A stretch of 64,000 nt of DNA from Tomocerus qinae (Eukaryota; Arthropoda; Collembola; Entomobryomorpha; Tomoceridae), in assembly GCA_020055645.1 (NCBI GenBank), contig CM034546.1, positions 44,640,001-44,704,000 of the forward strand, given 5' to 3'. Positions 1-64,000 of the stretch are shown here, one piece after another. A model generated the notes under the pieces. The model did not search any database and was not told the origin of the DNA. It worked only from the letters and a program-made list of their open reading frames with translations. Made by a program: the position numbers and the translations under genes. Positions within the stretch are counted from its first letter, which is position 1, and every line of letters begins with the position of its first letter.

Positions 1-237
1 TATGTAGTAGTACAGCAATTAGCTCCTATATGCTAGGGTAGATATTCAAAACTAACTAGCTCCTTTACTTTGCTCATTTTTTAATTAAAAATATGAATAT
101 TGTGGGAATGTAGAAGAAAACATTTGATAGTCTCATAGTTATTACGTTTTAATTTGCAATTTCTTTTATTTTTGGCACAGAAATAATTTTCTGTAGATTT
201 TTCATTGCTAAATGCATAAACCGACATATAATTACAG

Positions 238-243
238 TTTATT
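238..243 (-). terminator. Probable polyadenylation signal of the insulin-like gene
   Basis: AATAAA on the minus strand about 150 bases past the stop codon; the only clear canonical hexamer near the end of this gene. Confidence 0.45.
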
Positions 244-391
244 TATCAAGTCAGACAAGGAACAAGTCAGGCTTCAATAGTTTGAACATTATATGTCTAG
301 GTTTTGATTAATGTTAACATTTTAAAAGTCACAACTTTAGCAGATTTAATTACTACTTAGGAATTAAAGACATCCGCCTTCGAAATTCGAC

Positions 392-1124
392 TTAATAGAG
401 TCCAACGGAGAAATAGTAGTCGTCTTCAGCATCTCGAACAATATTGGACTCTGGAATAACGTGAAGTCTTGCTCGTGGAGACGGTTTTGGGGTTGTTTCA
501 ACAGCCTGTGGGAAAAATTCCTGATTGGAGGCAATTTCTTCAGCGTTTTCTGAAAATGGAGGAACTCTGGCAGTTTGCACGGGAACGACGAAATTTGATT
601 GATATCCCAAAGGAGACAAGTTACGAGATTGCGCAAAAAAGTTGCGAAACTGATTCATAAGATTGGATGATAGAGTTTCCTACAAAAAGAGATTTTGTAA
701 GTAAAAATTAAATAACAAAAACTTTTCAATTTAATCAATTTCTTACCGCAGCGACGGTAGGTTCAGGATCGCAATATTTCAAAAGTGTAGTCCTACTACA
801 TCCTAACTTGCAACATTCCATTGTAATTTTTGATTCGCCAGTAAATCCTCCAGCAGGTCCATAAACGTAGCTTCTTTTGCCATGATTGGAATAAAATCTG
901 GATTTGCAAACGAACTTGACCACTTCATGGAGACGGGCACCACAGTACTTCATTTTCCGTTCCTGAATAGCAACCCAACTATTATTTGGTCTTGGGAACT
1001 CCCCCACGTTGGATCTGGATTCCCCTTCGTTGGTTGTTCGCTGCACGCTATTACAACGAATGTCGTGCAGAAAATAAACACCATAGAAAATGATCACCAA
1101 AATGGCACTGGATAAATAGGACAT
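392..1124 (-). CDS. Insulin/IGF-like peptide precursor with long C-terminal tail (two exons)
   Basis: Two exons, 1124-747 and 679-392, join in phase 0 across a GTAAG...TTTTGTAG intron and give 221 aa. Residues 1-24 form a hydrophobic secretion signal. A B-chain motif CGARLHEVVKFVC (Cys61-x11-Cys73) and an A-chain motif CCKLGCSRTTLLKYC (Cys104, 105, 109, 118) match the insulin spacing exactly. The linker between them is only about 30 residues, with one dibasic KR at 83-84 and none just before the A chain. About 100 residues rich in Pro, Ser and acidic residues follow the last Cys. Known of the family: secreted ligands of insulin-type receptors; arthropod IGF-like members tend to have a short C region and a C-terminal extension, so this is more IGF-like than classical insulin (inference). 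The ATG at 1124 opens the signal peptide. The gene stands alone in the window. Function as a growth or metabolic hormone is inferred from the family only. Confidence 0.88.
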
Positions 1125-1225
1125 GATGTTTAATAAATATCAAGATCAGATAGGGAAGGAATATTTAGAGCCGAATAAGTTGAAAGACAAATAGTATATG
1201 ACAAATGTACCTGAACGACTCCGAG

Positions 1226-1233
1226 CTTATATA
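1226..1233 (-). promoter_or_regulatory. TATA box of the insulin-like gene
   Basis: TATATAAG on the minus strand, about 105 bases before the start codon. It predicts a transcription start near 1200 and a short 5' leader. Confidence 0.55.
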
Positions 1234-1244
1234 CAAATGTAATT

Positions 1245-2605
1245 TTTGCCTCAAAGATTTTCAATGATGAATTTCTGGCAATAATTGATAATTGGCTATC
1301 TGTCTAAATATACAGAAGAGTCATGGAATACATGATACTGAATATTATCCAGGTTAGACTTTACATCTCAAATCTTGCAACATTTTATTCCAACTTCCTT
1401 TGATCTTCCCACAAGTAGAATTATCTAAATTGGCCAATTTCAATCTTATAAAATGTTTTCAGCAACTGTACTCCGATCTTCTAATGCTACATGCTTGTTC
1501 TATCTCACAGTTTCATTCCATATGCTAATGCATTGATCTAAACATCATTTTGTAGAGCAACTCTATTGAATCCTTCTATTGCTGGGTGTTGATCAATATC
1601 TACGTATATCTTTATAGGTTGACTTTCAAGCAAATTTAAAAATGAATGAAAGTCAAGAATTTCAAGTCTTTCGGGTACTTCGTCTTCCTACTCAACTTAC
1701 AAAAGTCTAGACATATATCATTAGACTATAAGCCGTTTTTACACGTGTATAATATCTTCATGAAATTTTCCGAATATCTATTTACGCTAAGATTCAAGGA
1801 CTAAGATGACTTCCCACAACATATTATACTATTTCCACAGATGTTGTTTAAAACTTCATATGAAGGATTTTTAAAATTGGTCTTCTTTTTCAATCTCTAA
1901 GATATGATATGGGGTTAGTCAAGCGAGGTGTGGTTTATGTTGGCGTATAAATAGTTTCCAGAATGATAAATTGATAAGTGAACAATTGGAGATGTGCCAT
2001 AGGTATGTATTATCTTTGCTTTCTTGACATCTTGAATGTCTATGAAGATCAGACTAACAGTGTAGTTTTAAGTTCATTGAATTTAAATGCTTACACGTAC
2101 GTATGAAAGAATTTAATAAAATCCACTAAATCCAGTTTCTCGATACATTACTTATTCTATTTTTAACATAACTTAAACTGCATTTAACTAGGTGTAGTTT
2201 GGTATTCAAATGAGGTTGTAGCATATAAGTGTATAAAATACCAATGCAGCCCTAATCATATTTATTGCACTCGCACTCTGTCTCATGTTGGAAAATTGAT
2301 TTGTTGTGTTAACAGATCTTGATAAAATTTTTGTGAAATACTTGCATATGTATATTTGAAGATTGGTTGCCTCTCTTGCGAATGTATTTGCTTATTCTCC
2401 AATCCCAATTTGTGCTTTCTGATAATGTCTTTTACTTAATTTGCTTGAGCCAAATTGTGAATTACCACACTGTCATAATGTATCATTCGATTTGCTGAGA
2501 ATGCATAATATGACATGTCCAATCCATTGTAATACTTTCTATGCCAGCTAAAAAGCAAATTATTATTTCTATAATAAAATTGTAAACCCACTGCAACTAA
2601 CTCCC
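1245..2605. other. Gene-poor stretch
   Basis: AT-rich DNA with no coding region I can support. A TATAAATAG on the plus strand at 1946-1954 is followed by a short segment ending in a donor-like CATAG/GTATGT at about 2000, so an orphan promoter and first exon are possible, but no in-frame downstream exon was found. Confidence 0.4.
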
Positions 2606-2611
2606 AGATAA

Positions 2612-2959
2612 TGTTGTCAAACAAGTCAATTTTTTGTTGTGTTCCAGTTAATTCACAAAATAAATCCCCGTTGAAACACCCCGCAGAAATTGTCACAACT
2701 TTGCATAGAAAGTATTTACATTTCGCATTCAGAGTGGAAAAAACATTCCGAGCAAAAGGAAGATTATTTGGCGTTCTGCCCCAAATGCTTTCAATCACCT
2801 ACTGAACTGGTTCATAACGAACAGGTGGAGTATCATCATGAAAACATTCGACAATTATATTCGTCTTTGGAAATTTCTCATTCCAGTGTGAAAATTGAAA
2901 ATGTCAATATTGAGACAAGTGACCTACATATTAAGAATGAAATTCCTAGTGGTTGCTGA
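2612..2959 (+). pseudogene. Remnant of a ZAD-like zinc-finger N-terminal module
   Basis: In one frame this strand reads QKLSQLC...DYLAFCPKCFQ, which aligns with QKLTEIC...[10 protein letters not shown] in the two zinc-finger genes at 40.1 and 50.7 kb. Upstream, FVVFQLIHKI lines up with the CVVCYKEF start of that module, but both Cys are Phe and a stop codon lies just before NTPQKL. The last Cys pair (FCPKC) survives. A Glu/Lys-rich KIENVNIE stretch follows, as in the intact genes. No finger exon follows downstream. Reading: a dead fragment of the family. A small live gene with a missing first exon is less likely. Confidence 0.42.
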
Positions 2960-3480
2960 TGATAAAAATTCCAGTGGAAATTCCTATTAAAGAATTTAAT
3001 TTCAATGTTGAATTTTTCTGTTTATTTCAATTACCGTATTTATTTTTCTTGTAATAATTATTGAAACAGCTATATAAAATAAATGTTAATGTTCCCTATT
3101 TTCCAGACACCGTTATGCGTTATATGGCCATGCATCAAATTAAATGGTCTTGGTCTTAGTGCCATCATCACCCGCAATTCTGTGTCAGGGAGTCATATTA
3201 AGGAAAAGTACTGGGACTGGGGCATTGACAAACATAAATATTCAATACAAAAAAAAGAAAATCAAACAGCTTTGTTTTGTGTTCCGAAGCATTCTTCCTC
3301 ATCTCACATACAACGATCCTCGCAGGAAAAGAACGCTTACTCCGTTTCTGTTCTAGCCTTGACAGAAGCGTAATCGAAACCCGCCAATTTTAAAGTTTCC
3401 CAATATCAATTTTTAATTTTTAATTTTCTTGACTAAAACTACGCAGTTTACCAAAATGACCAGCAGTTTACTTAATTGCG
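2960..3480. other. Spacer before the F-box gene
   Basis: AT-rich spacer. No gene, RNA or repeat recognised; short open frames here show no recognisable domain. Confidence 0.4.
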
Positions 3481-3745
3481 TACGCTGCAGTGAATGCAGA
3501 AACAGAATGACAGGGGAATTAAATTGGAAAACGGAAACTTGACATCGCATCAAGGTTACAAGTTCTTAAAAATACAATTTATTGGAGGTTTAACCTGCAG
3601 TAAGTTACATTTATTTAACATTTTAGATTTAGAATTAATGTTTTCCTTATTTTTATGCCAATTATTTCTCCTGTTCAATTGTCAAAACCAAACTTTCACA
3701 TTTTAGGATTGGGACAAATAGAAGCTGAAAAAGTCCAATACAAAA

Positions 3746-6700
3746 ATGTCAGTTGACATGGTGAAGGAAAGCAGAATCCTAACGATGTCTCCTGAAACTC
3801 AAGAAAATGAATCTTCTTCCCCAAATGAAGACTGCCATTCGATCATGAAAAACATAGTGGTAAATTGATATTAAATACATTTTAATGAAAATCCCAACTT
3901 ACAACTGACCAAAAGATTAGAGTTGAATTATTGGGGAAAATTTACAGTTTTCACAACGTTACCTCTAACCTGCTTACTGCTTACTTTGTTCTCGTTACTA
4001 CCGTTGCCAGTAACATATATTTTCAGTAATACAGCGACTTTTTAGCTACTCGGATCTTTCGTTGCATAACCGTACAATGCTAAAATATAAAAGTGTTTTT
4101 ATTTTATTTGACTTTTTCAGTAGCTAAAATTGTGGTCTTCAAGGCTGTATTGAGGGGGAAACATTGGGGCAAATGCCCCTCCACCCGAAATCCAAAAAAG
4201 GGGAAATTTTTCTCAAAATAACAAAAATTTCGCGCCTCGCGCGATTTTATGTGATTTTTAGGCTATTTTTGACTCATTTTAGATAAAATAAGCCAAAATT
4301 TTCCGCGCTTTGTGCGATTATGCTTAATACGTATAAGTGTATGACGTCATTATTTCCCCCTCCGAAATCGACTTCTAAATACGGTACTGGTGGCTTTCTC
4401 CAACATTTCAACTCCAACCCAAAATTTATTTGACTAACTTTAGTTTCCTACATGCAGGAATGTATAAAGTTTGACAAAACATATCTTTTTTAAGTTAAAA
4501 CAAAAGGGTGCGTTTTAAGTCGTATGGCACACACCTTAAATCTGGAAGGTTAAAATATGTTGGTAGAAACTGTAATAGCTAAGGAGGAATGGATATTTGA
4601 TTATGCAGAGAAATGAAGGCAAGTCATTGCTCTAGGTTCTGACGTTATCTCGTAATTAGAATGTTATCTGTGTTTCTTGTCTGCTGCATTAGTGTTTGAT
4701 GTATTTCGTTACAAGTTGTATTTGAGTGTTCAACACAACAACACAAGGACCATGGCCGGGTGAGGTAAATTTGTCAGTTTGGAATACAAAACGGATATTG
4801 AATGTGACATTGACAGTGAAGATAGTGACAAAAAAATGAAAAAAGGAAGGCAAGGGTGTTCCAGAGACATGGACATAAATTAATATAGAGACTGAAACAT
4901 TATTATCCTGGAAGTTTCAACAAACATTTAAACATAAAACTTCAGTACAGTTTTTAACCATAATTATATGTATACTCTAGGTGTTACAAACTTGCTAAAG
5001 CGTTTTAAACAATTGTTCACTTGAAAGATTATTTTTTACATGATTATAGTGTTCTTCAAAAGATAAGTGTTCATTAATAAATAAACCTAAGTATTTAAAA
5101 CGCTTCACCTTTTGAATTTCCTTATTATTAACCAATAGATTTTTATATTTTTTAAATACGTACTCCTGGCTTATAAAAAATTATATATTTGGTTTTTATT
5201 ACCTATTGTTACCAATTCAGTCTTGCCGTAAATACTTGTTCAGAAACCACTATGCAAAGTTAGAGAAACTAATTTTTAAAATTTCGTACAAAATTAAGGT
5301 GTGTGCCATACAAATTCCTGTTTTCCCCAAAACAAATGAGTTAAATAATATAATCTTATTGTTGATAACTATTTTATGTTTTTTCGCAGATCCTGACAAA
5401 ACTATTTGAATTTATGGGATTTAGAGATCTTTGTAACTGCCGCAGAGTGTGTTCAAATTGGAAAAGTGTAACAGATATTGAGTTCAGAAAACGGTCAAGA
5501 ATGAAAGTTTTTATTTGCAAAAGTCCAACGGCATACGAAACTATGAATACGGATGAGATAATTAGATGCTCTAATGAGCTGAGTAAAGCTTTCCATAATA
5601 TTGTATTCCCTAATGCCAATATTCCTGGAGCTATTCGTGTAGAAATGTATTCTGATCCAATGCCCAATCCTGTTTTGGCAAATTTTATGAAGACAGAGAA
5701 GCAGTACATTAGTGAAGTTATAATTTCAGTAGCACATTTTATCGGGACACCTCATGACTTTAATGCGAAATTAGATGTTAGAAACTACATTGGAGAAAAA
5801 AATATTTGGCTGACAAGCTTATTGCTAACGTTTCCACAATTTGTCATTTCAGTAGGGGATATCCCGTCGATTCAAAATCTTGATCTCTGGGGATGTACAA
5901 TTAATTTGGATGGTACAAAAATCTCCCCGAAAAAAGTTTTCTTCAGAGGTGTCAAATTTATAAAAGACAATGAGAAATGTGAAAATACTTGTATCAATGA
6001 ATTTATGAACTTTGATAAAATGGAATCGTTGAATCTTAGTGGAAAGACTACCGACCCAGAATTAAATATTCGTCTAGACATGAGCAAAGATAAAGTTACT
6101 GTTGATTGCGTTGAATTGCAGGATATGGAAGTTGTCTGGGAAACTGCCAAATGGAAAGTCAATAGACTTCACTTGGCTGCAGTTTCTTTTCTGCAGAGAA
6201 CACCCATGGAAATTAAATATTTAAATATCAAAAGCACGTTTAAAGAAATTGATCTCATTGCTGTACCGGAAACTGTTGAACGTATTTATTTGCACGAAAC
6301 AACTCTTTGTTCATCTACAGTTGCGTTTCCCAACTTAAAATATCTAAATATTTGGAACACTCGTTGTGGCCCGTTGCTATCTCATTTTAGTAATTGTCCC
6401 AATCTAACTAGTTTGGAATTGACAACGGTGGCCAAGAATTTCAGAATTGATGTTGCTACTATTCCCAAAAATGTAAAGGATATTAAAGTTCGTTTAGCAG
6501 ATGACTGGATTATGGGAAATGGTCAGTTTCATTTGAACAGGCTTTTAATAGGATGGCAAAGTGAAAATGTTCCGGATATCATCAGACCTTTAGAAATTTT
6601 GAAGCCAGAACATCTAGTCATTTACGGTTGTTTCTTGATCGAAGGCAATAATATTACAACAGATCTCGAAATGCAAACCATTTACCAACTAATTAACGGA

Positions 6701-6865
6701 CCATTCAAATCTGTTGCTGTTGGACGAATGTTATGGGATTCGAAAATTTTAGAAGGTCACCCTTGGTCTTCGTTTGTTGATGAAATCAGCGACTATTACC
6801 TTTTCGAAGGTGGAAATGGAAAAGCAATAAGCAAATACCAATTTGAGAAGCTAAATACAGTTTAA
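3746..6865 (+). CDS. F-box protein with leucine-rich-repeat-like C-terminal region
   Basis: Coding exons 3746-3859 and 5390-6865 join in phase 0 (GTG/gtaaat ... ttcgcag/ATC) and give 529 aa. The join completes an F-box at about residues 32-67: IMKNIV-ILTKLFEFMGFRDL, then CNCRRVCSNWKSV. Neither exon alone contains the whole motif, which supports the splice. The rest is about 460 residues with scattered L..L.L..C/N patterns (for example NLDLWGC, SLNLSGK, YLNIWNT) that look like degenerate LRRs. F-box proteins bind Skp1 and recruit substrates to SCF ubiquitin ligases; the LRR part would choose the substrate (family knowledge). The ATG at 3746 has a good AAAA context and is preceded by a leader with its own intron (about 3600-3706, CA/gtaag ... 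tttag). An AATAAA follows at 6916. Lineage-expanded F-box/LRR families of this type are known in springtails; which substrate this one has is unknown. Confidence 0.8.
4135..4385. repeat. Dispersed-repeat-like segment inside the F-box intron
   Basis: Within the 1.5-kb intron 3860-5389. Locally CpG-rich and unlike its surroundings, with two related motifs (TTTCGCGCCTCGCGCGATTT and TTTTCCGCGCTTTGTGCGAT) about 90 bases apart and C/G runs near both ends. It looks like a short interspersed element, but no clean terminal repeat or target duplication was found. The rest of the intron holds nothing recognisable. Confidence 0.35.
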
Positions 6866-6915
6866 ACTGTTTGCTTAAAAATTGATGAATTTATGTATAC
6901 TAGTCAGTAACTAAA

Positions 6916-6921
6916 AATAAA
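6916..6921 (+). terminator. Polyadenylation signal of the F-box gene
   Basis: AATAAA about 50 bases after the stop codon; a second AATAAA lies about 65 bases further on. Confidence 0.55.
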
Positions 6922-7262
6922 TAAGCTCCGTAATTTATATCTATCAGTTCAATATGGTTTGTTAAATGTAATATTATTATGTGTAATAAATAGCGAGCGT
7001 ACTCCAAGACAATACAATTTTGGTCTACTAATAAAACACATTTTCTTTTAATGTTTGCTTTTTTAAGCCTCCATTTCATATTTTGATTACATCTTGTATG
7101 ATTACATTAAGAAATATCTCAGAATTAATCCTGTCTTTAGAAATTCATTAACGCCGTCGGAATACTTGTACAGATGTCAAAGTTGAGACAAAAAACCTTA
7201 CCGACGGAAAGGAATTAACAGACTTTGATATTATGAAAGCCAAATTAGTAGAGCATCATTCA

Positions 7263-7400
7263 TGGGGTGGCGGTCAATTTGGCAAAAGTCAGTTTGGCAG
7301 TGCTTGTTGGCAAAAACGCTATGACCAATTTGGCAAAAGGGGTTTTTTTGATTTGACCAGTTTGGCAAATCAATTCGACTAGTTTGGCAAAATGTTTAAA
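7263..7400. repeat. Degenerate short tandem repeat of a TTTGGCAAAA motif
   Basis: The core (A/C)AGTTTGGCAAA or CAATTTGGCAAA recurs about six times in under 140 bases with irregular spacers. It is non-coding. The flanking stretch 6920-7860 holds no gene that I can support. Confidence 0.6.
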
Positions 7401-7859
7401 TGTTGCAACCTATATTTATTGTCATAGTCATTGTCATTTAAACAAAACAAGAAGGAAATTTTCGTTTTTTAAAGTAAATTTCCTTGTCAAGAATCACTAA
7501 GTCCATTTTTCTTTTCGGAATAAGGAGTAAAGGGTGCATTTCATGACGCATAATCAGACGCTTCGCCGTCTCTTCACTAATGGCTGATAAGCTTAATTAT
7601 CTCCTTGTATTGTGTCACTTCATCATAAATATCACTAGCGCCCTTTAAAAGGTTGCTAATTGCTACTTGAGGTTGTCGTGCTCTTCCCGTGCTAATTTAG
7701 AGATTTATAGAGTTTCACACAAAATTCTTCATGAATACAGCACAGTAGTGACATGATGTAAGCATGGGGTTCTGATGCAGAAATACAGTTGTGCAGTTAT
7801 AAAATATTGCTAATGTACTATATACAACTACAACCTATAGAGAATATATTACTATTACT

Positions 7860-8640
7860 AATTGATGTCATTTTACAAAGGATACGGGAAGTATTTGATT
7901 TATAGGGATCAAAAATTTAGAAATAAATTTACACCAAATGATGGTCATTGGCGACAATCATCATAAGTTATTCGTATATAGGAGTTCATGTAGTACTATA
8001 AACACCGCAAGATATAATCCCAGGATGAAATTATTGTTGGTAGAAATGTCTTTTCATTATTAAAGCACAGTGGATTACAAATATGATTTTCAATTTTATT
8101 TTTTTTAAATATAGTGCCGAATAACGTTTATTTTTTGTTTGACTTTCTTTTATTATTTTAAAAGAAATAACCTCATTTCATTAAAATTATTTCTAAATAA
8201 TCATGTAATTAATTGGAATACATCTGATTAGTTATCCTTACTTCATGAATCCATTGTAAAGAAATTCATACATGTCATTCCCTTTCGGAATGTGTTCTTT
8301 ACCAATGAATTCCCTATTTGAGATCGCCTAATATATTATTTCTAATAATGGCAAAACATAAATAGTAATCCTCAACTGAAATACAAGATTCAAGCTGATG
8401 GGAATTAAAACGATGCTGAAGTTCCTTATTGTCAAAAATTCTATGGCGAAAACGTATTAATAAGTCTTGTAAAACTATAGATACAATTATTCAATTATTT
8501 TTAACCTGAACCACAAAACATTATGTGAAATCTACAGCATAAAGTATAGTATTTTATAATGTATTAATATTTTTATTAATATTTCATGTAAAATTAACTT
8601 TGCTTAAAATCTGTTCTGATAAGTTAATTAAGTATATTTT
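7860..8640 (+). repeat. Stranded flank of a cystatin duplication unit
   Basis: This stretch aligns by eye with 20690-21340, the DNA upstream of cystatin 4: shared order of GGGATCAAAAATTTAGAAA, the GAAATTATTGTTGG...TTTTCATTATT block, CATTCCCTTTC and a TAATATATTATTTcTAA block. It shows that the cystatin cluster once began here, and that the segment now between 8.6 and 15.1 kb was inserted later. No cystatin exon remains inside it. Confidence 0.55.
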
Positions 8641-8889
8641 CATCTTTCATTTGATACCTCATATGCTGTTCTAGGTCAAGGTTTAGAGGTTTTGAAATGG
8701 GTGCTCCTTGCCTATCTAATACATGTATTTAAGCCTACACTCACTGGTTCTATATTCTATCACTCACTGGTTCATGTATTATAGTAGTCATGGTTCTCAA
8801 TTGAACCAGTGACTGACTGTATCTATATGGACATGGTTTTTTATAGTTTATATTATATGATAAATATGATTTAAATTATTGATTGATAA

Positions 8890-9035
8890 ATGTCAGTATG
8901 TAAGTTTCGTGTCCTAAAACTCTAAGATAGTGTGAACTTTTGTCGTACTTTTTTCTGAATGTATGACTTGGGTTGCCTTCCAGACCTAATAATTGCATAT
9001 AATTGGTCTCTGGAAGCAACCTTGAGTCACAGTTT
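8890..9035 (-). mobile_element. Relic of a BEL/Pao-type LTR
   Basis: Read on the minus strand, this segment aligns with the middle of the LTR of the 54.2-61.0 kb element. Both share a hairpin around GCTTCCAGAGACCAATTAT, then TCATACATTCA(A)GAAAAAA and AAGAGTTCACA-like blocks. It is a small, old, broken LTR piece of a related family. No internal region accompanies it. Confidence 0.55.
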
Positions 9036-11764
9036 ATCAATCTCACTTAGCCCCTCCGCTTACGTGAAAGTTAGCTAACTAATGTTTAAAACTTGTTCTC
9101 TCACCTATGCGCCTGCTCTAATATCCGTTATGGTGGCGCTGTTGTTATTTTCTTTCCAAATCCACACAGCTTTAAGGCTATAGCCACTTAATTCCATACT
9201 TAATTAAATACGAATAGCGACAGATGGTCATTTTATTTAACAATTCTGGTTTTTATTTCTTACAATGCTACGAAGAAAATAATTTAGATTGCTTTCGTAG
9301 AGATTTTGTTGCCTTACCATGTCCAAGAGTGTTTCTAAAAGATCGACAAAAAAAGTTAAATCGCATAACAATGTAATCTGGTATAATTTGACAAATCAAA
9401 GAAAAACAATGTCCTTCTTTCCCGCATCCAATATTAACTTCTTTCAGGGAACCAATGTGATTGATTACATCGAAAAATACGTCACCGTAATATTGCTTTT
9501 CTTTAAGTAGACGTGACAGAGAAGGTTCTATATTATACTTTAAAAGCTCAAAAAATCCCTGAGATGTACATGTCAAATGCCCAAAATTTCTATTTGTAAG
9601 CAAAACGTCCTTGCGCTTTAAGGACTCATTACTCTTTAAAGACTCTATGCACTCCAACGATGAGCCATGTAACCAGCTAATTGATAAACAATGTTGTCTT
9701 CAGTGTCAACACTTATTCTGTTGCGATTTCCGCTTTCATTAAGATTTTGACTGCCATCATGAAGAAGCATAAGTTTTTCAAAAAGTATTTCTGCAATGGT
9801 CTGCTTTTGGGTTGCCTTCTTTTTTTCTAGTACCGTTTTTCCCTTACGAAGCGACTCCTTAAATGATAACAAAACGTTTTCTTCTCCTGATGACCGCACA
9901 TTTCCTCGGACGATTCTCTTACATGGTGAATAAAAGCTTAACAAGCGATACAGCTTTAAAAATGTATCTACAGTTGGGTGGTCTTCTCTTCCTCCGGCTG
10001 CTCGAATAAGTCCAAAAAACTTCTACAAAATACATTTTATTAAAATTTAAATCTTGTATAATCACGTCATTTCTATGAAACAAAAAATACCTCCAAACAA
10101 TCTTGATTAAGTTTAGCCGTCAGTACATAAGAATAATTGAATTCTTTTTTCAAAAACCTAATGATGTCAATCGTCGACTGCAGAGTTACTCTTAAAGACT
10201 GCATTGTATCAATACTGGCAAATGTATTGATATTTCTATCGTGTTTTGTTCTAGATTCAATATCAACATTTTCTTCCTTGTTGATTTCTTCAAGAAAGTC
10301 TTGCACTATCTATAAATTGAATAAATATTATTCAGCATTCTAAAATTTGCAACAAAAAACGTTTTAAAATTAGGCGTCTACTTTTAATTGTTTATTTCCC
10401 AGAACTTTGCAATCGCTTTCAGTTCTTGTGTTAAGGCAATCAAAAAGATTGTTCAAACCCAGGGTAAAATCTTCTGTCGATTGCGAATCCAAGAAATCTG
10501 GGTGGTTTAGCTCCCTTAAGGTTGACATTCCTGTTGCTACAGTCTTGCTCAGAAGCTAAGCATAAAATAAATATTTTACAAGTAAATAAATTAGAATTAG
10601 AAATTTTCATACCTGAGTGCACAGTGATACAACCATTTTTTCAAAGTTATTTGGAGCTATGTGTGATAGTCTCAGTTTTGGACATAAGCGTAAACCATCG
10701 ACCCGTGTATCTTCACAATAAAGTTTTTCGTAAAACGAATAGTCGATTGTCCTGCCCTTGAACTATTCAAATGAAAAAAATCATAGTTTCAAAATTAACT
10801 TATGTTACATTGTGATTCTATAATAACTGAATATCAGTTAATCTATGTTAATCTATGCTTCATAAAAAAGTTGCGAATGCATTTAAAGATGTGAGGTACA
10901 TCACTAGTAAAATAGATGAATCTTGATTCACTAAGCGGATTTATAATCTGCATAAAATGACAAAAAGTCGTGTTGAGGAGACGTTTCCACTGATATTTTA
11001 TTTATAAAATATAGCAATACTAATATGTATACCTTGTTTTTTATGGCACCACGTTTTCCTGAGATTCCAAATCCTTTCCAAAAGCTTTTATTAGGTTTTG
11101 CTCCGTCACAAATAACGGAAAGTACTTCAGCACAGCATTTTTCTAGCTTTAAAATTGCTTCTAAAATAATTTTTTGTAAAACGGTTCCTTTGGCAGCCCC
11201 TTTAGTTGCAAAGGCTGCTATTGGCTGGGTCTACAAATGTTGTTTCATTGCAATTAGTATAATAACTAAACGTTATGAAATTGATTATGTACATTTTGTT
11301 TTCTTATACCCAATCTCCGTTCATCGGCCTATAAAGTAAAACAAGGGCGTGATCAGCTAATTGCCCTCTTTCTTTGTCATTTAACAGCTCATCGTTGTAA
11401 TCTGCAAAGTAGATGAATCCATCAAACTTCAATTTCGTTTTATTGAAATCAATGCTTTCCCTCAACTGAATTTCGTCGAAAATTAAACATCCTTGTCTGT
11501 CGCGTCTTAATTTGTTCTTCATTTCTCTTTCAAACTGACAGTGTTGAATCCAAATTCACTTGGGATGCCTTGTATTAATTTTGATAACGTATTACCATGA
11601 GGGAGAGGCAGTAATTTTGATTCTCTTAAAGGGTTGTAGGCTGCAGGGGACTTGATCCTTAACAACAGGCACTCAGTAGCCAATCAGCAGTGTATCTAAA
11701 AATGAATACATATTTACATTTTGGAATAAGGAACTGGAAATATAACTTTCTCATAGGGCACGTA

Positions 11765-13858
11765 GGCTGAATTTAGGCAGCGGTACCTCGTTGCCGGTGT
11801 TGCCGGTACACATTGTTGCCAAATAACTTTTTTACCGGTGACACCGGCAACACATTCCACATACCCATCTGATTGCCTTTATCACTTAATATGTTGTAAA
11901 ATATAATATAATTAATTAATATAGATCTAGCCGTCCATATAATGCGGATATAGCAAACATGGAACATAACATAAATGAAATAAACAAATTCGACAGTTAT
12001 CATTTAATCAATAAAAATTATTAGGTTATGTTCGTTATAATTCAAATCCGGTAGAATGTCAATTTTCCCCAGATCCCCTCCTTATTTGATTAATTCATTT
12101 AGGTTAGGTTTATTATATCCGCATTATATGGACGGCTAGATCTATATTAATTTATTATGATGGGGCGTAAGTAAAGTAGGTTTTTACTATGGCTCCGTTG
12201 TGTGAACTTAAGACTGCGACAATGAACTTATGGATGACTAAAATGTGACGAGTAACTGATTGACTACTGACAAAATGACCTAACAATAATAACTTAATAG
12301 CAGGACAAGATACTATTTAATTAGGTTTAGTTTATTGACAGCAAACTGAAAAGTAGTTAAAATTACGAAAGACAATTGATTAGTGCTCGCTGAGCAATAG
12401 AGACAGGAATAGAACGTGTTGAATGATCAACGGCTACTTAGCTTCTACATTGAATTGAGAGAGAATACAGATAGGTAGAAAATACATAACGTTAGAAAAT
12501 GAGCTTGGAAAATGGTGGTAGGCAGCGGGAAGTTTGTAAATTCGTTTTCTATTCTAACGTACTAAACATTCCGGCCCCCTTGACACATCAGTGTCAAAAC
12601 AAAATAAATGAATTGAATATGAAAGTATATAGAGTACAGAGAAATAAATGTTTAAGTAAAAGTGTATATATAAATGTCACAATAAATTATTCACTATTAT
12701 CATCGATGGGAAGTGGAGATAATTTTGTGACAGGACGTTTGAAGAGACCAGTTTGGGTTTTGACAGTAACAGCACGAACCAAATTGTCAGATCCAGGATG
12801 AATTTCCACAATTCTTCCTAAACGCCACTGAGACGGAGGAAGAGTTTCATCCTTGATGAGAACAATCATGTCGAGCTTGAGATTCTTTTCGGTTTGCATC
12901 CATTTATTTCTTTGCTGGAGTCGCGTGAGATACTCGCCGGACCAGCGCTTCCAAAAATGTTGAGTAGTAATTGTTGAGTCAATTGCCAACGGGATAATGT
13001 ATTTTGCTTGAGTTGGCAATAGTTCGGCTCAGGAACAGCAGTGATAGGTCTTCCAATGAGAAAATGTCCCGGAGTTAAGGCATTTAGATCATCAGGGTTG
13101 TTAGACTGAGCAGTCAGTGGACGAGAGTTTAGGCAAGCTTCGACTTGCGCCAGTATTGTGATGAATTCTTCGTAGGTGAGATGAACATCTGCAACAACAC
13201 GACGAAGGTGAAATTTGACGGATTTAACGCCAGCTTCCCATAGACCTCCGTAGTGTGGCGCTGCAGGCGGATTGAAATGCCAATGTATTCCTTCGTTGGC
13301 CATGGCACTAGAGACATCATTCTTGAATTTTTGAGAGTTAGTGAGATCCAAAAGTTGTTTCAGTTCTTGATTGGCGCCAACAAAATTTGTGCCGCAGTCG
13401 CTAAACATGTCACTGGGCTTTCCACGACGAGAAACAAATCTTTTGAAGGCGGCGAGAAATGTTTCAGTGGTCATGTCACTTACACATTCCAGGTGAATTG
13501 CCTTAGTAGAGAGGCAAACGAAAAGCACTATGTAATGTTTGATGAGCTTACGTCCGCGACCTTTTCCATCCTTGAGCATAAAAGGTCCAGCGTAGTCCAC
13601 ACCAGAATTATTGAATGGATGAGAGGAATTAACCCGTGCTGTAGGTAAATCTCCCATTCGCTGATGAGATAAATACGTTTTCTATTCTAACGTACTAAAC
13701 AATTATGTATGATACAACATATTAATAAGTGATAAAGGCAATCAGATGGGTATGTGGAATTTGTTGACAGTGTCGCCGGTGTTGCCGGTGTTGTCGGTAA
13801 AAAAGTTATTTGGCAACAATGTGTACCGGCAACGAGGTACCGCTGCCTAAATTCAGCC
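11765..13858. mobile_element. Foldback/MULE-like element with long inverted ends and 9-bp target duplication
   Basis: The ends are inverted copies beginning GGCTGAATTTAGGCAGC. The left arm 11765-11952 pairs with a right arm now split into 12112-12157 and 13706-13858, about 185 bases per arm, rich in repeated TTGCCGGTG. The perfect direct repeat GGGCACGTA flanks it (11756-11764 and 13859-13867). Long inverted ends with a 9-bp target duplication are typical of Mutator-type/foldback elements. No transposase is inside, so it is non-autonomous. Without the BEL/Pao copy nested in its right arm it would be about 550 bases. It sits in an intron of the P-like gene. Confidence 0.82.
12158..13701 (-). 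mobile_element. Broken BEL/Pao retrotransposon copy nested in the foldback element
   Basis: Parts seen: one LTR (about 12158-12568, TG...CA), the integrase end of pol (core motifs such as GVDYAGPF, SDCGTNFVGA and PHYGGLWEAGVKSVK, followed by the BEL-type C-terminal region), and a short piece of the other LTR at the right edge. ATTA flanks both sides (12154-12157 and 13702-13705), as expected for the family's short target duplication. It is broken and most of the element is absent. It belongs to a different family from the 54-61 kb copy. It is younger than the foldback element that it interrupts. Confidence 0.78.
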
Positions 13859-15127
13859 GGGCACGTATTGTGGACAGACACCAGCAATATAAATATTGTT
13901 ATTACTAGTGTAAATGGTATTGTAGTGGTTCATTATAGACACAACATAGCTGTAGAAATTATGAATATAGTATGAATACTATCGAGTTGAATTATAGAAA
14001 ACTTTTCTTAAAAATAAAATAGCGTTATATTATGGGCAGACATAATTTCTGTAATAATGTCGTAATAGTAAAATAAATTAATATAAAATTACCTCATCCC
14101 TTTGGCAGACTTGCTTTGTGCTAATTTGACTGCATGGTACATTGTCATTTTTAATTCTTTCGAGACATTTAACTTGTTCGGTTGTTTTAACAACGAAGAA
14201 CGATTAATATCTTTTAGAGAATTTTCTAACGTTTTGATTTTAGTCTTCATTTTATCTAATTTTTTATAAAGTCCTGTGGTTCTTCTTTTGAAACACTTTA
14301 GTTTTGCAGCCATTTGTTTTTTCAGATCCACTTGTTTTTGTGACTTGCTTTTTATCATGTTTTATTTTCGAAGTAAACAGTTACTTAACATTCTACACGG
14401 TTTACAAATATTCATATCCGCAATAATTTTTTCGCACGTTATGGAAAACCATTTCTTGTTCACCAATTTTCCAGTACAGTGGCTGTTCACGTTTTCATAC
14501 CCACTTACCCCTTTACAAAAATGGCTGTTTAGGACTTTCTCAAAAACAGTTGTTACGAATTCCTTAGTTGTCAATTCTTCCGGTTTGTCGTTACAGAAAT
14601 ATCCAGTAACATCTTCCTCTTCAAAGTAAACTTTAACGTTATCTTGACTAGTTATCTAAAATCCAAATTAAATTGCAATACATACTTTTCTGCAAATAGT
14701 ATTTCTTGCACATTTGGAATTACTTAATATTTTGATAACACTATAATTCCTCGATTGAAGCAGAGTGATTAAATAAATACTCAATTAGAAATGTCTGAAT
14801 GAGTGATAAAACTTACCAGTAAACATTTTTCAATCTTACAGCAGTCGTTAATCGTTATTTTAAATAATTGAAATGCAATGCCATTGTTCATATTTTGAGT
14901 GGCTGTCCAGTCAGGGTATTCAGCACAAATCGATTGCAGGTCACATAAAGTTAATTTTGGGTTCAAATCGACATTATTATTGAATTGAACTGTTTCACTT
15001 TCCATATTGCAACTTAATTTAGGTTTTTTCTTTGGTACCGTAGTAATTGTTGCCCGAATAGCCGGTAATTTTCTTTTCGGAGGAGAATTCAGTTGCCTGT
15101 AAGACGGGAGTCCTTGAAAAACAATTT

Positions 15128-15200
15128 ACTATATCTTTCTTAATTTCAGTAAAAACCCATGACCTAATTATCAAGCCATTTGAAGCTAGTATATATAGTG
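15128..15200 (+). promoter_or_regulatory. Cystatin 1 promoter
   Basis: Shared upstream block TTAATTTCAGTAAAAACCC, then ATGACCTAATTA, followed by TATATATAG at 15190, about 107 bases before the ATG. The same block recurs before all six cystatin genes. Confidence 0.65.
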
Positions 15201-15296
15201 TATATTTTACCCTAAAAATTCATTCTGAAAAAGTTTATTTTTCGAATAAAATTTACAAAGTATCTCCAATTTTACCAACAATTTGGGCATTCCAGT

Positions 15297-15876
15297 ATGC
15301 AGACATTTACGCTTTTGTTCGTTTTGGGTACCGCACTATCCTGTGTGTTTGCTGTAAGAGATTTTTGAATGAACCCTTTTTTAAACTTATAAATTATTAA
15401 GTCAATCAACACAAAATTCTGACAATAATTTGTATGACATTAAGCACATGATTAAATATTTTTAGGCTCCCAAATATGGACCAACGGAAAATTTATCTGA
15501 TGACTATTTCAATGCTGGTCCAGAGTTTTCAGCTTACTACGTCAAAGTTGGCAATGATATCAAAGCTAAAGCTAACGAACTCTTGCGTAGTGATGAAGAT
15601 AACGAAAGCCCAATTGATCGCCATGAAAGTCCAATAGCTATGTCGTACAGAAAACAAGAAGTTGTTGAAGATGGGGGTGAATCTGGAACATTGTACTACA
15701 TCAAAACCAGACTAGGGGATTACATTTTTCACGTCAAGCTATTACAAAATAGTAACTATGATCTTATCGTAGAGGGTGTCAAAGGACCAGTGGGTGAATC
15801 TGATCCCATCGAAAGTTTCGATCTCGACGTTGAACCTGAATGGCATAGTTCATTTAATTACATTTCAAAACTATAA
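15297..15876 (+). CDS. Secreted stefin-like cystatin 1 (altered inhibitory loop)
   Basis: Exons 15297-15353 and 15466-15876 join in phase 0 and give 155 aa. Exon 1 is exactly the signal peptide MQTFTLLFVLGTALSCVFA. Exon 2 carries the cystatin fold signature GTLYYIKTRLGDYIFHVKLL, like the stefin V-A-G-T-x-Y-F-I-K strand. The papain-binding loop, normally QxVxG, reads QEVVEDGG, and the N-terminal Gly pair of inhibitory cystatins is missing. Relative to cystatins 3, 5 and 6 the C-terminus is longer and ends in an acidic/aromatic tail. Family role: reversible inhibition of C1 cysteine proteases. Here strong inhibition is doubtful, and a changed target is possible (inference). It is the closest paralogue of cystatin 2, 600 bases downstream. 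AATAAA and a conserved AAATTGGATTAAC block follow at about 15902-15920. Confidence 0.82.
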
Positions 15877-16375
15877 ATAGCATTTTTGTTACGTTCGTTG
15901 AAATAAAATAAATTGGATTAACAATACAGCAATAATTTTTTGGCCGTGTGAATAATATTCTACTAAATAATATAAATCTACCACTCACTATCGCATCGGC
16001 ATTATGGAAAACTCAATAAATTGTTATTGTTTATAATACTGCATACTTAATGCATTGGTAATAGTTGTTTGTCAGTCTGCGTACTTTTTATGTATATGCG
16101 TAGATATTTATTACTCTCATTTGAGAAGATTTATTTACGTGTGCTTCATTTAGCCATGCCATAATATTATGTTGTTATTGTTCGATTTTGGTATCGACTG
16201 CAAAGTTCAATTATTTCATTATATCTCGAATCTCATATTATTTATATGTTCTACTACTAGAAATAATCTAAATCAGTTTTCACCAAAAGTAAAAACAAGT
16301 ATAGAATAGCATACAAATCACATTTAAAGTAATTATAAAACAATTTACTATAGATTTCTTATTTTCAGTGGAAAC

Positions 16376-16418
16376 TCATGACCTAATTACCAAGCCATCT
16401 GAAGGTAGTATATATAGT
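16376..16418 (+). promoter_or_regulatory. Cystatin 2 promoter
   Basis: CTCATGACCTAATTACCAAG followed by TATATATAG at 16409, 106 bases before the ATG; same layout as cystatin 1. Confidence 0.65.
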
Positions 16419-16514
16419 GTGTATTTCATCCTAAAAATTCATTCTGAGAAGTTTTATTTTTCAAAATAAATTTACAAGTATCTCTAATTTTACCAAAAAT
16501 TTGTGCTTTCCAGT

Positions 16515-17088
16515 ATGCATACGTTTACGCCTTTGTTCGTCTTGGGTATTGCATTATCCTGTGCATTTGCGGTAAGAGATTTTTAAATGAACCCTTTTTC
16601 CTTTTCTTAAACTTATAAATCATTAAGTCAATCAACACAAAGTTCTGATAATTGCTTGTGTGAAAATATGAAATATGACACATGATTGTATATTTTTTTA
16701 GGCTCCAAGATATGAACCAACGGAAGAATTATCTGAAGACTATTTCAATGCAGGTCCAGAGTTTTCATCTTACTATGTCAAAGTTGGCAATGATATCAAA
16801 GCTAAAGCTAACCATATTTTGCGTCTTCTTCAAATTAACGATAATCCAATCGATCGCTACGAAAGTCCAATCGCTTTATCGTACAAAAAACAAAGTGTTG
16901 ATGATGAAATCGGAACCGGAACATTGTACTACATCAAAACCAGACTCGGGGAGTACTATTTCCACGTTAAATTATTGCAAAATAGTAATTATAATCTTAT
17001 CGTGGAGGGTATCAAAGGACCAGTAGATGAGTCTGATCCCATCGATGATGGTGGATATTTCCTTTTCCAGGAGGCTACTGAAAAATAA
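16515..17088 (+). CDS. Secreted stefin-like cystatin 2 (altered inhibitory loop)
   Basis: Exons 16515-16571 and 16702-17088 give 147 aa. The signal peptide MHTFTPLFVLGIALSCAFA is again exactly exon 1. The body GTLYYIKTRLGEYYFHVKLL matches cystatin 1 closely. The loop reads QSVDDEIG instead of QxVxG, and the N-terminal Gly pair is absent (YEPTEELSEDYF). Its tail (DDGGYFLFQEATEK) differs from that of cystatin 1 after a shared SDPI. Cystatins 1 and 2 form a recently duplicated pair with parallel loss of the inhibitory motif, which favours a shared changed role over random decay, because both frames stay open and both splice sites are intact. Confidence 0.82.
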
Positions 17089-19200
17089 ACACGCCTTTTC
17101 TGTTACCTCACATTTATTCAGTCGAAAATGTTCTAGTTCTCATTTTCTGTATAGCATAATAATATATGCTATATAGCATAACAACGTTACTTGTCGTTTC
17201 TTTTCTAACTGATTTTGATTTGTACTTGATTGTGACTTGAATTTTTATTTCAATATTATTAACATTTTTGTAACGTTCATTAGATAAATAGAGATTTGAG
17301 AAATAAATTGGATTAACAGTTCAGTAATAATTTTTTTGGCCCAGTGAATATATATTCTTAGACCAGACCTACTCAATAATATAAATATAAGAAAATCACG
17401 CCCTATCGGCACATATGAAAAACTTAGCCACATTATATGCATTACTTTTAGCCATATATATTACTTAACTTGTTGCTAAATTGTATCAATATACATCGAC
17501 TCAAATAAACAGTCTAATACTAATACAACGCATGAAATTAATTTTTTATGTATAAGTTTGTCCTAACTGAGCCAATTGTGGTTATTGGTATTTTCTTGTT
17601 GTAAAATTGGTTACATTGAATATTCAAAGTATAATGAACACCTTTGTGACAATAAATATCCCCCTTGGTATGCATTATGGAAATCATGTAAAATTTTGTC
17701 ATAAAAATCTGTAATTCTATTGGTTAAAGCAAAGTGCATTTAACAAAGAGACTTTTGACTTCGATTTGCTTGACGATTGTCATTTGGAGTGAAGGCAATA
17801 GTAAACGATTCTAATCCAAATTACAGAAGGGTTGATAGTTTAAAATAGTATCATTATGTTTGACAGCCCTTGAACCGACTTTTCGAATTTTATATATATA
17901 TATTGTTGACGGAAGTTTACAAATGGAACTGGAAATATTTGTTTTGGGATTGGAAAATTTGTAAATCTTACACCGATTCCGATTACAGTTAAATCTTTTA
18001 AAATTTTAAATCTATCAAGCTTTTTTCGTAATTATTATTCTTATTGGAATTCATAGAATTTTCTTCAAATGCCGTAAAATGAAATCCAAGAATAAAATTA
18101 ATATTGTTAGACACCTATTTTAATTATTCCATAATATATTCCATATATATAAAGGCTTTTATTGCCACTGACCTTACAATTAAGGCTTGCCACAAAGAAC
18201 ACAGTAATAAGAAATATTAACTATTTTAACAAATACAAATAAAGTAGATTATACATTATGAGCTATTAGCATATTATAAAAAATAAAAATATTATATTAT
18301 ATAAAATATATTATAAAAATATTATAAAAATTAGCTTCAAAATTCGTAAGATATAGCTCCTTAACAATAAAAAAGGCAACAATCTACCTTTCATTTGGCG
18401 ATTGAAATTGATTCATTTCCACTTTTTGTTTGTTAGTTGAAATGGTCTTAATCCAATGAACAACAAGGTGGAGGCCATAACCACCGACAAACAAATAATA
18501 TAGTGGATTAAGGCCTTTTCCATCCTTAAGGGACAATAATATTATGTTGTAAAAGTTTTGACGCCTAGCTTCTTCTTTTGATTGCATTTTGGATTATTTA
18601 TACAAGAATTTCCTACATGACATTCTAATATATTATTATCCACAAAATCACTAAAAACTTTAAACTATAAACATGAAATTAAATACATGATTGGAACTAA
18701 TCTGAAATCAAACGACACTGGACCTCTTTAGCAGAGAAAATAATTGAAATAATAAATCAGTTTCCAGTAGTTCTTGTAAAACTGTAAATAAGTTGTTGAA
18801 ATCTTTTGTACGCCAAACCTATATAATATACATGCACTGCACCATGCACGTATTCGTTAAGGGAACGTGGGGCGTTTAATTCCCCTTTAATCTTAGAAAA
18901 TTTTTTTCCAAAAAAGACAAAATTGTTTCGCTTAGTCATTATTTTTGGTTTGACAAATTTCTGCATATGTGCACGTAACAGTGCGTTAATAAATTATATT
19001 ATATCCAATTTTGATGTTTTACTACTTATCTTGAAAATATGTTTAAAATTTACTTAATACCATTTTTTGTTGTGTTTCATATCATTTATTTGTTCTACGA
19101 CTTGGAATAAACTATGAAAATAAACTATGGAATCTAAACTAAGATCAGCATACTAATGACAATGACGATAATTACAAAACGATTTACTACAATTTCTTAA
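17089..19200. other. Cystatin 2-3 spacer
   Basis: Starts with the shared cystatin 3' block (AAATTGGATTAACAG at about 17305). The part from about 18040 to 19200 aligns with 30360-30800, upstream of cystatin 5, so it belongs to the duplication unit. It contains one small open frame, listed separately, and otherwise nothing coding. Confidence 0.45.
18384..18587 (-). CDS. Small unrecognised open frame, one possible membrane segment
   Basis: 67 aa with an ATG start. A charged N-terminus (MQSKEEARRQNFYN) is followed by a hydrophobic stretch around NPLYYLFVGGYGLHLVVHW, then a polar tail; this would suit a small membrane protein. The end coincides with a donor-like AAAG/GTAGAT, so it could be an exon. 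The aligned segment before cystatin 5 (about 30590-30640) retains only decayed traces of the same start, so this may be a passenger fragment rather than a live gene. I do not recognise it. Confidence 0.25.
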   Translation of the reverse strand: MQSKEEARRQNFYNIILLSLKDGKGLNPLYYLFVGGYGLHLVVHWIKTISTNKQKVEMNQFQSPNER

Positions 19201-19211
19201 CTTCAGTAAAA

Positions 19212-19258
19212 TCCCATGACCTAATTACCAAACCACCTTAAGAAGGTAGTATATAAAG
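19212..19258 (+). promoter_or_regulatory. Cystatin 3 promoter
   Basis: TCCCATGACCTAATTACCAA followed by TATATAAAG at 19250, 110 bases before the ATG. Confidence 0.65.
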
Positions 19259-19359
19259 TGTGTGTAGTTTCCCGATAAAACTTCATTCTGAGACGATTTC
19301 ACTTTTTAAATTATTTTTCAAAATATCTGCAATTTTACCGGCTATTTAGCACCTCCAAT

Positions 19360-19863
19360 ATGAAGAAGTTTGTCCTTTTGTTCGTTTTTGGTACTGCGAT
19401 ATCGTGTGTGTTTGCGGTAATATGTTTTACATTACTTATTTTACATGGCCAGACATTTAAATCATGAGATAATGAAAATAAAATTCTGATAAATATTTGC
19501 ATTAAACTAAACGAATAATTAAAGTAAAATACTTTATAGTTTCAAACACTAGGAGGATTATCTGCAGTTGAAAACCCAGCAAATGAAGAGATTCAAGCTT
19601 ATATTAAATCTACCAGCGGAGATATCAAAGCTAAAGCCGCCTTAGCTCTTGGACTTAAATCTGGAGCTGTATTCGGTGACGAAGTTCCACTCGCTTTGGC
19701 GTTCAAAACTCAAACTGTGGCTGGAACATTTTACTATGTCAAAACTTGGCTCGGACGTCGCATTTTCCATGTCAAACTATTGCAAGATCTTAAGGGGAAT
19801 CTCTCCGTTTCAGCGGTTAAAGTAGTAGTGGATATAAATGAACCCATTGAATATTTCTATTAA
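19360..19863 (+). CDS. Secreted stefin-like cystatin 3 (canonical QTVAG loop)
   Basis: Exons 19360-19416 and 19540-19863 give 126 aa. Exon 1 encodes the signal peptide MKKFVLLFVFGTAISCVFA. The mature chain begins FQTLGGLSA, giving the conserved N-terminal Gly pair (residues 24-25). The first hairpin loop QTVAG is at 77-81, followed by the strand TFYYVKTWLGRRIFHVKLL. It ends EPIEYFY, comparable to the D-E-L-T-Y-F end of stefins. No Cys remain in the mature chain, so no disulphides, as in stefins; yet it is secreted, unlike vertebrate stefins. Predicted to be an active cysteine-protease inhibitor (family inference); candidate roles are the gut, the cuticle or defence, and the sequence does not say which. 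Confidence 0.88.
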
Positions 19864-21470
19864 CCCGGTTATACTGAAAGATGAAAACGTCTGCTAATCA
19901 CGTCTTCTCGGCTACGTTATATTTATTCATGGCGAAAATGTAATAGTTCTAATTTTCTGGTATTAGCATACTAACATAAAACCCTTTTTTGTAGTTTCTA
20001 TTAACTTGATTTTGACTTAAATTTAAATTCAACCTCTATAAATATCATTTTTGTTAAGATGATTGAATTAACAATAAATTGGATTAACTGTTCAGCAATA
20101 TTTTTTGACTATGTGAATAATAATATTACATAACTATTAGCATTTGGCCTACTAAATAGTATAAATAAGTATTCCAAGAGCTAATCAGATTTTTGGAAAT
20201 CCCAACATTATTAACGTTGTTTGATTTTATGCTCTATAATTAATGCAGTGGTAATTGTTAAATTTTTGCATGTTAGACTGTGAAATGTATATTATATACA
20301 CATTTGCATTATTATCATTCCCATTTCACCATATAAATATACTTGTCACATTTTGCCCCATGCAAAAAGTTGCTGGTGACCCTCATTTTGTCATCCAATT
20401 TCCAATGCATAAGAGTTGCATTATGCATTGTGTAAAGATGAGTTAAAAGTAAAATTATAACAGTAATTCTTCGTAATAATCATATAGATGTTTTATCTTC
20501 ATACTAGCTGTAACCCAGCACGCATGTAACCTAAGTGCACTAGAAAATTTTTGAAATATGGAAACCTTCTCATTGGTACAACCATACTGACATACAATTA
20601 ACGGAATTATTCATTGCCCTTGGGTCAGTTTACGTTTATAGTAGTGATCATGATGCCTTTGGAATAGGGTACTAGCTAATCTCTGTAATTTTACAAAGGA
20701 ACGAAAGTATTTGTTTTAGGGATCGAAAATTAAGAGATCTTAGGTCAAAATTATGATCATTAGTTGCAAACTTCCTAACTGTTCCTTTGAGAGTTTATGG
20801 GATGTACCTCTAACGCAAGCAAGCATAAAATTATTATTAGCAGAGATAACTTTCCATTATTCAAGCACAATTGATCAATTAATTGAACTCAATATGGCAC
20901 TCAATTTCATTTTTGTTAAAAAATTTACTGCCGTTGTAATTGGGATACATACACCTACATCTGTTTAGCTAGCGTTACTTCATAGGATCTGTTCTAAGAT
21001 GAATTTCATACATAGCAATCATTCCCTTTCTAATTGTATTATTTACATTACTATAACCATGCATTTCCTTTGATATTCTAATTATGTCTAATATATTATT
21101 TTTAAGATTGCAAGGAAATTAAATAATAAACCTCAAATGAAAGACACGACTTTAGCTAATCTGAATAAATAAGATGCTAAAATTCCTAGGAAGAACAACA
21201 ATTGTAATAATATATCAATTTCTAGTAATACTTCTAAATCTGTCAATAGTAATCTTTTTCACCTCAAACCCATAAACAGTACCTCATTAAATTTTATTAA
21301 TTTTGAAATACTTATTCCAAAGATGTAATTTAGTTAATGAGATAATTTTCTTAATTTTTTGTCTTACAATTTAAAATAAATAATCTGTAAAAATTATCTA
21401 AAATAAAAACTAAAAGATATATAACCACACAAATCACATTCAATAGGTAATTACAAAGTAATTTGTTACA
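19864..21470. other. Cystatin 3-4 spacer
   Basis: Begins with the shared 3' block (AAATTGGATTAACTG near 20075). The part 20690-21340 is the duplication-unit flank also seen at 7860-8640. No gene seen. Confidence 0.45.
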
Positions 21471-21490
21471 ATTTATTCATTTAAGTAAAA

Positions 21491-21544
21491 CCCCATGACC
21501 TAATTTTCAGACCAATTGTAGTTTGTATAAATAGAGTTTATTTT
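21491..21544 (+). promoter_or_regulatory. Cystatin 4 promoter
   Basis: CCCCATGACCTAATTTTCAG followed by TATAAATAG at 21536, 90 bases before the ATG. Confidence 0.62.
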
Positions 21545-21625
21545 CACTACCCAAAATCAGTCAGAGGTTGTTTGTCAATCAACTTAATTTTTTTGGATTC
21601 ACTGTAACGATTTGGGCATTTCAGT

Positions 21626-22139
21626 ATGGAGAAGCTTACTCTTTTGTTTGTGTTGGGTTTTGCATTACCCTGTGTGTTTGCAAAAGTAATGTATAAATAA
21701 ATATATAAATTAATCCAATTCTCAAACCTATATCAAAGTTAATTTCGGATAATTACTGGCAGAAAGCTTATAACATTTACTAACAATCATAAAAATATTT
21801 CTTTAGCGTTCAATACCACCATTTGGATTATTATTTCGTGGTGAAATTGTAGCAGATCCAGAGATTAAAGGATATGTCAATTCATTAAGCAAGGAAATCA
21901 GAGAGGAAATAGTCAAAGGAGCGGGACTTAGGGAAGATCAACTTGATGACGACGATAAATTCAACGCTATGTGGTACATAACTCAAACGGTGGCTGATGA
22001 AACCTTTTACTTCATCAAAATTGCTCTTGACCCTTCTACTTTTTTCCACGTCAAAGTATTGCGAGATATTAATGGGAATCTCTCCGTTGTAGCGGTTAAA
22101 GGACCACTGAATGCAGTAGATATACTCAAATATTTCTAA
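21626..22139 (+). CDS. Secreted stefin-like cystatin 4 (divergent)
   Basis: Exons 21626-21685 and 21807-22139 join in phase 0 and give 130 aa. The signal peptide is MEKLTLLFVLGFALPCVFAK; this exon has one extra codon before the donor. The mature part starts RSIPPFGLLFRGEI, with one Gly where other copies have two. The loop reads QTVADETFYFIKIAL, so the Gly of QxVxG has become Asp-Glu. The strand TFFHVKVLRDINGNLSVVAVKGPL follows, and the end LKYF is shortened. An acidic DQLDDDDKFNAMWY insert-like segment sits before the loop. Reading frame and splice sites are intact, so it is probably expressed; inhibitory strength is uncertain. Confidence 0.8.
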
Positions 22140-22896
22140 TAGCCCGATTATATTTAAAGATGTTACCGCCTGCCAATCACGCCTTATCGGTTACCTTATT
22201 GATTTAATCAGACGAAAACGTTTTACTTCCCATTTTCTGGTATAGATTCTAGTATTTATTACAACCTTTCTTGTGGCTAATACAAAATAAATTTGAATTT
22301 TATAAATTAACATTTTTGTTATGTTCTTTGATTATTTGATTTGATAAAAATAAATTGAATTTACAGCTCAGCAATAATTTTTTCTTGCCGTGTGAATAAT
22401 ATTTTTGTCTTCGTCATACTAAATAATATTATTGGCATACCAAGCGCTATGGGCAATTTGGAAAACTAAAAAATATAATGAAACGTAAATGAATTGATGC
22501 AAGTTTTAGTTTCCGCTGCCTTCTAACGAAGGAAGCTGTGACTTATGCCATAAATAAAAATATAAATAAATAAAATAATATAATGATATTGTTTATGCTC
22601 TATATTTAATGCATTGTAATTGTTGCATGTCAAACGCCATATTAGGTACATACATAATTATTATTCTCATTTAACCACATTTGTAACATTAAGTCCATAT
22701 AAAGTTATATGAAAATAGGACGTTTTGGAATTGACGTCTTCTTTTATGGATCATCATTCCATCATAGGACTCCCATGCAAAAAGATGCAGATTAACTAGT
22801 CTTCCAATTTCCAATACATACTATACACATGATGTAAGGCTGAATTAAATAAAATTATAGCAGCAATTCTTCTTAACAATCATACGTATTAATTAT
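22140..22896. other. Cystatin 4 downstream region
   Basis: Shared cystatin 3' block near 22350 (AAATTGAATTTACAG). After that AT-rich sequence with no gene. Confidence 0.4.
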
Positions 22897-23054
22897 CAAG
22901 CACGTATCTAGAAATTTGACCTAAGGGGGCTCACCAAAATATATTGATAAAATTATGGCATATTCGCGAACATTTTTTGGATTTTTAACCTTATTTGACA
23001 AAAAAAATTGCCTGGATACATAGTGGGACCCGCCCCCCTCTGGATACGTGCTTG
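22897..23054. mobile_element. Short MITE-like element with 16-bp inverted ends
   Basis: Left end CAAGCACGTATCTAGA and right end (reverse complement) CAAGCACGTATCCAGA differ by one base and bound 158 bases with G/C runs next to both ends. No open frame inside. A clear target duplication was not found, so the superfamily stays open. Confidence 0.6.
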
Positions 23055-23235
23055 CGTATTATCAATTATCATTAATATTAATCTTCTTATCATGTAAGTA
23101 TTCTCAACTTATATTTCAATTAATGACAACTATCTAATGGTTTCATTTCAGGGAAGACAAAAACTATCCATTGTTAATATCAAGTAAAATTTATAACGGA
23201 ATGACATTTTTTTAAATCTGATTCTGAAGCCAATC

Positions 23236-23445
23236 AGTCCTGGATGTGAATGGGGCAAAGTTTTCAAAACTTTTCCCGTTCACAAATGTGACCGCGATGT
23301 GAATGGGAAAAGTTTTCAAAACTTTTCCGGTTCACAAATGTGACCGGGATGTGAATGGGAAAGGTTTTAAAAACTTTCCCCATTCACAAATGTGACCCGG
23401 ATGTGATCGGGAAAAGTTTTAAATCATTTTCCAATTCTAACAGAT
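23236..23445. repeat. Four-copy tandem repeat of about 53 bases, each copy a small palindrome
   Basis: The units begin GATGTGAATGGG, contain the self-complementary GGAAAAGTTTTCAAAACTTTTCC type core, and end TTCACAAATGTGACC. Four units in a row, the last degraded. The core can form a hairpin in each unit. Confidence 0.8.
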
Positions 23446-23581
23446 AGAACCAGCATGCCAATGGTGATACATTTGGCATTTTAAAATACACTCTCTGCTG
23501 TTTTGATATCCAGTACCCTCAAACATTATTATCCCATGATATCATCGTGTTGGTGAAAAGGATAAAACAGAGATGAAATAC

Positions 23582-23708
23582 CCTCTGTGTCACCATCGGC
23601 TTTATACACATTCGTCGTGTATAATCTGTGGACAAAGTTGTACAACACAACTTTGTCCGTAGTATATAACGGTTGGTACTGGTATGCCGATGGTGACACA
23701 ATGGGCAG
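23582..23708. repeat. Nested palindrome copy 1
   Basis: Outer arms GTGTCACCATCGGC and GCCGATGGTGACAC enclose inner arms GTGGACAAAGTTGT and ACAACTTTGTCC. First of about ten copies between here and 29.4 kb, and the most isolated. Confidence 0.8.
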
Positions 23709-24339
23709 TTTTTAATATAATGTTTGCGTTTCCGACAAGTTATCGACCATAATAACCAGCGGTAGGCATACTACATAATGCGCTGATGATATGCCACAAC
23801 ATTCGAAGTGTTGAACTAAAGATACTAAGTTCACACAAGAACTGCACCGTTAGGGTTCATTGCTTTAACCTTTTATGCCCGCTTTCGTTTATCAATGTCA
23901 TTAGCCATTGCAATGTCATTACCCTTAAACTTTGCTCCCCACACTCCCTTAACAATGTCATTAGCTATTACACTCCCATCATGCTGTCATAGTTGTAAAG
24001 GTTGTTGTGTTTTGAGACATGGGCTGTCCGATACGCACCTTGTAATTTGGCGAAGTCTAACGGTGACGGTCAACCTTAATTGTCTACCAACCAATAAAAT
24101 TGGTTGCCAAGGCGTATGAACTTAGATTAGAATGTTAACAAATACCGAAGTGTCAAATTTTTATTCATCATTGAGGAACACTAAAACTGAGGTGACATTC
24201 GTGGAACGATTTTCTCAATCGTTGATGGTGAAATTCGTGAATCGGTTTTCTCAATCGTCGATCTCCCTAATTTTACTGTAGTATTTATTTAACTGCAGTG
24301 TTTTTCCGTCATTTTCAATAGTCAGCCCTAAAAGGAAAC

Positions 24340-24466
24340 CACAGCCAGCGAGACTGTTCCAGTAGCCCCCTTGAAGGAATAACGAAGGTAAATTGACATC
24401 TGCACAGCCAGTGAGGCTATTCCAGTAGCCCCCGTTGAAGGAGTAAAGAAGGTAAAATGACATCTT
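24340..24466. repeat. Two tandem copies of a 64-base unit
   Basis: The unit begins CACAGCCAG and carries TTCCAGTAGCCCCC, then GAAGGTAAA(A)TTGACATC. Two copies, about 90% alike, in the probable 5' region of the following gene. Just upstream (about 24198-24262) a shorter motif TTTTCTCAATCGT is also doubled. Confidence 0.7.
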
Positions 24467-24641
24467 ACATTCTTTCATTTAATTTTAAGCATTTCATAGT
24501 AACTTGTATAGTGACAATACTACTGTTCCTACATTAATTATGAACAAGTTGTAATGTTACAATTATTTTTAATGACCCAACATTATTATCCTTATTGGGA
24601 TGCCAAACAGGTCTTAATTATTTTCTTATCTCCTCAGAAAG

Positions 24642-27176
24642 ATGCCAGTCCCTTTTCCGGTTCCTCGTCTAAACATTGGTCTTTTCAATAAGTTGTCAGC
24701 AGTCCCTCGTCATGTTCTGCAACCCGTTCCCGGCAATCACTATGAGGAGACCCATGATTTTGGTCTATTTGATGCATGTTTGGTGCCAACTTGGCTCGTG
24801 AGTCAAGTGATCCAGGTTTACCCCGCCTACGTCATAGGATGCATACAAGATGGACAGGGCAATTTTATGTACCGCGTACACTATCCGGGGTATCCGTTCC
24901 GAACCGACCAGTGGATAAATGCTCATTACTGTTTTCACCATCAAAGCATGGCAATTATTTGGATAAACAGGATGCTGGTAGGGGATATAAACTACATAAA
25001 CAGATTGTAACAAAACCTGATAACAATCATGTTTATTATCTATTTCGTCGCAGCAAAATCCAGATGCCGATATTAGGGCTGTTCTCCAAAGGGCTTACGA
25101 CCTGGGCCCGAATGCGCAACCTGGACCTGTGGCTGTTCCACCGCCTCTCCCACAAGACGAAATAATGGACGTCGCTGACGAAATAGGCGATGTAGAGATT
25201 CCTGATGAAGATTTGCAGCCCGCTGGTCCAGGAGGTTTCGCCAGAATGCCAGCTGAGGACGTAGAGGATTTAGCCCCTATGCCAACACCTAAAGAAGTGC
25301 GAGGTTACTACAACGGGGAGATGTTATTCCAACGTGAGGTTTTTTATGCCGCACAAAATCTTGCAATGGTTAGGATGGCTAAAGCCAGAACGCTGTGTAA
25401 TAACACATTCGCTACGGCAGTAGCAGAGAGTTACGACAGTAAGTAACTGTATTCAAACCGGTCAATTGTCATGTACATGTAGTCATTTAGGTCCACAATA
25501 TTCGATTGCTGATTTTAATTGTTAAAGTACACCATTTCATTTCGTTACAGTTTTGTTGAATTTCGCAACAGATCAGAAATTCTTCGTGAATGAGCAATCT
25601 TACTTTATAAAAGCAGAAGCATTTAGGCCTGGGTGTCTAAGGGCTGTTTACTGCCCGTTTTGTGTCGACGTTACCCAATCGTTCACAGGAAGTGAATCGT
25701 TCCACAGTAAGTTTTATATGATTTTAAAATGAACCAGTTTTATAAACAATAAATGGCTAACAACGTAAAATGTGCCAATTGTGTCACTGATTGCATTGAG
25801 TGATGGCTGTATACCACCACACACATATTATAATACCAATGGACAAAGTTGTCCTGTCCACCTTTATCCGTAGCAATTACTTTACAAGTATGTAGATGTA
25901 AGATGCAAACAGTGACACATTCGGTAAAAGTTATCCGTTTGATGTGTAATTGTCGTCATTGTTTGCCCCGTTATGTATGCGGCTGAAACAGATAAATGTG
26001 CCAATGGTGTCACTGTTGGCATTGTGAAGTGATTAATTATTTCCACACGCATAATGCATTATCTATGGTCAAAGTTGCTAGGTGCAACTTTGTCCATAGA
26101 TGATACCTTACTGCTACTTATGAGTATGGCTGCCCACAGTGACACCATTGGTAAACTTTGCCCATTTGACCTTCTATGCAATTGAAGTCGTTGCTTAACG
26201 ACGAGGTACAATGACAATAAAGAATGACATTTGAATGTTTATTCTGTTTACAGGACACTATTTAGAACGACACAGTCTGTTTAACCGGTTTTACCTGTGC
26301 CCAGTTCCGGGATGTAATTATAGAACGTATTACAGCAATCATCTTCGGCGACATGTAAACGTTCATGGAGAGGATGACGCGAGAGATGCTCATGAAAGAA
26401 TTGGAAGAGCCAGGCTAGATTTTCGTGGATTTTTCAGAGTTACGACAGCTGTCACACAGGACTCTAGCGATGTCAATGTTTTCGGAAATATTCGAAAAAG
26501 TGACTACGTTGTGTTCAAGCAAGGTAGGATTAGCGAACGACAGCACTTGCAGATTCCACGGCTCGTTAGGGGACCAATACTTATAACGGCCGACCGACAC
26601 GTCGCACCCAACGTAAGCCTCAGTAATCAACATTTTTCCATTCTGTGGTACATCTTGCATTGGGGATCATTAGTGAAAATTATAACTTCGTTTGTCCATT
26701 ATCACAAATTCTTATTTCTATTCCTTTGACAGCAAGGCGTTGAGATCGTCCCGGTAAATTTTGAGGGGCAAAACCACATAAAAGATGAAGACGTAATTGT
26801 TAACTGGCCTCAACCAGACGCCGTACCACCACCGCGACCGCGAAGGACTCGCAGAGGGGGGAGGAGACGAAGAAGCCCATCACCTCCTGGAAACGATGAT
26901 GACGATAGCGATGGCAGCCCCCGACCACGGAGGCGCCGAAGAGACTCGGGAGGCAATGAAGATGTTGACGAGGACCGTCAGCCAGTGTTGGTCGTTGAGA
27001 GACGTCGACAGGCGCCTGCACCAGTTCCAGAACCGGAACCTATTGCACCGGAACCAATCAGAAGAGGAAGAGGTGGTCCAAATGCTGGACGAAGAGCCGT
27101 TGGTAGGAGGGGCAGAGGAAGAGCCGCTCACCGTGGTGCTGGGAATAGACGAGATCGGTCTAGATCACGGTCCTAA
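24642..27176 (+). CDS. Unrecognised two-zinc-finger, arginine-rich protein (five exons)
   Basis: Exons 24642-24977, 25054-25438, 25551-25706, 26254-26612 and 26733-27176 keep phase throughout and give 447 aa. Residues 1-112: Pro-rich start, then YVIGCIQDGQGNFMYRVHY..., reminiscent of a chromo/Tudor-knot barrel (weak). About 113-240: acidic, Pro-rich linker, then a predicted helix (FYAAQNLAMVRMAKART). The 3-4 exon joint completes a finger CPFC-x13-HRHYLERH, followed by a second finger CPVPGC-x12-H-x3-H (YRTYYSNHLRRHVNVH). A globular stretch follows, and the last exon has RRTRRGGRRRRSPSP and ends in RGRG and RSRSRS. The acceptor directly before AAAGATG suggests an untranslated first exon upstream. 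The base mix is more GC-rich than the neighbours. Nuclear nucleic-acid binding is a fair inference; I do not recognise the family. Intron 3 holds two nested-palindrome copies. Confidence 0.72.
25766..26155. repeat. Nested palindrome copies 2 and 3, inside an intron
   Basis: Two diverged copies lie in intron 3 of the arginine-rich gene: about 25766-25930 (AATGGACAAAGTTG...) and 25998-26153 (inner arms TGGTCAAAGTTGC and GCAACTTTGTCCA; outer arms GGTGTCACTG and CAGTGACACC). In the transcript they would fold into long hairpins. Confidence 0.75.
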
Positions 27177-27408
27177 AGCATTAGGTGGAAGTTTAGATGA
27201 GGTCTATAAGGATGTGCTGCACAATGTTAGTTCACTTCATGCTCATAGTATAGTTTAGTTTTGTTGTGTAACCAATAACGTAGTATTAGTAATGGTAGTC
27301 CTAGTTTTGTTGTTTTAGTCTTTAACGTTGCATCATTATTTATGTAGTTATGGAACAATGTTGTTTTATTAATGTTAATCTTCATATCATCCAGTTCTTC
27401 ATATTATG

Positions 27409-28275
27409 ACAACTGTGTCACCATCGGCTTAACATCTGTAAACAATGCACACTGTGGACAAAGTTGTGTTGTACAACTTTGTCCATAGATACCACACAAT
27501 GGTTATGCATTATGCCGATAGTGACACAGTTGGCATTTTATCTTAGTTTCTTTTTTTAGCATGATGATTGTGTCATCTTACTCATCTTATTGTTATGATT
27601 GAGGGCAATTGCCTATCAAAATGGTATAGAGTGTAGTCGAAAATGCCAACTGTGTCACCATCGGCATACCGGTTCCAACCGTTATATACTGTGGACAAAG
27701 TTGTGTTGTACAACTTTGTCCATAGATAATACACGATGAATGTGTGTAATGCCGATGGTGACACAGTTGGTATTTTATCTTAGTTTTATTTTTTTGGTAA
27801 GATGTTTTTATTAGTGAGATGATAGTACTGTCTAAAAGGAATGATTGAGGGCAATTGTATATCAAAACGATAGAGAGTGTAGTAAAAACTGCCAATTGTG
27901 TCACCATCGGCATACTAGCTCCAGTTGTTATATTCTATGGACAAAGTTGTACCGTACAACTTTGTCCACAGATAATACACGATGAATGTGTGTAATTCCG
28001 ATGGTGACACAGTTGGTATTTTATCTTAGTTATTTTTTTCGTAAGATGTTTTTATTAGTGAGATGATAGTACTGTCTGATAGGAATGATTGAGGGCAATT
28101 GTATATCAAAACGATAGAGAGTGTAGTAAAAACTGCCAATTGTGTCGATCGGCTTGCCAATCAGCATATCAGTTCTAACCGTTATATACTGTGGACAAAG
28201 TTGTTTTGTACAACTTTGACCATAGATAACACACGATGAATGTGTATAATGCCGATGGTGACATAGTTGGTGTTT
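27409..28275. repeat. Array of four nested palindromes with about 245-base period
   Basis: Copies at about 27409-27538, 27642-27772, 27889-28020 and 28134-28275. All have outer arms GTGTCACCATCGGCAT type and inner arms GGACAAAGTTGT/ACAACTTTGTCC. The last three also share the spacer (AAGATGTTTTTATTAGTGAG, GAATGATTGAGGGCAATTG), so they arose by tandem duplication of palindrome plus spacer. A half copy of the inner arms lies at about 28308-28340. Confidence 0.85.
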
Positions 28276-28339
28276 TATCTCAGTTTTATTTTTTGGTAGG
28301 ATGAGCAGCATGGACAAAGTTGTACCCTACAACTTTATT

Positions 28340-28850
28340 ATCTTACTTATTATTAACTTTTCCCTACAATTATAAACCCTTTTAAGTCACCCACTTCTTT
28401 CTACGTCTGCTTAAATCCTTTTAAAAAGTTATAGTTGTTACATACTTAAATATAATACACTAAATGTAATATTCGAAACATAATAACTCATTTTAAATTT
28501 TTATGTATATAACATGCGTACATGTTATAAACTGCTGTGCTGCATTGTAATAAATAGACAAAAAAATTCATAAAACGGTATTAGTGGTGTTCAAAATTAA
28601 TCACATTTCATAGTTAACATAGTTGAGATACATGCTACATAAATAAACAATACATACAACTCAGATAGGCGCATAATTAAGTCATCAAACTCAATTCATG
28701 CCTCCCATAAAAGTGAAACTGCTATAAGCTAAGCATGAAACATTGATACAGATATAAACAAAATTATAAAAGTAGAAAGTACATTTATGAATTTTAAAGC
28801 TGACCCATTCATAGCACCCACCCGAACGTAGGATAACATCATAAATGACC
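28340..28850. other. Spacer within the palindrome island
   Basis: AT-rich, no gene, no palindrome copy; interrupts the array. Confidence 0.4.
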
Positions 28851-29390
28851 ATTTTGTCACCAACGGCATGCCAACCCTAACTAATGCGTAAAACTGTGAT
28901 AAAATCGCCAATTGTGTTACCATCGGCATCACAGACATTCATCGTGTGTTACCTATGGACAAAGTTGTGCTGTGCAACTTTGTCCATAGAGTATAACGGC
29001 CAGAACTAATATACCGATGGTGACACAATTGGCAGTTTTCACTACACTGTCTATCCTTTCGACAATTAATTGCCGTCATTCATTGCTATCAGTTGAGACT
29101 ATTATCTCGTTAAATGGATTAAAACGGAGAAAAAATACCATTTGTGTCACCATCGGCATATTAGTTCTAGCCGTTATACACTATGGACAAAGTTGTACGG
29201 GATATCCCGTACAACTTGTTTGTCCAAAGCCAATAACCAATGACTGTGCATAATACCAATGATGACACAATTGGTATTTTTTCTCTGTTTAATTACATTT
29301 AGCATGATAACCAGTGCATCCGATGGTAATGAATAACGGTGAGTGTGTATAATGCCGATGGTGACACAGATGGCATTTTTTCTTTGTTGT
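28850..29390. repeat. Further nested palindromes and half copies
   Basis: Full copies at about 28906-29034 and 29136-29278. The second has a longer inner palindrome, TTGTACGGGATATCCCGTAC. Half copies of the outer arm lie at about 28850-28875 and 29345-29375. Confidence 0.78.
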
Positions 29391-30140
29391 ATTCCATACT
29401 CATAAGTATTCAGAATTTGATCGAGGGAAGTATAAAATATTTAACAATGTAGTCAAGATCGAGAGAACGTTTGATTCCCTTTAAAAAAACTGTTTTCTTA
29501 AATACATAATATATATATACTAGCCGGTCACAGGACCTAGGCCCTGTTATAAATAAAGCTAGTGTGCATTCCGGGGGCAATATTGTACGGTGAGAAGAAA
29601 GTAGTTAAGATGCATAGCTATTTCTAATTGAACTTTTCATGGTTTCTCATTTAGTGGGTCGGCGCCGGAGGTAGAGATTTTACATTGATTGATATAGGGA
29701 CATTTGTTTTAGAAAAATGTCCGTATCTCCGGACAGGGAGGAGGTACTTGTCAAGTGTATTGTCTTGTATTAGTTGTATTATAATTTCAACAATATGTAA
29801 ATGACCAAATTTTAAAGCTTCCCGCACATGAAATAATAGAAATCCTAAGCGAACTGAAAGCTGGAAATATTAGCATACATAACGCATGAACTGCTTAGTT
29901 ATGAAATATACACGGACTTGTTGGGATTTACAACACTAACACACGATGATATAAACATGCATCCCTATGGAATTTTTCACTGCGCAACTCGAACAAGACA
30001 ATTATATTAAAGGGTGATGTATTTAGGGTGATCCCAAATACAAGCGCAAGTGCTAATGCAATATGCAATGTTTATTACAAAAAACAATGAACTACACTCT
30101 GGATTAAATAATTCTAATTCTGCCAATCTTTTATGGAGGC

Positions 30141-30214
<74 letters not shown>

Positions 30215-30780
30215 TAATACTATCTGAAACTTATTATGCTAAGGGCCACCTTTACCCATAAAAATTGAACCTGTATGGATAATCAGAATTTGATGTTAGG
30301 GCCAATAGCCACATCATCAAGACGAAATAAAACCAACAATATAAGTAGTCGCAATTTTTGTAATTATTATGATTATTGAAATGCATAGAATTTACTTTAA
30401 ACGCATTAAAATGCTCAAGAATAAAATTTGTATTGGTAAGAGATATATCATTAAATTACCTATAGTTATATATTCTATGTAATCAATAATAACTTTACTC
30501 CATAATGATTTCTATATTACCTTATAATTGGAGTACATCAAACTAAAACTAGTAATCAATTTTAGCGTTACCTGCATAATTCGTAAGATATTTTGTAAAT
30601 GTTTTGATGCCTAGCTTCTTCCTTTTGATTGTTTTTTGTGTTATTTATTGAGTGTTATAGGTTTCTTGTGTCCCATATCATTTGTTTGTTTTAGGACTTC
30701 GATTAAGCTGTGAAAATAATGTATAGAATCTAATAAGGTATACATAAGAATACAAATGACTGTCACGGTAATTACAAGAC
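29391..30780. other. Spacer before cystatin 5
   Basis: No gene seen. Contains the TA microsatellite listed separately and, from about 30360 on, the duplicated cystatin-unit flank (compare 18040-19200). Confidence 0.4.
30146..30214. repeat. (TA)n microsatellite
   Basis: About 34 uninterrupted TA units. Confidence 0.95.
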
Positions 30781-30810
30781 AATTTGCTCCAATTTCTTAA
30801 TTTCAGTAAA

Positions 30811-30855
30811 ATCCCATGACCTAATTATCGAACCCCCTGATGTTAGTATATAAAG
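30811..30855 (+). promoter_or_regulatory. Cystatin 5 promoter
   Basis: TCCCATGACCTAATTATCGA followed by TATATAAAG at 30847, 102 bases before the ATG. Confidence 0.65.
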
Positions 30856-30948
30856 TGTGTATTTTCACTATATAACTTCACTGAGAAGATTTCACATTTT
30901 AAATCAACTAATTACCTACAATTTTACCTGCAATTTGAGCATTTCAGT

Positions 30949-31437
30949 ATGCAGAAGTTTACCCTTTTGTTCGTTTTGGGTATTGCATTATCCTGTGTGT
31001 ATGCGGTAATAGATTGTTTCCTTTTCTTAATTCTATAAATCATATTGCCAATCAAAAGGACATTCTGATAATTACTAGTATAAAATTATAAGCATATAAT
31101 AATTATGTATAATATTTTTTAGTTTCCAGGAGGATTATCTGATGAAAAACAAGCAACTGAAATAACTCAAAGTTGTGTCGAATCAACCAGCAAGGATATC
31201 AAAGCTAAAGCCGCTTTAGCTCTGGGACTTGAGTCTGGAGATGTGTTCGGTAACGAGATTCCACGCGCTTTCTCGTACAAAACTCAAACTGTTGCTGGAA
31301 CATTTTACTACATCAAAACTGGTCTAGGAGGTCGCATTTTCCACGTCAAACTATTGGTAGATCTCCAAGGGAAGCGTTCCGTTTCAGCGGTCAAACTAGT
31401 GCGGGATTTAAATGAGCCAATCGTATATTTCGATTAG
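30949..31437 (+). CDS. Secreted stefin-like cystatin 5 (canonical QTVAG loop)
   Basis: Exons 30949-31005 and 31123-31437 give 123 aa. The signal peptide is MQKFTLLFVLGIALSCVYA. The mature chain begins FPGGLSDEK, so the N-terminal Gly pair is kept. The loop QTVAG is at residues 74-78, with strand TFYYIKTGLGGRIFHVKLL. The end EPIVYFD matches the family. One Cys in the mature chain (TQSCVEST) is unique among the six and unpaired, so a dimer or a modification is possible. Closest to cystatin 3 in the SKDIKAKAALALGL segment although about 11 kb away, with the palindrome island and cystatin 4 between them. Predicted active cysteine-protease inhibitor. Confidence 0.87.
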
Positions 31438-33150
31438 CTCGGTTATATTTGTACCAAAAGTTGAAAACATCTGCCAATCACGCCCTCTCGGTTACGTAAT
31501 ATTTATTCAGCCGAAAGTGTTTTAGTTCTAATTTTCTGGTATTACCATATTAACATAAGTAATATAAAAATCTTTCTTGTAGCTTCTATTAACTTTATTA
31601 TGACTTAAATTTTAACTTTTACCACTATATATAGAAAAAATAACATCTTTGTTCTTCAGTGGATGAAAATAAATTGGATTAACTGTTCAGCAATAATTTT
31701 TTCTTGCAATGTGAATAATATTATATCATCTCCGTATACTAAATAATATAAGCACATCACGAGTTATTAGCGCTGTGGAACTACTCGCCTTTTAAACTAC
31801 TATTATTAAACTACTATTAAACTTAGAATTTAATGCATCACACGCTGGGATAAAATCATTAAATAAATTCACCATCACCATCACAACAAACGGTCCACTA
31901 GTAGCTAACATATCCTTGGGATAATATTATAATATCAGAGAAGACCAGAGAATTTTCATTTTATGGAACTTTGAATTTTAATAACTCCTACAGTAGCAAA
32001 TTGTAGCAAAAATGATCAGCGTCATTTGAATTCTAATTTTTTTTCTCTATTTAACTCAGCTAAAATCATTACACTGTGGAACAATGCAATTTACATGTAT
32101 TTCCAGATATCGTTAAATACCATAATATCTGAATCCGTCTCTCTCTTAGTTCATTGGTAATTGTTGTATATCAAACTGTAGACACATACAATATTCACAT
32201 AATAGTTATTATTATTCTCATTTCACCAGATTTAGATACTTTTCAAATTTAGTCCTATACAAAAGGTCAACATCTTTTTGTCTTCCAATACATAATATAT
32301 CATCACTCCCTTCTAACGAGTCTATACGTGTGGTAAGGAATTCCCAAATTCAAAATGCGAAAGCTTTTATGCAATACATATTACAAAAGACAAATGAACT
32401 ACACTCACGAGTTAATATTAGCTTATTTCGAAATTAACCAAAAAATGTTGAAACTGAATTGATTTAATAATTACCAATAATTCTAATTCTGCAAATATTT
32501 TGCCTACTTTTCAAACTTTAGTCCCAAAATGCTGGTAATAATAATCCTGTTGTTACTATGAACATTATTTAATAGTCTTCCAAATAATATAGACAAAAAA
32601 GAACGTTTGATTCCCTTTTTTGAAACTTCTTTTTCCGATTTGACCCTGGGTTTTCACATGATGAATGATGATGTAGAAGTAGAAATGATTGGTGACTATT
32701 TAGTTTCAATTATAGGAACATTAATTCCTCTATTTTATGCGCAAACAGTTTATCCCATCATTTTTAGATTTAATTTCAAATCCTTATTCTAAAATGTGTT
32801 ACATCATGAATTATACATAATGCACCTTGTCTTGACAATTGTCAAAACTTCAGTTTTTTCTAATTTACCGCATAGTGTTGATAAACGTCAACACTTTAGG
32901 CCATAACGTAATTTTTACCATGATTCATTCCTGCGAAGGTTAAGGTTGGGGGCGTGGTTGTTATCTATCTATTTGTTATACCAAACTTTATAATCCATAT
33001 TTTATATGCCCTACTAATTTCGATGATATTAAAATGTGAGGCCATGTTATGATTATATTCTACATAATTTAGTTAATGATGTCGTGGAAAACTTGTAACA
33101 AACAAGCAAAAGTAAGCATACAAATGACATTTAAAATATTCACAAAATTA
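31438..33150. other. Cystatin 5-6 spacer
   Basis: Shared 3' block (AAATTGGATTAACTG near 31671), then AT-rich DNA. Short open frames here show no recognisable domain. No gene seen. Confidence 0.4.
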
Positions 33151-33170
33151 TTCATTTTCTTAATTTCAGT

Positions 33171-33218
33171 AAAACCCCATGACCTATTTATCAGACCAAC
33201 TGCAGGTTGTATAAATAC
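33171..33218 (+). promoter_or_regulatory. Cystatin 6 promoter
   Basis: AAAACCCCATGACCTATTTA followed by TATAAATAC at 33210, 112 bases before the ATG. Confidence 0.62.
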
Positions 33219-33321
33219 TGTGTGTTTAAACTACCAATTCAAACTGCGATCATTTGGTTACTATTTAAATCAACTTACAAAACCTCTGTTATTCTTTTAT
33301 TATAAAAATTTTGTCTACAAT

Positions 33322-33839
33322 ATGGAAAAGTTTACACTCTTGTTCCTCCTTGGTATTGCTACATCTGTATTTGCTGTAATAACTTTTCGAATATATTTAC
33401 TTTTATTTCTCAAACTTAATCATGATTCAATCAATGTTTATTTCTAATAATAATTTTATTGAAATTAAATTAAACAAATAACTATAGCTGGGAGTAATTA
33501 CAATTATTATTTCTTTAGGCACAAGTACCAGGAGGAATATCTGAAGATGAAAAGGTTGCCACTTCAGATATTCGAGGATACGTGAAAACAGCCAGTGGCG
33601 ATATAAAAATCAAAGCTGCCGAGGCTATGGGCATATCTCCAAGTGTATTCGCAAACGATAGTCCCGTCGCTATATCTTACAAAAGTCAACTTGTGAATGG
33701 ATTAGTTTACTTCATCAAAATAAAACTTGGCAATCGCATTTTCCACGTAAAATTGTTACAAGATCGGGAGGAGAATCTTTCTGTTTCAGCCGTCAAAGGA
33801 CCACTCAATATAAATGATAAAATCGAATATTTCTATTAA
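33322..33839 (+). CDS. Secreted stefin-like cystatin 6 (QLVNG loop)
   Basis: Exons 33322-33375 and 33519-33839 give 124 aa. The signal peptide MEKFTLLFLLGIATSVFA is one codon shorter than in the other copies and lacks their Cys. The mature chain begins AQVPGGISEDE with the Gly pair. The loop QLVNG (75-79) satisfies QxVxG. The strand LVYFIKIKLGNRIFHVKLL and the end DKIEYFY are typical. Together with 3 and 5 it forms the group with intact inhibitory features. AATAAA and a diverged AAATTGGATTAAAA block follow near 34065. Confidence 0.87.
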
Positions 33840-34354
33840 TCTGGTTTATTGCTATATAAAAACTCCAAAAAGTTATACATTCAATATAAAAGTTAATCAT
33901 CCAAAAAGGTTTGTTTCTTAGTGTAGAAACAGGTTGAACATAGGAAATGATTGAATTATTTTCTCTTCTTTTAATTATCAGTTTTTCTATTTATATTACT
34001 AGTTTATTAATTTTAGCTTGAATTTTGGTTTGAAATAAAACTTTTACCAAGTTCTTTGGGCTAAAATAAATTGGATTAAAAATTCAGTAAAAAATGCTTC
34101 TACGGTTTTGGAATGGAATCTCACTAATTTTTGCCTACTTTCACTATTATGTTAACACTTTAAATTAGTTACTGTGTCTTGGGGTCAATTAATTAAATAA
34201 AATTCATAAAATTTAGTAAAAGTTTCCTTTTTGTAATTTAAAGAAACAGATTAACGCATCGCTAGTTAGAAAATCAAACCTCATTCGAACTGGACGTCTT
34301 ATACGCTGTAAGACAGTTGAATGAGAGTTAGAACGCAAAGCTTCTGTCTATCAA

Positions 34355-34406
34355 AATCGCCCCCTGCTTAAAAGAGTAGGCCTACTCTTTTAAGCAGGGG
34401 GCGATT
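34355..34406. repeat. Perfect 52-base palindrome without a loop
   Basis: The 26-base left arm (AATCGCCCCCTGC...AGTAGG) is followed at once by its exact reverse complement, centred between 34380 and 34381. Outside it, TGTCTAT and ATAGACA extend the symmetry imperfectly to about 34345-34416. Confidence 0.95.
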
Positions 34407-34409
34407 CTC

Positions 34410-35100
34410 ATAGACAATCCCATAGAATAAGCACCCTAGTGTAACATCATACTTTGTTTAATGAGAGAAGAGCACTTTAGAGTAAAGTACGTAGGGTGAA
34501 TCACACCTATCCTTCCCTTCTTACAAGGTACTTAACTATTGGACATTACTCTATGGGCCAGGACAGCGGGGGATTTTAAAACCAATCTGCTCTGAGTCTA
34601 GACTAACGCATCGCATGATTTTTCTACATATAAATCAAACTCCAAACGTGAATAGGCTCATACAGATTGCATATAATCAGCAGATTAATAAATGGGAATA
34701 TTTTTGCTTGCCACCAATTTTACTCGGTAGGTTTTATGACTATAGTACTTTATCTTAAGTTTCGCACAGGTTAGTTTAACATTTCAATGTGTATTGTTGC
34801 ATGGAATCTGAACGTTACTTACACCGACTCTGGTCGGGTTGAAATGGGGCATCGCACTACAAGTAATATGGGATTGGGTTTCTTATTACCCTAATTTTAC
34901 TCTATGCATTGCTTTGGGGCGAATGGAAGTATGACGTACTCCTCGATCACGATACATGGAAACACATTAACTGTGCCGCCAAATTTTTTGAAGGATTGTT
35001 GACAAACGTATAATATGAATATGAGATAGATGATAAAGGCGGAGCATAGTCCTGAAAATATTCCCATTTATAAATCTTCTGACTATACACAAATTTCCAA
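34410..35100. other. Spacer between the cystatin cluster and the duplication
   Basis: Less AT-rich than its neighbours, no open frame of note, no repeat recognised. Confidence 0.4.
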
Positions 35101-35794
35101 AATAAAAATTAGGGATATATTAATGAATGTGAAGCCTGCAAATACTTTTATCCATTCATCTGTTTTCCTACCAACATTTAAAAAATGTCTGTTTATTTTG
35201 TCGATGTTGTCGATAATGTTTGTTATTCCTTATGGCGTTTGGTTTATATTGAATTTTAGAACCACTAAATATTTAGATTTTCTTTGAATGCAATTAAACC
35301 ATTTCAGCAATAAATTTCATTAAATGATAATGACCCAATAAATAGATTTATTGACAAATTACGTTAATTTACTTATTACATTTCAAAGTGTTGACAACAT
35401 TTTGCTATCAGAAAATGCCCAGACAATAACACGTTAACCTACGTTAATTTACTTATTACATTTCATGGTTGCAACATATTATTATGATATCTATAATGTA
35501 TTATCCTTCCACTGAACCGAATATATATTTAGTTTTTGAACCGAAAATATTAATATACCTACTAGACTTTTTTTGAGAAATGATTGCACTTGTTCCTATC
35601 ATTCTGTCGATGTCTATTGAGGTGAGTAAGTAATTTTCTTTAAATTATTCTCATTCTCATGTTTACTGGGTTTACATCTAAAGTCTTTATGTCGATGTCT
35701 ATTGATGTGAGAAATTTTAAATTATATTTTGTCCAGTACGATTTCTACAATGTACTGTGAGCATAGCTTTAGTTTTAAATTCATTTCCACAACT

Positions 35795-38700
35795 TCAAAC
35801 CTGGGACTTTTCACCAAAGTGAAATCTTTTTTTATGTTTAGATAGAGAGCTTGATTCTTTGAATCCATTGCCACAAAACTTACATTTGTAGGGACGCTCT
35901 TTAGAATGGGTTTTTCGGTGCCTTATCAATCCACTGCTGTCGGAGAATCTCTTTTTACACAATGTACAAACATAGGGCTTTTCGCCAGTGTGCACTCTTA
36001 TATGCCGATTCAAAGAACTTTTTTGTGAAAATCTCCTTCTACAAAACCCACAATGGTAAGGTTTTTCGCCAGTGTGGACTCTTTCATGTATTTTCAGTCT
36101 ATGTTTTTCTTTGAATGTTTTTTCACAAACGTTACACTTGTAGGGACGCTCTTCCGAATGGATTTTTCGGTGCCTTAGCAATCCACAGTTTTCTGAGAAT
36201 CTCTTTTCACAAAGTGTACAATAATAGGGCTTTTCACCAGAATGAATCCTAAAATGCCTATTTAAATTCCATTTCTCATCGAATCTCTTGGCACAAATTG
36301 TACACTTATAAGGTTTTTCGACATTGCGATCTTCTCTATAGCTTTTCAAACTACTTTTTTCTCCAAACGCCTTCCCAGAAACCACAATCTTATCAAGTCG
36401 TTCTTCCGAATGAGCTCTTCCAAGATTTATCAGACCACTTTGCTGGCTAAATCCCTTTCCGGTAATGGCGCGATTGACATTCATTTCTCCTTTATCCGTT
36501 TGACCTATTTTAGGCTGTGATACCTTTCGCCATACTTTTTCGCTTTCATCAGGCTGATACTTCTTCGAATTATTTTGCTTTGAATGATTTTGTGGAAGAA
36601 CATTTCGTAATTCTTGCTGCTCTTTGTCTTTAACATTGCAGTCAACTTTTTTGTTGTCGGATTCAATCAAATGGATGGACATGTTTCGTATAAGACTGGT
36701 TGAACTGGGCTTTTCACCAGAATGAATTCTTACATGCCTTCGAAAACTACTTTTTTGGGCAAATTCCATTCCACAAGTTACACACTTAAAAGGTTTTTCA
36801 CGAGTATGAACTCTGAAATGTTCATTCAAATCCGTTTTTGCTGCAAATCTCTTTACACAAAATTCACAGCCATAAGGTTTTTCACCAGAGTGAACTATTC
36901 TATGCCTTTTCAGATTATGTTTTTCTTTGAATCCTTTTTTACAAATCTCACACTTATAAAGTCGTTTTTCCGAGTGGACTCTTTTGTGGTTAATCAGACC
37001 ATTTTGCTCGCTAAATCCTTTCCCGGAGTGATTGACACTCATTTTCTCATTATCCTTATGACCTACTTTAGGCTGTAATACTACCTTTAGACATACCTTT
37101 TTACTTTCGTCAGGCAGACATTTCTTGGAATTATTTTGCTTTGAATGAGTTTGTTGGAGAATCTTTTGTAATTCTTGCTGTTCTTTCTCTTTAACTTGGC
37201 ATTCGTCTATTTTGCTGTGGGATTCAATCAAATCACTGGGCAGCTTGCCTCCATGACTGGTAGAACTTGAATTACAGATTCTTTCCTCTGATATCTGCTG
37301 ATTGGACAACGAGCCTGAAGTCTTAGTTGAAGTACAACCATGTAGCCGTCTTTTAAAGCTTGAAAGACGCATAATACATAATATGTTAGTAGTCTGCTAT
37401 AAGAACTTTAAACTTAATCAAGAAAATTTAGAAGAAATAATTGAATTTTACCCTTCGTGGGAAGATGTTTCAATTCCATCAGCAATTTTTAAGCTGCTCC
37501 CAGAGTCTTTTCCAGATACATCGGTTTGGATCACAATTTGGCCAGCTCCGATATTATCCCGCTTTTCAGTTATCGATATAGTGTTCCCGCAATAATTCAG
37601 TTCTATAAAAATGGTAGCAAAACGATTGAAATAAATTATTAAATTGCCATTTGTTTTGGAGACTTACAATGGGTTTTATCAAGGCAAATATAACCTAATC
37701 AGGTAGCCTCTTGCCATAATATTTCAAATAAAACTTCACTTTTTTCCTCGATAACCGTAACTATGGTCCCCTATTCGGGGTTCCTCACTGAGGTACGAGT
37801 TGGGAATAAAATGGCGATTTTATTCCCAAGAATGAAAAAATTGAATTTTTATCAGAAATATTACGGGAAGAGAGTACCTTATATTGTGTTGTTATAGCTG
37901 CCTTGGGTTTTATGTTTACATTTTACATGTGTAAAATGAAGTAGGTACAAAAGAAATGGATTATAGAATAAACTCTTTCAACTGTTTAACTTTATTGTCA
38001 ACCGTATCAAAATAGTAAATGATATAATATAGGATGACAGACACAGAGAACACAGGGTTAGAAACACAGATGTGCATTGTTTTTCTTTGTTCTCCTTTGA
38101 GGATTTAGATTTCATTTTTTGGCGCTAATATATTATTGGTATAGAGATTAATTTTGCACATGCGCAAAAATTTTTTAAACCATGTTCCAAAACTGTCACT
38201 TTTGGAAACGAAACGGTAATCTGGACTAAATATACATTCGATTTAACTACATTAGTCCATAATATTTCCTTAAGTGACAGTTTAGTAAAAATTTGACTTT
38301 TACTTGTACCGTTTCTAACATGTTTATTTAGTCATGAATGATTCAAAATATATAATTCGTGAATTGATGTGAGAACACAAACATCTCCGCTAGGGACATA
38401 GACTCAGAGATAGGAATGATTAGGAATAATTTAGAATAGTGTAAAAAGGGAGGGGTGCTTATCTACTCTTTTACTGTTTGCTAGGTTCTACTCCTTTTCT
38501 TCAACTTGGCCCGTGTGTATGCGTAATAGAAACTTGTATGCACTAATAAATGTGTATGGTTGAGAGATTGATTAGTGAGAGAGAATTCAATACTATTTAT
38601 TTGATACTTTAACTTATGTAATGATTTGTCTGTCCTTTGTCTCTTCATTTTACCGCTTATGCCACACAACTCAAGTTCACAAGGTGTTGTTCCTTTCCTA

Positions 38701-40162
38701 GGTGATTACAGAATGTCAAATAGAGTAACGGAACAGATAGTTCACCCATCGTTCTGTTCCCTGATTTGCATATCGCCTCAGGCTCTCTTCTATATCCTTA
38801 CATACCTCTCATTCTCTCTGGACCTGCTCGGCGTAAACAAGAGTTGGACTGGCTCTACATTTTATATTATATTTGTGTGTGTGAATCCGAGGATAGGAAC
38901 GAGTTATATTTTGTGTATTATTGCGAGGGCGCAGAGAATCATTGCGTAATAAGGATATTGAGATAGGAAATGATATTATTCTGTATTATATGTTCTTTTG
39001 TGTTCTGAATCATTACCTTTAAGTTGTGGAGTAAACTGGCCATTTACATTCACCTACACCTGCTACCATTGGAAGAGAAGCCTCGTCTATTTATTTGGTA
39101 TTGTGTGTATTTACTTTCATTGGGCAATTGCAATTATTATTATCATTCATAAAGCATACGGTAATCCATAAGGGAATCAGACAGAAGAGAACCGATATAT
39201 ATTAATAGGAATATAAGGGATTACTTATAATAGATAGATAGGTAGTCAAATGAGGACGAAGAGGAATAAAAAGTTATCACACACAGCTAGTATCGAAGCT
39301 AGCACCTCTCGCAATCCGGGCAAGTATTCTAACCATTAAACTAAATGTGCGTATAGGAAATAAGGGAAGAATTAGGAAGAGTCATTCTAATGTGAATACA
39401 GGTATTCACATTATCTTTCTTAAAATAAGTACAATTACTTTTTGTTACTTGCTGAAAAGTTTAAAAAGGATTCTTACTTTTGTGATCAGTGTTGACAGTA
39501 GAAACACCTGAAATCAGAATTTCCGTTTCAGGAAATAAGTCTGCATCAATGTCTCCGGTATTATTCATTTCATCAATCAAATCTATTTCATCCCTTTCGA
39601 CTTTTATTTGTTCAAATGTCACATGCACAGTGTCCCCAACGATATCTGACGAAGGAATGACCAACTGATCCTGAAAGACCTCATTATAGGTATATGTAGG
39701 AATGTTGAGATTTGAGAAATCCTCTTCCGAGGTCACATTTTCATTTGCATCAGGGATATCAGAATATGTCTTCCTAAAGTCGTTATTTGGAATAGTCGAT
39801 TGGCACTCGATTAATTGTCTCCACGACTTGATGTAGTTCGGTCCATTCTCGACATCACTATTATTTGACGTTCTTCCAGAACGACGTTGTAAAATTTCAG
39901 ATTGTCCTTCAAAAACTAAAGTCGATATTTGTTTTAGATACAGTCCCATCTCCTCATCGAGATTGTACAGTTTTTCAAAAAACTTGAAACATTCCTTGCA
40001 GAATGATGATTTATCCCGAATAGAATGATTAGATGACATTTCTGTTATTGACGAATGCAAATATTTGCAGCAAATTTCAGTCAACTTTTGAGTTTCGTCA
40101 CAAGATACACCTTCTCCTTCGAATTCCTTGTAACACACGACACAATCTTTTAATGTGCTCAT
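35795..40162 (-). CDS. ZAD-like/C2H2 zinc-finger protein A
   Basis: Three exons, 40162-39478, 37602-37452 and 37358-35795, join in phases 1 and 2 with GT-AG sites and give 799 aa. Residues 1-80: a ZAD-like module with Cys pairs (CVVC and FCKEC) about 50 residues apart; ZAD modules dimerise. Residues 81-410: acidic, low-complexity linker. From about 415: three C2H2 fingers ([10 protein letters not shown]..., [10 protein letters not shown]..., [10 protein letters not shown]...), a second linker, then six fingers from about 630 to the end, joined by TGEKPY/SGEKPY linkers. A degenerate finger ([22 protein letters not shown]) precedes the second block. Predicted nuclear DNA-binding regulator (family). 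The short second exon matches the one in gene B codon for codon, supporting the model. Intron 1 (1.9 kb) contains a copy of the gene's own upstream region. Confidence 0.85.
37890..38335 (-). repeat. Extra copy of the zinc-finger upstream region, inside an intron
   Basis: Aligns with the DNA upstream of zinc-finger genes A (about 40320-40690) and B (about 50890-51270): shared ACACGTGTAAAATGAA-type, AATGGATTATAGAATAAA, CTCCTTTGAGGATTTAGATT and GGCGCTAATAT blocks. It therefore marks a third ancestral copy. The remainder of the intron, 38340-39270, shows nothing recognisable. Confidence 0.7.
39279..39352 (-). tRNA. tRNA-like sequence, probably a pseudogene or tRNA-derived repeat
   Basis: 74 bases. 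Acceptor-like ends ACGCACA/TGTGTGT pair with one wobble. An A-box-like TTAGTTTAATGG is present. The anticodon stem CTTGC/GCGAG encloses the loop CCGGATT. The T-arm GCTAG/CTAGC holds TTCGA. The loop lacks the universal U33 and the T-loop is eight bases, so a working tRNA is unlikely. Confidence 0.45.
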
Positions 40163-41195
40163 ATTTCAATTGGTTTCAGCACCGTTAGTCAGTAGGTGTA
40201 GTTTTCACATTTACCTAGACAAAAAACAAAAAAACTTTAAATTTTAAATTTAATGAAAGTGGATTTTGAGCGAATAATAATAATTTCTGACCATTAGAAA
40301 ATGTAATGAAAGCTTTAAAATGGGATTTAGGTTAACATGTTACACGTGTAAAATGAAGTTCAAATGAAATGGATTATAGAATAAATTCTTTGAACTGATT
40401 AACATTTATGTCAACCGTACCAAAATAGTAAATGATATAATAAATAGGATGACAGACACGCAGAAAACAGGGTTAGAAACACAGATTTGCATTGTATTTG
40501 TTCCTTCTCCTTTGAGGATTTAGATTTCATCTGTCGGCGCTAATATTTTATTGGAACGATATTAAATTTGCGCATGCGCAATTTTCCATGTCACTTTTGG
40601 AAACGAAACAATAATCTGGACTAACATAAATCCAATATATTAGTCCATATTTCCTTACGTGACAGTTTAGTAACATTTTTAATTTTATAGGTACTTCCAT
40701 GGTTTCCAACGTGATTGTTTGGAATCGTTTTTACTGTTTTGGCTCACTAAATCAGACCAATTAATTCGAATATGGTGTTAATAGGCAATTGCACTATTCG
40801 TCCGATTCCGAAGTTTCATTTTGCCTCAACGTTTACACTTTGGTCACCATGAGATCTACTAGTATGTTTGACCATTTTCAGATGCATTCATCATCGTCTT
40901 CTTGTTCCGATACAGATTTTTCTGAATTGTGCATGGGCTGGGCTTTTACCTGGTAGTAATTGGTAGTAGTTTTTTATTTCGTAAAGAGGGCCATTTTCTC
41001 ACAATGCGCCGGTATAAGTGTGCTCTTGTGGATGAATCACTATAGACCTAATTTTAGAATAAATTAATCCATGCTGAAGCACATCCGTTACGTCTACATA
41101 TACACGGTTACAATCTCTAAGCTGTCTACCATTCTTTCAACGTTAAAAAGTGTCAACTTCAACGGGCTTTGAGTGTGAGATAGTATTTTTCAAAG

Positions 41196-41533
41196 GATAA
41201 CTTGTATAAATTATTTCGTATATGAGGGTGGTTACGTTTTGTATATGCAAATAGATATCCCGTATATGGATAATGACAACTTGTATACGCAAATGGATAT
41301 TTTCTATATGCTCTCAGCATGGATTACTATGATCCTTAACATGATTAAATAATACAGATTGCTATACCTTATATGGATAGTCATGGATTCGCATTTGTAT
41401 TAATCTTTTACTTCATATTATCATTAATCAATGCTAAAAGAGCATATTATAAGGGATATCCATTTGAGTATACAAGTTGTCACTATCCATGTATATGGGA
41501 TATCCTTTTGCATATACAAGTTGTCACTACCCT
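41196..41533. mobile_element. Foldback MITE, block A copy (right end lost)
   Basis: Left arm from 41196 (GATAACTTGTATAAATTATT...) and a right arm ending at 41533 are inverted copies about 110 bases long, each with GACAACTTGTATA and AAATGGATAT repeats. Compared with the block B copy, the outermost part of the right arm is missing. The stretch 40163-41195 upstream is the zinc-finger upstream region with no gene. Confidence 0.72.
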
Positions 41534-41911
41534 GAGACCCCACCCTGAGAAATTCTATTATTTTCTTTGGTAACTCCACAATCCAATATTCATATCAGTA
41601 CTTGTCACTTGTTAGTATTTTTATTTATTTATATAACTTTCAATTTCCTTTAAGGCTTAAACTTTTTTGAACTCATAAATCGCATACTTTGTAACATTAC
41701 GTTTAGACACACAGACACAGTGTTTATTATTGATACATGTAAGTTTTAATAGATTATTACAAGTGCATTTATTACACGGCTGCGTATGATGCTATAATGT
41801 CAAAGATTTGCAACGATATCTAATCAACAAACAATTAAATTATTATCATTAATGAATAAATGCAAGAACTAATAAAAGGGTGGGAATAATCCGTTAAGCA
41901 AAATTAAAGTT

Positions 41912-44900
41912 TTACCATTTGTTAAACCATTTTTTAATTGATGGCATAATATTCCAAATTTTGAAAGAAAATGTCTTTTTGTGAGTCAGAGATATTGCAA
42001 AACAGGTCGAATTTTCCTTGGAAGCCTTTAGTATTCTGCTTTTTTCCCCTTCATTTTTATTACTTGAGAGCAATATGAAATATAATCCATTGAAAATCCT
42101 TGATTTTGTTGCCTGAATTACAGTGCATGTATTTTGGAGTTTATATTTGCTTCTGTTTTCGAACAAAAATTCGCATAAAAACACTAGTGCCCCCGATATA
42201 AAAACGTAAAAAATGATGACTATATTAGAATTCGTGAATTTTAAAGGACCAACGTCGTCCTTGCTAAGACAATGTCGACATTGTCTAAAGTTTTTTGAAT
42301 CGACCATTTTAAAGTATGACTCCCATTTGTGGTAAATTCCAGATTGATGTATTTGAAATAATCTTCTTTTAAAATAAGTTATTCCCAATTTAAAATTTCT
42401 TGTTGCAAAACCAAGTCCTCGTGTTCTCCTCAGAATAGCATTACTGGCCTTTCCAAAATATAATTTTCGTTTGGGATGAAGACCAGTATTATAATTCCAG
42501 TTGGAGTCATTTACAAACCAATGCAAAAGACTCTCTTTGTCAATATACATTGAATTATTACATTCAGAAATGAATTTTTGGGGAGTGACAAAGGGAAAGT
42601 TTGGATTTACATTGTGTCTCTGGTAAAGTGTATCATTTAGCTTCGACCATTGAATAAACTTTTTCGTCACATTTGTCTGAACACTTTTTGACAATGTATA
42701 TTTATGTTCCGTTTCAACATCGTCAACAAAATTTAACCACTCAATGAAAAACATGTCTGGAAACATGGAATTTAACTTTCTATTGTACATTACGTTCTGC
42801 TGGTAAAGACTAATGTTCTTTTCCATAGCTTCCTTTGGTTTATTTTCGATTTGTTTATCACATTGTATTAAGTTTTTAAAACTTACATTTGGTTTTCCAC
42901 CTATGTCACTAATACAATTTAAAAAACTTGTAGAAATTTTAGCCTCATTCAATCGGAAAGTACCATTTGAACAATGATGTATTGTAGGGCCAGTAGAAAC
43001 AATATCCTTGTGATCAATTAGATCATAAATAGATTCAATTCTCTGTACAGGTGGCTCACCAATTAAATCTGTAACAACTACACCTTTGTATCCGTTGGTT
43101 ATTACTATGAACATTAAAAGAAGAGGGCCGACGACAAGCTTCAACCAAAGTAATTTTCTATATTTGTTAGGCAAACACAACCAGAGGAAATAACGAATAA
43201 AAGTCGTCTTTAAAATGAAGTACGACCAACACGAACACAATGACAGAGGTCGAAAAGCAGTAATTAAGCAAATCCACGTCTCTGAGTCAAATGGACGAGT
43301 CAATGCTTGAAAGTTGTGAGCATCTTGTCCCAAAGTGCTGCATGAAACAAAATTGTAACCTTCTTCCAATGTCGGAATAAATTCTGATGTCATCACTAGA
43401 AAATAAAAATTCAAGTTTATACTGCATTGTCCCTGTGGCATTTTGCTTTTCGGGAGCTTGAAATCTGTCTAAATTGTATAATATATTTATGAATGTGCTT
43501 TGGACGAGAAATCTTACCCATGCATTCAAAAACATGACATTTGACCTCGTTATAGGTTCATTGGATGCAAAAATTGCTGAATATTCCCCTTTATTACACC
43601 CATAGCTTCCAAATAACATATTGAAAGGGTCAACAATTTTGAAATATTAAATACCTGTTATTAACTCATGGTTTTACTTTTAAACGGGCAAAATTTTGAT
43701 TAAACAATTCCCAACATGAAAAACTGCCTATTTCAAAAAATATTTCGTAATTTTGAAAGGGTAGAAATTTGAATTTTTTACAAAATCAAAAATTCCTGAG
43801 ATACAGAGATTGTTGACTTTCTCTGTTCTGTTAAGTTAATAAGTTAAAAATGAAGTCGATTGTCATTTTGCAACATAGCCGACAATAATATTAAAACTGA
43901 AAAATACTTTAAAACATTTTCGTCAATAACATAGACGAATTCTAAAAAACAATTAATCACAGGATATGATTTATAGAAACAAGAAATGAGTATGTTAAAT
44001 TCTATATTGTCTTGTTCCTGTTATAACCAAACATTGCGTTCCTTAACGAATGAATAAACTTTAATCCACTTATTTTATGTCCTAAAATGAAATGTGGATT
44101 AAGGCATAAATTTATTCCTTATGATTGACAGATCTCAGACTCCCTACATTTCACTAAATGTCAGAATATACTGATTAATTATTACTTACGTTCAATTCGG
44201 TTTCTAATCCAAGTCATTGTATACAATCTTTCAACTTCCCAATGAGTAGTCTAGTTTTAAATGTATTGAATCGTCTGAGATGCTCAATATACCATGATGA
44301 TCGCAGAGATTTATAGAAGCATTTGGTAAATTATTAAGGAAAATTGCCCCTAAAAAGAATTCCATTTGTCCAAGATTCAATTTCATCATTTTAATACTTT
44401 TCACAAGAAGTGTGCATTCACTAGGACTAATAATAGCCCGAAATGGATTCCTTGTACTACTCCTTGTAACAATCATTTCAAATGTTCTTTTGTTATAAAA
44501 GTTTTTCAATTCAGACTCATTTGCCTTGTCTGTAATTATATTTTTCAATGCAGTACCATCCGAATGAGACGCATTGAATAATTTTAATAGACGACATGAA
44601 TAGGACGAAACACATTGCATATAATATATTAAGGTACACACATACGCGTAGAACATTTATTATTTTCGACAGGGCTTCTCTTTAAAAAGTTCCTGTGAAT
44701 TTTTTGGTTATTTACACTTCTTCGTGGGTCCAGTAAGTTCAGATCCTTAGGGACTTTTCTAAAAATGTCATACAATTTTTTCACTTGCATCTTTTTGTCC
44801 AAGATGAACATGGTAATCAAGAGGCTTAGTGATCAGTATCCATAGAGACTTTCTAATTTGCGAATCTAAACACTTTTGGATTGCTATGGTTCAGTTTGTA

Positions 44901-45265
44901 TAGTTGTGCACCTTAAATTGCGATTACTTAGTGTATGGTAATGAAAATAGAACCTTTTAAATCGGAAATCTGTTATAGAACCATATTGTGATATAAGTGA
45001 GAAAAATTTTGACCTCCGATTAGATTGGTCAAACATTGCAAGCCAAGACCATTCAAATCGCAGGTCGTCACCATACAAATATTTTTGGGCCAACATAACA
45101 TTTACTGACGAATAGTCCTCAATATTATAAACACTATTATCTGAATATAGAATATCTCCATCACCTGGATGTGGAAATGGCATAACAAGGTTTCTTGACA
45201 TGTATAAGACGAAAAATGCTTGTCCATCATCCTCAAAATTTAGATTGATGACGATGAGTGATAGA
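41912..45265 (-). pseudogene. Ionotropic-receptor-like gene A, truncated
   Basis: The last exon 43395-41912 encodes a divergent iGluR/IR body: pre-M1 FQALTRPFDSETWICL, M2-M3 WLKLVVGPLLLMFIVITNGY, then VVVTDLIGEPPVQRIESIYDL (post-M3), a Cys- and Asn-rich ligand-binding S2 half, and M4 NSNIVIIFYVFISGALVFLC. Compared with copy B, M1 is read out of frame and restored by a later deletion. Exon 1 (45265-44190) starts mid-gene: about 890 bases holding the promoter, signal peptide and first ~120 codons have been lost. It carries a 270-base stretch absent from B and is frameshifted near LKLDYS. The middle exon lacks its acceptor. IRs are membrane chemosensory channels (family). I judge this copy dead, although its last exon stays open for about 490 codons. 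Confidence 0.75.
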
Positions 45266-45628
45266 CAGTTGAAGCGAATTAAGCATTTTGTTCTAAAATA
45301 TTTTACGAAATAAAAATTCAGCCTTCTTCTGATGTTGGATAAAGCATGGATAAAGGACCAAAGAATGAAAATGAAACATTGAATTTAAACTATGTTTGCC
45401 GGCAAGTGGGTATGATGGAGGGAGAGTATGATATTAACTATTGATTAGTAGCCCACCCACATTAACCGTCAAGCTGCAACTAAAGGCTTACTAGCAGTGA
45501 CTCCCGGAACAACCAGAGTTCAACTAGCTGGTGGCTAGTGCATAGGTGGCTAGGAGGCAAAAGCGGCTATAGTGGGCGGGTAAATTGCGAGATGGCTATA
45601 TAGTTGGCAAAACGGGCAAAAGTCAAAA

Positions 45629-45681
45629 TGGGCACCTTAAATTGCGATTACTTAGTGTATCGTAATGAAAATAGAACCTAA
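45629..45681. repeat. Short templated copy of an IR exon fragment
   Basis: About 50 bases (GCACCTTAAATTGCGATTAC... to AATAGAACCT) nearly identical to 44907-44957 in IR gene A, absent from the matching place in block B (about 63715). Confidence 0.75.
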
Positions 45682-45719
45682 ATAATACAGTAAAGAATGT
45701 AAAAATTGGCGCAAATTTT

Positions 45720-46780
45720 TGAATTTTAGGTAATTTTGCCCGGGTGGGTGGGCAAGATGTAAAAAACCGGTTGATTTAGAACTCTGGGAACAACTTTACT
45801 GAAGTGCACAGACATACACAAGGACTTTGTGAAGGGTACTGAACCATGGGACGGAATGGCTCGACACTGTTCTGCAAATTGATGTGCACTCAGAGAGAAA
45901 CCGAAACTGCCAGTGACCACAAACAAATACTAAGTTAGTACTAAGCAGTCTACTTCGACCCACCTTATTCCCTCATTTATGTGTATCCCATTGTCCAGAC
46001 TAGACTTGTGTTAGGTAGAACTCTTAGTAGCACGTAATTGGCAAATCAATACTATAACGAATATACGGAAATGACAGCTAGTTCTCCCAGCTCCAGACTA
46101 ATTACCATTTAAGTGTTTATTTTGTTAGTTTTAATATTTACAAAATTATAAAAGTTATGGAAATTACGCTACGATTTATAATGTCCATGAAATAAACTAT
46201 AAATATTGAGTTAAAAAAGTGTTTTGATTCTATCGAGATTGAAAAACAACCAAACTTTGCTTTAAATGCGCATTTGCGCAAGAATCGCTCAAATGAAAAG
46301 AAAGTTCTCATTCAATTTGAAGGGCAGGGAGCAACCATAAGCAACCACAGATCGTAGAAGAGGTGTTGGATGTTCATCACTGGATAGCGTTAACATATCT
46401 AAAGAGTGGATTTTACGAATTTTCATGACATTACAGATGAAAATTAGTTGAAACTTAGCTCTAACGTTGTTTCATAAGGCTTAACATAATCCAAGGGGGA
46501 TTTTTGGTGTAATATCAATTCTAACATCTCATGTTTTTGAGAGTTTGTTACATGAATTTGACTAGAATTTCATTTTATTATAAAATTTCTGTCACTTTGT
46601 ATGAATGAAAATAAATTAATGCATGTAATAGCAATTAACAAGTTAATGAAAATAATTATGATAATTACGATTACATTAGTTATTTAATTTAGAAGCAAAA
46701 TAAAAGATGACCTTCACAATAATCTTAAAGTGAAATTACTCAATGTTCATGTTAAGATGACTATATTTAACTACCTAATA
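45720..46780. other. Spacer between blocks A and B
   Basis: No gene seen; sequence without match to either block. A short open frame at 45726-45926 shows no recognisable features. Confidence 0.4.
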
Positions 46781-47393
46781 TTCCATCTCCATTTTTTGTT
46801 TCTTCCAATCCAATCTATATTTTTTTAAATGTCTCATACCTAAATTGTTTGTCAATTCCTTTCGGCGTTTAATTTTTATTGAATTTTAGTAATAACAATT
46901 TAGTATTTCCTTTGAATGCCATTAACGATGAATAAACCACTTTCATCAAAACATTTCAATGATACATCAAACAGATTTATTGACAAATTACATTAATTTA
47001 CTTATTACATTTCAAAGTCTTGACAACATTTTGACATCAGAAAATGGCTAGACAATAACACGTAAATATTTTGATCTCTACAATGTATTATCCTTTCGCT
47101 AAACAGAATATTAATATTAATATACTAGACATTTTTTGAGAAATGGTTATAACTGTAATTTTTGTACTGTTATTGTTAATCATAATCCAATATGAAACGA
47201 TAAATATTTGCTGAATAAGTAATTTTCTAGATATTCTTTAAATTATTCTCATTCTGTCGGATGTTTACAGGTCTTACATCATATGTCGGTGTGTATTGAG
47301 TGAGAAATTTCTAATCATATTTTGTCCTGTAAGAATTCTATAATGTACTGTGAGCATAGCTTTAGTTTTAAATTCATTTCCACAGCTTCAAAC

Positions 47394-50300
47394 CTATAAC
47401 TTTTCACCAATGTGAAATCTTTTTTTATGTCTAGACAGAGAGCTTGATTCTTTAAATCCAATGTCACAAGCCTTACACTTGTAGGAAGGACGCTCTTTCA
47501 AATGGATCTTTTGGTGTCTGTACAAATTACGTGATACCCTAAATTCCTTTCCACAAATGTCACACTTGAAGGGTTTTTCGCCAGTGTGAATTCTAATATG
47601 GTCATTCAAGTAACTTTTTTGTGCAAATCTCTTTTCACAAAACTCACACTTGTGGGGACGCTCTTTCAAATGGATCTTTTGGTGTCTGTACAAATTACTT
47701 GATACCCTAAATTCCTTTCCACAAACGTCACACTTGAAGGGTTTTTCGCCAGTGTGAATTTTAATATGGTCACTCAAATCCCTTTTCTCTGTAAATCTCT
47801 TTCCACAAAATGCACAATTATAAGGTTTTTCGCCAGTGTGGACTCTTATTCCATGCCTTTTCAGATCTGCTTTTTCTCCGAATGTTCTTGGACAAACCTC
47901 ACACTTGTAGGGACGCTCTTTCGAATGGGTTTTTAGGTGTCTTTTCAAATTACTTTTGTTTAAGAATCTCTTTTCGCAAAGTTTACAAACATAGGGCTTT
48001 TCGCCAATATGAATTTTAACATGCCTATTCAAATTATATTTCTCATCGAATCTCTTATCACAAATTGTACACGTATAAGGTTTTTCGCCATTGCGATCCT
48101 CTCTGTGGCTTTTCAGATTACTTTTTTCTCCGAACGCCTTCCCAGAAACGACAGTCTTATTAAGTTGTTCTTCCGAATGAACGTATTCATGATTTGTCAG
48201 ATCACTTTGCTGGGTAATTCCTTTCCCGGAAACGGCGCGATTGACATTCATTTCTCCTTTATACGTATTACCTATTTTAGTCTGTAATACCTTTCTCCAT
48301 ATCTTTTTAGTTTCGTCAGGAATACATTTCTTCGAATTATTTACCTTTGAATGAGTTTGTTGGAGAATCTCTTGTAATTCTTGCTGTTGTTTCTCTTTAA
48401 CTTGGCATTGGCCTATTTTTCTGTGGGATTCAATCACATCACTGGACAGCTTGCCTACATGACTGGTAGAACTTGAATTACAGATTCTTTCCTCTGATAT
48501 CTGCGGAATGGACAATGAACCCGAAGTCTTAATTGGAGTACAATCAGGTAGTGACCATCCTTTAAAGCTTAAAAGACATAATACAAATGTTAGTAGTCTG
48601 CTATTATGAACTTTAAACTTAATCAAAAAAACTTAAAAGAAATAATTGAATTTTACTCTTTCCCGTCATCATAAAATATTGCAATTGCATCAGCACTACT
48701 TTTTTCTCCAAACGCCTTCCCAGAAACCACAATCTTATCAAGTCGTTCTTCCGAATGAGCTCTTTTATGATTTATCAGACCACTTTGCTGGCTAAATCCC
48801 TTTCCGGTAATGGCGCGATTGATTTCTCCTTTATCCGTATGACCTATTTTAGGCTGTGATACCTTTCGCCATACCTTTTCGCTTTCATCAGGCTGATACT
48901 TCTTCGAATTATTTTGCTTTGAATGATTTTGTGGAAGAACATTTCGTAATTCTTGCTGCTCTTTGTCTTTAACATTGCAGTGAACTTTTTTGTTGTCGGA
49001 TTCAATCAAATGGATGGACCTGTTTCGTATAAGACTGGTTGAACTGGGCTTTTCACTAGAATGAATTCTTACATGCCTTCGAAAATTACTTTTTTGGGCA
49101 AATTCCATTCCACAAGTTACACACTTGAAAGGTTTTTCACGAGTATGAACTCTGAAATGTTCATTCAAATCTCTTTTTGCTGCAAATCTCTTTACACAAA
49201 ATTCACAGCCATAAGGTTTTTCACCAGAGTGAACTATTCGATGCCTTTTCAGATTATGTTTTTCTTTGAATCCTTTTTCACAAACCTCACACTTATAAAG
49301 TCGTTTTTCCGAGTGGACTCTTTTGTGGCTAATCAGACCATTTTGCTCGCTAAATCCTTTCCCGGAGTGATTGACACTCATTTTCTCATTATCCTTATGA
49401 CCTACTTTAGGCTGTAATACTACCTTTCGACATACCTTTTTACTTTCGTCAGGCAGACATTTCTTGGAATTATTTTGCTTTGAATGAGTTTGTTGGAGAA
49501 TCTTTTGTAATTCTTGCTGTTCTTTCTCTTTAACTTGGCATTCGTCTATTTTGCTGTGGGGTTCAATCAAATCACTGGGCAGCTTGCCACCATGACTGGT
49601 AGAACTTGAATGACAGACTCTTTCCTCTGATATCTGCGGATTGGACAACGAACCCGAAGTCTTAGTTGAAGTACAACCATGTAGTAACCGTCTTTTAAAG
49701 CTTGAAAGACATAATACATATATGTAAGTAGTCTGCTTTATGAACTTTAAACTTAATCAAGAAAACTTTAAAGAAATAATTGAATTTTACCCTTCGTGGG
49801 AAGATGTTTCAATTCCATCAGCAATTTTAAAGCTGCTCCGAGAGTCTTTTTCAGTTCCATCAGTGTGCATGAAAATTTGACCAGCTCCGATATTATCCCG
49901 CTTTTCAGTTATCGATATGGTGTTCCCACAATAATTCAGTTCTATAAAAAAAGATTAAAATAGATTATTAAATTGGCATTTGTTTTGGATAATAGTCATC
50001 GATTATCCAAAGTATATAATTTGTGGTTATAATATAAATATATTAATTTTTGGTACTTATTGTTAGCTTTTGAAACAGAATTCTTACTTTTGTTGTCAGT
50101 GGTTACAGTAGAAACACCTGAAATTAGAATTTCTGTGTCAAGAAATAAGTCTGCATCAATGTCTCCGGTTGCATTATTTACTTCATTAAGGGCATGAATC
50201 AAATCGGTTTCCCCCCTATCGACTTTTATTTGTTCAAATGTCACATTCACAGTCTCCGCAACGATATCTGACGAAGGAATGACCAATTGATCAGGAAATA

Positions 50301-50739
50301 CCTCATCATAAATATCTGTAGGCGTGTTGATATTTGAGAAATCCTTTCCCGAGCTCACATTTTCATTTGAAACAGTAGATAGGCCAAATTCGATTAATTG
50401 TCTCCACGACTTGATGTAGTTCGATCCAATCTCGCTGTTACTTGGTGTACTTCCAGAACGACGCAGTAAAATTTCCAATTGTCTTTTAAAAACTAAATCC
50501 GATATTTGTTTTTGACAAAGTTCCATCTTGTCATTGATATTGTACAGTTCTTCAACAAACTTGAAACATTCTTTGCAGAATGATGATTTATCACGAATAG
50601 TATGATTAGATGACATTTGTGTTATTGACGAATGAAAATATTTGCAGCAAATTTCAGTCAACTTTTGAGTTTCATCACAACATACACCTTCTTCTTCGAA
50701 TTCATTGTAACACAGGACACAATCTTTTAATGTGTTCAT
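47394..50739 (-). CDS. ZAD-like/C2H2 zinc-finger protein B, in-frame fusion of two copies
   Basis: Four exons, 50739-50088, 49941-49791, 49700-48657 and 48567-47394, keep phases 1, 2 and 2 and give about 1006 aa. Exons 1-2 match gene A (ZAD-like module with CVLC and FCKEC pairs). Exon 3 holds the linker and three fingers, then breaks off inside the degenerate finger (GKAFGEKSS) and runs into 39 bases that match the end of exon 2 (ADAIAIFYDDGK against [11 protein letters not shown]), keeping that exon's donor. Exon 4 is a complete third-copy finger exon: linker plus eight fingers, of which the units FKCDVCGKEFRVSSNLYRHQ and FKCDICGKEFRVSRNLYRHQ are a recent internal duplication. Total eleven fingers. 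Predicted DNA-binding regulator. The alternative is two separate pseudogenes, but preserved frame and splice phase favour one live chimera. Confidence 0.72.
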
Positions 50740-51827
50740 TTTTCAATTGGTTTCAGCACCGTTAGTCAGAAGGTGTAGTTTTCAGATGTACCTAGACAAA
50801 AAAACCAAAAAAGTTTTAATTTTAAATCCAAGGAAAGTGGATTTTGAGCGACTAATAATGAACTAGCCAAGTAAAGTCTTAAAATGGGTTTTAGGTTATA
50901 AAATATTACACGTGTAGGATGAAATACAAATGAAATGGATAATAGAATAAATTCTTCGAACTGGAAAACCGTATCAAAATAGTAAATGACCTGATATAAT
51001 GATGACAGTTAGAGAACACACGAACACAGGATTCGGAACACAGATTTGCATTGTTTTTGTTTCTTCTCCTTTGAGGATTTAGATTTCAATTGTCCGCGCT
51101 AATATTGTATTGGTATCAAGATTAAATTTGCGCATGAGCAAAAATGTTTCATACCACGTGCCAAAACAGTCACTTATGGCACCGAAACAGTAATCTGGAC
51201 TAATTCCGATTTAACTACTATAATATTAGTCCATATTATTTCCTTACATGGCAGTGTAGTAACATTTTTTACTTCCATGGCACTGGAATATATGGCTTGA
51301 AAGAATTCACCATCTCTGTCGCAGCATCAGCAGCTAGATATCCTTGGCAGAATATAACATTAGAGAAGGCCAGAGAATTCTCATTTTTTGGAACTTAGAA
51401 ATTAAATAGTTCCTAGAGTAGCAAGAGTTGCCTCACTACTAGGCCTAATTTTAGAATGAATTAATGCATGCTGAAGCACATCCGTTACGTCTACATATAC
51501 ACGATTACAATCTCTACTGTCTAACATTCTTTCCACTTTAAAAAGGGTATCGTGGATTATATTTTGTAATATTAATTTTGGACTTCATTCATTTTGTGTG
51601 ATCTAGGGTCACAATTCTTAGAATGTTTTCTAACATTAACAACATGGGACTTCCTATATACTTGCTAACATTCCATGACGAAATGGTCTGTACATCATTT
51701 CCGGAGCGTGAGCAGCCCTATATAATGATTTTGAACTGCCTTTTCCTAGATTTACCATGTTACCTCGTTATTGTCACAAATACACATATACATAGGGCTT
51801 TGAGTGTGAGATAAGTATTTTTCAAAG
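50740..51827. other. Upstream region of zinc-finger gene B
   Basis: Aligns with 40163-41195 in block A and with the intronic copy at 37890-38335. No gene. A 51.6-51.8 kb open frame has no counterpart in block A. Confidence 0.5.
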
Positions 51828-52209
51828 GATAACTTGTATAAATTATTTCGTATATGAGGGTGGTTACGTTTTGTATATACAAATAGATATCCCGTCCCGT
51901 ATATATGGATAATGACAACTTGCATACGCAAATGGATATTTTGTATATGCTCTCATCATGGATTACTATGATCATTAACATGATTAAATAATACAGATTG
52001 CTATCCTTTATATGGATAGTCATGGATTCGCATTTGTATTAATCTTTTACTTCATGTCATTAATCCATGCTAAAAGAGCATATAAGGGATATCCATTTGA
52101 GTATACAAGTTGTCACTATCAATGTATATCCCATATACTATATGGGATATCCTTTTGCATAAACAACTTGTCACTACCCTCCTATACGAAATGATTTATA
52201 CATGTTAAC
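51828..52209. mobile_element. Foldback MITE, block B copy (complete)
   Basis: Arms of about 135 bases: left GATAACTTGTATAAATTATT (from 51828) against right-end reverse complement GGTTAACATGTATAAATCAT (to 52209), both running through TTTCGTATA.GAGGGT and into repeated GACAACTTGTATAC blocks. Present at the same place in block A, so it predates the duplication. Any open frame inside is a product of the inverted repeat. Confidence 0.75.
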
Positions 52210-52507
52210 CGGATACCAATTTATCGGCCACATTTATGACGACGCGACCCTGAGAAATTTTATTGTTTTCTTCTGTTAATTTCGCAATCGAATATTCATA
52301 TCGGTACTTGTTAATATTTATTTATTTATATAACTTTCAATTTCCTTCAAGCCTTAAACTTTTTTGGACTAATGTATCGCATACTTTGTAACATTTAGTT
52401 TAGAAACAGAGTTTATATTATTGATGCATTTAATTAAACAAATTCAACAAATAATTAAGTTATTATCATTAGTATAATGGGAATAAACCGTTTAGCAAAA
52501 TTAAAGT
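52210..52507. other. Spacer downstream of IR gene B
   Basis: Aligns with 41534-41911. Nothing coding. Confidence 0.4.
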
Positions 52508-54212
52508 TTTACCATTTGCTAAACAATTTTTTAATTGACGGCATAATATTCCAAATTTTGAAAGAAAATGTCTTTTTGTGAGTCAGAGACTTGCAAACCA
52601 AAACAAATTTTCCTTGGAAGCCTTTAGTATTCTGATTTTCTTTCCCTTAATTTTTATTACTTGAGAGCAATATGAAATATAATCCATTGAAAATCCTTGA
52701 TACTGTTTCCCGAATTACAGTGTGTGCATTTTGGAGTTTAAATTTGCTTCTGTTTTCGAACAAAAATTCACATAAAAAGACTAGTGTCCCTGATAGGAAA
52801 ACGTAAAATATGATGACTATATTAGAATTCGTGAATTTTAAAGGACCAACGTCGTCCTTGCTCAGACAATGTCGACATTGTCTAAAGTTTTTTGAATCGA
52901 CCATCTTAAAGTATGACTCCAATTTGTGGTAAATTCCAGATTGATGTATTTGGAATAATCTTCTTTTAAAATAAGTTATTCCCAATTTAAAATTTCTTGT
53001 AGCAAAGTTAAGTCCTCGTGTTCTACGCAGAATAGCATTACTGGCCTTTCCAAAATATAACTTTCGTTTGGGATGAGGACCAGTATTATAATTCCAGTTG
53101 GAGTCATTTACAAACCAATGCAAAAGACTCTCTTTGTCAATATACATGGAATAATTACATTCAGAAATGAATTTTTGTGGAGTGACAAAGGGAAAGTTTG
53201 GATTTACATTATGTCTCTGGTGAAGTGTATCATTTAGCTTCGACCATTGAATAAGCTTTTTCGTCAAATTTGTCTGAACACTTTTTGACAATGTATATTT
53301 ATGCTCCGTTTCAACATCGTCAACAAAATTTAACCATTCAACAAATAACAAATGTGGAAACATGGAGTTTAACCTTCTATTGACCATTACGTGCTGTTGA
53401 TAAAGACTAATGTTATTTTCCATAGCTTCCTTTGGTTTATTTTCGATTTGTTTGTCACATTGTATTAAATTTTTAAAACTTACATTTGGTTTTCCGCCTA
53501 TGTCACTAAAGCATTTTAAAAAACTTGGAGAAAATTTAGCCTCATTCAATCGGAAAGTGCCATTTGAACAATGATATATTGTGGGACCAGTAGAAACAAT
53601 ATTTTTGTGACCAATTACATCATAAATAGATTCAATTCTCTGTACAGGTGGCTCACCAATTAAATCTGTAACAACTACGCCTTTGTATCCGTTGGTTATT
53701 ACTATGAACATTAAAAGAAGAGGGCCGACGACAAGCTTCAACCAAAGTAATTTTCTATATTTGGTAGGCAACGAGTAACTCACTTCCAAAATATATGCAT
53801 ACACAACCAGAGGAAATATTGGATAAAAGTCGTCTTTAAAATGAAGTACGACCAACACGAACACAATGACAGAGGTCGAAGCAATAATTAAGCAAATCCA
53901 CGTCTCTGAGTCAAATGGACGGGTCAATGCTTGAAAGTTTTGAGCATCTTGTCCCAAAATGCTACATGACACAAAATTGTAACCTTCTTCCAATGTCGGA
54001 ATAAATTCTGATGTCATCACTAGAAAATAAAAATTCAATTTAATACTGCATTGTCATGGTCTGACATTTTGCTTTTCGGAAGCGTGAAATCTGCCTAAAT
54101 TGTAGATAATATATTTATGAATGGGCTTTGGACAAAACCTTACCCATTCATTCACAAACATGACATTTACCTCGTTAAAGGGTCATTGGATGCAAAAATT
54201 GCTAATTATTCC

Positions 54213-54778
54213 TGAGAAAAGCTAAGTGTTCTCAACACTATTTGTTCGTAGACTAGTTAAGTATAAAATTAAAAAGTTCTAGCTAAATGATGGCAAAATT
54301 TCAAGTTAAGATGAGCCTAGCGTAAATGTGGGGAAATTGAGACTGGTGCAGCAAAACTTGTAGAACTGTAAAGTTTTATTTTTACAAAAAAGTTAAGAGA
54401 GGTGTGTATATGGGTAAAGACCAGAGTCGAGTGAGTTGATAGTACAGGTAAGTTACCCATATTTATAATATGGAGTTGACACAGATTACCTTCCTACATT
54501 CAGTTGATAGATAATCTTAATTCCATACATCGTAAATTGTGGTCCGCTTCCAGAGACCAATTATTCAATTGTGGTGTCTGGAAGTGGACCTTAGATCATA
54601 CATTCAAGAAAAAATAGTACAAGAGTTCACAACTTAATTTAAATGTAGGTAGGAATGACCATACGATTCATACAATCTTAAGAGAAACAGCACAAAAGTT
54701 CAAGTCCTAATTTACATCCTTTCTAAAATATAAATGCATAATTCTAGATACTGTACTTTTATGCTGGAGATTTCCACA
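54213..54778 (-). repeat. 3' LTR of the BEL/Pao element
   Basis: 566 bases, TGAGAAAAGC ... GAGATTTCCACA on the plus strand. Just inside lies a purine-rich tract on the minus strand (AGTGGGAGAA). The LTR contains a hairpin around CTTCCAGAGACCAATTATTC. Confidence 0.93.
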
Positions 54779-57700
54779 TTCTCCCACTGAATTAAGTTGA
54801 ACAATAGCTTAATTCTATAAAGATACAGCATAATAATGAAATAATAATGATACTCATAACATAAATGAAGCATAATACCAAAATCATAATAATATACAAA
54901 TGTCAGCAATACTTTAGCAAAAAGTTACATACAAAATGCCTAAATCACTGAGCACAACTTATACCGATCGTCGTACACAACCAAACACTTCACTTTTTAT
55001 GTTGATAATTGAGACGATCGGGGATTTTGCAACGACGTCCACTTTTGGTGACGATCTGCAGCTCAGGCTTCTTTGGAGGATTATGGTCGTCGGATGTTGG
55101 TGTAACTGTAGGTGTAGTTGTAGGGTGAGACTGCTGCAAACCTTGTCGCTCCTCTGTCGAGACTTCCAGTGGATAAAGTCTTTGAATGGGGCGCACAAGT
55201 TCTCCTTTTGCTGTCTTCAGTCTCACAACTCTTACATTTCCGTCGGCTCCTGGGTAGATTTCAACGACCTTCCCCATGATCCAATCAATCCTCTTATGTA
55301 TGTCATCGCCGATGAGGACAATACTTCCGGGAACAATGGGGTCGACTTTTCTCTTGCTTGCTGGAGATTGAATCAGCATTCCAAGGTATTCCCGTCGAAA
55401 TCTGCTCCTTAGATCATCTCTAAGCTTCTGGCAGTAGTTGAGGCGCTTGTTAAGTCCATGTCCATCCAGCAAATCCAAATCTGCAACTCCAGTTTCCCGA
55501 ACGTCTTGCAGGAACATGGCAGGAGTAAGCGGGACTAAATCCTCCGGGTCTTCCGAGACGTAAGTGAGAGGTCTCCCGTTGATGATACTCTCCACGTCGC
55601 ACAGCATCGTATAGAGTTCTTCGTAGTGTAGGGTCACCTTCCCCAAAACTCGCCTTAGGACCCTCTTGACTATCTGAATTAGCCGCTCCCACCAACCTCC
55701 GTGCCACGCCCCAGTAGCTGGAATAAAGCGCCACTGGATTTTCTGCGTCGCCGCCGTCGCCGCAACCACCTCCCAGTTAAGACTTCTAAAAAGATTGTCG
55801 GCTCCGACGAAATTGGTGCCATTGTCACTGTAAACAGTGACGGGACGTCCTCGACTAGCGATGAAGCGGCGGAAGGTCTGCAAAAAAGCTTCTGTGGAGA
55901 GAGAACCCGCCAGCTCCAAGTGGACAGCCCGGTAAACGGCGCAGGTATATAGGACGATCCAAACCTTTTTCCCTCCTTTCAGGTAGAGTGGGCCAGTCAG
56001 GTCAACTCCGGTCACTTCGAAGGTAGAGGCATCGCGGACCCGATCAGGAGGAAGAGATGTAGGCTCTGACACGAGTGGTTTGGCAGAGAAACGCCGACAA
56101 CGCACGCAGGAGGAAATCACCTCCTTTATAGTCTTTCGGGAGCGGAGGATCCAGAATTTCTCCCTGAGTGCAGATTGTACGAATTGAACTCCGGCATGGC
56201 TCATCTACAAGTGCTTCGCCCTGATGAGTGCTCTCACCATAGGATGTCGGGGTGGCAGAACAGCAGGCCTTTTAAAGTCGAAGTTGTCCTGTCTTCTTAA
56301 CAGCTTTGTTTTCACCCGCAAGACTCCTCTGTCATCTTTTGAAAGCCGGACAAAGTTGAAGATGACTTTATTTTCTGCCAAAGCTTCTTTCTGTACCAAC
56401 CAGATTAGGGACATCTCCGCATCTTCTAGCTCTTTGACGGTTAGGATTCCCGCAGGTCGGTCCTTTGAAGTGTTTCTCCTGGCTCCAAAACGTCGGATAT
56501 ATGCTACTACACGGATGATGCTGCGGTATTCCGACATGTGGGACGAGAGATTTTCGGAGAAATTTTCTACGTCTGCAGCTGTAGTGTGGGCTGCTACTGC
56601 CTTTCTCCGTTCTGCATTGACGATTTCTTCGTCAGGAGTACATGTAGAGTTGGGCCAGAATTTTTCGGGTTGTCTCAGCCATTCTGGACCCTCCCACCAT
56701 CTGGACTCCAGTAATTGAACGGTGGTGCAGCCTCTTGAAGGTAGGTCAGCGGGATTGAGATGGCCGGGGATATGTCTCCAGTCTTCAAAATCGCTTAGCT
56801 CTCTGATCTCCTTTACCCGATTTGCAACGAAGATCGTCCACTGTTCGCTCTTGCGGATCCAGGAAAGGGCGTTTGCAGAATCGGACCAAAATGTCATCCT
56901 TATGTCTGGGTAGTTGATGGCTCTTTTCATTGAGTCTGCTAGACGGGCACCGATGCAGCAGGCCATCAGCTCCAATCTTGGAATGGAAATTTTCTTCACG
57001 GGTGCAACTCTTGTCTTTGCGGAGATTAGTTGCGCCGTTGCACCCGCCGCCGCCTCCCCTCTCAGGAACACGCACGTACTGTAGGCGGCTTTACTTGCGT
57101 CGACAAAAACGTGTAGTTGCCAGGATTGGCGGGGACAGTCCATCCCAAATAACCATCGTGGAATTTCTGCTGTAGATAGGAGGGTAAGACAGTCAGCCCA
57201 TTTCTTGAATTCTTTGGAGATATCTTCCGGCACCTCCTCGTCCCATCCAACTTTCGACTCCCAGATTTTCTGCAGCAGCAACTTGGGCAGGAGCGTAACA
57301 GGGCACGTAAATCCGATGGGATCAAAGACTTTGTGGGCTGCAGACAGTATCCCTCGCTTGGTGACAGGTTCGCCAGGCTTTATTTCATTTTCGGTCAGGA
57401 GGCAGGCCAAAGTATCTCGTCTCAAGCTCCAGGAAAGTCCTAAGACTGGCAGAGTTTCTTCTTCCGCAGCATTTATGGAGTTAGACGTCCACCCTCTTAA
57501 ATCGAATTTAGCGGAGGCCATAAGTGCCGTGGATTCCTTCTGGAAAATCTGCATCTCCTCCTCTGTAGCGAAACTTGCAATAGAATTGTCCACATAAAAC
57601 GACGATTTTAGATGCTGACCAGTTTTTTGTAGCTGTGCCGGTGCCGAATCTATGTGGTGGTTGATGGTAGCTCCCAACAGAAAAGGGCTGGCGGAGACAC

Positions 57701-60468
57701 CAAAAAGAACTCGCTTGTGCCGAAACTCCAGGGTGCGGCTGCAATTTTCTAGTGGATCCTCCCACCACAGGAACCGGAGGAAGTCTCGATCTTCTTTCCG
57801 GATGCTCATCTGAAGGAAAGCCCGTTTAATATCGGAGACCAATCCAAAACGTTCAAGCCGAAATCTGGTCAAGACATCAGGGATGAGCTCCAGAAGGTTT
57901 GGGCCCTTCTCCAAGCAATCATTGAGGGATGGAGAGAACCTTTCGTGGGCTGATGCATCAAACACGGGCCGGACCGGCGTAGTTTGGCTGGATAGTTTCA
58001 CCACTGCTCGATGTGGCAAGAAATGTCCGAAATTCGAGATTTCTCCAAAGGGAACCTTCTCTATGACATCGTCGGAGAGCCACTCTTCAAAGATTTGGTT
58101 GTAGGCTGGTAGCATTCCTTCCGCCTTAAGTTTCTTCGTAGAGTTTTCTGGCCTTTTCTCCGCGATTAGTCTGTTGCTTCTTAGGTGGCTGTGATCGGAG
58201 ATCCACGGCAATGATACTTGGTAGCGGCCGTCAGGTTCTCTCGTCACCGTCTCCTTTAAGTATTGCATGGCTGCTTGCTGGAGTTCCTCCTTCGAATTTT
58301 TCTCCGCCGGGTCAGTTATCCCTATTGCGTCGAGCTTCCATAAATCCTGGAGAGTGGCATCGGACACATGGGCTGTTGTGACGACGGTTGTTGTTGCTGA
58401 GGGTTGTGGGCTGCGACCAGTCTTGCCTAGAAGAGTCCATCCAAGAAAAGTTTCGAAAGCAACTGGGCCGCTGTCCAAATCTTGCTTCTTTCCGGTGAAC
58501 AATTTGCCGGCGACATCTCCTCCGATTAACAGACGGATTTCGGGCAGGTCGGTTCCAACGTCTGAGAGTTTGACTCCCATTCCCTTCAGCTCCTTCATCC
58601 ATGGACCATTTGAAACACGGGGGATGGAGCCGCAAATTTTCTCCGCTTCCAGTGTGACAAAGTTGCAGCGGTAGCTGTGGTCCATGCTGGTAAGCCATAC
58701 ACGGTATTTTCGGTGAGTCTTCTCACTGGTCACCAGTCCTCCGAAAAGACAATTTTTTATCTTTTCCTCGCCGATGCTGCAGTAGCCCATTTTCTCCGCC
58801 GCGTAGGAGTCCAGGTAGGATCTCTGCGAGCCGCTGTCAATCAGCGCTCTGACGGTTCTCTCTTCGGAGCCATTACAGATACGGACGAGTAGAGTCTGCA
58901 AGCACACGTCCTCCGTGCAGGTCTGGTTGGAAAGGGTGTTGCTGCTGCTTGGAGTGGATTCTTTTCCCTGAGTTGTCCCCGTCTTTTTCTCCGAAAGATC
59001 TGGACACATGTTTGTGTAATGCCTTTTGGAACACAGGGTACATCTGATGAATGGTTTGCATTTCCCAGGGTGGCTTCCCAACAGACAGTCTTCACACGCA
59101 TTCTTTTCCCCCAAAATCTTCTTCTTTTCCTCCAATGACATTTTGGACGCCTGGTAGCAGTCCTTACTGTCGTGGGACTTAGTGCAGAAGACACAACAAC
59201 ATTTTTTCTTTTTAGAATTTGATTTGTTAGGCTCACCATTGAAGAGTCCAGCTGCCGTCGGGGTATCACGAGATTCTCGAGAATTTTCCTCTCCTTTGGG
59301 CTGCTTCTTCGACTTTTCTTCTTTCTCCACGGTGAAACCTTTTCTAGCCATGGCTATTCTCTCCTCTCCTTCCACTTCCTTTCGAATGTAGGACATCAAG
59401 AGAAAGAGTTGGTTGGGCGTTGATTGGGACGTTGTTGATTCAGCAATCTGACTTCCATCTGCGGCGGCGGTGGCAGGGACACTCGGCTCTTCCGTCTGTG
59501 GATATGCGTGAATTCTTCTCCGTTCCCAATTTCGCAGGACGTCTTCCGGCAGGCAGGACTCGACCAACGGGTAGAGCATGGCCGCGTATTTGTCCGAGGC
59601 CAGTCCTAGAGTCTCCAAAGCCCGGAGAGACGTCTCCAATCTGTCGTAAAGACTCGACAGCACGATTTTTTGTTGATGAGCTGCTCTTTGGAGGACGAGT
59701 TGCAGCAGGTCCCGAACATACACCTCCACGAGTATATCTTCTCTCCCGAATCGGCTCTTCAAACTTTCAATGGCTTTTGGGTAGCAGTTGGCACTCGGGG
59801 GGAAACTCGCGACGAGTTCTCCAGCTCTTGACTTTTTCTCCACAGCCTGCAGCAAGTATTGAAATTTGTCGGCACCGTTCATGTCTGCATCGGTGTCGAT
59901 CTTTTCAAACTGCCCCCAGAATCCCAGCCAGTCCTTTGGATCACCGGAGAACTTCTTTCATTCGATTTTTGGAAGTTTCAGTCTTCGGTCTTTACCTACA
60001 CGGCTTTTGGTGCTGGTGCTGGTACTGGAACTGCAGCTAGTGAACTCACTGTCGTCTTTAGCTTGGAAGATCTCCACTTTTGCTCTCATCAGGCCCAGGC
60101 GGTCTTGAAACGCTTCGGATCCTGAATGTTCTTCCTCTACATCCTGTGCTATATCGGTGGCTTCGGGAATGAGGAGTTTGTCAAGGAGTGTGGCCATAAC
60201 TTGTTCGTCAATTCGGGCGACGGTTCCTCCTTTTCGCTCCAGATTCTTCATGAGCCCGTCAACTAGCATCGGGGATGGTTCCATCTTGTCCAGCTCTTCT
60301 TGCAAATTTGCGATGGTCTTGTTGAACTGTTCACGAGCAGGACCTCGTTGAGTTCGGAGTACCATTAGGTGGTGATCGACTTCCTCAAGGGTAGGCATCT
60401 TCGCGAAAAAACTGGAACTTTTTGCTCTTTTAAAACAATTTTAACTAGTCCTAACCAGGGGCGCCAAA

Positions 60469-61034
60469 TGAGAAAAGCTAAGTGTTCTCAACACTATTTG
60501 TTCGTAGACTAGTTAAGTATAAAATTAAAAAGTTCTAGCTAAATGATGGCAAAATTTCAAGTTAAGATGAGCCTAGCGTAAATGTGGGGAAATTGAGACT
60601 GGTGCAGCAAAACTTGTAGAACTGTAAAGTTTTATTTTTACAAAAAAGTTAAGAGAGGTGTGTATATGGGTAAAGACCAGAGTCGAGTGAGTTGATAGTA
60701 CAGGTAAGTTACCCATATTTATAATATGGAGTTGACACAGATTACCTTCCTACATTCAGTTGATAGATAATCTTAATTCCATACATCGTAAATTGTGGTC
60801 CGCTTCCAGAGACCAATTATTCAATTGTGGTGTCTGGAAGTGGACCTTAGATCATACATTCAAGAAAAAATAGTACAAGAGTTCACAACTTAATTTAAAT
60901 GTAGGTAGGAATGACCATACGATTCATACAATCTTAAGAGAAACAGCACAAAAGTTCAAGTCCTAATTTACATCCTTTCTAAAATATAAATGCATAATTC
61001 TAGATACTGTACTTTTATGCTGGAGATTTCCACA
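60469..61034 (-). repeat. 5' LTR of the BEL/Pao element
   Basis: 566 bases, same sequence as the other LTR by eye. On the minus strand it is followed after two bases by TGGCGCCCCTGGTTAGGAC, the likely tRNA primer-binding site. Confidence 0.93.
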
Positions 61035-61740
61035 ATTCCCCTTTATTCCACCCATAGCTTTCGAATGAAACCGCATATCGACATTTTTCAACGAAAAATA
61101 AAATTTTACCACGGACATCTTGAAGGGGTCAACAATTTTGAAACATTAAATACTTATTATTAGCCCATGGTTTTACTTTTAACCGGGAAAAATTTTGATT
61201 AAAAAATTCCTTACATGGAAAGCTGCCTATTTCGAAAAATATTTCGTAATTTTAAAAGGGTAGACATTCAAATTTTTCACAAATTCAAAAATCCCTGAGG
61301 TATACACAGATTGTTAACTTTCTCTAAGTTAACAATCTATGTCAGTTAATAAGTTAAAAATAAAGTCAATAGTCATTTTGCAACATAGCCGACAATAATT
61401 ATTAAAACTGAAAAATACCTTCAAACATGTTCGTCAATTTAAAAAATTTAAAATTCAGCTTTACAGTCTACAGTTTAAAATTCAAAAAAAAACAATTAAT
61501 CACAGAGTATGATGCCCGATTTATTGAAACAAGAAATGGGTATATTAAATTCTATATTGTCGTGCTCCTGTTATATAACCACACATCGCTCTCCTTAACG
61601 AATGAATAAGCCTTAATCCACTTATTTTATGTCCCAAAACGAATGTGGATTAAGGCATAAATTTATTCCTTACAATTGACAGATTTCAGACTTTCTATAT
61701 TTCACTAAATGTCAGAATATACTGATTAATTATTACTTAC
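61035..61740. other. IR gene B middle exon remainder and first intron
   Basis: Immediately right of the BEL/Pao element lies the rest of the interrupted exon (to about 61117), then AT-rich intron matching 43620-44190 of block A. Nothing else. Confidence 0.55.
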
Positions 61741-62952
61741 GTTCAATTCGGTTTACAATCCAAGTCAGTCTATACAATCTTTCAACTTCCCAATATGAGT
61801 AATCTAGTTTTAAATGCATTGAATCGTCTGACATGCTCATTATACCATGATGATCGCAGAGATCTATAGAAGCATTTGGTAAATTATTAAGGAGAATTGA
61901 CCCTATAAAGAATTCCATTTGTCCAACATTCAATTTCATCATTTTAATACTTTTCACAAGAAGTGTGCATTCACGAGGACTAATGGCCCGAAATGGATTC
62001 CTTGTACTACTCCTTGTAACAATCATTTTAAATGTTCCTTTGTTGTAAAAGTTTTTTAATTCAGACTCATTTGCCATGTCCGTAATTATTTTTTTCAATG
62101 CAGTACCATCCGAATGAGAAGCATTGAATAATTTTAATAGACGACATGAATAGGACGAAACACATTGCATATAATGTATAAAATTGTGATTACTTAATGT
62201 ATGGTAATGAAAATAGAATCTTTTAAATCGGAAATCTGTAATAGAATCATATTGTGATATAAGTGAGAAAAATTTTGACCTCTGAGTAGATTGGGCAAAC
62301 ATTGTAAGCCCAGACCATTCAAATCGCAGGTCGTCCCCATACAAATATTTTTGGGCCAACATAACATGTACTGACGAATAGTCCTCAGTATTATAAACAC
62401 TGCTATCAGGATATAGAATATCTCCATCACTTGGATGTGGAAATGGCATAACAAGGTTTCTTGACATGTATAAAATGAAAAACGCTTGCCCATCATTCCG
62501 AAAATTTAGATTGATAACGATGAGTGAAAGACAGTTGAAGCGAGGCATGAAAAATGGAGGGGAGAATACTTTCTTCTTAATTAAAGGAACTGTGTCATTA
62601 CAAATCCCTTTTTTGCACTCCAAAATTCTATTCGAAATTTTATCTTTCACAACATCATAGCGTGTCACAGCATGTGGAGTTTGAATCTTAGACAATTCGT
62701 CCAAATATTCCGTTTTCGACATTAACTTGTCATTCCATTTGTAATAAATTATGTTGATATAGCAATCCTTTTCGACATTTGTTAATCGTTCTAAATTTCT
62801 GCACTTCACTATTTCAATTTCGAAAATCAATGAAAATAGCCCAACGATTATACCATAAAATGTTTTTCTTTTCTTCACTTTATGAAACATTATTCTGTTA
62901 ACACTGCCCAATGTATAAATATTTGTGGCAATGGAAAGCCTATATGCACATC

Positions 62953-62962
62953 CTTTTATATA
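62953..62962 (-). promoter_or_regulatory. TATA box of IR gene B
   Basis: TATATAAAAG on the minus strand, about 70 bases before the ATG at 62890. The matching DNA is deleted in IR gene A. Confidence 0.6.
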
Positions 62963-62965
62963 GAT

Positions 62966-64000
62966 TTAAGTTAACATTTACTTAGCAAATTAGTAATAGC
63001 TTCATAACTGAACACGCACAAGGTTCTTATTGATTAATGTTTGACTTATAGTGGTGCCTTGCAATTCAAAATGGATTTAGTCCTTTATTATAGATCAAAG
63101 CAACAGTATTAGCGAATTTATATAATTACTCATACTATCAATATTTAAAGCTAATATTCTTTTTAATTAAAAGAATAAGCTCTGCTGCTCTTAGAATCAT
63201 GTATGGTTGGTGTGCCATTGGATTTGGATCCTATATACCTTTATTAGCTCAGCAGAACAGAGTGCTAACCACTTTTAATTTTCATTAATATGTCATGAGG
63301 CTTAAATTTTCAAGACAAAGACAGAAAAACATGTTAATTATTCATTCGTCTGGAATCCTAAAAAACAAAACTTTTCATTTGGCCAACATTTAACAACTGA
63401 GTGAACAGCTCTATTCTGCCTGAAAGCATGAAGCATTTTGTTCCATAATATTTTACGAAATAAAAATTCAGCCTTCTTCTGATGTTGAATAAGGCATGGA
63501 TAAAGGACCAAAGAATTAAAATGAAACATTTAATAAACTGTGTTTGTGCTTATGTGGGTATGCTAGAGGGAGAGTATGATATTTACTATTGATTAGTAGA
63601 GCCCACCCACATTAACGGTAAAGCCGCAAAGGCTTACTAGCAGTGACTCCCGGAACAACCAGAGTTCAACTATATAGCCGTGTGTAGGTGCATGGCTAGT
63701 GGGCAAAAGTCTTAATAGGGCTAAGTAATACAGTAAATGATGTAAAAATTGGCGCCAAAATACCAAAATTAGCATAGATAATTTAGTAAATTTACAACAA
63801 CTAGAACAGTTAAAATTTTCTCTGTCGAATTGTATTTTTATTTTGGAGAATCGTTTAAAAATTAATAAAAATATCAATTGCAAAAAACTTAAGTTTTTTA
63901 CCACCACGTTTACTCCTTCTCGGCCTCGGTAGGCCAAACCCGATGGATGGGCTACAGCCATTCGGGATAGTTTTGGATATTCCCATTTCCCAATTTAGTT
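62966..64000. other. Upstream flank of IR gene B to the window end
   Basis: 63430-63765 aligns with 45275-45720 of block A (TTACGAAATAAAAATTCAGC and following). From 63765 on there is no match. No gene supported; short open frames here lack recognisable features. Confidence 0.45.

Follow-up and report, generated by a model that had tools for sequence, protein, structure and literature searches.

The choice of DNA sites by C2H2 zinc-finger proteins depends in part on the number of fingers and on the linkers. In insects, ZAD-ZNF genes are described from Drosophila as present in many clustered copies with rapid turnover (PMC7655104). In mammals, clustered C2H2 genes are described in which duplicated finger motifs make closely related copies differ in finger number (PMC2443715). 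In yeast, break-induced replication and template switching have been summarized as a source of chimeric genes, through long segmental duplications seen experimentally (PMC2518615). Two further papers served as context only (PMC10547256, PMC7615360), and among the titles and abstract openings searched, which took in few subscription journals, none dealt with the family described here or with inserts of this kind in zinc-finger genes.

Here we describe two tandem neighbours of Tomocerus qinae, gene A (40162-35795) and, upstream of it, gene B, both on the minus strand of the window, that is, the whole 64,000-nucleotide stretch that was analysed (C1:44640001-44704000 of a searched genome of 334 Mb in 115 contigs). 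Judged from sequence comparison, B probably arose by an in-frame insertion of 1,128 bp, templated by A and carrying three fingers, into exon 2 of a three-exon gene.

Results

The composite gene B has four exons on the minus strand (Table 1), which the predicted splice junctions join into a single open frame of 1,006 codons, and its three introns, of 146, 90 and 89 bp, all have a GT donor and an AG acceptor. Exon 3 runs from a linker through three fingers and a second linker to a second exon-2 tail with its donor, with the frame unbroken. The initial annotation had given the exons of B these positions, with a second exon-2 tail inside exon 3 and a junction from 48657 to 48567, and the 1,006-codon frame does run through that junction; the GT at the donor and the uninterrupted frame likewise bear out its view that the breakpoint keeps donor, frame and splice phase. 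Translation of the predicted exons of B gives 11 tandem C-X2-C-X12-H-X3-5-H fingers with complete ligands in all, against 9 in the 799 codons of A, as had been counted before, and this places both genes among the C2H2 genes. The linkers were miscounted, since a genome search with a linker query found three such stretches in B, where two had been claimed, and two in A.

Table 1. Features of genes A and B, with positions numbered from the first base of the window
Feature	Position	Strand	Description
Gene A exon 1	39478..40162	-	gene model, comparison with B
Gene A exon 2	37452..37602	-	gene model, comparison with B
Gene A finger exon	35795..37358	-	linker 1, three fingers, linker 2, six fingers
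Putative donor segment in gene A	36350..37483	-	exon-2 tail to linker 2
Gene A intron 1 stretch absent from B and C	37661..39430	-	genome-wide repeats and upstream-region copy
B exon 1	50088..50739	-	ATG; ZAD-like N-terminal domain C-X2-C ... C-X2-C, without Pfam zf-AD match
B intron 1	49942..50087	-	146 bp
B exon 2	49791..49941	-	phase 1 in, phase 2 out
Putative insert from gene A	48695..49822	-	1,128 bp; set by the change point; edges putative
B exon 3	48657..49700	-	putative insert 49700-48695, then own exon-2 tail 48694-48657, donor GTAAAA
B third intron	48568..48656	-	89 bp; would be the original B intron 2 under the insertion reading
B exon 4	47394..48567	-	single linker and eight fingers; stop 47394-47396
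Two-finger repeat in B exon 4	47464..47819	-	47464-47651 against 47635-47819, 88.8% identical

The Pfam family zf-C2H2 was matched by the exon 3 ORF (1.6e-17) and by the exon 4 ORF (1.9e-45), and B also has the order of a linker followed by a C-terminal finger array that is a trait of ZAD-ZNF proteins; from this architecture, the B protein would be a DNA-binding regulator. In exon 1, the cysteines C7, C10, C55 and C58, which form two C-X2-C pairs, are invariant in 18 of 18 aligned members, namely B, A and 16 of the 18 other fetched loci (all except L009 and L012). None of these 18 members matched Pfam zf-AD (PF07776) at E up to 1, and the two zf-AD matches of the genome are loci outside this set. 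A profile comparison with a zf-AD-positive domain of the same genome gave a weak link (hhalign probability 40.6%, E 0.00029 for the single comparison), a profile search of the PDB at E up to 10 returned three sequences with no ZAD chain among them, and the structure model of the domain was a weak one, with a mean pLDDT of 63.7. We call the exon-1 domain ZAD-like, without assigning it to ZAD proper. A search of Rfam over 46000-52300 gave no match at the gathering score.

Comparison with A divides B into three parts. Gene A is 94.7% identical to 49989-48695 over 1,311 bp, and the similarity between the two genes is thus not due to chance. A scan of 2,497 aligned A/B bases between 51290 and 48695, with all sites included, placed a single change point at 49828 (49850-49813 within 2 lnL units), with 14.7% differences upstream and 2.65% from there to 48695; the gain was 60.7 lnL units against a maximum of 10.4 in 300 shuffles, and a second change point added only 4.8 units. 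When noncoding and third positions were taken by themselves (1,298 sites), the step fell at 49725 (49862-49643), with 16.5% against 1.9% differences and a gain of 33.4 against a shuffle maximum of 10.0. The older level of 14.7% extends from the upstream region of B (88 of 512 bases differ from A) across exon 1 and intron 1 into the 5' part of exon 2. Because exon 2 evolves fast, the position of the change point rests on few sites.

Synonymous divergence between B and A follows the same pattern. The dS was 0.203 for exon 1 (23/129.5 sites), 0.152 for exon 2 as a whole and 0.036 for the block inserted in exon 3 (7/199.7 sites), and the ORF of the surrounding unit gave 0.156 (35/249.2 sites) when one 60-column window where the two frames disagree was left out, or 0.193 with this window kept. 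Within exon 4, the first half of the linker had a dS of 0.088, its second half together with the first finger 0.228, and the last finger 0.259; these parts add up to 20.5/137 synonymous sites, a sum that leaves out B fingers 5-10, which have no clean alignment with A fingers. Silent divergence of the block differed from that of exon 1 (Fisher p = 2e-5) and from that of the tested exon-4 parts (p = 0.0003), and the latter two were alike (p = 0.51). In the 3' flank 87 of 493 aligned bases differ, with 128 gap positions, and divergence in this flank and in the tested exon-4 parts is back at the older level. The third intron of B differs from A intron 2 at 8/90 or 11/88 bases, depending on alignment and boundaries. 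The earlier description of B as a chimera of tandem paralogues that keeps frame and phase holds, but its exons 1-3, which were assigned to one copy, are not of one age (14.7% against 2.65%).

The junction lies at 48695/48694. Up to this point both genes read AGTAGT, after which A continues with TTGAAAAG and B with GCTGATGC, starting from the base that corresponds to 49822 of exon 2, and homology with exon 2 at the join is one base at most. Position 49822 falls inside the change-point interval of 49850-49813, and therefore the young block starts, within error, where B's own sequence later resumes. Exon 2 would accordingly be B's own from about 49941 to 49823 and A-like from about 49822 to 49791. 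The putative insert reaches from the exon-2 tail over intron 2, linker 1 and three fingers into linker 2, and 1,038 of its 1,128 bp are exonic, equal to 346 codons. Removal of 49822-48695 in silico leaves an exon 2 of 157 bases and an open single-linker gene of 660 codons with eight fingers, the layout of five relatives elsewhere in the genome. Both features expected of a templated insertion are seen here, a middle segment close to its donor between two older flanks, and a recipient that is continuous once the segment is taken out. With 2,597 bp of B as the query, A was the sole strong match besides B itself among the best candidates scored (95%), followed by matches of 78% (also in A) and 72%.

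The course of events that we infer starts from an ancestral B of three exons, a ZAD-like exon 1, a short exon 2 and a single-linker finger exon with eight fingers, and B and A would have split by tandem duplication of a unit that also held other ORFs. A later DNA break or stalled fork in the tail of B exon 2 would have led the exon-1-side end to copy about 1.13 kb of A, from the matching place in A exon 2 through intron 2, linker 1 and three fingers into part of linker 2, and this end would then have rejoined the exon-2 tail of B itself, with no more than one shared base. The outcome, once spliced as predicted, would be the gene of 1,006 codons and eleven fingers, and because the join sits in the frame of B exon 2 and ahead of the donor that B already had, both frame and splice phase would be kept. 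The donor was presumably A rather than a lost sister of A, although the 5' region of A is rearranged and A is thus perhaps an unfaithful record of it.

Some observations count against such an insertion. The silent-site interval is 220 bp wide, with its best point in intron 2, and B's own exon-2 tail inside exon 3 is unusually divergent, with 25 of 36 aligned bases matching A. Intron 2 of the insert differs from A at 6 of 90 bases, more than its exon part. The linker-1 part of exon 4 (dS 0.088) lies below the other tested parts of this exon, and coding constraint on the insert gave no clear signal (18/802 nonsynonymous against 7/200 synonymous, p = 0.31).

The initial annotation favoured a deletion between misaligned whole copies. 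A deletion of roughly ten kilobases would have fused exon 3 of the upstream copy to exon 2 of the downstream one, and later conversion by A would have rejuvenated the middle; the tandem array, with units that carry full copies, suits this account, and the end structure would be identical. We consider it unlikely, since a deletion predicts a single divergence level from exon 1 through exon 2 into the 5' part of exon 3, and a sharp step was found in or next to exon 2. It also needs a vanished extra unit, the deletion itself and a conversion with its left end at the place where exon 2 resumes, and the similar silent distances of exon 1 and the tested exon-4 parts from A are those of one gene. Templated insertion explains every level of divergence, with the step at the resume point, in one event and is for this reason preferred to deletion followed by conversion.

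That A was the recipient, either overwritten from B between its exon-2 tail and linker 2 or with its exon 1 and 5' exon 2 replaced, seems very improbable. The 5' part of A has indeed been rearranged, as the 1.77 kb stretch with an upstream-region copy in its intron 1 shows, but the divergence step lies in or beside exon 2, more than 100 bases from that rearrangement and at B's resume point, and the finger exon of A runs on unbroken past the point where the insert of B stops. Tandem duplication within B as the sole event can be dismissed, as the linker of the block is 97% identical to A against 89% to B exon 4, and exon 4 has one linker.

Fingers 1-3 of B are 96, 98 and 96% identical to A fingers 1-3. 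The array ends also align with A at the DNA level (B4/A4 86%, B11/A9 89%), whereas some middle fingers align poorly (B6/A6 60%, B8/A8 58%), and a one-to-one correspondence between the arrays rests on order and array ends. Within B exon 4, fingers 8 and 10 are 96% identical and fingers 7 and 9 are 83% identical; the eight fingers of this exon, against six in A, would be explained most simply by a two-finger repeat. Since A's own fingers 1-3 match the three of the junction segment and the exon-4 repeat adds two, the two-finger excess over A probably does not come from the junction. The earlier claim that fingers were gained by exchange is therefore kept for the three that appear to have been added to B's ancestor, but the excess over the nine of A is more simply put down to the repeat.

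Gene A is itself modified. Its intron 1 contains several genome-wide repeat families and a 391 bp copy (37904-38294) of gene A's own upstream region. The second linker of its finger exon is absent from B exon 4 and from the five single-linker relatives, and the B exon-4 linker resembles different A linkers in its two halves, the first being closer to linker 1 (dS 0.088, against 0.402 to linker 2) and the second, with the first finger included, closer to linker 2 (0.228, against 0.416 to linker 1). Either the extra linker and three fingers of A were gained once the units had split, or they were lost from B, and we favour the gain because the relatives have a single linker; it is possibly an earlier insertion of the same sort as that proposed for B.

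The A and B units each also contain ORFs with no convincing Pfam match, including 52647-54053 and 41912-43468, and the units around them are 91.4% identical over 1,741 aligned columns. The ORF at 52647-54053 matched no Pfam family, and an ionotropic receptor, which was considered for it, found no support, comparison with a nearby ORF that matches Lig_chan below threshold having given no similarity. Upstream of A as well as of B, the units carry an inverted-repeat element with many genome copies (51827-52210). An LTR retroelement (54213-61034), which we take to be BEL/Pao, with integrase-type domains in 54993-56204, separates two ORFs of the tandem unit; its 566 bp terminal repeats are 100% identical, and it is probably a very recent insertion. 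A third copy, C, to the right of the window, is truncated, with the start of the linker present and no fingers seen among ORFs of at least 90 residues. Copy C and a large retroelement frame share a stretch of 15 kb whose tandem duplicates are 99.6% identical (64515-94528 in window numbering, L043-L046). Elsewhere in the window, an ORF at 735-1139 matches the insulin family below threshold (20.3 bits, cut-off 23), and a 497-residue ORF at 5372-6865 codes for an F-box domain and has a weak, sub-threshold leucine-rich-repeat match.

Exon 1 of B has at least 81 matches in the genome, and among the matches listed all but one are on C1, so the exon-1 family is large and clustered. Gene bodies were read at six relatives elsewhere in the genome, and two loci at 44.50 and 46.36 Mb, which had no match to the linker query, enter none of the counts. 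Five of the six relatives (13.06, 40.83, 58.35, 59.377 and 59.383 Mb) have one exon 2 and one linker, and in the one at 59.383 Mb linker and fingers lie in different frames. The sixth, at 59.370 Mb (L051, C1:59368942-59371806), shares the layout of B, with a second exon-2 tail and an intron in frame within the finger exon, in the order linker, finger start, second exon-2 tail with donor, second intron and a complete linker-finger exon. Between its two copies 55 of 582 aligned bases differ, and an apparent frameshift lies near the end of its exon 1; on both counts this gene may be a relic.

In a tree of linker DNA, A linker 1 paired with the B block (support 97/95), with the B exon-4 linker outside, and the two linkers of the 59.370 Mb gene paired together inside the 59 Mb group (85/90, below the star level of the tool). 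Because the linkers at 59.370 Mb pair with each other and the B block with A, the two layouts apparently come from two separate events, as far as these sequences tell. Common inheritance of the layout is not favoured, given this pairing and the five other relatives without it, although concerted change could hide a shared ancestry. Both genes resume within a few bases of the same place in exon 2. A wider reading, which we regard as distinctly speculative, is that copied cassettes of linker and fingers enter genes of this family repeatedly at the exon-2 tail and its donor. The same (G)CTGATGC place would have been used twice, once in B and once, separately, in the 59.37 Mb gene, and the second linker of A would be an earlier step in the assembly of the cassette that later spread to B. 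In that case the exon-2 tail would supply frame, phase and donor, allowing a segment of a paralogue to enter without breaking the gene.

Discussion

Whether the extra exons of B are used is a question separate from their origin. Transcripts could end in exon 3 or the gene could be silent, in which case there would be no eleven-finger protein; we find this doubtful, yet well worth keeping in mind. Readthrough past the exon-3 donor meets a stop immediately, the third donor, GA|GTAAAA, is one that we assume to be weaker than the GG|GTAAAA of A and B exon 2, the insert shows no clear selection, and the reading frame of the like-built 59.37 Mb gene appears disturbed where exon 1 ends. However, B keeps 1,006 stop-free codons with 11/11 fingers intact, and the only two exonic length differences from A within the block are both multiples of three.

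With the templated insertion from A as the most probable origin, B would have received from its neighbour, in a single step, an intron as well as linker sequence and three fingers, with frame and phase intact, and the event can be followed at almost base resolution. The case also shows how a fusion by deletion can be told from a copied insert through divergence along the gene, and the 59.37 Mb gene with the layout of B makes recurrence of this route within the family testable.

We regard B as a clear example of an already known kind of event. Like the insect ZAD-ZNF genes, it combines a cysteine-rich N-terminal domain, a linker and C-terminal tandem C2H2 fingers, in a family that likewise has many clustered copies and a rapid turnover, but zf-AD is unmatched in the 18 family members here and the profile link is weak (PMC7655104). 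The two-finger repeat in exon 4 resembles what is described for mammalian C2H2 clusters; unlike finger gain within arrays, the event proposed for B would have moved an intron, an exon-2 tail, linkers and three fingers into exon 2 (PMC2443715). The short or absent homology at the join, the copied segment and the chimeric open frame of B are similar to yeast template switching, whereas the experimental yeast duplications are long and the B segment is 1.1 kb and proposed from divergence (PMC2518615).
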